Virus record (IMG/VR): IMGVR_UViG_3300042473_000489
Span: 1 to 44,269 of that record
Reading direction: 5' to 3' (one strand)
Origin: a virus
Length of the DNA stretch: 44,269 bases
The notes under the pieces are model-generated. The model was not told the DNA's origin. It was given only the letters and a program-made list of their open reading frames with translations, and ran no database searches. The position numbers were made by a program, and so were the translations under genes. Position 1 is the first letter of the stretch. Each line of letters opens with the position of its first letter. This document shows, piece by piece, positions 1 through 44,269 of the stretch.

Positions 1-265
1 ACCAAGAACACCAACTTGGAACTCCTAACATTTCGTGTACTGGTGAATATAAGAAAATCCCAAAAAAGAATCCAATCCATACTGATGCACACATCATACA
101 TTTAATCATATCACTCACAAATATAAAAAATCCTCGAAAAGGAAAATGTGGTGTGTTCGATGCTTTGTTAATTGAGTTTCTCGGTCCATTAAAGATACTT
201 CCGTAAACGATTATGTTAGTCATACCGTAAGCCATAATCATCCATAATAATAATTGTGTTATCAT
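1..265 (-). CDS. Small phage membrane protein (partial, runs off left edge)
   Basis: An open frame of 88 codons runs from an ATG at 265 to the window edge without a stop. The ATG lies one base after the TAG of the upstream gene, the same tight spacing seen elsewhere in this operon. The N-terminus reads MITQLLLWMIMAYGMTNIIV, a hydrophobic helix followed by YGSIFNGPRN. A second hydrophobic stretch follows a C-M-M-C motif (Cys56 and Cys59) at about residues 56-74. This layout (N-terminal TM helix, TNI-VYGSIF-like segment, then a C-x-x-C just before or in a second TM helix) is one I associate with a widespread small phage inner-membrane protein family of unknown function. Function is not known; a role at the host membrane is inferred only from hydrophobicity. 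The C-terminus is outside the window. Confidence 0.7.
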   Translation of the reverse strand, partial: MITQLLLWMIMAYGMTNIIVYGSIFNGPRNSINKASNTPHFPFRGFFIFVSDMIKCMMCASVWIGFFFGIFLYSPVHEMLGVPSWCSW

Positions 266-266
266 A

Positions 267-995
267 CTACATTGTTTCACTTATGTTGGAACCTTTTAAA
301 TAAACAGCTCCCTGTTCAACTCTTATCGATTCCAATTGTTTATTTATTTTTTCAAGGTCTTCAATCCTTGTGTTTTTTAAAGATAGTTCTTTTCTAAGTT
401 TCTGTAAAGTTTCTTGGAGAAGTAATGTCTTATCATTTGATTTTTCTACTTCAACTATTTTTTCTACCTCAACGATTCTTTCTACAATAGTTTCAACCGA
501 AACTTCTTTGATGACCTCAACTTCTTTAATCGTTTCAATCATTTCTGGTCGTCTATTTTCCAACTGTTGTATTTTTAACAACAGTTCATTTATCTGAGTA
601 TTGTCACTAATGTATTCTATTTTTGTGACAACTGTCTCAACAGGAACTTCCACTATTACTTCTCTGTCTACATATTTTATAACCTCAACTTCTTTGATAG
701 TTTCAACCGGAATTTCCTTAACTATTTCTTTAATAACTTCTTTGATGACCTCGACCTCTTTGATAACTTCAACAGGGACTTCTACCCGTATTTCACGGAT
801 TACTTCAATTTCCACCTGTTTTTCACCAACAATACCCGTTTTTCCTGAATCATCACCAAGTAAACCATATTTTTTGATGTTAAACCCTTCAGTATAACAT
901 TTAGAAATGAACTTATCAACATCCTCAATATTGTTTAATTTACAATATTCTTGGACTAATTTTAATTGACTATCCGTTAGTTTTATTTGACTCAC
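267..995 (-). CDS. Repeat-rich VEVIKEV protein, function unknown
   Basis: A 242-residue protein with an apparent GTG start at 995, since no ATG is available before the conserved-looking N-terminus. Residues 1-50 form a small hydrophilic domain (LTDSQLKLVQEYCKLNN... to KKYGLLG) of a kind I recall at the start of other phage proteins. Residues about 58-190 are a long low-complexity region built of repeats such as VEVPVEVIKEVEVIKEV and KEIPVETIKEVEV. Residues about 190-235 look like a coiled coil (Leu/Lys/Glu heptads). The start overlaps the end of the upstream gene by 26 bases, so the two are probably translationally coupled. There is no catalytic motif. It could be a fibrous or scaffolding protein, but this is only a guess from composition. 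I do not recognise a characterised homologue. Confidence 0.8.
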   Translation of the reverse strand: MSQIKLTDSQLKLVQEYCKLNNIEDVDKFISKCYTEGFNIKKYGLLGDDSGKTGIVGEKQVEIEVIREIRVEVPVEVIKEVEVIKEVIKEIVKEIPVETIKEVEVIKYVDREVIVEVPVETVVTKIEYISDNTQINELLLKIQQLENRRPEMIETIKEVEVIKEVSVETIVERIVEVEKIVEVEKSNDKTLLLQETLQKLRKELSLKNTRIEDLEKINKQLESIRVEQGAVYLKGSNISETM

Positions 996-1206
996 GTTCT
1001 TTGTTTTCGTTATAAGTTATCCATTGGTTAACTTTGGAACAATCGTGACTATCAATACCACATTTTTTCAATTTCTTTTTAAGTTTTTTCAATTGTTTGA
1101 TTGTTAGTTTATCCACCCAAATACCAATGTATCCGTGTTCCGGTTTTCCCAATTTTTTTTCTCTCTGAATTTCACGTTCCATTTCGTTCCATTCAGAATC
1201 AGTCAT
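970..1206 (-). CDS. Small lysine-rich hypothetical protein
   Basis: A 78-residue protein starting at the ATG at 1206, which is 7 bases beyond the TAG of the upstream nuclease gene. A GTG at 1227 would add seven residues but overlaps the upstream gene, so I prefer the ATG. The N-terminal third is acidic and helical (MTDSEWNEMEREIQREKK). The middle holds a strongly basic run, IKQLKKLKKKLKKCG, followed by GIDSHDCSKVNQWI. The Lys-rich helix could bind nucleic acid, but nothing identifies a family. It lies between the Mre11-like nuclease and the VEVIKEV-repeat gene in the leftward operon and overlaps the latter by 26 bases. Confidence 0.7.
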   Translation of the reverse strand: MTDSEWNEMEREIQREKKLGKPEHGYIGIWVDKLTIKQLKKLKKKLKKCGIDSHDCSKVNQWITYNENKERESNKTNG

Positions 1207-1213
1207 TGATTGT

Positions 1214-2002
1214 CTAAGATTTCCCACTATTAACTAATTTTTCTGTTCCGTTTATGATATCATCAAATGATTTCATCTTAAATGATAAGAAAGGTTTTGG
1301 ATTATCCAAATCAACAAATGAATATTCATCTGATTCAAGATTATAAATTCCAAATCCGTGTTTGGTTATTGTCTCACCATAGTTCTGTTGAATTGTTGAA
1401 CCAACCATATAAGCTTTCTTCCCACCAGGAATGTTGAAGATTTGTCTTTTGTGGATATCACCACATAACACTAAATCACATCCGTTAAACTTATCCGTTT
1501 CAAATCCGGTTTCAAACTTGTATCCGATGTCTGTTGTTAATCCCTGAACCGGTCCGTGAAACAATCCAATTTTTAATCTACCCGTTTTTTCAATCTCAGG
1601 TGGGATGTTATGGTCAAGTAATGAATACACCACCCAATCAATATTATCATCCTCATATTCCCCTCTGTTCTTCAAATAAACAATCTTCTCATTCTTTAAT
1701 GAGTCAATCACCGGTGTAAGAGCATCCAATCTTGATGAGTTACTCTCTAAGAAGTCGTGGTTTCCAATAATAACTATGGTTTTGGCAATCTGAGAACATT
1801 CCGTAAGAATCCAAGCAACAAACTCAATAAGTTCAGGTGTCATTTGGTTCTTAGAATGTACTAGGTCTCCGGTGAAGACAATCCTGTCCGGAGCAATCTC
1901 TTTGAATTGTTCTAACATATTATTTAAGATTCCACGATATAGGTCGTGGTCTTTAAATAATCGTATATGTAAGTCACTGAAGTGGACTAATTTTTTAATC
2001 AT
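1214..2002 (-). CDS. SbcD/Mre11-like nuclease (T4 gp47-type), metallophosphoesterase
   Basis: A 262-residue calcineurin-type phosphoesterase. All five metal-site motifs are visible: FSDLH (Asp10, His12), TGD (Asp46), GNHD (Asn81, His82), FHG (His149) and GDIH (His184). In T4 the equivalent gp47 forms a complex with the Rad50-like ATPase gp46 that processes DNA ends for recombination-dependent replication. This protein is shorter than T4 gp47 (about 340 residues), so part of the C-terminal capping and partner-binding region seems absent. No gp46/SbcC gene is in the window. I chose the ATG at 2002 because it follows the upstream TAA by one base and begins directly at the conserved MIKKLVHFSDLHI strand. 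A longer frame back to 2032 would overlap the zinc-ribbon gene. Family assignment is strong; the exact partner is unknown. Confidence 0.9.
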   Translation of the reverse strand: MIKKLVHFSDLHIRLFKDHDLYRGILNNMLEQFKEIAPDRIVFTGDLVHSKNQMTPELIEFVAWILTECSQIAKTIVIIGNHDFLESNSSRLDALTPVIDSLKNEKIVYLKNRGEYEDDNIDWVVYSLLDHNIPPEIEKTGRLKIGLFHGPVQGLTTDIGYKFETGFETDKFNGCDLVLCGDIHKRQIFNIPGGKKAYMVGSTIQQNYGETITKHGFGIYNLESDEYSFVDLDNPKPFLSFKMKSFDDIINGTEKLVNSGKS

Positions 2003-2003
2003 C

Positions 2004-2219
2004 TTATTTGTCAAATATTTTAAAATCATCATTTACGTGACCGCAATCGTCACATCTATATGTTGGGAAAGGTACTATAGTATCTTCCTGACTTCCTGTT
2101 AACAATTTGTTAACTTTCTTAACCATCACTACTTCTTTAAAGTAGACACAATCACACTCCTCACACACTACAGTAGGTTGTTTTTTTAAATCAATCTTTG
2201 GTTTTAATAAATCGTCCAT
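2004..2219 (-). CDS. Small zinc-ribbon protein
   Basis: A 71-residue protein with two cysteine pairs, C-E-E-C at residues 19-22 and C-D-D-C-G-H at about 56-61, spaced as in a zinc ribbon. Between them is a conserved-looking LLTGSQEDTIVPFPTYRC segment. I recall similar small proteins in T4-like marine phages, where their role is unknown. The start at 2219 is preceded by an A-rich leader without a Shine-Dalgarno site. The stop is followed one base later by the ATG of the Mre11-like nuclease gene, so the two are probably expressed together. Zinc binding is inferred from the cysteine pattern. Confidence 0.85.
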   Translation of the reverse strand: MDDLLKPKIDLKKQPTVVCEECDCVYFKEVVMVKKVNKLLTGSQEDTIVPFPTYRCDDCGHVNDDFKIFDK

Positions 2220-2247
2220 ATTCTTTTTTTATAAATTTAGTTTATTT

Positions 2248-3111
2248 TTACTTCTTAGTCAAATACTTTTTCACATCCATTTCCAAGATAGTGTCTTGAA
2301 CTGACTTGGGAACACGGAACTCTTCATATTGACCTATTTCCTTCACAAGAACAATCACACACCCATACAATTTTATGTTTTCGTATTTTGTTCCTTGTAA
2401 CATTTTGATAAGAAGTTTTCCATAAAATGGTAGTTGAGTAAAGTAGTGACCCAACGCATTGTTTGGTAACTTATCAAACGGATAATACATCTTTTTGGTG
2501 AAAAACGATTCCTCAAAGTTTTTCGGTTTATTACTTTTCCAGTCTGTTATTACCAAACCAAACTCAGTTTGTTCTTTATTCATTATAAGCCATACCTTAT
2601 CCGGTTGTCCGGTGTAAGCCAATTCAGGGTCACCCAACACAATCTCCGTATCTAATAACACAGCCCCTCTTTCAACCATAAGTTCTAAGTAAGCCGTCCC
2701 AGCAGATATCATACTATCCCCCTTTAAAATTTGTGTAAAGTCACATTCAAAGATTGGTTGTCTCACTTCTTTGTAATCCCCAAACATCTCAATGGTTTTC
2801 TTTTCTAACATATAGTGAACTCTACTCCCCATATTGGTTGAATAGTCACCCGCCGCTTTCCACTCATCTAATAGTTGTTGTTGAACCTCAGGGTCTCCTT
2901 TAGCTTTCTTTAGTGAGATACCTTCCGTATCAAACTCCTCGTAGAAATATTTCATTACCTTACTAACAGATGGATAATCGCTCCGGATTACACCGGTTTC
3001 ATCTTTCATATAATAAGTGTGAGTGTCCTCGACGAATGTTAACTCAAGGTCCTCTCTTCGTTTATCTAACAACCCCCTTATTTCTTTTGCAACCTCATTT
3101 AAATCTATCAT
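2248..3111 (-). CDS. PD-(D/E)XK nuclease, RecB/Cas4-type exonuclease
   Basis: A 287-residue protein with the motif series of the PD-(D/E)XK phage exonuclease group: G-S-R-V-H (His99), Glu156 in the TEIVLGD strand, Asp171 in TGQPDKVW, Asp190-x-Lys192 in ITDWKSNK, and Gln226-x3-Tyr230 in QLPFYGK. Family knowledge says these residues bind the metal and cleave DNA. Such enzymes in phages act as recombination exonucleases or in DNA processing. The ATG at 3111 follows the TAG of the primase gene with no gap, so it is the second gene of the leftward operon. The nuclease call is firm; whether it degrades host DNA or supports recombination cannot be told from sequence. Confidence 0.85.
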   Translation of the reverse strand: MIDLNEVAKEIRGLLDKRREDLELTFVEDTHTYYMKDETGVIRSDYPSVSKVMKYFYEEFDTEGISLKKAKGDPEVQQQLLDEWKAAGDYSTNMGSRVHYMLEKKTIEMFGDYKEVRQPIFECDFTQILKGDSMISAGTAYLELMVERGAVLLDTEIVLGDPELAYTGQPDKVWLIMNKEQTEFGLVITDWKSNKPKNFEESFFTKKMYYPFDKLPNNALGHYFTQLPFYGKLLIKMLQGTKYENIKLYGCVIVLVKEIGQYEEFRVPKSVQDTILEMDVKKYLTKK

Positions 3112-4011
3112 CTATTTCATTATATAAAAATGATTATCTATATCACCTCTTAAATCGGCAACATCGGCATCACCCGTTAATTTTATTATTTTTACTTTAC
3201 CATATAATCTTCCACCATTTAAGTTGTGATATAACTTAACAGAGTCTTGCCACGCATCCGAGTCAAGACATATAATTATATTACCATTCGCTTTCTCATA
3301 CAATGTGTTAAGTAATAACTCAGACATATGTTTTCCCAACATAGCAATACTATTAGGTAGGAATATAGCGTCAAACGCACCCTCACAGAGATAGATGTCC
3401 GCATTCCAATTGATTGTACTCTCAAAGAAGATTATCTCATCTTTTGCCGCCTCAGGGTTCTTATACTTAGCACGACTATTTGGGTCCCAACTTCGGGCAA
3501 TAAAATAGTTTAACTCATCCTTACTATCATAAGAAGGAATTATTATCCTACCCGAGAACGCACCCTTATCACAGAACCCAATACCATACTTCTCAACAAT
3601 CTTATCAGTTATCCCACGTTGGGTTAGATAGTTGTACGCCTGACGACGAACCGGATAAACTAAACTACTATCTTTGAATTTGGTAAATCCTTCAGGTAGT
3701 CTTAATTTAGTAACTCGTTTTTCTTTTGGTTTGTGATTTTCAGGTTGAAGTAGGTTGTAGATTTTTTTCTGTTTCTTGTTACCAAAAGTATCTATAAGTT
3801 TCCCAAGAGGTCCTTTAGTATTATTCTCATCACCACAACTCCAACACTTATAGACGTGTTCAAAGTAGTTCACCTCCATATTCCCCTTGTGTTGGTCTTC
3901 ATCGCATATTGGACAGTCAAAAGATATTTGACCCTTTGACTCATAGTGAAGTTTTTCATCACCTAAGATATCGTGTAGTATCTCCAATAAAATTTCCGCA
4001 TCATCTGACAT
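3112..4011 (-). CDS. DnaG-type DNA primase with CHC2-like zinc site and TOPRIM domain
   Basis: A 299-residue primase that makes RNA primers for lagging-strand synthesis, presumably working with the DnaB-like helicase encoded at 39336-40721. The N-terminal zinc site is visible as C-P-I-C (Cys33, Cys36) and C-W-S-C (Cys56, Cys59). The TOPRIM core shows LCEGAFDA (Glu210) and CLDSDAW (Asp250, Asp252), followed by GDADVADL. The length is close to T4 gp61 (about 340) and far shorter than cellular DnaG (about 600), so a C-terminal helicase-binding domain is lacking. It is the first gene of the leftward operon and starts only a few bases downstream of a good Bacteroidota promoter. Confidence 0.92.
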   Translation of the reverse strand: MSDDAEILLEILHDILGDEKLHYESKGQISFDCPICDEDQHKGNMEVNYFEHVYKCWSCGDENNTKGPLGKLIDTFGNKKQKKIYNLLQPENHKPKEKRVTKLRLPEGFTKFKDSSLVYPVRRQAYNYLTQRGITDKIVEKYGIGFCDKGAFSGRIIIPSYDSKDELNYFIARSWDPNSRAKYKNPEAAKDEIIFFESTINWNADIYLCEGAFDAIFLPNSIAMLGKHMSELLLNTLYEKANGNIIICLDSDAWQDSVKLYHNLNGGRLYGKVKIIKLTGDADVADLRGDIDNHFYIMK

Positions 4012-4015
4012 AAGT

Positions 4016-4046
4016 CAAATATACGAATAAAATTATTATTATCAAA
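4016..4046 (-). promoter_or_regulatory. Bacteroidota-type promoter of the primase operon
   Basis: On the minus strand TTTG (4046-4043) is followed by exactly 19 bases and then TATATTTG (4023-4016), matching the Bacteroidota housekeeping consensus TTTG-N19-TAnnTTTG with no mismatch. Using the usual -33/-7 positions, transcription would begin near 4012, one base before the primase ATG at 4011, so the message may be leaderless. It lies in the 87-base divergent gap between the primase operon and the first adhesin gene. Confidence 0.7.
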
Positions 4047-4072
4047 ACTTTATTAGTTTTTTAATCCCCCTA

Positions 4073-4080
4073 TATTTATG
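4073..4080 (+). promoter_or_regulatory. Possible late promoter box (TATTTATG) before first adhesin gene
   Basis: CTATATTTATGA in the divergent gap differs at one position from the TATTTATA box seen before other virion genes in this window. It ends 18 bases before the ATG at 4099. Assigned only by similarity to those other boxes. Confidence 0.35.
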
Positions 4081-4098
4081 ATAATAACATTTCATTAA

Positions 4099-4611
4099 AT
4101 GACAACGAACATTTTAATTAACAACATATCGGGAGCATCACCATTTAACATTTATTTATGTGACCCATCAAATATCACTTGTATATACATTGATACGATA
4201 CCTTCGTCGTCATTACCTTACGAATTTGTGGTTCCTGTTATTATGGGGAGTCAAAATTCTTTTAGTTTAAAAGTTGTGGATAGTAATAATTGTATATTTT
4301 ATCAAAATTTAACCGCTGTTGTTATTAGTCCGACACCAACTATTACACCAACATCCACACCAACTCCTACTCCGACACCTGCGGCATTAGTTTTAGAGTT
4401 ATTTGGTTGTTGTGATTTAACGACCCAATATGTTTTATATAACCCAACTTTGGCATCCCTTCCGGGTGTTTATACGGCAACAAATGGTCAACCTTATGAA
4501 GTTGTAAACGCAACACCATCTTATGGTACACCAACGGTTACAATAACTGACATTTTCAACAATTATGGGGATTGTTCAACTTGGATAATAGTATTCGGTA
4601 GTTGTCCATAA
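4099..4611 (+). CDS. Small modular tail adhesin (IYLCD module + PTPT linker)
   Basis: A 170-residue protein. Residues 1-75 form a module (NISGASPFNIYLCDPSN... ending in KVVDSNNC) that is clearly related to the first 75 residues of the large DUF285 protein at 7210-9528 (SYPYDIYVCD ... KVITLDGC). A Thr/Pro linker (residues about 78-95) follows, then a C-terminal domain with paired cysteines (FGCCDLT, ...YGDCSTWIIVFGSCP). There is no signal peptide. The module, linker and terminal domain layout, and its place at the head of a cassette of similar proteins next to tail genes, suggest a virion-attached receptor-binding or decoration protein. This is inference; no domain was recognised by name. Confidence 0.8.
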   Translation: MTTNILINNISGASPFNIYLCDPSNITCIYIDTIPSSSLPYEFVVPVIMGSQNSFSLKVVDSNNCIFYQNLTAVVISPTPTITPTSTPTPTPTPAALVLELFGCCDLTTQYVLYNPTLASLPGVYTATNGQPYEVVNATPSYGTPTVTITDIFNNYGDCSTWIIVFGSCP

Positions 4612-4643
4612 TTAAATGATAATAATTAAAATAAAAAAATAAT

Positions 4644-7208
4644 ATGCCTTGTAGTTCAATATACTGTATAAATAACACCGGATTAGTTGGTGCTGATGAC
4701 ACCTATATCACAGGTGGAACCCATAACGGTTACACTTATTGGTCGGGACAAACTAATGGTTGGGTAATCTTTTATTCAACCGGAACAACTAGTCAATGGT
4801 GTCTATCAAACACTTTTAGCGGAAGTTGTTCATTAGCAGGAAAAACACCTTGTTTTAGTTCTTGTCCTGATTTAAGTACCGCCTATGTTTATTCCGGAGT
4901 GTGTCCAACACCAACACCAACACCAACAAATAATTGTAGTGTTTTAGATTTTAATGCAGTATTTGATTGCGAATTTATTCCAACACCATCAGTAACACCT
5001 ACGTCTACAATTACACCAACACCTACAATTACACCAACAGCAACAAACCCTTGTTCTATTATTGGTATTGATGCTGTGGCTTATAAATTACCTATGACAT
5101 TACCATTAATGTCTATGTCGGAAAACTACGAACCATTACAGGTATTTGAACCTTTATCAATCACTAATTGTGATTTTACTCAAGAGGTGACTTTTTTTCT
5201 AATTAATGACAATATTGAGTGTTCAGGCATTTTAACATTCCAAAATTGTTACGATAACGAATTATTTTATTGTTCTAATGTGTCATTATTACCAGGACAA
5301 TCGTTAGAACTATATCAAGTATATGGAGCATTAGTTGACAATAGTTCTAACTGTATTGCATATATTGGTAACTCTAATAATAATGTAGATATTAACACAA
5401 ATGAAATTATTATTGAAACAGTTTCATTCGGTAATGTTAATAACGGTAAATGCCTTGAATGTGAATCATATGTCCCACCAACACAAACACCAACACCGAC
5501 ACAAACACCGACAAAAACACCTACACCAACAAAAACACCGACAAATACACCAACATTAACTAAAACACCAACAAATACTCCAACATTAACTAAAACACCA
5601 ACAAATACACCAACATTAACTAAAACACCAACAAACACACCAACACCAACAGTAAGTCCAACAATAGGAGCAAGCCCTACCCAAACACCTACATATACTC
5701 CAACACCAACCCAAACATTAACACCAACATTAACTAAAACACCTACACCTACACCAACATCGGGTGCAACACCTACTGAAACATTCACAATGATTGCAAG
5801 AAGTTTGAATAGTTTTTCACTTATTAGTGGACAAGGGTTTACAGTTAGAACATCATTACCATTTACAGTTGATTGGGGTGATGGTAATACAACTAATTAT
5901 CCTTCAGGTTTAGCTGTTTATATATCACATACATACTCAACACCTTATACAGGTAATATAGTAATTCAATCTTCAGATTTAACATCAATAACTCAATTGA
6001 TTCCTAGAAATGTTACACCTCAAATTAATTCAACTTCAACAAGATATTTAGAAATTGAAACCTCTCAATTAAGTCTTTTGGATGGATTGACATCAATGGG
6101 TGACGCTACTTACCCTAATAATTATTTTTCATCAGGAGATATTGGTTCATTACCTCAAACATTAATTAATTTTTATTCAACATTTAGTAATTGTGACGGT
6201 GATATTTTATATTTACCACCTAATTTAGTAAAATTATCTATTAATGGTTTAAGTAGTAATCTAAATCAATCAAATACTATCACAGGTAATATTGTAAATT
6301 TACCACCAACTTTACAGGAAATCATAATTGGTGGAGATAATACTTTGAACGGAAATGTGGCTAATTTCCCTTCACCACTTCTTAATATACTAATAGATGG
6401 TCAAAACACTATCTCCGGTAATGTATCATCGATGGCATCACTAACTAATTTATTACGATTTGACTTATATGGTAATAATAGTGTTTCAGGTGATTTAGGT
6501 AATTTATCAGATACTGTCACCCAAATAAGAATAAAAGGAACAAATACCGTGACAGGGGATATTGCAGATTTACCAACAGATTTAACAACTATTTTAGTTT
6601 GGGGAATAGCTCCGGGAGGTAATACTATTTACGGAGATGTTAATACATTCAACTATTCAACATTAGATTTTATACAAATTTTTGGTTATAATCAAATTAG
6701 TGGTAATACTAGTTCAATAAATTTAAAAGCTGGTGCATCTTTAGACATAGATGGTGAGAATACGATAACGGGCGATATTGGAGCTATAGGTAATTCTTTC
6801 GCATATTCTAGTATAACAATTAAAGGTTATAATACAATTTATGGTAACATTCAAAACTTACCTTCAAACGCTATAAGAATTGGGATATATGGTCAGAATA
6901 CCATATCGGGTGATTTATCATTAATTAATTTAAACACTCAAGTATTATATGTTTATGGTACTAACACAATATCAGGATTTACAGATAGTACAAAAATTTT
7001 CACAGGTTTATTACAAATTGAAATAATAGGTAGTGGATTCACTAGTACTAATATCGATAATTTACTAACAAGTTATGCTAATTCAACTTGGGTTTTTTCT
7101 AATCGATTGTTAAAATTAGAAGGTACATCAATGCCTACATATACTAACACCACATCATATAATATCTTAACTGGTTCAACAAAAAATGTAATAATAACAA
7201 TAACATAA
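4644..7208 (+). CDS. Large tail adhesin with PTPT linkers, PKD-like domain and LRR-like solenoid
   Basis: An 854-residue protein. The N-terminal 90 residues are Cys-rich ([14 protein letters not shown]...). Short PTPT linkers occur near residues 88-95 and 112-132, and a long one at about 277-382. Next comes a PKD-like domain at about 385-445 with the signature VDWGDGNT, and then a solenoid of at least 11 repeats of 22-24 residues built around G-x-N-T-I-S-G (for example [27 protein letters not shown]) to about residue 800. The repeat looks like a leucine-rich-type beta solenoid, as in BspA-like surface proteins. The PKD DNA is nearly identical to that in the next gene, suggesting domain exchange. 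Likely a long receptor-binding fibre or adhesin on the virion; the receptor is unknown. The 33-base gap upstream is AT-rich with no clear promoter. Confidence 0.82.
5532..5651 (+). repeat. Four tandem 30-bp units encoding Thr/Pro/Lys linker
   Basis: Four consecutive 30-base units start at 5532, 5562, 5592 and 5622. Each encodes a ten-residue [10 protein letters not shown] block (last unit slightly divergent). Units two and three differ by one base, indicating recent slippage or unequal recombination within the long PTPT linker of the solenoid adhesin. They are coding repeats in frame, so copy-number change would alter linker length without breaking the gene. Confidence 0.9.
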
Positions 7209-7209
7209 A

Positions 7210-9528
7210 ATGACAACAATTGATATCACAAATATAATAGGGTTAAGTTATCCATATGACATTTATGTCTGTGATGTCTACGGTAATAATTGTATACTAT
7301 TATCAACAGTTTTTACAAACATTCCTCCAAGTAATACAATATTATTACCTCCTCAATTTGACAACGCGTCATCCGTTGGAATTAAAGTAATAACTTTAGA
7401 TGGTTGTGAGAGATTCAAAATAATTGAGTGTGACTTAATCACACCCACACCAACCCCAACCTTAACAAACACTCCGACAATAACCCCAACTATAACCATT
7501 ACACCAACATTAACACCGACTCCAACATTAACACCAACATCAACATTAACCCCAACTCCAACACCACTACCAACATTTATGTCCACTTGGGACACCACTA
7601 ACACATCTCCAGGGTCAAGTGCGTCAAATCAAATACATTTACCTTTAGAATCAACAGGAACATATAACTTTACAGTAGATTGGGGTGATGGTAATACTGA
7701 TTTAATTACTGTTTGGAATCAACCTGAAACAACACATACTTACGCAATTCCGGGAGTTTATAATTTAAGTATTATTGGTACAATTCAAGGTTTTAATTTT
7801 TATTATGGTCAAGATGAATTAAAATTACTTTCAATCTCAACTTTTGAAACTTTACAATTAGGAAATAGTGGAAGATATTTCTTTGGTTGTACAAATTTAG
7901 ACCTGTCTTTAGTTACTGATGTTTTAGATTTAACAGGGACAATTACTTGTAATGCAATGTTTTACCAATGTACCTCATTAACAACCATAGGAAATGTTAG
8001 TAGTTGGGACGTATCTAATATTAATGATATGTCATATATGTTTGGTGAAAGTACATTTAACGATAATATCAATTCTTGGGATGTTAGTAATGTTATTAAT
8101 ATGTCCGATATGTTTAATACAAATACCGTATTTAATCAATCATTAAATTCTTGGAACGTTAGTGGTGTTACCGATATGAGCAGTATGTTTTACGGAACAA
8201 GTTCATTTAATGGTAATATAACTTCTTGGGATACATCAAGTGTCACAACTATGTCGGGGATGTTTAATAACTCAACTATTTTTAATCAAAACATAAGTGG
8301 TTGGGACGTGTCTTCGGTTATTGATATGGGTAATATGTTTGCGGGGACAACATTATTTAATCAACCTATTGGTAGTTGGGATGTGTCTTCCGTTCAAAAT
8401 ATGACTGCGATGTTTGGTTTCGCAACATCTTTCAATCAACCTCTGAATGGTTGGGGCACAAATACAAGTTTAGTCACATCGATGTCATATATGTTTTTAG
8501 GAGCAACATCATTCAACCAACCTTTAAATTCTTGGGATACAACATCAGTATCTTCAATGGACCATATGTTCTATAACGCAACAACGTTTAATGGTAACAT
8601 AACAACTTGGACAACAACTTCTGTATTATTTATGAACAATATGTTTTTTAATGCAACGGTATTTAATCAAAATATAAGTTCTTGGGACACTTCAAGTGTC
8701 ACAAATATGTCGGGGATGTTTGAATTCGCAATATCATTTAATGGTAATATAAGTTCTTGGGTTGTTTCTAGCGTAATTTATTTTAACAATATGTTTAAAA
8801 ACGCAACAGCATTTAACGCACCAATAGGTTCTTGGACTCCATCGGTAGCCAGTACATTTACAAGAATGTTTAACTTAGCAACATCTTTCAATCAACCTCT
8901 TAATGGTTGGGGAGCTAGTACAAATGGGGTTATTACAATGGATTATATGTTTGCCTCAGCAACATCATTTAATCAATCATTAAATTCTTGGGACACCTCA
9001 ACAGTCACAACTATGGCAGGTATGTTTGTATCAGCAATATCATTTAATGGTAATATAAGTTCTTGGGATACTTCAAGTGTTACTAATATGTCGGGGATGT
9101 TCGCCTCATCCACAGCGTTTAATCAAAACATAAGTGGTTGGAATGTTTCAAATGTTCAGAATTTTAATGCCACATTTAGTTTAGCCACAACATTTAATCA
9201 ACCTATCGGTATATGGAATGTATCAGGAGCCACAAATATGGCATTTATGTTCGCAAGTACAACATCCTTTGACCAAAATATTGGTTCTTGGAATATTTCA
9301 AACGTTGGGATTGCTGGATTTAATGGTTTTATGCAGAGTAAAACACAATTTAATTATTCCGCAACAAATTTAGACGCAATCTATAATGGTTGGAGTTTAC
9401 TGACTGTTCAGCCTAATTTAATAAATGTTGATTTTGGGTCAATTAAATATACATTAGCCGGTCAATCAGGTAAAAATATACTTACAGGAGCCCCAAACAA
9501 TTGGCAAATATTTGATGGTGGAATTTAA
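7210..9528 (+). CDS. Large tail adhesin: IYVCD module, PTPT linker, PKD-like domain, 18 DUF285 repeats
   Basis: A 772-residue protein. Residues 1-75 repeat the IYLCD-type module of the 4099 gene. Residues about 76-122 are a Thr/Pro linker. A PKD-like domain with VDWGDGNT lies at about 130-195. Residues about 264-717 consist of 18 copies of a roughly 25-residue repeat with the pattern S-W-D-V-S-S-V-T-x-M-S-x-M-F-x2-A-T-x-F-N-Q-x-I. This is the DUF285 / bacterial surface protein 26-residue repeat, known from BspA-like and Mycoplasma/Listeria surface proteins. It probably folds as a right-handed solenoid binding a cell-surface partner. The ATG follows the TAA of the previous gene by one base. 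The stop overlaps the stop of the opposite-strand gene at 9525-9707 by three bases. Receptor binding is inferred. Confidence 0.85.
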   Translation: MTTIDITNIIGLSYPYDIYVCDVYGNNCILLSTVFTNIPPSNTILLPPQFDNASSVGIKVITLDGCERFKIIECDLITPTPTPTLTNTPTITPTITITPTLTPTPTLTPTSTLTPTPTPLPTFMSTWDTTNTSPGSSASNQIHLPLESTGTYNFTVDWGDGNTDLITVWNQPETTHTYAIPGVYNLSIIGTIQGFNFYYGQDELKLLSISTFETLQLGNSGRYFFGCTNLDLSLVTDVLDLTGTITCNAMFYQCTSLTTIGNVSSWDVSNINDMSYMFGESTFNDNINSWDVSNVINMSDMFNTNTVFNQSLNSWNVSGVTDMSSMFYGTSSFNGNITSWDTSSVTTMSGMFNNSTIFNQNISGWDVSSVIDMGNMFAGTTLFNQPIGSWDVSSVQNMTAMFGFATSFNQPLNGWGTNTSLVTSMSYMFLGATSFNQPLNSWDTTSVSSMDHMFYNATTFNGNITTWTTTSVLFMNNMFFNATVFNQNISSWDTSSVTNMSGMFEFAISFNGNISSWVVSSVIYFNNMFKNATAFNAPIGSWTPSVASTFTRMFNLATSFNQPLNGWGASTNGVITMDYMFASATSFNQSLNSWDTSTVTTMAGMFVSAISFNGNISSWDTSSVTNMSGMFASSTAFNQNISGWNVSNVQNFNATFSLATTFNQPIGIWNVSGATNMAFMFASTTSFDQNIGSWNISNVGIAGFNGFMQSKTQFNYSATNLDAIYNGWSLLTVQPNLINVDFGSIKYTLAGQSGKNILTGAPNNWQIFDGGI
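7501..7537 (+). repeat. PTPT-linker DNA, inverted copy at 18129-18165
   Basis: These 37 bases match the reverse complement of 18129-18165 at 35 of 37 positions (mismatches at offsets 18 and 21). Both lie in Thr/Pro linkers of adhesin genes on opposite strands, about 10.6 kb apart. They could pair as an inverted repeat in homologous recombination. Confidence 0.85.
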
Positions 9529-9707
9529 TCTGTTAATTTCTTAGGCGATTTACCCAAGTTTTCATATATCCTTAGAAGTTTCAAGGATTCATAATAATTT
9601 TTCTCAAGACGTTCCAATTCTTTTTCCGGAACACCTTTGTCACAAGCCAATTCATATTGTTCTTTAGCTTCTGTAACAATATTTGATATGGTACTAATAA
9701 GTTTCAT
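9525..9707 (-). CDS. Small helical protein embedded antisense in the adhesin cassette
   Basis: A 60-residue protein, MKLISTISNIVTEAKEQYEL... ending GKSPKKLTD. It is predicted all-helical and probably coiled-coil (heptad-like Leu/Tyr spacing at KELERLEKNYYESLKLLRIYENL). The ATG at 9707 is preceded three bases upstream by a TATTTATA box. An upstream ATG-containing frame to 9734 would include the box, so I take 9707. Its stop overlaps that of the plus-strand DUF285 gene. It is the only minus-strand gene in the 4.1-17 kb plus-strand block and has its own apparent promoter. No family is recognised; it could be a small chaperone or regulator for the fibres, but that is a guess. Confidence 0.65.
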   Translation of the reverse strand: MKLISTISNIVTEAKEQYELACDKGVPEKELERLEKNYYESLKLLRIYENLGKSPKKLTD

Positions 9708-9710
9708 ACT

Positions 9711-9718
9711 TATAAATA
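9711..9718 (-). promoter_or_regulatory. Possible late promoter box TATTTATA, 3 bases from ATG
   Basis: Minus-strand TATTTATA is followed by AGT and then the ATG at 9707. The same box-to-ATG arrangement occurs at 14049 and 35887. If used as a -7/-10 element, the transcript would be leaderless or nearly so. Confidence 0.45.
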
Positions 9719-9783
9719 TCACCATTAACACCATTTATTAAAAGTAAATGTCAATTATATTTTAATAAAATCAAACTTTAGAT

Positions 9784-9791
9784 TATTTATA
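9784..9791 (+). promoter_or_regulatory. Possible late promoter box TATTTATA
   Basis: Plus-strand TATTTATAG in the divergent gap between the 60-codon minus gene and the next adhesin gene, ending 19 bases before the ATG at 9811. The 103-base gap therefore carries an outward-facing TATTTATA box for each of the two divergent genes. Confidence 0.45.
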
Positions 9792-9810
9792 GTAAAATAA
9801 GAAATATAAA

Positions 9811-10476
9811 ATGATGGAGAATAACATATATTACTTTTCGGCTTGTTGCCAAAATATATCATCTTTTGGAATATCAAGTGGTGAAACCGCTTGGTCTAAT
9901 TTTACACCAACAGTCGGGAATCAATACGCAGTTGTTTTAGATGGATTATTCTCAGGTTGTGTAACATATAGTGGTGTTACTACAACTCCATTAGAAGGAT
10001 TAACAATCTATAATTCAACGCCAACATTTTACTCTTATGATTGTAGTACTTGTATAGAGATATTTCCGTGTTTTACTCCAGCCCCTGTTAATATTCCTAT
10101 AATAACAGGACAAATAAATGAATGCGGTGTTATCACAATTATGCCTATGTACGTTGAGTGTGTTAATAGTAACCCATCATCAATACAATCATCTGATGGT
10201 GAAGTCTCAGTATCAATTACAGGTGGGACACCACCATACACGGTTTATTGGTCTTCATCAACAAACCCAAGTATTGGTATCCATCCCGCATTAAATAATA
10301 TACCAAACGGTACTTACGCAGCAACTGTTGTAGATTCTTACGGAGATTTTACAGAAACAGTTTATTGTACAATATTTACAGACAAAGATTGTTCTTTTGG
10401 TGCATCTATAACAGAATACATTGTAATTGAATGTATCCCTAATAACATCTCCGGATATACATTTGATATAACATAA
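9811..10476 (+). CDS. Adhesin with one SprB-type repeat
   Basis: A 221-residue protein; the start could be either of two adjacent ATGs (9811 or 9814). Residues 1-105 are a Cys-containing domain beginning MMENNIYYFSACCQNISSFG, with no clear family. Residues about 115-195 form a SprB-type repeat with the diagnostic pieces SSDGEVSVSITGGTPPYTVYW, about 20 residues, then IPNGTYAATVVDSYG. SprB repeats are best known from the gliding-motility adhesin of flavobacteria and other Bacteroidota surface proteins. In a phage this repeat most likely serves as a beta-sandwich building block of a tail fibre or decoration protein. It opens a new transcription unit after the divergent promoter region. Confidence 0.8.
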   Translation: MMENNIYYFSACCQNISSFGISSGETAWSNFTPTVGNQYAVVLDGLFSGCVTYSGVTTTPLEGLTIYNSTPTFYSYDCSTCIEIFPCFTPAPVNIPIITGQINECGVITIMPMYVECVNSNPSSIQSSDGEVSVSITGGTPPYTVYWSSSTNPSIGIHPALNNIPNGTYAATVVDSYGDFTETVYCTIFTDKDCSFGASITEYIVIECIPNNISGYTFDIT

Positions 10477-10485
10477 TATAACCAT

Positions 10486-12705
10486 ATGCCAGCAACATTT
10501 TCAGCCGCAACTTGTATAACATATAATCCTGGTCCTGTACCGGCAACAGGTCCTTTCGACATTTATTTAAACAACAACTATGATGTCCCACCATACAATC
10601 TAACCCCCATTAACTTATCTCAGATTTCAGGTAGTAGTTGTCCTTATATAATTGAAGTTCCTACAGGGACAACGGTTATTAATTTTAAAGACATACCAAC
10701 TAGTTATTGTATTACTATTCCGGTTCAAGATAACAACATATGTCAAACTTGTAATTTAGGTTTATCATTATATTCAGCATCAACATCATCAGTAATAACA
10801 GCAGGATTTTTAACAGGGTCTTGTCAAACACCTATAGTTGATTATAAAATAAATTGGTACGGACCTGACAATACAACAACATTTGCATTTTCTTCAGGTG
10901 GTGGAGCATATGCAAATCCTGTAAGTACTTACACACACCCATTATCAGGACCCGGTCGTTCAATCCCTTCAATTGCGGGTGTTTATACACCAATCATTGA
11001 AAAGGTTAAAATTAATGGGTATACATATTCTAATACGGGCGGTACTAATAATATACCTGCGAGTTTTTTAAATTGTTTACCAACAACAAACGTATTACCA
11101 TTAACTTGTGATTTTAGAACAAACAACACCGGATTATATACTGCATACACACATTTTCTAAGTTTAGACATTTCATCAAACAGCCCACAAACAATTGAAT
11201 CCACTTTTAAAATATCTGCAAGTACCAAATATCTTGCTTGGTCATTTTTAGGTTATGAAAGACCGGATAGATTAACGATAACTCTCAGTGGGGCCACTTA
11301 TGGTACAACGAAAATAGGGTTAGAGGATATATTAATTGGTTCAGATAGTGGTCTTGTTACTAATTTAACCCCAAACATATACCCTAAATCAGCCAACACC
11401 GGTAATAGTGTTTATTATTATAGAAAAATAACAACTTTAACAGGGTTAACTATTAATAATAACGATAATATTGAAATTAAGGTACAACCGACAACTCAAA
11501 ATACATTATGGAACTTATACATCACTTGTTTAAATGATTTTGACTGTGACGATTGTTTAACAACTAACACCACAAATAAAATAATTGGTTCAACAATTAC
11601 CTCAACAACCGGTAATTGTGGCTCTAACGACATAGTATTTTCAGTTAGTGGTTGTTCTCAAATTGACCAAGACAATAGTGACCTATATAAATACTACGGA
11701 TTTTACGGTAATTACAACTCTATTGACGAATATACAACCTCAAACCTTTCGACCGTTAGTAATAATTTCGGTCTTTATTTACCTAAATTTACTTGTTTTG
11801 CTGGGTATTGTAATTACGTAGTACTACCTAGTTGTACTGAGGACGCGACCCCAACATCATACGATAAAACATTTTCACTTGATGGTAAAGGTGTTTTTGG
11901 TTTTACAGGGTCAAGTCAATTTATTTCATCATATTATAATGATTGGGTAACCACAAAATCCTTATGTTGGGTTGATGGTACATTACCGACAAGTCTTAGT
12001 TATTACAGATATACGATAATGGTCATTCCATCATCGACAGCACCGAATGATTGTGGGGATTTTGTTGGGACAAGAACTAAAGAAATTTATTTACACCCTA
12101 CATCTACTATTGTTACAGGAATAACAGGTAGCCAATATTATTTGAAATTAACAGCAAATACAATTACAAACCAATATCCAACTGCACCTGCGGGTTGTAA
12201 CTCTGGTTGTCAAGGAGGTAATATTGACAGTATTGTTATCAACGTAAACAATTATTCAACAGGGACAACCTCAACTTATATGGGAACGAACAGAGTTTTT
12301 TCACCAATAGGTATTTACTATACAGGTTCGACATACACTTATTATCTTTATGAAGACTCCTACTCACAACTAACTGGAGCCGCATATGGTTATTTCAGAA
12401 GTTCAACATCCATTGGTAATACATACCCATTTTCGGGTAACCCGTCAACAATAATCCCATCATTATCCGGAACTGTGTGTAATTATAACCAATCAGGTTT
12501 ATTGGACAATCCTGGAAGTTATCAAAAATTTTTCCACTATAAATGGTATTACCAATGTCGATTACCAAATTTATTAAATCAAAATGATTTTGAAATTTGG
12601 GCAGCACCTATAGTTAATTATAGCGCAGACACAACTAATTTAGTTTTAGCTTACAGATTTTCAGGTGGAACAGTAACAACTTCTAACCCAACATATATTA
12701 TATAG
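10486..12705 (+). CDS. Large Cys-rich virion/adhesin protein, unrecognised
   Basis: A 739-residue protein beginning at the ATG 9 bases after the previous TAA. It is rich in Ser, Thr, Asn, Tyr and Gly, with few charged residues and about 22 cysteines, several in C-x2-C or C-x4-C arrangements (QTCNL, FDCDDC, AGYCNY, AGCNSGCQGG). The N-terminus (GPFDIYLNN...) resembles the opening strands of the IYLCD modules upstream. Around residues 245-260 is WSFLGYERPDRLTITLSG, which resembles an edge of a CUB-like beta sandwich and has a faint echo in the next gene (FGYTPDEKLNIT). There are no membrane segments or catalytic motifs. Probably a beta-rich fibre or decoration protein; no named family assigned. 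Confidence 0.75.
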   Translation: MPATFSAATCITYNPGPVPATGPFDIYLNNNYDVPPYNLTPINLSQISGSSCPYIIEVPTGTTVINFKDIPTSYCITIPVQDNNICQTCNLGLSLYSASTSSVITAGFLTGSCQTPIVDYKINWYGPDNTTTFAFSSGGGAYANPVSTYTHPLSGPGRSIPSIAGVYTPIIEKVKINGYTYSNTGGTNNIPASFLNCLPTTNVLPLTCDFRTNNTGLYTAYTHFLSLDISSNSPQTIESTFKISASTKYLAWSFLGYERPDRLTITLSGATYGTTKIGLEDILIGSDSGLVTNLTPNIYPKSANTGNSVYYYRKITTLTGLTINNNDNIEIKVQPTTQNTLWNLYITCLNDFDCDDCLTTNTTNKIIGSTITSTTGNCGSNDIVFSVSGCSQIDQDNSDLYKYYGFYGNYNSIDEYTTSNLSTVSNNFGLYLPKFTCFAGYCNYVVLPSCTEDATPTSYDKTFSLDGKGVFGFTGSSQFISSYYNDWVTTKSLCWVDGTLPTSLSYYRYTIMVIPSSTAPNDCGDFVGTRTKEIYLHPTSTIVTGITGSQYYLKLTANTITNQYPTAPAGCNSGCQGGNIDSIVINVNNYSTGTTSTYMGTNRVFSPIGIYYTGSTYTYYLYEDSYSQLTGAAYGYFRSSTSIGNTYPFSGNPSTIIPSLSGTVCNYNQSGLLDNPGSYQKFFHYKWYYQCRLPNLLNQNDFEIWAAPIVNYSADTTNLVLAYRFSGGTVTTSNPTYII

Positions 12706-12707
12706 TT

Positions 12708-14036
12708 ATGAGTACAAAAAAATATTATACAATTCAAATAACAGGTGGAACGTCACCAGGTCCATACACGGTTTACTACGGTGTATTCCCTACTAATCCA
12801 CCATCAGCGTCATCTATTGTTCCAAAGGTTTACCCTATTACAACACCTCCGGCATACGCTCAAAATCTAGACAGAGATGAATTAACGGGAGAAGGAATTA
12901 TTGTTGAGGTACCGATATCAACAACAGTTTTATATCTATATAATCAACTTTGTCCTAATAACACAATTACATTAGTACCAACCGACAATATTGTTTATAA
13001 AGATTTTTGTATGCAATTTGAAAATCGTACAATTTTTGAAAGAATTCAATTTACTTATGCAGGTGTCAATACTGTTAATAATACCCCATATTGGAAAGAT
13101 ACTTTAAACGATAACATTACAGTAAAATGGAACGGTTCTAATTGGATATTAAATGGTTATCAACCATACACATCTCCTTCAGCAACCATACAGTCTTTAG
13201 ACTCCGTTACTTCAAATCCACCAAAAAGTGGTTGGGATTCATTTGGATATACACCGGATGAAAAACTTAATATCACAACGACAGAAGGTAATTGCCCTTC
13301 AACAAGTAGGAGACAATCATACCCTGTTAGTATTAACCAACCAACTTGTTTATGTGATGGAAGTATTTCATTTAACCCTAGTTTGGATAACCCTCCTTAT
13401 ACATATTCTATTAATAATGGTGTTACTTATAGTACATCACCTTTATTCTCAAAATTATGTTCAGGATTATATAGTTTATCTATTTTAGATTCATTAGGTA
13501 ATAATTTCACTAAAACAATTACTTTAGAGGAACCAACACTTGCAACAACATATACTTTATCTTTGAATACCACACCAAGTACTCAAATTAATAATCCAAC
13601 GACTATCTCTAAAACTTACGAGACAACTATTTTAGTAACACCGGAACTACCGGATGGTACTACATTATATTTTGATTTTGTACACAACAATAGTTTTTAC
13701 TCAGGACCATTAAGTGGTACATCAATATTAACTACAGGTACATTATTATACAAAAATGAAATATCTATTCCGTTATCAACAACATTTAGTGGTAATTCAA
13801 CATCGATTAATACATCACCAGGTTGTCAAAATACAACAATATATCAATATAGTACGTCAGACTCTTGGAATTCATTAGAATTAACAAATACAGACATTAT
13901 TACCATTACAACTTCAACAAGAGTAGATAAAACTACATTAGGAACTTGTGTTGTTGGATATAGTGACGATTCATACTCAATCACCAATGCTCGTATAGTA
14001 GGTTGTGATTGTTGTTCAATATTAATTAACACATAA
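12708..14036 (+). CDS. Adhesin/fibre protein with SprB-like repeat
   Basis: A 442-residue beta-rich protein starting 2 bases after the previous TAG. The N-terminal part begins YYTIQITGGTSPGPYTVYYG and ends with a PISTTVLYLYN strand, echoing the N-terminal modules of neighbouring adhesins. A SprB-like repeat lies at about residues 205-275 (CDGSISFNPSLDNPPYTYSI ... LCSGLYSLSILDSLGN). The C-terminal domain ends with a cysteine cluster, VGCDCCSILINT. No catalytic motif is seen. Its place between two other adhesins and directly before the tail-collar-like protein supports a virion fibre role, which is inferred. Confidence 0.77.
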   Translation: MSTKKYYTIQITGGTSPGPYTVYYGVFPTNPPSASSIVPKVYPITTPPAYAQNLDRDELTGEGIIVEVPISTTVLYLYNQLCPNNTITLVPTDNIVYKDFCMQFENRTIFERIQFTYAGVNTVNNTPYWKDTLNDNITVKWNGSNWILNGYQPYTSPSATIQSLDSVTSNPPKSGWDSFGYTPDEKLNITTTEGNCPSTSRRQSYPVSINQPTCLCDGSISFNPSLDNPPYTYSINNGVTYSTSPLFSKLCSGLYSLSILDSLGNNFTKTITLEEPTLATTYTLSLNTTPSTQINNPTTISKTYETTILVTPELPDGTTLYFDFVHNNSFYSGPLSGTSILTTGTLLYKNEISIPLSTTFSGNSTSINTSPGCQNTTIYQYSTSDSWNSLELTNTDIITITTSTRVDKTTLGTCVVGYSDDSYSITNARIVGCDCCSILINT

Positions 14037-14048
14037 TCAAAATTATAA

Positions 14049-14056
14049 TATTTATA
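14049..14056 (+). promoter_or_regulatory. Possible late promoter box TATTTATA, 4 bases from ATG
   Basis: Plus-strand TATTTATA is followed by CAGT and the ATG at 14061, in the 24-base gap between genes. The closeness to the start codon leaves no room for a ribosome binding site if this box starts transcription. Confidence 0.45.
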
Positions 14057-14060
14057 CAGT

Positions 14061-16478
14061 ATGGCATATATACTTAAAAATACATCGGGTTTAGTAAATA
14101 CAAGATTAACTGATACAGGTAGATTGAAACTGTCTCAAGGTAATTTTAACATTTCATATTTCCAAATTGGAGATAGTGAAGTGTCTTACAATACATTAGC
14201 AACCAATTACAATCAAACAAGAACAAACATTTTAGAACCTAATTTTAATTCACAAAATTCTGCTCAGGGACAAACTAATAAACAAAACATTAAGTATCCA
14301 TATTATGTAGATGGTACAAATGGCAATACTTACGGTATCCCATTTATGTCTTCTGAAGTCGCACCAATTTATAACACAGCAGCAATTAGAGGATTTTTCT
14401 CAGGTAATACTACGTTAAATACTTGGAGCGCAATTACAAGTAATTTGTACGTTATTAATTCAAATTATGTTGTTGATATGAATACCCTAACAGGTGGTAC
14501 AACAATAAAAATAATTTATTCAGGTTGTAACACAAATATTGTTAGACTACCAGCCAAAGGTGATTTTATCACCATTTATTATGATGGGAATGGAGCGACG
14601 GATTGTGGTTTAGCCGCAACACCTACAACACCCACACCAACACCAACACCAACTGTAACACCATCTTATGACGCTTGTGCGTTACCACTACCAACACCAA
14701 CACCATCGGCAACTTGTTGTGTAGTAACACCAACAGGGTGTACACCAACACCTCCACAACAATACGTAATGTCTATGAGTAGTTGTTATAGTATGTTAAC
14801 TTATAGAATTGTTGATATTTGTTTAGATGTTATCACATTAGATAGAGTTACACCTAATTTTTCATATATCGCATCAGGATGTTCATATTCAAGAATATTA
14901 GTTTATCCACCAAATATGACATCACTTTACGATAGTGTAACACCATTACAACATTGGAACCCTGACGTTATTAATTATGAATCTGTTTGTAATACAGACC
15001 AATTTGATGTTAAAGTTTGGAATATGAATATTCCCTGGTCAGAGAATCCTGCCGGATTATTTGACGACCAAAACATCGGATTTAAAAACTTTACATCCTC
15101 AACTTATTTAGGGACAAAAGAATACTTAGGGTATATGACAAGCAGTGGTCAAACATTTGTTGATAGTAACAAAAATGTAATTGACCCAACATATTATTCC
15201 GACACTTTTGGAAATAAAATTATAGTAAAACCTGAGGACCAAAAAGCTATCGCAATTATTCACTATACAAACCAAACTATAGACTTTTTCTATGGTGAAA
15301 AATTTGCTATGGAACCTTATAGTACATTAACACCTAATGATACAACAGGTGACGCAAGAAACTTTAAATTACACATTCCTTGGCTAATGTGGCACAAATC
15401 ACCAAATTGTTGTATAGGAGAAACATTTTATGTTGACCCACCTAACGATGAATTTGTTGATTCTAAATTATTAACACCATACTACATTCAATCAACTAAA
15501 AATACTGATATGAATGACCCCGGTATTCGTTACTATAATTTATGGGACACATATCCATCTAAAAATAATTTAGCACAACCAAATAGAGTTGGTAAGGTAT
15601 TCCCTGACCAAAAAATTATAGTAATTGATGATGATGAATTAGTTGCTGCATTATCTTACAAATCAAATCGTAACTGGACTTTACCTGCAGCAACAACATC
15701 ACTAATAACACCAAATACTTGTAACACTGAAGCAACATCTAACATAGGTGTTTTAACAACCCCTAATGAAAGTATGTATGTTTCGTATTTACTTACTAAT
15801 ACATCATCAGGGGCTACCAACTCATTACATTGTAATTACTATTCAAATATTGTTGGTCCTTTTAATGATTGTAACAATATTGGAGCACAAAACGTGGCAG
15901 TTAGATTCAACGGTGAATTTAATTGTTTAAATAAAGTAACTAACACAAATATACCTACAGGTTATTTAGCAGACACTTTCCAAATAATTTGTCAAAAAGT
16001 TACAGGTGACACCAGACCGGTATCTTCTGAATGGAGAATGATTGATTTTAGTAGTCAATTAACATCAACAAATGTTAATGGATATATCACACAATCAGGT
16101 CTTACAGGGAATACATTCGTCATCACTAATGATTTATATAATTCAGCAAGTGGTGATACGTATAACTTAAACGATTATATTGATTTACCAACCGGGACAA
16201 CATCGAACACTACACTTAATTTTGGTGATGAATATTATTTCTATGGTTCATTAGAAACTGACATTCAAGCAACCATTTATGAGATGAAATATAAAATAAA
16301 TCTTGGTCAAGCAGAGTTCCAAGCATCTTCAAATCCAAGTTGGTCAGCAAACACAAATTCATATATTAGTGAAATTGGTCTTTACGATGACGAAATGAAT
16401 CTTATGATTGTATCAAAGCTACAATCTCCTGTACTTAGACAGGGTATTCAACAGTTTTTAGTAAAATTTGATTTTTAA
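14061..16478 (+). CDS. Tail-collar/fibre-like protein with split collar domain and large insert
   Basis: An 805-residue protein. Its first 50 residues, LVNTRLTDTGRLKLSQGNFN followed by ISYFQIGDSEV, resemble the start of the P2-type tail-collar fibre domain (LTnaGl...iGDG). Its last 40 residues, YISEIGLYDDEMNLMIVSKL and following, resemble the end of that same domain (EiGLyD-xG-L-iav). The two halves are separated by about 700 residues, including a PTPT linker (about 185-233) and a Cys-containing mid-region. In P2-like tails this domain joins the fibre to the baseplate. The start is immediately preceded by a TATTTATA box, and the next gene (resolvase) begins 3 bases after its stop. The collar assignment is my reading of short motifs, so moderately sure; a structural role in the tail is likely. 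Confidence 0.7.
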   Translation: MAYILKNTSGLVNTRLTDTGRLKLSQGNFNISYFQIGDSEVSYNTLATNYNQTRTNILEPNFNSQNSAQGQTNKQNIKYPYYVDGTNGNTYGIPFMSSEVAPIYNTAAIRGFFSGNTTLNTWSAITSNLYVINSNYVVDMNTLTGGTTIKIIYSGCNTNIVRLPAKGDFITIYYDGNGATDCGLAATPTTPTPTPTPTVTPSYDACALPLPTPTPSATCCVVTPTGCTPTPPQQYVMSMSSCYSMLTYRIVDICLDVITLDRVTPNFSYIASGCSYSRILVYPPNMTSLYDSVTPLQHWNPDVINYESVCNTDQFDVKVWNMNIPWSENPAGLFDDQNIGFKNFTSSTYLGTKEYLGYMTSSGQTFVDSNKNVIDPTYYSDTFGNKIIVKPEDQKAIAIIHYTNQTIDFFYGEKFAMEPYSTLTPNDTTGDARNFKLHIPWLMWHKSPNCCIGETFYVDPPNDEFVDSKLLTPYYIQSTKNTDMNDPGIRYYNLWDTYPSKNNLAQPNRVGKVFPDQKIIVIDDDELVAALSYKSNRNWTLPAATTSLITPNTCNTEATSNIGVLTTPNESMYVSYLLTNTSSGATNSLHCNYYSNIVGPFNDCNNIGAQNVAVRFNGEFNCLNKVTNTNIPTGYLADTFQIICQKVTGDTRPVSSEWRMIDFSSQLTSTNVNGYITQSGLTGNTFVITNDLYNSASGDTYNLNDYIDLPTGTTSNTTLNFGDEYYFYGSLETDIQATIYEMKYKINLGQAEFQASSNPSWSANTNSYISEIGLYDDEMNLMIVSKLQSPVLRQGIQQFLVKFDF

Positions 16479-16481
16479 CCT

Positions 16482-17081
16482 ATGAAAAAAACATTAAAGG
16501 AAAGCCCTAAAGTTTTAGGGCTTGATGTTTCCACCAAAACTATTGGTTGGGCATTATTTGACATACAAAGTAGAGAATTATTAGAATTAACCCACGTATC
16601 TCCAACACCAAAACCAAAGGAAGATAACAAAATAAAAGAATTACTTCTTAAAGGTGAAATCTTTAGAACTAAACTTTTAGAATATAAAGATATGGGGATT
16701 ACTAAAGTTATTATTGAAGAACCTTTATTAAACTCAAATAACGTCTATACAGTCCAAACATTATTAAGGTTTAATACTTTGGTCACAAAAGAAATTTACG
16801 ATGTTTTAGGGGTGGTTCCTGACTTCATATCGACATACAACTCTCGTAAGTTTGCCTTCCCTGAATTAGTTAAAGAAAACGACAAAGGTAAATTTGTATT
16901 ATTCGGAGGCCTTCCAAAAGACATTGATAAAAAACTAATCATTTGGGATTTAATAGCCAAGAAAGAACCTCAAATCACTTGGCAATACACAAGAAACAAT
17001 ACCCTCAAAAAAGAGAACTTCGACCAAACAGACGCTTATTGTTGTGTCTTAGGTCATATGAGACAAGAAAATATATGGTAA
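16482..17081 (+). CDS. RuvC-like Holliday junction resolvase
   Basis: A 199-residue RNase H-fold nuclease. The N-terminal strand VLGLDVSTKTIGWAL supplies Asp15, VIIEEPLL supplies Glu79 or Glu80, and the C-terminal DQTDAYCC supplies Asp181 and Asp184. This is the acidic tetrad order of RuvC-type resolvases. Such enzymes cut four-way junctions made during recombination and help clear branched DNA before packaging; T4 uses an unrelated enzyme (gp49). The length is close to RuvC (about 170-190). It sits alone among tail genes, 3 bases after the collar-like gene, and is followed by a bidirectional terminator facing the opposite adhesin cassette. Family assignment is good; substrate preference is not shown. 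Confidence 0.85.
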   Translation: MKKTLKESPKVLGLDVSTKTIGWALFDIQSRELLELTHVSPTPKPKEDNKIKELLLKGEIFRTKLLEYKDMGITKVIIEEPLLNSNNVYTVQTLLRFNTLVTKEIYDVLGVVPDFISTYNSRKFAFPELVKENDKGKFVLFGGLPKDIDKKLIIWDLIAKKEPQITWQYTRNNTLKKENFDQTDAYCCVLGHMRQENIW

Positions 17082-17082
17082 T

Positions 17083-17110
17083 AAAAAACCCCCTTAATTG
17101 GGGGTTTTTT
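17083..17110. terminator. Bidirectional rho-independent terminator between convergent cassettes
   Basis: A perfect inverted repeat: six A, five C, loop TTAATT, five G, then seven T. It can fold with a G/C stem followed by a T run on either strand. It therefore ends the plus-strand cassette (resolvase stop at 17081) and the minus-strand operon, whose last gene stops at 17110. Confidence 0.92.
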
Positions 17111-20100
17111 TATTCTTTACAATTATTAGTTAAAACTAAAGTATTTCGTGCTTTACCACAATTAACTTTATACGAATATTGATAATCTTGAACAACACCA
17201 TAAATTGTGTTAGATACAGGGGTAAGGGCCTCACCTAAACTATCATTAGTTTGAATATCCATAACTAAATAATTATCTTGACCTATATAATCTACCATAA
17301 TTATTATAGTATCACCTTGATTCACACTATATACCTCAGAATAAGTTGTTATTACATTACCAACCCAAGAATAAAGAACTACAGTACCTGATGTAGTACC
17401 TAATAAAACTTTTCCATTTCCTTCAACTCTACATCTATTACTAAATTTAAAGTCTAACGGACATTTTAAAGCAATTGGGTTAGTTTTTATAGTATCAAGA
17501 CATTTTTCACAATCATATATCTCACCATCAATATTTGTAAAGAAATTAACATTACCCGAATCATATGTATTTACATACATACCTAAATATTGGTTTAAAG
17601 TTAATGTATTATTAATTAATTCCCAACAAGCTTTATTTTCTTTTCCATCAGTAAATAATATTGTATCACCTAATACCATTCCGTTTATTGCCAACACAGA
17701 TTGAAGAATCACGAGTGAGTCTCTATTACCACCACACTGTCTATAAGCATAATATGTTTTTAATGGAGATGGTGTCGGTGTTGATGTTAACGCAGGTGTT
17801 TGAGTTAACGTAGGTGTTTGAGTTAACGTAGGTGTTGGTGTTAATGTATTAGTTGGCGTTAATGTTAGTGTTGGTGTTAATGTTGGTGTTGGTGTATTTG
17901 TCGGAGTTAATGTGTTTGTAGGTGTTAATGTTGGTGTTGGAGTATTAGTTTGAGTTAATGTTGGTGTTGGCGTAACCGACGCACCCGGCGTTGGTGTTAA
18001 TGTTTGAGTCGGGGTATTAGTTTGTGTCAATGTTGGTGTTGGAGTAACCGACGCACCCGGCGTTGGTGTTAATGTTTGAGTTAACGTAGGTGTTGGTGTT
18101 AATGTATTAGTTGGCGTTAATGTTAGTGTTGGTGTTAATGTTGGTGTTGGTGTTAATGTTGGTGTTAATGTATTTGTCGGAGTTAATGTTGGTGTTGGGG
18201 TAGGTGAAGAACTTGGTACTGGTCCACAATATTCACAAGAAATATCATAGTTAATTGTTGTACTAACCGTTACTGATGTATTACGCAACGATTCAGGGTT
18301 ACAATTAGTTTTAATATAAATTGTGTTATTAGGAACATCAGGATAAGTTTCAACATTACCCACACCGATTTGTGGAGAACTTTCAATTAATGATTTAACC
18401 CAACCATAAAAATCCGCATCTGTTGGGTAATCATATAAATCATATCCTGTGTAAATTACACTAGACGTAACAAAATTCCCTACGGTAACATTAAGAGTAA
18501 AAACAGCATTATTTAATACACAATTTGTATATCCTGACGTTAAATCATAAAACCCTTCATTTAACATTTCTCTAGGTCCTGTTTTGACAATCACAGGATT
18601 TTCACCCAATGTTAAATTACCACTACAAACATTATAAGACCCTGAACCATTATAGGTATTATTACCTTCAACAACGATTTGTTTTGTTTTTGCGAAACCA
18701 TCCGCATCAACCACTCTAAGAGAGTATGTACCCGCAGATAAATTATTAACTGTCATACCAGTATCACCATTTGACCATATAAATTCAAAAGGTGGTTTAC
18801 CGTCTAAAACATACGCGGATATTTCACCATCCGAATTAACCGCAAACCCCTTACTCGATAAGTGAAAATCAACAGCCACCGAATTGTCAATTGTAAATGG
18901 TGATGATTGATTACATTTAGTACTGTCAATTACACTAGCAAGATAATTCCCTGAGGCTAAATTGTTAAAGGTATATGACATTACCGAAGTTGTGACAAAT
19001 TGTGAGTTAATACTATAAGTATATGGTGGTGTCCCCCCACTAGTAATATATAAAGTAACTCCTCCATTGTTCTCACCACCAGTTGTTCCGGTAATTGATG
19101 TTGTTAAACCAAATAAAACATCATTATTAATTGTATATGTACTTGAATAAGTACAAGGACCTAAATCTGTAACACTTAAAGTATAAACCCCTGATGACAA
19201 ATTTTCAAATCTCCAAACATTACTATTTATAATGTTTGTTGTAACATTACCATTAGAATCCGTTAAAGTGTATGTATATGGTGGAGTCCCACCTAATACT
19301 GTTATTGGCCCTAATATCCCTGACAAGTCATTACATTTTGAATTGGTTTTATTAACAAATACGCTTGATATACCTGCAGGGGTTAATAATGTTGTTGATG
19401 AAGTTGCTTTACATAAACCAGCGTCAGTTACTTCAACAGTAAACTCACCCGGTGCTAAACTTGTGAAAATAACTGTTCTATCAAAAGTAACAATAGATTC
19501 ACCATTAGAGGCTAAATAATAAAACGGTGCGGTACCATCTACGACTATCACCGTAACTTCACCGTCACTTGTAAAACAAGTTGGTTGAGTTACAAATAAT
19601 GAACCGATTGAAACCGGATTTACAACCGCAACGTCAGCACTTTTAGACACTCCACAACCACTATTATCAGTTACTGTTACACTATACGTTCCTGCGGTAA
19701 GACCCGTTAACGAATCAGCAGATTCTCCATTTGACCATAAATAACTATATGGTGGATTACCCGTTAAACCACTAATAAATATTTTACCTGAATTTGTTGT
19801 ACAACCAGCATCATTAACCACAAATAAATCATAATTTATTGTTGTTGAGGTTTTTACAATACAAGTTTCTGACATACCCGTACATCCGGCGCCATCATCC
19901 GCAATCACATAATACGTACCAGCACTTAATGATGTAAATTCTGCAACATTTGAATAAGGCGATGACGAATCAATAAACCCTAACGTATTTTCATATAACG
20001 AGAACGTAGCATTCCCATAAGAGTATGTTGTGGACGCAGTTATTGACCCGTTATTTAAACCACATAATGTATCTGTATGACTATCGATTGAAGTACAAGT

Positions 20101-20364
20101 ACCACTAGAAATTAAAAAATTTACAGGTAACACCGTATTTGGTAAACAACTATCAATTATGTTGAATGTATAAGTACCCGCACTTAAGAATATTTTTTCA
20201 TAAGTAGTTACATCAACACCAAGCGGTATTATATCCGTAATTGGTGTTAACCATTGTATTGTATACGGGGGTGAATCCCCATTTATATTAAGAGTAATCC
20301 CTCCCGCAAAAGAGTTAGTACAATCACCCGTTATACTAATATTATATGTTAAATTACACGCCAT
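17110..20364 (-). CDS. Giant adhesin with seven SprB-type repeats and long PTPT linker
   Basis: A 1084-residue protein. Residues 1 to about 600 comprise seven repeats of about 80 residues with the SprB pattern GG-(T/N)PPYTY-x-WSNG then [12 protein letters not shown]; examples are [18 protein letters not shown] and [16 protein letters not shown]. About 600-715 is a separate domain with paired cysteines ([10 protein letters not shown]). About 716-866 is a Thr/Pro/Leu linker made of TPTPTLT-type units with GASV interruptions. The remainder, to 1084, is a C-terminal beta-rich domain. It is the last gene of the baseplate operon, so a fibre or adhesin attached to the baseplate is the best guess. 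SprB repeats are known from flavobacterial gliding adhesins. No enzyme motif is present. The stop lies inside the shared terminator. Confidence 0.85.
17815..17895 (-). repeat. 81-bp perfect direct repeat, first copy
   Basis: Identical over 81 bases to 18073-18153, an offset of 258 bases (86 codons), so the reading frame is kept. It lies in the Thr/Pro linker of the SprB adhesin. Confidence 0.9.
17938..18081 (-). repeat. Tandem 72-bp duplication in PTPT linker
   Basis: Two adjacent 72-base units, 17938-18009 and 18010-18081, differ at five positions. Each encodes a 24-residue block containing the P-G-A-S-V interruption. The unit length is a multiple of three. Confidence 0.88.
18073..18153 (-). 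repeat. 81-bp perfect direct repeat, second copy
   Basis: Second copy of the repeat at 17815-17895. Recombination between the copies would delete or duplicate 86 codons in frame. Confidence 0.9.
18129..18165 (-). repeat. PTPT-linker DNA, inverted copy of 7501-7537
   Basis: The reverse complement matches 7501-7537 at 35 of 37 bases. It is the clearest inverted match I found by eye between the plus-strand and minus-strand adhesin cassettes. Confidence 0.85.
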
Positions 20365-20365
20365 T

Positions 20366-23300
20366 TTATGAGCAACTAATTATAAAGTTTATTCCTACAT
20401 CTATTTTTATAGTCCACCCTAAATCTTTATTAGCACAGTTTGTGTTAAATATTGTTACGGTTGTATAGTCTTCATTAAAATAATAATCAAGACCTCTTGG
20501 TAGTAAACCATCTAAAGAGTATCTTAAAGATGTCACCCATTTTTCATTTGTGGGTACACTATAAATTTGATTAACCGCAGAACCACTAAAGAACCAATCG
20601 TGAATTATTAAAACATCGTTGAATGTTACATCAACATACCATTGTGATGTAACACTAGTATTATCACAATTATCTAACTCATTATTTTTTATATAAGAAT
20701 TAATAACAGAATTTAAAACACCATTAAAATTAGATACCTTACCACCAAACGGATAAACTTTACATTCTTTTGATTGACGGGGACAATCGGTATTATATAT
20801 TGTGGTAGTTAATTCACACGGTCTACAAGGAACCGGTACAAATTGACAACCTCTTTGTCTTCTCCAAACAAATTTTTGTCTGTGAAAGATTGAATTTTCT
20901 AATTTAACACCTGTATTCCAAATAGTACTTGCCGGTATCATTTGTTCAACCAAACGAATCCAATAATCCCCCAAACCATCAACATATTGTGTCATAGTTT
21001 CATAGGTGAAATTATCATTTGCAATCCCTATAATGTTTTCAGATTCTAAGTATCTCCAATAAATTGATTGTAATGTTGGATAACCACTTGTTCCACCATC
21101 AGTGGCAAATTGTCTATTTCTAACATTAATCGTATTTTTCCAAAATGTCTGAGCAAATTCAAAGAATGATTTATTCTTGGGTTGTGGATTAATTACCGTC
21201 CAATCAATATCACCTTTACTAGGATATATTGAAACCGGATTAGGGTCGCAATATGTTGGTGGTACATAATTTAAACCTTCATTCGGTATTGGGTAATTAT
21301 ATTGATTTGACATAGCCCAAACATCATATACCAATCCCTGACTTGGATTTAAAAACAAATCAACATTTTTAACATTGATTACTAAATTATCGTTATCTGT
21401 ATTATAAAAAGAATTAAATCCTCCATCAAAATTAGACCTAGTACCTACTTCAGTATTAACCCAACTTTTATTATTATCGATTGCCGGTCTTAAGTTAAAC
21501 CCTAATGTGGTATACGGTAATTGTCTATAAACATTTAAAAAATCTTGACCATAACTAAATGGCGTTAATTTAGTTTGATAGTTAGGATTAGACCCCGTGA
21601 ATACACTAGTTGTTAAATCAACTTGTTCTAAAGACCTATGTTTAGGTGTCGATTCAAACCAACCACTACCCATTTGAAAGAAATAAGAATCTGTGTTTGC
21701 CGGAGATTTTGGATAACCAAAATTATCAATAGGATAATTTGAAATGGTCACATTAGAGTCACTTAATGATGTACTTGTTGTGAATCCCGTATACCCACTT
21801 CCTTGAATTGTGAAAACATATGTTGGGTCTAAAACAGGAACACTTTTTGAATATGTACCTCCCGAAATATTAGCAAATTGAGTGTTAAACTCATTTATAT
21901 TAATTTTTTGGTCGGCTAAATAAATGTATTCATTAAATTCAACTAAAGCGTCCGGAGCACCAATCATTCTCATTAATGTTTCAATTGATTTTCTAGTCCC
22001 TTTAGATTTGAATAAATAAGCCGAGTTAAGTATTAAATTATTGTAATAATTATAGTTTAACTCATCCGGTGTTTGAGATTGTGAAACACCCGCAAATGAC
22101 GAACTATCGTTATTTTTTTGTCCAAAAACTGAGTTTAAAAAATCATCATTAGAAATTGGTGTAATATTTGTCGCCCAACCTAATGTTTGCGCTAAGTTTT
22201 TTAATAATTGAGATGGAATATCATTCCCTGAATTATAATTCACAGAATTCATATATGCCAAAGCATTTATAAATTTTTTAGTCTCATCAAAACTTCTACC
22301 ATATATTTGTAAAACTTTTTGAACCTTTTGGTCAACAGTGTCAAATTCTCTAAACGAATCTGTGGTTAAGAATCTTGATACAAGATTTGTTTGGTAACTA
22401 TCAAAAGACGCACTAATATCATTTAATGTTGTCAAATAAACCGTAAATGAATTTGTTAAAATATCTAAATTCCAACTACCCATTAAAGGCCAAGTAACAT
22501 TTTCATTATTAATATAATACGAACCATCTTCACTTTCCATTGGGACTTTAAATGTAGCTGTATATATTGGTGATATATTTCTATTTAATAAAAATCGTTG
22601 CACCTCATCTAAATCAACACTAAAGACACGATTAACTTCGTGGTCATTAGGTCTAACTATAATATCATCAGTAGAACTTGTTTGTCCTGAAAATGGATTA
22701 CCATTTACAAAAATCTTAAGAGTACCCGAAGAAGTTGAATTAGTTGGGACAATTTGTTTAACGTCATACCCAACACCATTATAATATAATGAATACTTAG
22801 CGTATTGAGTTGTCATATTACGTAACTCTGATACTTGTATTTCTCTTAATTGTAAATTTCTTGTTGCATTAACAGAAAAATCAATATCAAAAGGGTTTCT
22901 AATTCTACTTACAATTAAATCAAAATTAGTCTCATTTGTTATCTGATTATAAACTATATTTGTTGCGGTATCACCAGTCTTATAACTTTCATCCATAAAA
23001 GTAACTTCCAAAGCCGCGGGAAATTTACTAATAATGGTCTCAACAGATGTTGAAATTCTTTTAACCATTGACCCATAAGTCGTAAAATTCGTAACTTCGG
23101 TTAAATCAAAATTAGGATAAACTTTAAAGTTGTTTTCAAATATCGCTCTTGATTGGTCAACACTCGAAAGTCCTAAACCTTCTAAATTCACCGGACTTGA
23201 AAATGTTCCCGTTGAAAACGTTCTATTAACTTTTTCACTTAAAGCCGTAGTGAATTCAAAATTACCTTGCGTTAATCCACCTCCAGCAATTAGTTGAAAC

Positions 23301-23374
23301 CCAACTAAATTGTCTGAAAACGTACCCGCACCTGTTGCCGGTTGTGGTGGACAAGTAAAATTTTGATTTGCCAT
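20366..23374 (-). CDS. Large baseplate/tail protein with P2 gpI-like segment
   Basis: A 1002-residue protein. Residues about 340-490 contain [15 protein letters not shown], then a helical stretch, then [20 protein letters not shown] and [10 protein letters not shown]. This resembles the core of P2 tail protein I, where a wall of helices leads to hr-KGT-x-x-aI-x-x-l-x-x-lG. Protein I bridges baseplate wedge and tail fibre in P2-like phages, which fits the position here after the W/gp25 and J/gp6 homologues in the same operon. The rest of the protein is beta-rich, with a cysteine-rich patch near the end ([18 protein letters not shown], about 830-850). The ATG shares its A with the upstream stop (TAATG), indicating coupling. 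The gpI-like assignment is moderately sure; the large flanking domains are unrecognised. Confidence 0.72.
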
Positions 23375-24282
23375 TATTGTGTTATATTTGTGAAGTTTTT
23401 ACTAAAATCAATATTATTTCCTCTATCTTGTCTAACTTCATATAATAAAGTATTAAATTGGTCTCTAATTTCGTATAAGTTATATTGTTTGTAAATGTTA
23501 TTACTTGTATCGTATAGAGTGTAGATACCGTCATCAATAGATTTAGTTTGATTACCATAAAGAGCAATCGCCAATGTAGAAATGTCGTGTTCCGCAATTT
23601 CAATATCCAAACTAATCGGATTAAAGAAAGTATTAGTAATTATAATATTTTGATTTGGCTGTCCAATATATGGAGTTGAATTCGGATTATTTGTTGGTGA
23701 TGAAGACGGTGATACAGTACAAAACAATAAATTTGTATTGTTATTAGTATAACGATATCTAATCGCCTTTTGTGATGAATTTGTTAAATTTTGAACAACC
23801 GGTTCACAAAAGAATGACGATGTAATAATTCTAAAGAAATTAGGTATTTTTGTACCATCAGAATTTAAATATTCAATTCTAAAACCGACCAAACCTTGAC
23901 TAACAAATTTGTTTCTATAATTTGACGGAACAGCATTCAAATCAATCACTAAACCTTTAACATTTGGTAATGAAGATAATACCCCACAATCCAATATAGT
24001 GGTTCTAATTTGAGCTGGTCTAAGGAATAAAGTATAGATACCTATTTTATTAAATTGTTCAGCAGGTAGTCTTAAATTGTATAATCCTCCTAAAATTTCA
24101 ATATTAGAGTTAACACCTGTTGCATCATTATTGTAATAAGGTGTTAATACAGATAACGCATCCAATTTTGTTAAAACAAAGTTGTTTGTTTCATCTCTTG
24201 TTGGTGTATAATTTAAAATTATCTCCACGTCTTCCGGACTTACGTCTGCCGGTCTTATCGTTCCATAGGTTCCTGTTGCCAT
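23374..24282 (-). CDS. Baseplate-operon structural protein, unrecognised
   Basis: A 302-residue protein starting MATGTYGTIRPADVSPEDVE followed by ILNYTPTRDE, an N-terminus that I recall from similar uncharacterised Bacteroidota phage proteins. The middle (residues 60-150) is a mixed beta region (GIYTLFLRPAQIRTTILDCG, GLVIDLNAVPSNYRNKFVSQ). A short Ser/Thr/Pro/Asn-rich stretch (about 190-205) precedes a C-terminal beta domain (NIIITNTFFNPISLDIEIAE). The stop overlaps the next start by one base and its own ATG follows the upstream TAA by one base, so it is tightly embedded in the tail operon. Probably a baseplate or fibre-attachment component; no family named. Confidence 0.75.
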   Translation of the reverse strand: MATGTYGTIRPADVSPEDVEIILNYTPTRDETNNFVLTKLDALSVLTPYYNNDATGVNSNIEILGGLYNLRLPAEQFNKIGIYTLFLRPAQIRTTILDCGVLSSLPNVKGLVIDLNAVPSNYRNKFVSQGLVGFRIEYLNSDGTKIPNFFRIITSSFFCEPVVQNLTNSSQKAIRYRYTNNNTNLLFCTVSPSSSPTNNPNSTPYIGQPNQNIIITNTFFNPISLDIEIAEHDISTLAIALYGNQTKSIDDGIYTLYDTSNNIYKQYNLYEIRDQFNTLLYEVRQDRGNNIDFSKNFTNITQ

Positions 24283-24283
24283 C

Positions 24284-25468
24284 TTATGTTGTTGCGTTAA
24301 TTATGTTAAAAAATTTATATCCGTATTTGACTAAATCACCTACGTTATCAACCTCACCAAGTCTTTCAATACTTTCTAAGGCCGAGTTCTTCCCCCGTTC
24401 TATAAATACATTGCTTTGCACTTCTGCTTCATCAATTATTCCTAATAATAGTTCATTTTTTACAATTGGTTGACAAATTACCGTATCAGTGGTTAAACCC
24501 GATGATTCGGCGATAAAAAGTGTTGTACCATTATTATAATCATAGTAGGTAATATCATTAATTGTATAGGCTGTGTATAACCCATCCTCAAACACCCCTA
24601 AATATCTACCAATAAACCCTGTGTTACCGGTTATATCATATGTAGTTACCGAATAAGGTGTGGGACCATATTGTTTTAAATCAGTTAATGATGATGTTGT
24701 ATATCCCGTAATTAAAAAAGGTACCGTTGTAAATTGAGTTATATCTTGAGTTGTTGAATCACAATTACTATCACCACTGAATATATATTCATAAGGTACT
24801 AATATACCATCCCAATTACCACCCATAGGTGTAAAAAACGCCTCACCTTTTGGATTAGATATTGTTGTTCCTGTAAACGGAAGTTGAACTGTTTTAGTTA
24901 TTGTATTTGTTCCCCAAGGACTAAGACCTGTTAATGTAATCTGAGTTTCACCTGTTACCGTATAATCGTGATGTATTTGAGCGGTTGATGTTATAGGTTC
25001 AGGTAATGAACCATCCCCCCAATCAACCTTATAGGTCGAAAACTGTAAGTATTTCTTAAATTCAACATCTGATGTATTATAAAAATAAACTCTTTGGGGT
25101 TCTAAAGTTGTTGCGGAAAATAAAAAATTCAACATAGTGTCTTTTTGTACTGCCATACCGTCAAATATTGAATAATATCCAATATCAACTGTGTTTTCTG
25201 TAAGTAGAATTGGTACCGTTAAACCCGTTAATAATGAATTATATTGCGTGGTACCTGTATTATAAGTCCCCCCCGATAACACTTCAGTCATTGCGGAATA
25301 CGCATACGTTGAACCTGTTACCTTTATCTCTATCATTTTTGGTTTAAGAACACAACACTCTTTAGAGTACGATGTTCCCGTAATAGTGGCTCCATTATAA
25401 TTAACTTTAAATATATCCCCACTAATCACACCAGGTGAAATCTTTATACTATAATTTTTATCTATCAT
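24284..25468 (-). CDS. Structural protein with PKD-like WGDG domain
   Basis: A 394-residue protein. The N-terminal 130 residues are beta-rich with a C-C pair (KECCVLKPKMIEIKVTGSTY). A PKD-like domain at about 130-200 carries STYKVDWGDGSLPEPITSTA, then an HHDYTVTGETQITLTG strand, the third WGDG domain in this window. The rest is beta-rich, and the last 60 residues look helical (DEAEVQSNVFIERGKNSALE). PKD-like domains are protein-protein or glycan-binding beta sandwiches in surface proteins. Within this operon a baseplate accessory or fibre-attachment role is inferred. Confidence 0.75.
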   Translation of the reverse strand: MIDKNYSIKISPGVISGDIFKVNYNGATITGTSYSKECCVLKPKMIEIKVTGSTYAYSAMTEVLSGGTYNTGTTQYNSLLTGLTVPILLTENTVDIGYYSIFDGMAVQKDTMLNFLFSATTLEPQRVYFYNTSDVEFKKYLQFSTYKVDWGDGSLPEPITSTAQIHHDYTVTGETQITLTGLSPWGTNTITKTVQLPFTGTTISNPKGEAFFTPMGGNWDGILVPYEYIFSGDSNCDSTTQDITQFTTVPFLITGYTTSSLTDLKQYGPTPYSVTTYDITGNTGFIGRYLGVFEDGLYTAYTINDITYYDYNNGTTLFIAESSGLTTDTVICQPIVKNELLLGIIDEAEVQSNVFIERGKNSALESIERLGEVDNVGDLVKYGYKFFNIINATT

Positions 25469-25470
25469 AA

Positions 25471-26355
25471 TTAAGGGTTAATGTATTCATACCATTTTAT
25501 GGAACTTATATCTCCAATTCTATTACCACCATTATTAAATATTTTATACGTATAGTCAGAGTAATTTAATACAACTTTATAATAGAAATAATCTTCAGGT
25601 TTAAATTGGAATAATGATGGAACATCCGGTAATACTTGAGGAGTTGTCATCATTTTAACAAAAATTCCCAGTCTAGCATCAAAAAATTTAGCTGTCATAT
25701 AAAAAGTTTCAGTAGTATTTGTCGGGTCAGGATTGATATTTAAAAAATTCTTTTTTCTTAACCAATATAAAAAGAACCCTTCCTTATCCCCAACATAATC
25801 CAATTTAAATGACGGTATTTTAATGTTAACCGGAGGTTTAAATGTTGATGTTAATCCCGTAACAGTATACCCTTGTTGTACGGGTATAATTACACTAAAA
25901 TAATTAGTTTGAGTTGTCGCCGATATAGTATCATAAAAATCCAATTTAAAAAATGATTTTGTAAAAGGTTGTATATAATAATAAATTTCTTTAGTTGTAA
26001 AACCTTCAGGTATATAACTTATCTTCCAATCTGACGCAACCGCAGTTGTAATATCCAAAGATGGGTTTGGTGGAACTGTTGGTTGTAAATCACCATTATC
26101 GTCAGGTTGTAACACACTAAAAAAATGAAAATCGTATTTAACGTCAGTTTTAGTATCATTACTATACGGTGCGTGAGCAAATCTTAAAACCTCAAAATCA
26201 TCCGCAACACCGGTAACTCTGTCAACAGCATATTGTTGATATTCATCAACAGCATCTGTTCTGCCTAAGAAATCCCATTTAATTTCTACAGGTAGATTAA
26301 TATATTTGTCGTCACCTTTCGGTAATGTAAATTTAAACTTATTATTCACAAGCAT
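25471..26355 (-). CDS. Baseplate-operon structural protein, unrecognised
   Basis: A 294-residue beta-rich protein. I take the ATG at 26355 (MLVNNKFKFTLPKGDDKYIN), which overlaps the end of the upstream gene by 14 bases. A frame extending to 26391 would overlap more and adds an unlikely leader. Notable segments are LPVEIKWDFLGRTDAVDEYQ and a C-terminal region, FQFKPEDYFYYKVVLNYSDY. It has no cysteines, membrane segments or catalytic motif that I can see. Its position between large tail proteins argues for a structural part of the baseplate. Confidence 0.72.
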   Translation of the reverse strand: MLVNNKFKFTLPKGDDKYINLPVEIKWDFLGRTDAVDEYQQYAVDRVTGVADDFEVLRFAHAPYSNDTKTDVKYDFHFFSVLQPDDNGDLQPTVPPNPSLDITTAVASDWKISYIPEGFTTKEIYYYIQPFTKSFFKLDFYDTISATTQTNYFSVIIPVQQGYTVTGLTSTFKPPVNIKIPSFKLDYVGDKEGFFLYWLRKKNFLNINPDPTNTTETFYMTAKFFDARLGIFVKMMTTPQVLPDVPSLFQFKPEDYFYYKVVLNYSDYTYKIFNNGGNRIGDISSIKWYEYINP

Positions 26356-28189
26356 CGTTTTTAGGTTCAGCAGCACCGTAAAGTGTCGCATAGTAGAGCC
26401 TATCGCTCTCTTTATAATTAGTTCCTTCCGGTATTATTCTAAAAATAAAATTACCATAAGGATAATGTGTACCATTTAAAAATGGGTAATCAACACCGTT
26501 AAGTTCAGCGTCTTTAAACCCATATTCATATATGTCTCTCCATATAAACGAATTATACGTTGTTGAGAAATATGAGTAATCAGGGATATCAGCAGTATTT
26601 TTAATATCACCAGTTTCAATATAATCAGAAAAAACTCTAAGTGTTAGTTTCCTATGTGGTTGATAATAATAACCATATCTACCCACAGCACTATTATTTT
26701 GGTTGAGAACAGTTGGAACTTGAAAAACATCATCATTATATGTAATTTTATGATAATTTTCACTTATCAATCTTTCTTTTTGTTCAAAATTATTCCATTC
26801 ATAAAAACCACCGTCTATTGTGTCCCCACTTTTAAGTGTCCTAACATAATTAAACTGAATTGTACCAGGGTTTTGTGTATCATAATTAGGTCCAATATAA
26901 TTATCAATAGGAATACTTGTTATGTTAGATAAAGTATCCTTCCACCATCTATTAGGCGCAAATGAAGACATTAAAGGTAAATTAAACTCATAACCCTGTT
27001 TTAATTTGGTAACAGTATTACCCACAGTACTAAACATTAACCCAAAATACCCTTTCCACACAGTTGTAACAAATAATTCGCTAATAGGTCTTTTATGATT
27101 ATCTCTTAATGGTTTAACATCAATATCTCTATTAAAAGATAATGAATAAGATTTAGCACCTTCTTTAACTGAAACACGACTAATTTTATTAGGCGTATAT
27201 GCCGAACTTTCGTATTTTTTATTTTCACCAAAAACATTTTGTTCAAACCCCGCATTGGTTAAGACACTATCATCAACATTTGTAATTATTTTATGTCTTA
27301 AAACATAATACTCTGACATAGTATCTTCAGCATTTTCATTATTAATTATCCGTTTAAAATTACCAAAATCGTCATTACTAAATATTGCGGTACTAAATCC
27401 AATATTATATATATTAAAAATATATTCATCATAATCAGGTAACCCATTTCCCAATGAATAAACTTGGAAAGTGTCTTCAAAACCACTAAATTGATTTTTA
27501 ATTTTAGCGTACTCACCAACAGATAATCCGTGTTTAACCGGACATTTAAATTGAATAACTCTATTACCATTAACCATTAAATCATTACCATTACTATCGC
27601 TAATATTTAAAATAAATGGAATCCCTTCGAACGCATAGAATTGATTAGTCGTTGAGGATGCCTCATCGATAAAAGATAATCTTTTACCTGGTAAGTTTAA
27701 ATAAGGATAACTAATAAAATGATTCCAATTATAAGTGGAGGCATTTTTAGCCACAAAATTAACGTGAACCATACCATTACTATCCGGTGTAGTATAACCT
27801 GAAGTATTATAATCACTTCTTATAAAATCAAATTCATTATATTGGGGATATCCTTCCCACGGCACATCGTCAGGGCTTGTTTGACATTGATTAACAGTAT
27901 TTGTTGTTGAGTTTGTATAATATAATGTATTTTCTAATGGTGTATAATCACATTTACCTGAATACGCATTATCAAATAATAAAGCAAATTTACACACAGG
28001 TCTAAAAACTGTTGATTTTTCTCTTTCATCTCGAAATAATTGAGCTAAATTAATATCAATACTTCTATCAAATTCCTGAACCGTTTTCGCGGTTTGAACC
28101 AACGGTGTTGGTATTGATAAATCAGTATTTGTCGCCGTCTTATAACGTAATGAACCTAAAACTATCCTTATGTCATCTCTATTACCCAT
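26342..28189 (-). CDS. Large baseplate-operon structural protein, unrecognised
   Basis: A 615-residue protein beginning MGNRDDIRIVLGSLRYKTAT. It is rich in Asn, Tyr, Ser, Thr and Phe, with a long beta-type composition and no low-complexity linkers. A segment near residues 205-245 (GNRVIQFKCPVKHGLSVGEY, followed by FEDTFQVYSLGNG) has the look of a small barrel domain. The ATG follows the upstream TAA by one base. I cannot assign a family. Its size, position after the wedge proteins and conserved operon spacing suggest an integral baseplate or tail-fibre component. Confidence 0.75.
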   Translation of the reverse strand: MGNRDDIRIVLGSLRYKTATNTDLSIPTPLVQTAKTVQEFDRSIDINLAQLFRDEREKSTVFRPVCKFALLFDNAYSGKCDYTPLENTLYYTNSTTNTVNQCQTSPDDVPWEGYPQYNEFDFIRSDYNTSGYTTPDSNGMVHVNFVAKNASTYNWNHFISYPYLNLPGKRLSFIDEASSTTNQFYAFEGIPFILNISDSNGNDLMVNGNRVIQFKCPVKHGLSVGEYAKIKNQFSGFEDTFQVYSLGNGLPDYDEYIFNIYNIGFSTAIFSNDDFGNFKRIINNENAEDTMSEYYVLRHKIITNVDDSVLTNAGFEQNVFGENKKYESSAYTPNKISRVSVKEGAKSYSLSFNRDIDVKPLRDNHKRPISELFVTTVWKGYFGLMFSTVGNTVTKLKQGYEFNLPLMSSFAPNRWWKDTLSNITSIPIDNYIGPNYDTQNPGTIQFNYVRTLKSGDTIDGGFYEWNNFEQKERLISENYHKITYNDDVFQVPTVLNQNNSAVGRYGYYYQPHRKLTLRVFSDYIETGDIKNTADIPDYSYFSTTYNSFIWRDIYEYGFKDAELNGVDYPFLNGTHYPYGNFIFRIIPEGTNYKESDRLYYATLYGAAEPKNDACE

Positions 28190-28190
28190 A

Positions 28191-31100
28191 TTAATCTACT
28201 ATAATTTCTGTATTAATCCACTTACCTTTAAATCTATCAAAAGATGACGCTCCTCGTTTCAACCCAAAATAAAAATGGAATGGTGCACCAACAGTAACTA
28301 ACTGTTTATCAACAGTTTGTGTATTTTGCGACCAAGCCGATGTTGCAGCAATTAAATCTCCAGCACCATCCACCGCATAAATTAAACCTTTATCATCAAC
28401 AATTGTAATCCCATAATTTCTAAAATATCTTGAGTTAGCTTCTAATCTATCTAATGATTGATATTTAGACGAATATATATAACCTGCATCCCCCTCGGCA
28501 AACCACTCATTTCCATCCGTTCCAAAAATACTTGAACCATTTTCTATCTTCCATTGTGATAACGGGACTTCTTGAGAATAGATTGGAAAATTACTAAGTG
28601 AGCACCCTTGATTACTAACTAAACCTGTTGGGTCAATTATAGTTCTCTTTGGTGTAAGAAAATCTCTAGTTTGAGTATCCGATGAAAAGAAAATACCAAT
28701 TAAACCATCACACCCAATATATATCGGACTTTGTTTTGGTGCCGGTTCGTCCGGATAATTTGTTGATTGGAACGCAGCGACACCTAATTCAGAACTAATA
28801 GATAGTAATTGAGAGTAATCCGCATCAAATTTTAAATTAGTTCTCGTGTTAAAATATTGCATAATATTTAAACCAAGTATGTTCTCTATAAAATCATTAT
28901 TTAAAAATCGACTAATAATAAATAAATTAAGTATCTCATCAACTTGAGAAAAAGAGGATGAATCCAATTTATTAACAATATACCCGTCATATTCATCAGA
29001 CATTACAATTTCTTGTAAAAAAATACTTCTTGGTCCTAAATCTATTATTGTTGTCGGATATTTAATGGAAGTAACAAATTGTTTATTATCAGCATCATAA
29101 CCGGCACATCGATAATAAAAGTTTTTACTACTCGTGTGTCGAATAACAACTTCTGTTGGATATCTGTATATTGGGGAATTTGGTGTTGGAGATGTTGGAG
29201 ACGTAAAACCAATTGCATCATTTTTAAATGACATTACATATAAATTACCATTAACCCAATTATTACTAAATGTATGTGAGAAAACATTTCTACAAGCACC
29301 TAACATAACCATATTTCTAGCTATCCATTCTGACATTAAAGCCCAATCATTTAATAAAGAAAGAAACACAGTCGTAATTAATTTATAACATCCTTTACTA
29401 AATATTGTTTTACCTAAAAACCTAGAACAACTTCCTCGACCAATTTTAATTATCGCGTTATTTACACCATTACGGGGAAGACAATCTTTACCATAACACT
29501 CTAAGTTCGCAGAACCATTACACGTAAATGTTTCGAATAACCCATTGATATTTTTTTGATTTTTTAAGTCCTCCGAAGTATCTAGATTAACACCTGAACC
29601 CTGTGAGCCTGTTGAACCTACTGTTGATGTAATTCCCACAACACCCTTATCAGGTATTAGATAAGCTTGGAAGTTGTAATTTTTTTGTAATACCCAAGAA
29701 TTACAACAAAATTCTAGCGGTACTGTTGAGGTCGGTAATCTATCACCTCTCATTATCTTTACTTTACCTGATGAACCCGTACTAAAATTTAAAGTATTTC
29801 CTGTTGTATTATATGTTGGTGAATAATAATAAGATTGTATTGTATCAGTCGCATTAGCAACCGGATTAGCACTAATATTACGCCATCTCCTCCATCCACA
29901 ATTTCTTCCTCTATCACAGTTATGACTCGCAGCTTCAAAATAACCAAACATTGCCATAATCGAATTACCTTCAACAATCTCATTAGGTATATAACCTTGA
30001 TTGTTATTTATTAAATCATATTGTGTTCCATTAAATAGAAGACGATATAAAATACCATTAGTACCACAACCACCACAACCTCCAGTCAAATAACTATTTC
30101 CACCAAAATTAAATGTTCTAGTAAATAAGTTATTCGGAGAAACTGAAATCCCTAGACTGTTAGTTACATTGGCAACACCAAAACTATTAACACGAGGATT
30201 AGACGTAGCGCCTACATTAACACAACCAGGTGTAAAAGAACCTGACCTTGTATCTAACGATGAATAATAACTAATTAAATTAGACTCAAACCCACTATAA
30301 CCCGCAGATAAAAACGTCCAAGTTAAACCGGTGGTCATATCTTCATTATATGTTATAGTATTCCCTGAAACATCATTTGCTTGAGGAGTAAATAAATATG
30401 AATCATAATACAACTTATTACCCGTATAAGCATCAGCACCAAGAGCATCTCTGGTTGGAACACCATTTATTGTAATTGAGGGATAATCCGTTTTTAAATG
30501 ACTAATATTTTTAAACCCTTTCTGAATAGGGATATTCATCCTTGTCATTGCTGTAAAAGTTACCGCATCTTCATTAGAAAATCCAAAAAGTTTACCTAAA
30601 CCATATTCAATATTAATTTTATCCGTATAGGGGTCAACACCTCTATTTAATATAACAACACCTATAGACGCACTATTCTTAATCGAATCTATTGGTCTTA
30701 AATAATAAGGTGCTCTGTCAGTCGTCCCATTATCAAGGTCATTATTATATTTAGTATTATAAAATGTTGTTACATTCCTAATATATCTTTCATTTAATGA
30801 ACCGGCAATTGGTGTAGTACTACACATTGAGGTAAATGCACTATACGTCATTCCAGTGATTACTTGGAAATACTCAACATCTGTTGGAAATCGATAAATT
30901 TCACTATACTTAGTATTACCTGTAAGAGTAATATTATAAGTCGAATTAGGCCCTGAAACAGTTGAATTACCGTCAAAACTAGCATAAGATACCGGCACTG
31001 TTATTGCTCCCGTAGATGTAGTCCCTGTTAATGGAGGAACCAAACCAGTTGTTCCCGTAATTGCATAATTACCCGCATAATTAAGAATTGGACTATTAAT

Positions 31101-33509
31101 ATTAGGGTCTTTACTATATGATGGATTTTGAAACGCAATCATTTGACCTGAAACATATTTTTTAAGTGTCGCCTTATCACAAAGAATTACAATAGTATTA
31201 TCATAATGTTTCTTTCCGGGGTTACTTTGTGGTTGATAGGTTACTCTAACTCTATTTACACTGCCACCAGGATTATTTGGCCCTCCATCAAAATATTTCG
31301 CCTTAACATTAAATAAATTAATTCTATCGGCTATCGGTAGTCCTGTTGTTATCCAAGTATATGAAGGAAGACCTTGTTCAACAGCAGGATATGGAACCCC
31401 ATATCCAGGATTTCCTGTTTCCCCATCAAAATATCTACCCGTAAATTCATAAGTAAGTGCTAATCGTCTTGCTGAACCTAAAGGATATGAGTATGGTGTA
31501 CCATTATAAACAGTAGTTCCGGTTTTTGGCATTTTCCAAGGACTTAACGTAGATACTAATAAAATAGGGTTACTTATACTAAGCGCTGATTTTGATAACT
31601 CATCTCGAGATATTGTTGGACAAGGAACAATATCTTCATTACCCGAACTTAAATCTTTATCACCATTATCTTCATCCGGATTTTCACTAACAGCATCTCC
31701 TTGTTTACAATCACACATATTACAATCAGGGTACGTTAATATAGGTACCGCAATACCACTTAAATTAATTTTCATTAATTGAAGAAGAATATAAACACAC
31801 AACGCTGCAAACAATAAGTAAGTCGCCCCTAATAGTAGATTACCCGGAATGGTAACAACACCAAAACCAACCCCAATAGACGCCGCAAAATGCTGTATAG
31901 AAACTATAAAATAATAAATTGATAGAAATAAGAAAAATAATCTTAATACCCACACAATAAAATAAACAATATGTAAAAGAAGTATTATCGCATAAAATAT
32001 TGGTGTTAATATTATACTTAAAAATGAAAATAACACATAAAAGAAATCAAACCTAAAATAACCGTCATTTGTTGGATATCGGTTATTTCCACTTTCACAC
32101 ACATCATCTAATATGTTTTTAATACCTGTAAATCTTTGATATGAACCTCTTCTATATTCATCAATAAATTGTGAAACAGTATAAACTTTATTATATTGCA
32201 TCATATAAAATCTATCTTTACAATCAATAGCTTCTTGTATCATTTCCGGATAACTAGTATCATCTCCATAATCATCCCAATCAAGACTAAACGCGTATGA
32301 TTTTTGTTGGAGTTGTGAGTCAGTATCAACCCAATCTTTAATATTTGGAACTAAATAATTGGCTCTTTTAGTTGATGCCGAGGCCGATGGAGATTGAGCC
32401 CATTTAATTTTAAATCTATACTTACCTTTTGTCGGAATCCCTTTTTCTGGGTCAGGAGATAACACCTGCTCCCCAAATTCATTAGTTATGTAATAATCCA
32501 AATTCATTGGGACATCTACCATCCAAGTCCCATTTTCATCAATAATTGTTCCTCCACCTTCTAAACCATATGATTCCAAAATAGGTCTCCCAATAGAATC
32601 TTCCTGTATTGTTTGTCTAATTGCCAATATTTCACCCGGACCTGTTGTTACATTACATAAAAAACCAGAACTTCTTGTTGGTTTACCACCACTACTTGAT
32701 TTAATTGCGTTACTATCAGAATCTGAAATCATCGACCCCATAAAAATAGCCGTAGGTCGTATATCAATATTTGCCTCTCCTGTTAAATCAAAATCCGTTC
32801 TAGTGATACCTAAATTACATATCTCAGGTTGTCCCCATAATGGTTCTATTTCAATAGTTCTTTTAATACTAACTATTTGAGGTAATTCGCCTAAGTTGGT
32901 TGAGGACCTAAATTTGGTCCCATCAACTTGATTTTCAGTTGCAACACCCATTCTAATTAAATCTTGAGGAGATAATGAAAATTCACCAATATCAGACAAA
33001 TCAATATCTACCACAATTGTATGAGAACCAACAGGAACCCCAAAAATCATATAATCACCACTAGAATTGGTAACAGCGTTATATTTGTAGTACTTATCAT
33101 AAATGTCACCAAGAACGGGACTTAATAACACATCTCTACGAGTAAAAAAAGTACCGGTCGGTACGTGAGCACTATAAGAAGGTTTATAAGGTAATAGATT
33201 ATATCTATACCCATCATCATTAACATCATACAAATTAGTGTATGGATATATATTTGAGGTAACAGGGTCTTCTTTATCAACCGCATCTAAAGGAATAAAG
33301 ATTGATACTTTAGCGTTTGGAAGACCAAAACCATTGTTTACACTAACTCTACCCACAACAACACCATAATCGGCACATTGACGTGTGTAGATATCACTTT
33401 GAAGGATTTTTAAGGATAGAATTTCTAAATACTCGAACTCTTGGTCAATCATCACCTTTAATGAGGTGTCTACACCGACTTTAGTTCTTATTCTATAAGA
33501 ATTTGACAT
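28191..33509 (-). CDS. 1772-residue baseplate-operon protein with internal transmembrane cluster
   Basis: The largest gene of the window. Residues about 45-175 look like a transthyretin/carboxypeptidase-regulatory-like beta sandwich (VVGRVSVNNGFGLPNAKVSI ... SSGDYMIFGVPVGSHTIVVD). Residues about 485-580 contain several closely spaced hydrophobic helices (FFYVLFSFLSIILTPIFYAI, then ILLLHIVYFIVWVLRLFFLF and, after a short break, LLLGATYLLFAALCVYILLQ), enough for three or four membrane passes. Right after is a cysteine cluster, C-N-M-C-D-C (596-601), and an acidic linker. The remaining 1100 residues are beta-rich with further cysteine groups (GGCGGCG, NCDRGRNCGW). It follows the gp6-like gene. 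A virion protein with an internal membrane segment suggests a role in membrane penetration or a pore during DNA entry, which is inference. Upstream, a TATTTATT box sits in a 72-base AT-rich gap. Confidence 0.78.
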   Translation of the reverse strand: MSNSYRIRTKVGVDTSLKVMIDQEFEYLEILSLKILQSDIYTRQCADYGVVVGRVSVNNGFGLPNAKVSIFIPLDAVDKEDPVTSNIYPYTNLYDVNDDGYRYNLLPYKPSYSAHVPTGTFFTRRDVLLSPVLGDIYDKYYKYNAVTNSSGDYMIFGVPVGSHTIVVDIDLSDIGEFSLSPQDLIRMGVATENQVDGTKFRSSTNLGELPQIVSIKRTIEIEPLWGQPEICNLGITRTDFDLTGEANIDIRPTAIFMGSMISDSDSNAIKSSSGGKPTRSSGFLCNVTTGPGEILAIRQTIQEDSIGRPILESYGLEGGGTIIDENGTWMVDVPMNLDYYITNEFGEQVLSPDPEKGIPTKGKYRFKIKWAQSPSASASTKRANYLVPNIKDWVDTDSQLQQKSYAFSLDWDDYGDDTSYPEMIQEAIDCKDRFYMMQYNKVYTVSQFIDEYRRGSYQRFTGIKNILDDVCESGNNRYPTNDGYFRFDFFYVLFSFLSIILTPIFYAIILLLHIVYFIVWVLRLFFLFLSIYYFIVSIQHFAASIGVGFGVVTIPGNLLLGATYLLFAALCVYILLQLMKINLSGIAVPILTYPDCNMCDCKQGDAVSENPDEDNGDKDLSSGNEDIVPCPTISRDELSKSALSISNPILLVSTLSPWKMPKTGTTVYNGTPYSYPLGSARRLALTYEFTGRYFDGETGNPGYGVPYPAVEQGLPSYTWITTGLPIADRINLFNVKAKYFDGGPNNPGGSVNRVRVTYQPQSNPGKKHYDNTIVILCDKATLKKYVSGQMIAFQNPSYSKDPNINSPILNYAGNYAITGTTGLVPPLTGTTSTGAITVPVSYASFDGNSTVSGPNSTYNITLTGNTKYSEIYRFPTDVEYFQVITGMTYSAFTSMCSTTPIAGSLNERYIRNVTTFYNTKYNNDLDNGTTDRAPYYLRPIDSIKNSASIGVVILNRGVDPYTDKINIEYGLGKLFGFSNEDAVTFTAMTRMNIPIQKGFKNISHLKTDYPSITINGVPTRDALGADAYTGNKLYYDSYLFTPQANDVSGNTITYNEDMTTGLTWTFLSAGYSGFESNLISYYSSLDTRSGSFTPGCVNVGATSNPRVNSFGVANVTNSLGISVSPNNLFTRTFNFGGNSYLTGGCGGCGTNGILYRLLFNGTQYDLINNNQGYIPNEIVEGNSIMAMFGYFEAASHNCDRGRNCGWRRWRNISANPVANATDTIQSYYYSPTYNTTGNTLNFSTGSSGKVKIMRGDRLPTSTVPLEFCCNSWVLQKNYNFQAYLIPDKGVVGITSTVGSTGSQGSGVNLDTSEDLKNQKNINGLFETFTCNGSANLECYGKDCLPRNGVNNAIIKIGRGSCSRFLGKTIFSKGCYKLITTVFLSLLNDWALMSEWIARNMVMLGACRNVFSHTFSNNWVNGNLYVMSFKNDAIGFTSPTSPTPNSPIYRYPTEVVIRHTSSKNFYYRCAGYDADNKQFVTSIKYPTTIIDLGPRSIFLQEIVMSDEYDGYIVNKLDSSSFSQVDEILNLFIISRFLNNDFIENILGLNIMQYFNTRTNLKFDADYSQLLSISSELGVAAFQSTNYPDEPAPKQSPIYIGCDGLIGIFFSSDTQTRDFLTPKRTIIDPTGLVSNQGCSLSNFPIYSQEVPLSQWKIENGSSIFGTDGNEWFAEGDAGYIYSSKYQSLDRLEANSRYFRNYGITIVDDKGLIYAVDGAGDLIAATSAWSQNTQTVDKQLVTVGAPFHFYFGLKRGASSFDRFKGKWINTEIIVD

Positions 33510-33523
33510 ATGTTATCTTTTTT

Positions 33524-33531
33524 AATAAATA
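33524..33531 (-). promoter_or_regulatory. Possible late promoter box TATTTATT
   Basis: Minus-strand TATTTATT, one base different from TATTTATA, lies 14 bases before the ATG at 33509 in a 72-base noncoding gap. It is the only gap longer than 40 bases within the tail operon. Confidence 0.3.
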
Positions 33532-33581
33532 GTTTATACACTATTTTTAAAAGATAATTCATTATTATTTAAAATAAATTA

Positions 33582-35420
33582 TTATGAGAAATTAACTGTT
33601 TTAAGATTTTTAACTCTAATATTAATATCTTTGTTAGAATATCTAATTTGATAACTTTGGGTTGGTTCCGCATAAATGGTTTCATCAATTAATTCAATTT
33701 GTCTTGTTGTTGGGTCAGAATATCTTTGTGACGTTTGAGATGATGAATATTGACCACCAACGTTATTAAAGAATTGTACGTCAGATATAGTTATAACCCC
33801 ATTTTCATTTTGTAATAATCTTTTTAAATCTGAAACGTTAACGTTTTGACCCATTTGTCTATTTGACGGACTAAAATAATCAGAAACCACCGTTATTAAT
33901 TGAGATATAACAGTTCCTTGATTTTGAGAGTTATCCAAAACAACATCCACATTTACACTTAAATCAATTACGTTAGCACTTTGAACTGAAACGTAATCAT
34001 TTATCATTCGATAATTGGATAAGTAATTTGCAACATTATTTTTTAAAGTGTTTGAAACAACCTCTGTTAATGCTCCGGATTCATCATACGATAACATCTG
34101 TACAATGATTTTATTGTTGTTTTCTGTAATTGAAACTTTTGCGGGAGCTCCATATTGAGACGGCATCGTTCTAATAATTGACTCATAGTCATTAACCGTA
34201 ACCGCTCTATTTTGAGAAGAAAAATTATAAGAAACTAAATTTCTTACTTCTTCCGTTGTTGGGAAGTCAGCTCCACCTATCGCTGCCACAACGTTTGTAC
34301 ATCTTAATGAGTTAACTACTGTCGTATTCATACTCTCAGAAGGACCATTAACAAAAAATGATATTGTACCTACTTGAGTAATAGTATTAACACCTAAGTT
34401 ACTTCCTGTACCACCACCAACTCTATATTGAACAAATAGTGTTGTATTTGCTTTCAACGTACTGCCTAACCCTAAATTATTTGAGTATTTGTTTAAATTT
34501 AACATAAAACCATTTGCCGCGAATTCTCTTAATTGTTCATCTGCAGATTGATTACCCCCGCCAAATGTCATTTTTAAAAACCCTTCAGGTGTGAATTCCG
34601 AAATAAATTTATTACTTGTCTGTACGTATTTTCCAACTTTAATACCGGGACTATCCGATACTTTTGTCGGGTCTTCCACAAATACTCGGTCTTCCGCTAA
34701 TGCTTGAACCTCATACCATTTATTATCAGTACCTAAAAATTCTTGAGATGAAGGTACATTACTATATTGTGTCCCGTCTTTTAATAAAACTCCGGTAATA
34801 CCTAATACATTTTTTTCAGGTAAAAACAATTCATAAAAAGGTTTAACATCGTTTGGTGTAACAACTTTTTTAAATACTTTAGTCAACCCGTTAACAACAG
34901 TTTCTCTCTTAGTTATAGTGTAATTTAATAACTTATTATTTGAATCAAAATTTGGTATTTTTAATCTATTTGGAAATCCTTCAGAATTAATCGGTGACGC
35001 GAAATCAATTTCATATACTGTTTCAAAAACTTGTCCTGCTCCATTAAATTGAGAACCTCTTCTCAATACCCCACAATAACTTAAATCTTCTTTATCACCA
35101 TAAGCCGGTACTGTGATTGAAAAGTCAACTAAAGAAACTGATGGTCTCATTCCCGGTATTTTTAATCCATAAGTTTTTGCAATGTTAAATACTGATGACC
35201 TTTGTTGAGCATATTGTAATACTGTTTCTTGGATACTTCTATCAATATTAAATTGTAAGTTATCTGTTACCGCAGCATTAAGGTCTAATAAAACCGAGAA
35301 TACTGACGCGTCATTAAAATTCTGAACAGTTTCAGGATAATAAGTTTTAGTAAAATTTATAAGTTCCGTTCTTATTGATTGGAAATCTCTAGTTGTATAT
35401 GAAATCTTTTTATTAGCCAT
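33582..35420 (-). CDS. Baseplate wedge protein, T4 gp6 / P2 J-like
   Basis: A 612-residue protein close in length to T4 gp6 (about 660). The N-terminus ISYTTRDFQSIRTELINFTK with NDASVFSVLLDLNAAVTDNL is the usual start of the gp6/J family. The family hallmark VQYRVGGGTGSNLGVNTI is present near residue 330, and NRAVTVNDYESIIRTMPSQY near 410 is the second conserved block. In the virion it forms the wedge ring that links the baseplate hub to the periphery of a contractile tail. The ATG is 4 bases after the gp25-like stop. Contractile-tail gene order W/gp25 then J/gp6 is kept. Confidence 0.92.
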   Translation of the reverse strand: MANKKISYTTRDFQSIRTELINFTKTYYPETVQNFNDASVFSVLLDLNAAVTDNLQFNIDRSIQETVLQYAQQRSSVFNIAKTYGLKIPGMRPSVSLVDFSITVPAYGDKEDLSYCGVLRRGSQFNGAGQVFETVYEIDFASPINSEGFPNRLKIPNFDSNNKLLNYTITKRETVVNGLTKVFKKVVTPNDVKPFYELFLPEKNVLGITGVLLKDGTQYSNVPSSQEFLGTDNKWYEVQALAEDRVFVEDPTKVSDSPGIKVGKYVQTSNKFISEFTPEGFLKMTFGGGNQSADEQLREFAANGFMLNLNKYSNNLGLGSTLKANTTLFVQYRVGGGTGSNLGVNTITQVGTISFFVNGPSESMNTTVVNSLRCTNVVAAIGGADFPTTEEVRNLVSYNFSSQNRAVTVNDYESIIRTMPSQYGAPAKVSITENNNKIIVQMLSYDESGALTEVVSNTLKNNVANYLSNYRMINDYVSVQSANVIDLSVNVDVVLDNSQNQGTVISQLITVVSDYFSPSNRQMGQNVNVSDLKRLLQNENGVITISDVQFFNNVGGQYSSSQTSQRYSDPTTRQIELIDETIYAEPTQSYQIRYSNKDINIRVKNLKTVNFS

Positions 35421-35424
35421 AATA

Positions 35425-35883
35425 TTATATATTAATTATTACAAAATCACTAGAATTAAATACGTCATCTGTAATAACATAATCAATTCTAACTTTAGCG
35501 GTATGTTCTAATTGAGCAATACCAGGTACTCTAAAAACTCTATCATTTTCACCATTAATATAAGACCCTTTATCCTCTTGACCATCTGACGCCGCAGTTA
35601 TATTAATACTTGTAAGTTTTAAATTTGGCATATATAGGTCAACAGCATCACGTATTTCAGATTCTATTTGTGAAAACGTAGGTGCGTCTAATGGGTCGAA
35701 AAGAAATTCATATAATCTTGTTCCAAAATCCGGTAAATAATATCTTGTACCTTTTCTTGTTAACAAAAGATGTATTAAATTATTTCTAATTTCTTTTTCC
35801 GTTGTGTTTGATAAATCTAAATATTTCCCCTCAAAAGAATCTCTGAAAGGAAAAGTTAAACCGTATGTTGTTCCATCTGCCAT
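35425..35883 (-). CDS. Baseplate wedge protein, T4 gp25 / P2 W-like (lysozyme-like fold)
   Basis: A 152-residue protein with the gp25 signature: EKEIRNNLIHLLLTRKGTRY followed by LPDFGTRLYEFLFDPLD. T4 gp25 is about 130 residues and sits with gp6 in the wedge and sheath-initiation complex of contractile tails. I place the start at the ATG at 35883 (MADGTTYGLTFPF). An upstream TTG at 35928 would run through the promoter-like boxes and is not likely. The ATG is preceded three bases upstream by TATTTATA, with a second TATTTATA 27 bases further up, so this gene probably heads the late tail operon. Confidence 0.93.
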   Translation of the reverse strand: MADGTTYGLTFPFRDSFEGKYLDLSNTTEKEIRNNLIHLLLTRKGTRYYLPDFGTRLYEFLFDPLDAPTFSQIESEIRDAVDLYMPNLKLTSINITAASDGQEDKGSYINGENDRVFRVPGIAQLEHTAKVRIDYVITDDVFNSSDFVIINI

Positions 35884-35886
35884 AAC

Positions 35887-35894
35887 TATAAATA
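35887..35894 (-). promoter_or_regulatory. Possible late promoter box TATTTATA, 3 bases from gp25 ATG
   Basis: Minus-strand ACTATATTTATAG is followed by TT and ATG. It sits between the nrdA terminator and the gp25-like gene, exactly where a late promoter for the tail operon is needed. Confidence 0.5.
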
Positions 35895-35913
35895 TAGTGT
35901 CGTCACTATTTTT

Positions 35914-35921
35914 TATAAATA
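35914..35921 (-). promoter_or_regulatory. Second TATTTATA box upstream of gp25
   Basis: Minus-strand TATTTATA, 27 bases upstream of the first box and 14 bases downstream of the terminator hairpin. Transcripts from here would have a leader of about 25 bases. Confidence 0.4.
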
Positions 35922-35934
35922 CCCCCAAAATAAA

Positions 35935-35958
35935 AAATCACGACCAAAGTCGTGATTT
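35935..35958 (-). terminator. Rho-independent terminator after nrdA
   Basis: A perfect 10-bp inverted repeat (AAATCACGAC, loop CAAA, GTCGTGATTT) is followed on the minus strand by a T-rich tract. It begins about 10 bases past the nrdA stop and separates the replication operon from the tail operon. Confidence 0.9.
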
Positions 35959-35967
35959 ATATTCTTA

Positions 35968-38382
35968 TTAAGAACCACATCCGAAACATTCAAATTCCGT
36001 ATCTGTTGGTTTTTGTGTTAAATCAACTGTTGGTTTTTCAATCGGTTTTGATTGACCAACTTTTGAGATATCAACCGCTAAGTGTTTAGCTCCGGTTGAT
36101 ATCGCCTTTGTTCTAACATAATAACAAAGAGTTTTCAATCCTTTACCCCAAGAATGGAAGTGTGATGACGAAATCTTTGATAATGTTGGGTTAGACATAT
36201 AGATATTCATTGATTGTGATTGGTCAATGAATGGTGCTCTATCGGCTGCCATATCAATAAGTTCTCTTTGAGATATCTCCCAAATTGTTTTGTATTTTGG
36301 AATTAAATGTTCAATTCTTTTAACTTTTTTATTGTAATTCTTATCTTCTTGGTCAAGATAATTATTAAAGTTAATATTTTGAATTGACCCTTCATTCATA
36401 ATGATTTCATTTTTCAAATCTTCAGACCAAATACCTATTTTCTCAAAATCACTAATTAAGTATTTATTAACAATTAAAATTTCTCCCCCAACTACACGAC
36501 GATTAAATAATGCCGAGTGAGCCGGTTCTGTCATTTCAAATGAACCTGTAATCTTAGCAGAAGACGCAACTGGCATCTGAGCCGTGAATAACGAATTACA
36601 AACCCCGTGATTGGATACTTCTAACTTAAGTGAGTCCCAATCCCACATTCTTCCTAATCCTTCGTAATCTAATCCCCACATATCAAATTGGAATATACCT
36701 TTTGACATTGGTGACCCTTTGAAGAATTCATATGGTTTGTATTCACCTGATTTACATAATTCCATACTTTCGGTGATTGCCGCGAAGTAGATTGTTTCAA
36801 AAATTTCTTTGTTTAATTGTTTTGCCTCTTCAGATGTAAAGATATAATCCATTAAGAAAAATACGTCAGCAAGACCTTGAGTTCCAATTGCAATTGCTCT
36901 TTGTTCTAAACCACCTTTTCTACCTTGTTCGGTTGAATAACTATTGATGTCAACAACTTTGTTAAGTGCTCTAACAACCTTTCTAACTTCACTATAAAGT
37001 AATTTGAAATCAAACTCACCTTTAACAATAAAGTTTTTCAATACCATAGATGATAATGTACAGATTGCTGTAGTATTCTCATCAGTATATTGGTAAATCT
37101 CATTACATAAGTTAGATTGTTTAATCACCCCAATGTTTTGATGGTTAGTTTTTCTATTCGCACTATCTTTAGAACATAAGTAAGGAACTCCGGTTTCAAC
37201 CTGAGATTCAATAATTTTATTCCAAATTGTTTGGGCTTTCACTTTTTTACCAAGACCAAGTTCAACTGCTTTGTTGTAGTTTGATTCATACTCATCACCA
37301 TAAGTTTCCTGTAATGGTTTGATACCCGCCTTTTTAATGTCGTTAGGGCAGAACAAATACCAATCAGAATTATTCTTAACCGCTTCCATAAAGTTGTCTG
37401 GTAACCAAACTGATGTAAATAAATCTTTAGCTCTTAACTCTTCAGCCCCTGTGTTCTTTTTAATTTCAAGTAAATCAATGATGTCTTTATGCCAAGGTTC
37501 AATGTAGATAGCTGCACTACCCGGTCTTCTTCCTTGTTGATTAAAGAAACGTAATGATTCATTAACAATTTTAAGGTATTTCAATAAACCACCCGCAAAC
37601 CCACCTGATGAGTTAATACGACTTTCTTTACTACGAATGTTAGACATACATAATCCAATACCAGCAGCATCAGATGAATAAGTTGAAATATCATTTAATG
37701 TTTGTAACAAACCTTCTCTTGAATCCCCGTGATTGTATTTCAATACACAAGACGCTAGTTGAGGAGTTTTAGTTCCCGCGTTAATCATAATCGGTGTCGC
37801 AGGAGATATAACTTGATTTGATAATGATTGATAATACTCAACCGCTTGTTCAAATGATTTAGTAACCCATAAAGCCACTCTCATATACATATGTTGAGGT
37901 CTTTCAATTACTCTACCTTCAGGATTTTTTAACAAATACATTTCTTGTAATGATTTCCACGCAAAATAATCAAAATTGTAATCATTCTCGTGATTAATTA
38001 CAGAATCAATATTTTCAGGACCATATTGTTCGATAGTTTCCATTAACTTATCGTTAATAATACCGTCAACGTGTAATGTGTGCATTGTGTTACAGAAACT
38101 TTCATCAGTTTCTTTATGATACGCAGAAATAGCAACAGATGATGCTAATCTTGAGTAGTCGTGATGACTTCCGGTATATGCTGCAGCAATCTCATAAACT
38201 AACTTATCCAACTCTTTGGTTGTAATAACACCCTCTGTTGGAACTGATGTAATCACCTTAATGAACACCTCATCAGCATTTACATTTAATCCTCTTGCCG
38301 CTCGTTTAACTCTATTATAAATTTTTTGGGGGTTGAACGAAACTTCGTCCCCCCCTCTTTTTCTTATCTTTAATGACATCAT
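35968..38382 (-). CDS. nrdA: Ribonucleotide reductase class Ia large subunit
   Basis: An 804-residue alpha subunit that reduces ribonucleotides to deoxyribonucleotides for phage DNA synthesis, together with NrdB encoded just upstream. An N-terminal ATP-cone regulatory domain is visible (SLKIRKRGGDEVSFNPQKIY to about residue 95). The catalytic core shows QLASC (first active cysteine, about 211), NLCNEI (about 425) and CTLSSM. The C-terminus is ECFGCGS with the C-x-x-C redox pair (Cys799, Cys802) that is re-reduced by thioredoxin or glutaredoxin. Full length for the class. The start is one of two adjacent ATGs, one base after the nrdB stop; a terminator follows. The gene order nrdB-nrdA is reversed relative to many operons. 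Confidence 0.96.
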   Translation of the reverse strand: MMSLKIRKRGGDEVSFNPQKIYNRVKRAARGLNVNADEVFIKVITSVPTEGVITTKELDKLVYEIAAAYTGSHHDYSRLASSVAISAYHKETDESFCNTMHTLHVDGIINDKLMETIEQYGPENIDSVINHENDYNFDYFAWKSLQEMYLLKNPEGRVIERPQHMYMRVALWVTKSFEQAVEYYQSLSNQVISPATPIMINAGTKTPQLASCVLKYNHGDSREGLLQTLNDISTYSSDAAGIGLCMSNIRSKESRINSSGGFAGGLLKYLKIVNESLRFFNQQGRRPGSAAIYIEPWHKDIIDLLEIKKNTGAEELRAKDLFTSVWLPDNFMEAVKNNSDWYLFCPNDIKKAGIKPLQETYGDEYESNYNKAVELGLGKKVKAQTIWNKIIESQVETGVPYLCSKDSANRKTNHQNIGVIKQSNLCNEIYQYTDENTTAICTLSSMVLKNFIVKGEFDFKLLYSEVRKVVRALNKVVDINSYSTEQGRKGGLEQRAIAIGTQGLADVFFLMDYIFTSEEAKQLNKEIFETIYFAAITESMELCKSGEYKPYEFFKGSPMSKGIFQFDMWGLDYEGLGRMWDWDSLKLEVSNHGVCNSLFTAQMPVASSAKITGSFEMTEPAHSALFNRRVVGGEILIVNKYLISDFEKIGIWSEDLKNEIIMNEGSIQNINFNNYLDQEDKNYNKKVKRIEHLIPKYKTIWEISQRELIDMAADRAPFIDQSQSMNIYMSNPTLSKISSSHFHSWGKGLKTLCYYVRTKAISTGAKHLAVDISKVGQSKPIEKPTVDLTQKPTDTEFECFGCGS

Positions 38383-38383
38383 A

Positions 38384-39334
38384 TTAAAAATCGTCTGTAA
38401 ATGTTAATGACTCGCCCAATTTAGCTTTTTGATACTCCATAGTTCTTGATTCAAAAAAGTTTCCTTTAGTCTCAACAGCAATTTGTTCCATAAACTTAAA
38501 TGGTTGTTCTACGTTAAATTGTTTTTTACAACCAAATTTAACTAATAAACCATCAGTAACAAATTCAAGATATTGTTTCATCAAGTTTGAGTTCATACCA
38601 ATTAAAGATACTGGTAATGATTCTGTAATAAATTCTTTTTCAATTTCTAACGCAGATAGTAAGATTTCTTTAATTCTTTTCTCCGTTGGTTTGTTCTCAA
38701 CGTGATTATTAATCAAATGGATAGCAAAATCACAATGTAAGTTCTCATCTTTAAAGATTAATGAATTAGCATTACATAATCCTTGCATAATACCTCTTGA
38801 TTTCATCCAAAAGATTGAACAGAATGAACCTGAAAAAAAGATTCCTTCCACCGCAGCAAAAGCGACTAATCTTTCTTGAAAAGAAGAGTTTTCAATCCAA
38901 TCAAGAGCCCATTTAGCTTTCTTTTGAACCGCAGGTAATCTATCAATTGCGTGGAAACATTCGTCTTTCTCTGTCTCATCAGACACATATGTGTCAATCA
39001 ATAATGAATACATTAAAGAGTGAATGTTCTCCATCATAATTTGGAATCCGTAAAAGAACTTTGCTTCAGCATATTGAACCTCTTTTAAGAAATTCTCAGC
39101 TAAGTTTTCATTCACTATACCATCAGACGCTGCGAAGAACGCCAATATGTTTTTAAGGAAAAATCTTTCATTATCCGACAGGTTTTCCCAATCTCTAATA
39201 TCATTAGATAAATCTACTTCTTCTGCCGTCCAAAAAGCTGCTTGATGTTGTTTATAAAATTCCCATATGTCGTTATGTTCGATAGGGAAGATAACGAATC
39301 TGTCATTGTTTGGTTCTAATATTTTTTCTTTCAT
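38384..39334 (-). CDS. nrdB: Ribonucleotide reductase class Ia small subunit
   Basis: A 316-residue beta subunit carrying the di-iron tyrosyl-radical site. Ligands are visible: Asp71 (AASDGIV), Glu102 and His105 with the radical Tyr109 ([12 protein letters not shown]), Glu163 (AAVEGIFF), and Glu197 and His200 (KDENLH). The sequence style, especially [17 protein letters not shown] and [11 protein letters not shown], is closer to the eukaryotic/Bacteroidota-type R2 than to E. coli R2. The ATG lies one base after the helicase stop and the TAA is followed one base later by nrdA, so the two subunits are coupled. All key residues are retained, so it is probably active. Confidence 0.96.
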
Positions 39335-39335
39335 A

Positions 39336-40721
39336 TTAATTAATTTGTTGTTGGTTTTTTTCTTTTCTCTTGTCTAACAAGTCCTTGATTCTCTGTCTAT
39401 TTCTTTCTTCGGTTTGTTCTTCTAAACCTAAGAATGTTACTGAACTTTCAGTATCAATCTCCAACATACCGTTATCAAATTTACAATTCTCGAACACAAC
39501 ACCATCATCACCAATACGGGATTTAGTTATTGCTATCGTTGCTAATTTCATTTCTTTTTGTTGTAGAGATTTTGCCACGGAAATAATTACGTGACCTACT
39601 TGAGCTTTCTTAATAGAACCCCCCATTTGGTCAGTTGTTACAACATCTGACGATATTGAACTTCTATTACCCTGAGTTGCTGTCCACCCTACCAAGTCAA
39701 GTTCGTGACACATAGATTCAAAACCTCTCATCACAGACCCTTCAGATTTCCATTCATCCCCCAAGTTTTTATCAGGTACTACACAATCAATGTAGTCTAA
39801 TAATACCATATCAATTTTGATTCCTTCAGAAATCATTTTTCTAATTTGATTCTTAATTTGCATCATTGTTACAGTATCAGATGGAAGTTTTTTAAGTATC
39901 AATTCATTAGGCATTTTTTCCTTAATCTCTTGAACTTTAGTCATAACCTCATCCTTTTTTAAGGACAAATCATCCGGATGGATTTTTGTCCATAATGTAA
40001 TGTGTTTACGTTGAATAATCTTTGGGTTATCCTCAAAGAATATTTGTAAAACATTGTACCCCAAATTAAATGCGTGATTTGAGATTTTTGTAAGTAAAGT
40101 AGATTTACCTACACCTGTTGGTGCTAAAATAACACCGATTTCACCTTTAGCAAGACCTCCTTTTAAGAGTCTATCTATACCCGGAATACCCATTGGTATT
40201 GGATGACGATAATCCTCATTTAGAACATCATCTAAGTTACTAAAAACACTTTCCGTTCCCTTATCGTGTTCCCCCACTTGTAATGCTTTACTTACCATTT
40301 CCTCTAATGTGTCGTAACTCTCAAATTCACCAGTATCGATGATTTTTTGAGCTTTAACCATTACTTTCTGTAACTCCTGTTGCTTACAGAACTTCATTGA
40401 TTTTTCTTGTACAAATTCAGCACCTTCAAGCGTAGACTCCTTAACTTTTGTAAGGGTATCAATAATGATTTTTGCCGCTAGAGGTTGTTGTATCTCAGAT
40501 TTTGTAATTTGTTCTAATGTGTCAAAGGTTGGTGTGTGTTCGTATTTTGTGTAATACTCCTTAATCATTTGAATGATTAATTTAAAGTATTTATTTTCAA
40601 AATAACTTGTTTCAATCACATCTATAATAGACCTTGAGAAATCTTTGTCGATAATGATTTGGTTTAATAATTGTATCTGAAAGGTACTACCTAGATACTC
40701 GAAATTTTTGTTTGACGCCAT
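39336..40721 (-). CDS. Replicative DnaB-like helicase, T4 gp41 type
   Basis: A 461-residue RecA-fold hexameric helicase. An N-terminal helical domain (1-150; starts [20 protein letters not shown]) precedes the motor domain with Walker [10 protein letters not shown] (200-208), Walker B DMVLLDY (304-310), the motif ending in Gln350 (TATQGN) and TKSRIGDDG near 400. Length equals DnaB/gp41 (about 470). It unwinds DNA at the fork and should work with the primase encoded at 3112-4011. The start is 30 bases downstream of the previous gene in an A/T-rich spacer; it is followed one base later by nrdB. Confidence 0.93.
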
Positions 40722-40751
40722 ATATTTTTTCTTTTAGTGTAATAATAAATA

Positions 40752-41204
40752 CTACACACTTAAGGTAACTTCTAGATATTTTTTTGTTAAATTTTTAGAT
40801 GAAAAAATGTCAGTTAAGTTCATCAACAAGTTTTTTAGGTGTGGGCGTACATCCACAGTATATCTTATCTTTGGAGGGTACACTTTAGCGTCCACCTGTC
40901 TATGACAAATTGTCACATCATTTTGTTTGATGAAGATGTTAAAGTACTCCGGACCATCAGTGTAAGACGTTTCCAAAATAGCCGGATTGTTAATAATTTC
41001 GTACATATTGTCCGTCATATACGTTACGGTTTTCAATGATAATTGAGTATGAATGTCGTCTTTAAATTCACGAAGTAATTCATAAAGTTCCAATGAGTTT
41101 TTTGCCTCACTGTTGAACTCTCTCACGTTAAAAAATCTCTGCACAATGATGTTATCATTTACCATCATTAAGAATTCTAATTTTACCGATTCTTGGTCTT
41201 TCAT
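40752..41204 (-). CDS. Hypothetical protein in replication operon
   Basis: A 150-residue protein, MKDQESVKLEFLMMVNDNII to LTKKYLEVTLSV, with mixed alpha/beta composition and no obvious motif. A QVDAKVYPPKIRYTVDVRPH segment is distinctive. It lies between the 5'-3' exonuclease and the helicase, a place where T4-like phages often encode small replication accessory proteins (for example a helicase loader), but I cannot show similarity to any of these. Real-gene status is supported by its place in a tight co-directional operon and by lack of competing frames. Confidence 0.75.
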   Translation of the reverse strand: MKDQESVKLEFLMMVNDNIIVQRFFNVREFNSEAKNSLELYELLREFKDDIHTQLSLKTVTYMTDNMYEIINNPAILETSYTDGPEYFNIFIKQNDVTICHRQVDAKVYPPKIRYTVDVRPHLKNLLMNLTDIFSSKNLTKKYLEVTLSV

Positions 41205-41212
41205 AGTTTTAA

Positions 41213-42256
41213 TTAATTGTTTTTAAAATTTCTTTTTTCTTTTCTTGTTAGTTTTAAAAAGGGTCTAACAAAATTAACCCACGCGTCATCCCCTTTTGGT
41301 AGATACTTAAAAAACCCATCTTCCATCATCATCTTAATAAGTCCTCTATGACCCCTCCCATCAGGGTCTAAAGTTTCCCTATAATATAATTCAACAAGTT
41401 CTTTAGCATCGTCACTAATTAAAGGATTTGATAAATTTATGATTTTTTCATTAATAACAAAATATTCATCACCATAAACCCCACTTTTAGTTTTACCTGA
41501 TAACAAATTTTGTAATGTTTTGTTATCCTTATTCTCCTTCAGAAGGATTTCTGCCTTTTCTAAAATATCGGTAAACGAAACCGGTTTTTCAAGTAGCTCA
41601 GGAAAAAACTTAATAAGTGTTTTCTCACCCAACCCATATATCCCATCAATATTATCCGACTTATCCCCCGATAAAATTTTATAAGTTCTAATGTTTTCGT
41701 GAGGAAATTCGTAAAAATCACATTTAATTTTACTTCCAAGAGTGTAAGTCTCTTTAGTTCTTGGATAATAAACCGACACCTTATCGGAAATAAGTTGGGT
41801 AAGGTCTTTATCCCCTGAATAGATGGTTTTTTGTTCGTTCTCCGAGATTTGGCAATAGTAAGCAATCAAATCATCCGCTTCATTATTATCTACGTTGATT
41901 TGTCTTATATAACAATCCTCCAAGTATTGTTTGATTCTTTCTTTCTGCTCAGTGAAAGAATCTAACTTATACTCGTTATCTCTGTCTCTACGATTTTCTT
42001 TGTATTGGGGATAAATAAGTTTTCGAGCCGAAGAGTTATCATCACCGTCCCACATAACAACAACCTTATCAAAGTTATGTTCTTCTATGAATCGTCTAAT
42101 GGTGTTCACAAAGTGCCATAAGGCACCTATGTGTTTACCATTGTGATAATAATCTTTAACTCCGTGAAATCCAATTTTTACTAAATTGTTTCCGTCAACC
42201 AAAAGTGTTTTAGTCACTTGTTTTTGTTTGTATTCGTTACTAGTCTTTTTCTTCAA
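41213..42256 (-). CDS. 5'-3' exonuclease / T4 RNase H-like flap nuclease
   Basis: A 347-residue FEN-type nuclease. The acidic cluster is complete: Asp21 (LLVDGNN), Asp70 (MWDGD), Glu126, Asp128 and Asp129 (NNEADDL), Asp149 and Asp151 (SGDKDL), and Asp198 and Asp201 (SGDKSDNI). These are followed by a helix-hairpin-helix-like GIYGLGEKT segment that binds DNA. In T4 the equivalent removes RNA primers from Okazaki fragments with help from gp32. The ATG overlaps the uvsX-like stop by 17 bases. Length is slightly above T4 RNase H (305). Confidence 0.92.
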   Translation of the reverse strand: MKKKTSNEYKQKQVTKTLLVDGNNLVKIGFHGVKDYYHNGKHIGALWHFVNTIRRFIEEHNFDKVVVMWDGDDNSSARKLIYPQYKENRRDRDNEYKLDSFTEQKERIKQYLEDCYIRQINVDNNEADDLIAYYCQISENEQKTIYSGDKDLTQLISDKVSVYYPRTKETYTLGSKIKCDFYEFPHENIRTYKILSGDKSDNIDGIYGLGEKTLIKFFPELLEKPVSFTDILEKAEILLKENKDNKTLQNLLSGKTKSGVYGDEYFVINEKIINLSNPLISDDAKELVELYYRETLDPDGRGHRGLIKMMMEDGFFKYLPKGDDAWVNFVRPFLKLTRKEKRNFKNN

Positions 42257-43244
42257 TCTCTTTCAAATCGTAATCACCATCTGTTCCGATGATATTCTTC
42301 CAATATTCAGAGTATTCTTTTTTGTACTTCTCAATAGACGCTTTTTCTTCAGTGGTTTCTTTACCTGCTAAGAATCCGTGAGGTGTTACAATAATTTTTC
42401 CATCTTCATAACCCAATCCGTTGATGTGATTTTTCATTACTGAAATTTTAGTTCTAACAGCAAATTTAATAGTTCTCTTATCTTTAGTCGCAGTAATTTT
42501 TGTTGTTCCCGCACCTTTTTCATTTCCAAAACGGAAAACTAATGAAGAATTTAACCAAATAGCCTCACCACCTTTAGCTTTAATTTTAGGTTGTCCAAAT
42601 GGATTATCCGGAAGTTCGACCCAAGGCTGATTAACAATAACCAAAGTGTTTTCATATTTAGAATCCGATTTACGACTTCCTGAAATTCTTTGATTAATAC
42701 CCATACCAATTTTGTCAGCCAAAGCCGCCGCATTATGTTGTTTCCCACCTTTACCCTCAAAAGTCATTTTACAAGGAACTGAACCAACAGAATCCCATAA
42801 GAATAACAAACTATAATCTAATTCACCCTTTTCTTGAGCATCAAGTAAACTATTAATGTAGTCGGTAATTTGTTCTATATAACTGAAGTTATTATTGAAG
42901 ATGTAAAATCCGTCCCACTCTAATTCTCCCGTTTCTTCATCTACCATTTCTTCACAATCAAAACCCATAAGTTTTGCGTGTTCAAATGACCATTTTTGTT
43001 CAGTAATAATGAACACAGGTAATATTTGTTTCTTCTGAGCATCAACCGCACATTTTACTAAAGCTGTCGTCTTACCGGTATCTGAGTGACCTAAGAACAT
43101 ATTTAAATGTCCAATTGCTGGTCCCGGAATACCTACCGCATCCAAAAAGTCAGGTCCTAAATCAAAAAACCTTTGTGGTTTGTATTTTGCCGATGTCGAA
43201 AATTTGTCCTTAATGGACTTAAAATCGTGTTTTTTAATCGCCAT
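42240..43244 (-). CDS. uvsX: UvsX/RecA-like recombinase
   Basis: A 334-residue strand-exchange ATPase. Walker A is GHSDTGKTT (52-60), the catalytic glutamate is in IITEQ (about 82), and Walker B is SLLFLWD (about 145-151), followed by DSVGS. The DNA-binding loop 2 region lies around residues 200-245 (VIVNQPWVELPDNPFGQPKI, then KAKGGEAIW). Length and motif spacing fit T4 UvsX better than bacterial RecA. It pairs homologous DNA for recombination-dependent replication and repair, together with the gp32-like protein encoded just upstream and the gp47-like nuclease in the left operon. The start follows a 92-base spacer with a hairpin. Confidence 0.92.
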   Translation of the reverse strand: MAIKKHDFKSIKDKFSTSAKYKPQRFFDLGPDFLDAVGIPGPAIGHLNMFLGHSDTGKTTALVKCAVDAQKKQILPVFIITEQKWSFEHAKLMGFDCEEMVDEETGELEWDGFYIFNNNFSYIEQITDYINSLLDAQEKGELDYSLLFLWDSVGSVPCKMTFEGKGGKQHNAAALADKIGMGINQRISGSRKSDSKYENTLVIVNQPWVELPDNPFGQPKIKAKGGEAIWLNSSLVFRFGNEKGAGTTKITATKDKRTIKFAVRTKISVMKNHINGLGYEDGKIIVTPHGFLAGKETTEEKASIEKYKKEYSEYWKNIIGTDGDYDLKEIEEKD

Positions 43245-43283
43245 ATCTATATGTTAATTTAATTTTTAGTTTATTTAGACAAG

Positions 43284-43312
43284 TTGGACACTAAGTAGGT
43301 CTCAGTGTCCAA
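43284..43312 (-). promoter_or_regulatory. Hairpin between gp32-like and uvsX-like genes
   Basis: A perfect 9-bp inverted repeat, TTGGACACT and AGTGTCCAA, separated by 11 bases. No T run follows on the minus strand, so it is not a classic terminator. It may stabilise or partially attenuate the transcript so that the abundant ssDNA-binding protein is made in excess over UvsX, or be a protein-binding site. Function is inferred; the repeat itself is plain. Confidence 0.6.
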
Positions 43313-43336
43313 GTTATATGTCTAAGTTTTGTTTGA

Positions 43337-44191
43337 TTAAAACGGCATATCTGAATCTTCTTCATCACCCGCTTGTGGGTCAATAGGTGCCGATGGTTTA
43401 GAACCACCAAATGACATCTCATCAGAATCAGAGTTACCATAATCATAACCACCTTTATCAGAATTCCATTTTGGAGTTTCACCTCTTGCAATAGCTTCTA
43501 AATATTCAACCGGTTTTTTAGAATAAACATCTGCCCAAGTTAATTCATCGTTAACCCAACTTTCAGAAAGTTTTGTGTCTTCGTGAATTGGAGCCGCATC
43601 ATCATACATAACTGTTTGAATTACTGTATAAACCGCCCCTTTTGGAGTTTTAGCTTTAGTCAATTCTAAGATAAGGTCTCTACCTTTTTCAGGGTCAGCA
43701 ATATCACCTTTGTTTCTGTAGATAGGAATAATTTTGTCATAGATTCCCTCATTTTTGTAGTTAGATTTGAATCTCCAAAATTTAACACCATCTTCTTCGT
43801 TATCTCTATCAATAACTTTAACAATGTAGAATTTACGTGATAAATAATTTGATGCCAATTTTTTGTCATCTTCTTTTCCCGTTGAACGAAGTTCTTCGTA
43901 AACCTCAGTTAAAGGTGAACGTTCATTGTCATTTTTTCCTGGGTCGTAAAATTTTTGGAATTTTCCATCAACCTGAATCTCGTGGTACCAAACTTCTTTA
44001 AATGGTGAAGAACCATCTGTTGTTGGTAAGATTCTTAATCTTCTTTGGCCTTGAGTTTCCTTATCTGAAAGGATTGCCGCGAAGTATTTTTTCATTCTTT
44101 CTTCTTGTGTAAATTTTGAGGTAGAAGAAGTACTACCTTGTTTTGCTTTCTCGTATTGAGCCAAAACTGCGTCTAATGAATTTGTCGCCAT
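43337..44191 (-). CDS. ssDNA-binding protein, T4 gp32-like
   Basis: A 284-residue protein with gp32-like layout. A short basic N-terminus (MATNSLDAVLAQYEKAKQ) would mediate cooperativity. An OB-type core follows: RLRILPTTDGSSPFKEVWYH, then FYIVKVIDRDNEEDGVKFWR, the KV-x-DR and FW-x-FK-type strands typical of gp32. The acidic C-terminal tail ends GDEEDSDMPF. The protein has no cysteine at all, so the zinc site of T4 gp32 is absent. The last residues resemble the D-x-P-F tip of bacterial SSB. It coats single-stranded DNA at forks and recombination sites and should interact with UvsX, helicase and exonuclease encoded after it. It is the first gene of the replication operon. Confidence 0.85.
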   Translation of the reverse strand: MATNSLDAVLAQYEKAKQGSTSSTSKFTQEERMKKYFAAILSDKETQGQRRLRILPTTDGSSPFKEVWYHEIQVDGKFQKFYDPGKNDNERSPLTEVYEELRSTGKEDDKKLASNYLSRKFYIVKVIDRDNEEDGVKFWRFKSNYKNEGIYDKIIPIYRNKGDIADPEKGRDLILELTKAKTPKGAVYTVIQTVMYDDAAPIHEDTKLSESWVNDELTWADVYSKKPVEYLEAIARGETPKWNSDKGGYDYGNSDSDEMSFGGSKPSAPIDPQAGDEEDSDMPF

Positions 44192-44216
44192 AGTGTTTAA
44201 AATATTTAAAGGTTTA

Positions 44217-44250
44217 TAAAAGTATAAGTGTCAGCCGTGTGTTTGTCAAA
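44217..44250 (-). promoter_or_regulatory. Tentative promoter of the replication operon
   Basis: On the minus strand TTTG (44250-44247) is followed after 22 bases by TACTTTTA (44224-44217), one mismatch from the Bacteroidota -7 consensus TAnnTTTG. The expected start lies about 20-25 bases before the ATG at 44191. The region also contains a TTGACA string, so other readings are possible. Confidence 0.4.
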
Positions 44251-44269
44251 TTGTTTTGTAAAAAAAAAG

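Follow-up and report, generated by a model that had tools for sequence, protein, structure and literature searches.

A hydrophobic block with a conserved and an exchanged part in a giant protein beside the baseplate wedge gene of large contractile-tailed phages

The window analysed here is a 44,269-base IMG/VR virus record, taken at its full length. Its minus strand carries a tail operon in which the gene for a gp25-like protein (35425..35928; hhalign prob 97 against immuto gp113, a gp25-type protein) precedes that for a gp6-like baseplate wedge protein of 612 aa (33582..35420), which lies directly upstream of the ORF of a giant protein of 1772 aa, P0001 (28191..33509). The gp6-like gene was recognised by Baseplate_J above its Pfam cut-off, by PHROG 219 (baseplate wedge, E 6.6e-25) and by hhalign against immuto gp6 (prob 100). 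As the initial annotation had described, the 1772-aa protein comes right after this gene, its ORF starting 72 bp past it. Further along the same strand are genes for a 1002-aa protein (20366..23374) and for a 1084-aa protein with SprB repeats (17110-20364, E 1.7e-23), SprB being a Bacteroidota adhesin repeat. Large proteins with TPTPTP-type repeats, which we take to be possible tail-surface proteins, are encoded on the opposite strand (4099-16478, plus). Ribonucleotide reductase genes adjoin the baseplate operon in the window (35968-39334, minus; presumably NrdA/NrdB) and in two rumen loci, where they are of the anaerobic NrdG type (L127, 6644-7135; L176, 3674-4171).

The gene order recurs among relatives. 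Aquatic loci repeat gp25, gp6 and the giant protein, followed by proteins of ~600, ~280, ~390, 302 and ~1000 aa, and in the two rumen loci a baseplate wedge (gp6-type) gene again precedes the giant protein. A subset of aquatic relatives (L015, L018, L019, L021, L029, L055-L059 and others) has an extra ORF of ~292-309 aa between gp6 and the giant protein, always at the same place; the copy in L013 (3062-3991, 309 aa) gave weak alpha/beta-hydrolase matches, all under the Pfam cut-off. The gp6 and gp25 genes of the window, together with a tail sheath in nine of ten large related records, place these phages among those with contractile tails.

P0001 belongs to a dark family. No family in Pfam or PHROGs scored above cut-off, comparison with the sequences of solved structures gave no convincing match, and tblastn with five different family members as query returned no match among 50,697 phage records. 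In IMG/VR, at least 498 stretches encode relatives. They come from uncultured giant phages that occur in lakes, in the sea and in the rumen, the rumen phages reaching up to 412 kb; a third, mixed group stands beside an aquatic and a rumen clade, and a few relatives lie on contigs of bacterial MAGs. Where checked, the relatives adjoin gp6 and belong to contractile-tail phages. Ribosomal protein S21 is encoded in 4 of 10 large related records, and phages carrying bS21 are predicted to infect freshwater Bacteroidetes (PMC9723584). Both S21 and the SprB repeats fit Bacteroidota as the likely hosts of P0001 phages. We infer a virion location for P0001 from its operon position; it is probably an accessory component of the contractile tail, giant and specific to its lineage of large Bacteroidota phages, with a place at the baseplate.

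The place of P0001 beside gp6 in the operon does not establish it as a baseplate wedge protein. We rejected P0001 as the T4 gp7 / P2 gpI wedge protein: it reached prob 0.1 against gp7-type profiles, and the A3 profile had no match to gp7 of immuto or T4. When the profile of every neighbour was set against the proteins at the gp7 position in immuto, Mel-JY01 and LR756508, the 1002-aa protein was the sole one to match (prob 96, E 4.4e-9, with a KSKGT-type motif). This protein, whose identity comes from the profile comparison, Pfam and PHROGs giving it no name, is thus the gp7 / P2 gpI-type orthologue. The Tail_P2_I domain (PF09684) was found in none of ten related records.

The hydrophobic block of P0001 had been placed at residues 485-580 (31770-32057), and this position proved exact. 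Residues 486-592 hold only four D/E/K/R in 107, and 73% are I/L/V/F/M/W/Y/A/C. Hydropathy was judged against 2000 shuffles of P0001's own composition. The best 19-aa window scores 2.68 versus a shuffle mean of 1.90 (SD 0.26, z 3.0), which is mildly unusual only and too weak as evidence, and long windows were used instead. The best 40-aa window reaches 2.41 versus 1.14 in shuffles (z 6.5) and the best 95-aa window 1.88 versus 0.57 (SD 0.14, z 9.5), with 1.17 as the highest of the 2000 shuffles. No other complete ORF in the window approaches these values, the phage's own gp6 included, and in a 322-kb relative (G002) the homologue holds the strongest 40-aa block among 369 ORFs. The three or four membrane spans suggested earlier are an upper bound, since a rough insertion-energy scan gives two strong windows (504-522 and 558-576) and AlphaFold predicts two helices, 489-544 and 555-580, with pLDDT mostly 72-92. 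The first helix is 56 uninterrupted residues long and exceeds one simple span. Overall confidence of the model is modest, and its fold does not discriminate a membrane segment from a buried core.

Around the block, the protein divides into three regions. The conserved N-terminal module (residues 1-470; 32100..33509, minus) is beta-rich and transthyretin/carboxypeptidase-regulatory-like (80-row alignment A2, AF2); its top Foldseek match is 3qec (E 5e-4), it resembles transthyretin/CNA-B-like sandwiches, and it has a weak CarboxypepD_reg match below the Pfam cut-off. A middle region (606-1389; 29343..31694, minus) is clade-specific, being absent or much shorter in rumen relatives, and the W-x-N-G-x-L motif accordingly lies at median residue 1388 in aquatic versus 605 in rumen relatives. 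The C-terminal module (1390-1772; 28194..29342, minus) is conserved and carries NNWVNG and FYFGL motifs. Mean pLDDT is 66 for residues 1-660 (80 rows) and 74 for residues 605-1772, and the latter had no fold match below E 0.001 in PDB or BFVD. Tape measure proteins are long helical proteins. P0001 shares with them hydrophobic, membrane-like segments, as judged by hydropathy and the insertion scan, but fails as a mostly helical, coiled rod: outside 489-580 its predicted secondary structure is mainly beta or coil.

Four near-invariant cysteines bracket the block. Cys471 (32097..32099, minus) precedes it, and the C-x2-C-x-C cluster CNMCDC at residues 596-601 (31707..31724, minus) follows it, just as the initial annotation had reported. 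In the 80-row alignment, C471, C596 and C599 are each present in 80/80 rows, C601 in 78/80 and His513, within the block, in 79/80. The C..C.C pattern is kept by 106 of the 109 aquatic relatives versus 1 of 80 rumen relatives, 24 of which have P-x-C-type remnants. AlphaFold left the cluster unresolved. With one cysteine before the block and three after it, a shared site would hold both ends together, and such a four-Cys site would imply an even number of helices.

The block is widely retained. The aquatic alignment, made up of the query and 108 loci with near-duplicates among them, shows it at one position in 109/109 sequences; it is likewise present there in 80/80 relatives of the rumen-type clade and in 73 of the 74 third-group relatives of sufficient length, this group sharing two contigs with the rumen set. 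Its length (~45-140 aa) and sequence change among the clades, the stretch common to all relatives being ~40 residues only, and the rough insertion scan makes aquatic blocks stronger than those of the rumen and third clades. Homologues lacking the block had been named as the finding that would speak against a membrane role. Counted over the three divergent clades, it is retained by 262 relatives whose length allows a judgement, but three distant relatives (L126, L129, L213) are without it, and the block is therefore inessential to the superfamily as a whole. On the tree, gain and loss amount to two changes, with the block-less rows on long, unsure branches.

Within the block, two parts evolve differently. 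Block A (residues 485-523; 31941..32057, minus) is a conserved hydrophobic helix or hairpin with Pro503 and the near-invariant His513; charged residues are scarce in it family-wide. The dN/dS of Block A is ~0.08-0.15 when close relatives of the window are compared, which indicates strong purifying selection. Block B (residues 524-582; 31764..31940, minus) is also hydrophobic, and varies in length and sequence. Its dN/dS ranges from ~0.06 to 0.8 against the same relatives, and its identity falls to 36% where the N-terminal module is 90% identical. It is among the fastest-changing segments of P0001 and the least identical one in 17 of 35 close pairs, although these pairs are not independent.

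The pattern is clearest in one pair of relatives, L271 and L272. Most of their shared 17 kb is 95-100% identical, with two marked drops only. The 1400-aa P0001 homologues have 96-100% aa identity except at residues ~535-655, where 30-codon windows drop to 33% aa and 58% nt. The second drop (L271 ~4500-5100) falls towards the C-terminus of a 694-aa protein without family (ORF 3144-5228). The same hot spot was found in L093/L094, L065/L082, P0001/L004, L015/L018, L174/L180 and L231/L234, so that pairs from the rumen clade and the third group show it at this position too; it is absent from L011/L054 and L105/L112. Because nucleotide identity is also low in the Block B segment, allele exchange is indicated rather than point mutation. 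Near-identical phages carry unrelated versions of Block B, exchanged as a cassette. A diversity-generating retroelement is an unlikely source of the variation, with many indels and no clear adenine bias. The variability could reflect relaxed constraint plus recombination rather than selection.

Insertion into the host membrane, as put forward in the initial annotation, is a reasonable reading that the conserved Block A and the hypervariable Block B support, while we found no evidence for the other role proposed there, a DNA channel. The reading we hold most likely, at about even odds, is that the block enters a host membrane as DNA is injected, its tip coming into contact with a variable partner from the host or from a defence system. 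More specifically, a hydrophobic helical segment flanked by two soluble beta-rich regions would have its ends held together, perhaps by the four-Cys site (C471, C596, C599, C601). The segment would be shielded in the virion until a shape change of the baseplate frees it; the conserved Block A would then enter the host membrane, and the hypervariable Block B would carry the tip, whose contact would be a membrane protein of the host or a defence acting at injection. We favour a membrane and a variable partner because the hydrophobic run is long, because three clades retain it although its sequence turns over, and because it is split into a conserved and a hypervariable part. In T4, a baseplate protein stays at the outer surface, and for P0001 to reach the inner membrane would therefore require an unusual arrangement.

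T4 also supplies an argument for the strongest competing explanation, which we consider unlikely: that the block forms a helical core that is always buried, its helices covered by six-fold baseplate neighbours or partners and touching no membrane. The GenBank note for T4 gene 7 (L053 5061-8159) predicts an integral membrane domain at the C-terminus, and gp7 reaches a hydropathy of 2.07 at residues 879-907; yet gp7 is a subunit of a baseplate wedge assembled from soluble parts (PMC3004832), so hydropathy alone can mislead. Contractile baseplates moreover hold helix-turn-helix core bundles, as where the XM1 gp17-type wedge protein joins the gp6-type protein (gp16/gp17, PMC10457771), and AlphaFold places the two P0001 helices close in sequence. 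Against a buried core, the gp7 segment is a single 29-residue stretch with a 40-aa hydropathy of 0.83 versus 2.41 in P0001, and the phage's own gp6 has no such block. The wild variation of Block B, in sequence as well as in length, would be odd for a core, and Block A is poor in charged residues throughout the family. As the initial annotation held, such a block is out of the ordinary in a baseplate protein: among 24 T4 virion proteins, none has a 40-aa block above 1.27, where the three clades studied here have medians of 2.41, 1.77 and 1.85, and 19-aa hydropathy exceeds 2.0 in gp7 and gp29 only. Neither residues 605-1772 nor the family as a whole gave profile support for the gp7 stretch as a homologue of the block; the gp7 stretch probably belongs to a soluble portion of the gpI-type domain.

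It is rather improbable that, while tails are being assembled, the block instead anchors P0001 in the infected cell's inner membrane, in the manner of a scaffold platform. The membrane helix of Cis13 in the Anabaena thylakoid system is needed for anchoring (PMC8894136), haloarchaeal systems have a six-helix anchor candidate (PMC11566945), and with an even number of spans the two soluble regions would lie on the same side, but such an anchor leaves the cassette exchange of Block B unexplained. Least probable of all is a late-operon gene for a non-virion product, a giant membrane protein of the infected cell that, for example, alters its surface or excludes phages; the lack of a structural match for residues 605-1772 speaks for it, and a hypervariable part would suit an exclusion factor too, but in the aquatic loci examined the gene keeps its place, flanked by gp6 and by other conserved genes of the operon, and P0001 has no N-terminal signal or leader helix, the block being internal.

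To our knowledge, how DNA of giant contractile-tail phages passes the inner membrane is poorly known, and the P0001 lineages are without match in the searched cultured-phage collection. A conserved membrane-like segment with an exchangeable tip gives a concrete candidate in a named, syntenic protein, and it points to a site at which conflict between phage and host may show up in metagenomic data. As a tentative generalisation, which we hold to be somewhat doubtful, a baseplate-borne membrane-penetrating hairpin outside the tape measure protein may be widespread in giant Bacteroidota phages. Its conserved part would enter the host membrane, and its tip, a hot spot of recombination, would determine the inner-membrane partner or evade defences that act at injection; at membrane level, this would add a second determinant of specificity to the tail fibres.

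P0001 resembles several known systems in part. Like T4 gp7, P2 gpI and XM1 gp17 it adjoins gp6 in the operon, and T4 gp7 is likewise large, one hydrophobic stretch of gp7 being noted as a predicted membrane domain; P0001 lacks profile similarity to these proteins, however, and their true orthologue is the 1002-aa protein. Cis13 of the Anabaena tCIS is a baseplate-bound, tail-fibre-like protein of a contractile machine and has a membrane helix (PMC8894136), but this is one C-terminal helix in a trimer that anchors the machine in its own producer cell, whereas in P0001, a phage protein, the block is internal and has several helices. The lambda-type tape measure protein (gpH) shares hydrophobic segments with P0001 and is linked to the inner membrane at injection; P0001 differs in being predicted beta-rich, in lying right after gp6 and in having no sequence relation. 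The tape measure proteins of lambdoid phages contain a locally divergent region that tracks the inner-membrane partner ManYZ and the SNIPE defence, and a mutation overlapping that region also goes with ManYZ and SNIPE (PMC13190303). These partner- and defence-linked local divergent regions are the nearest published parallel to Block B.
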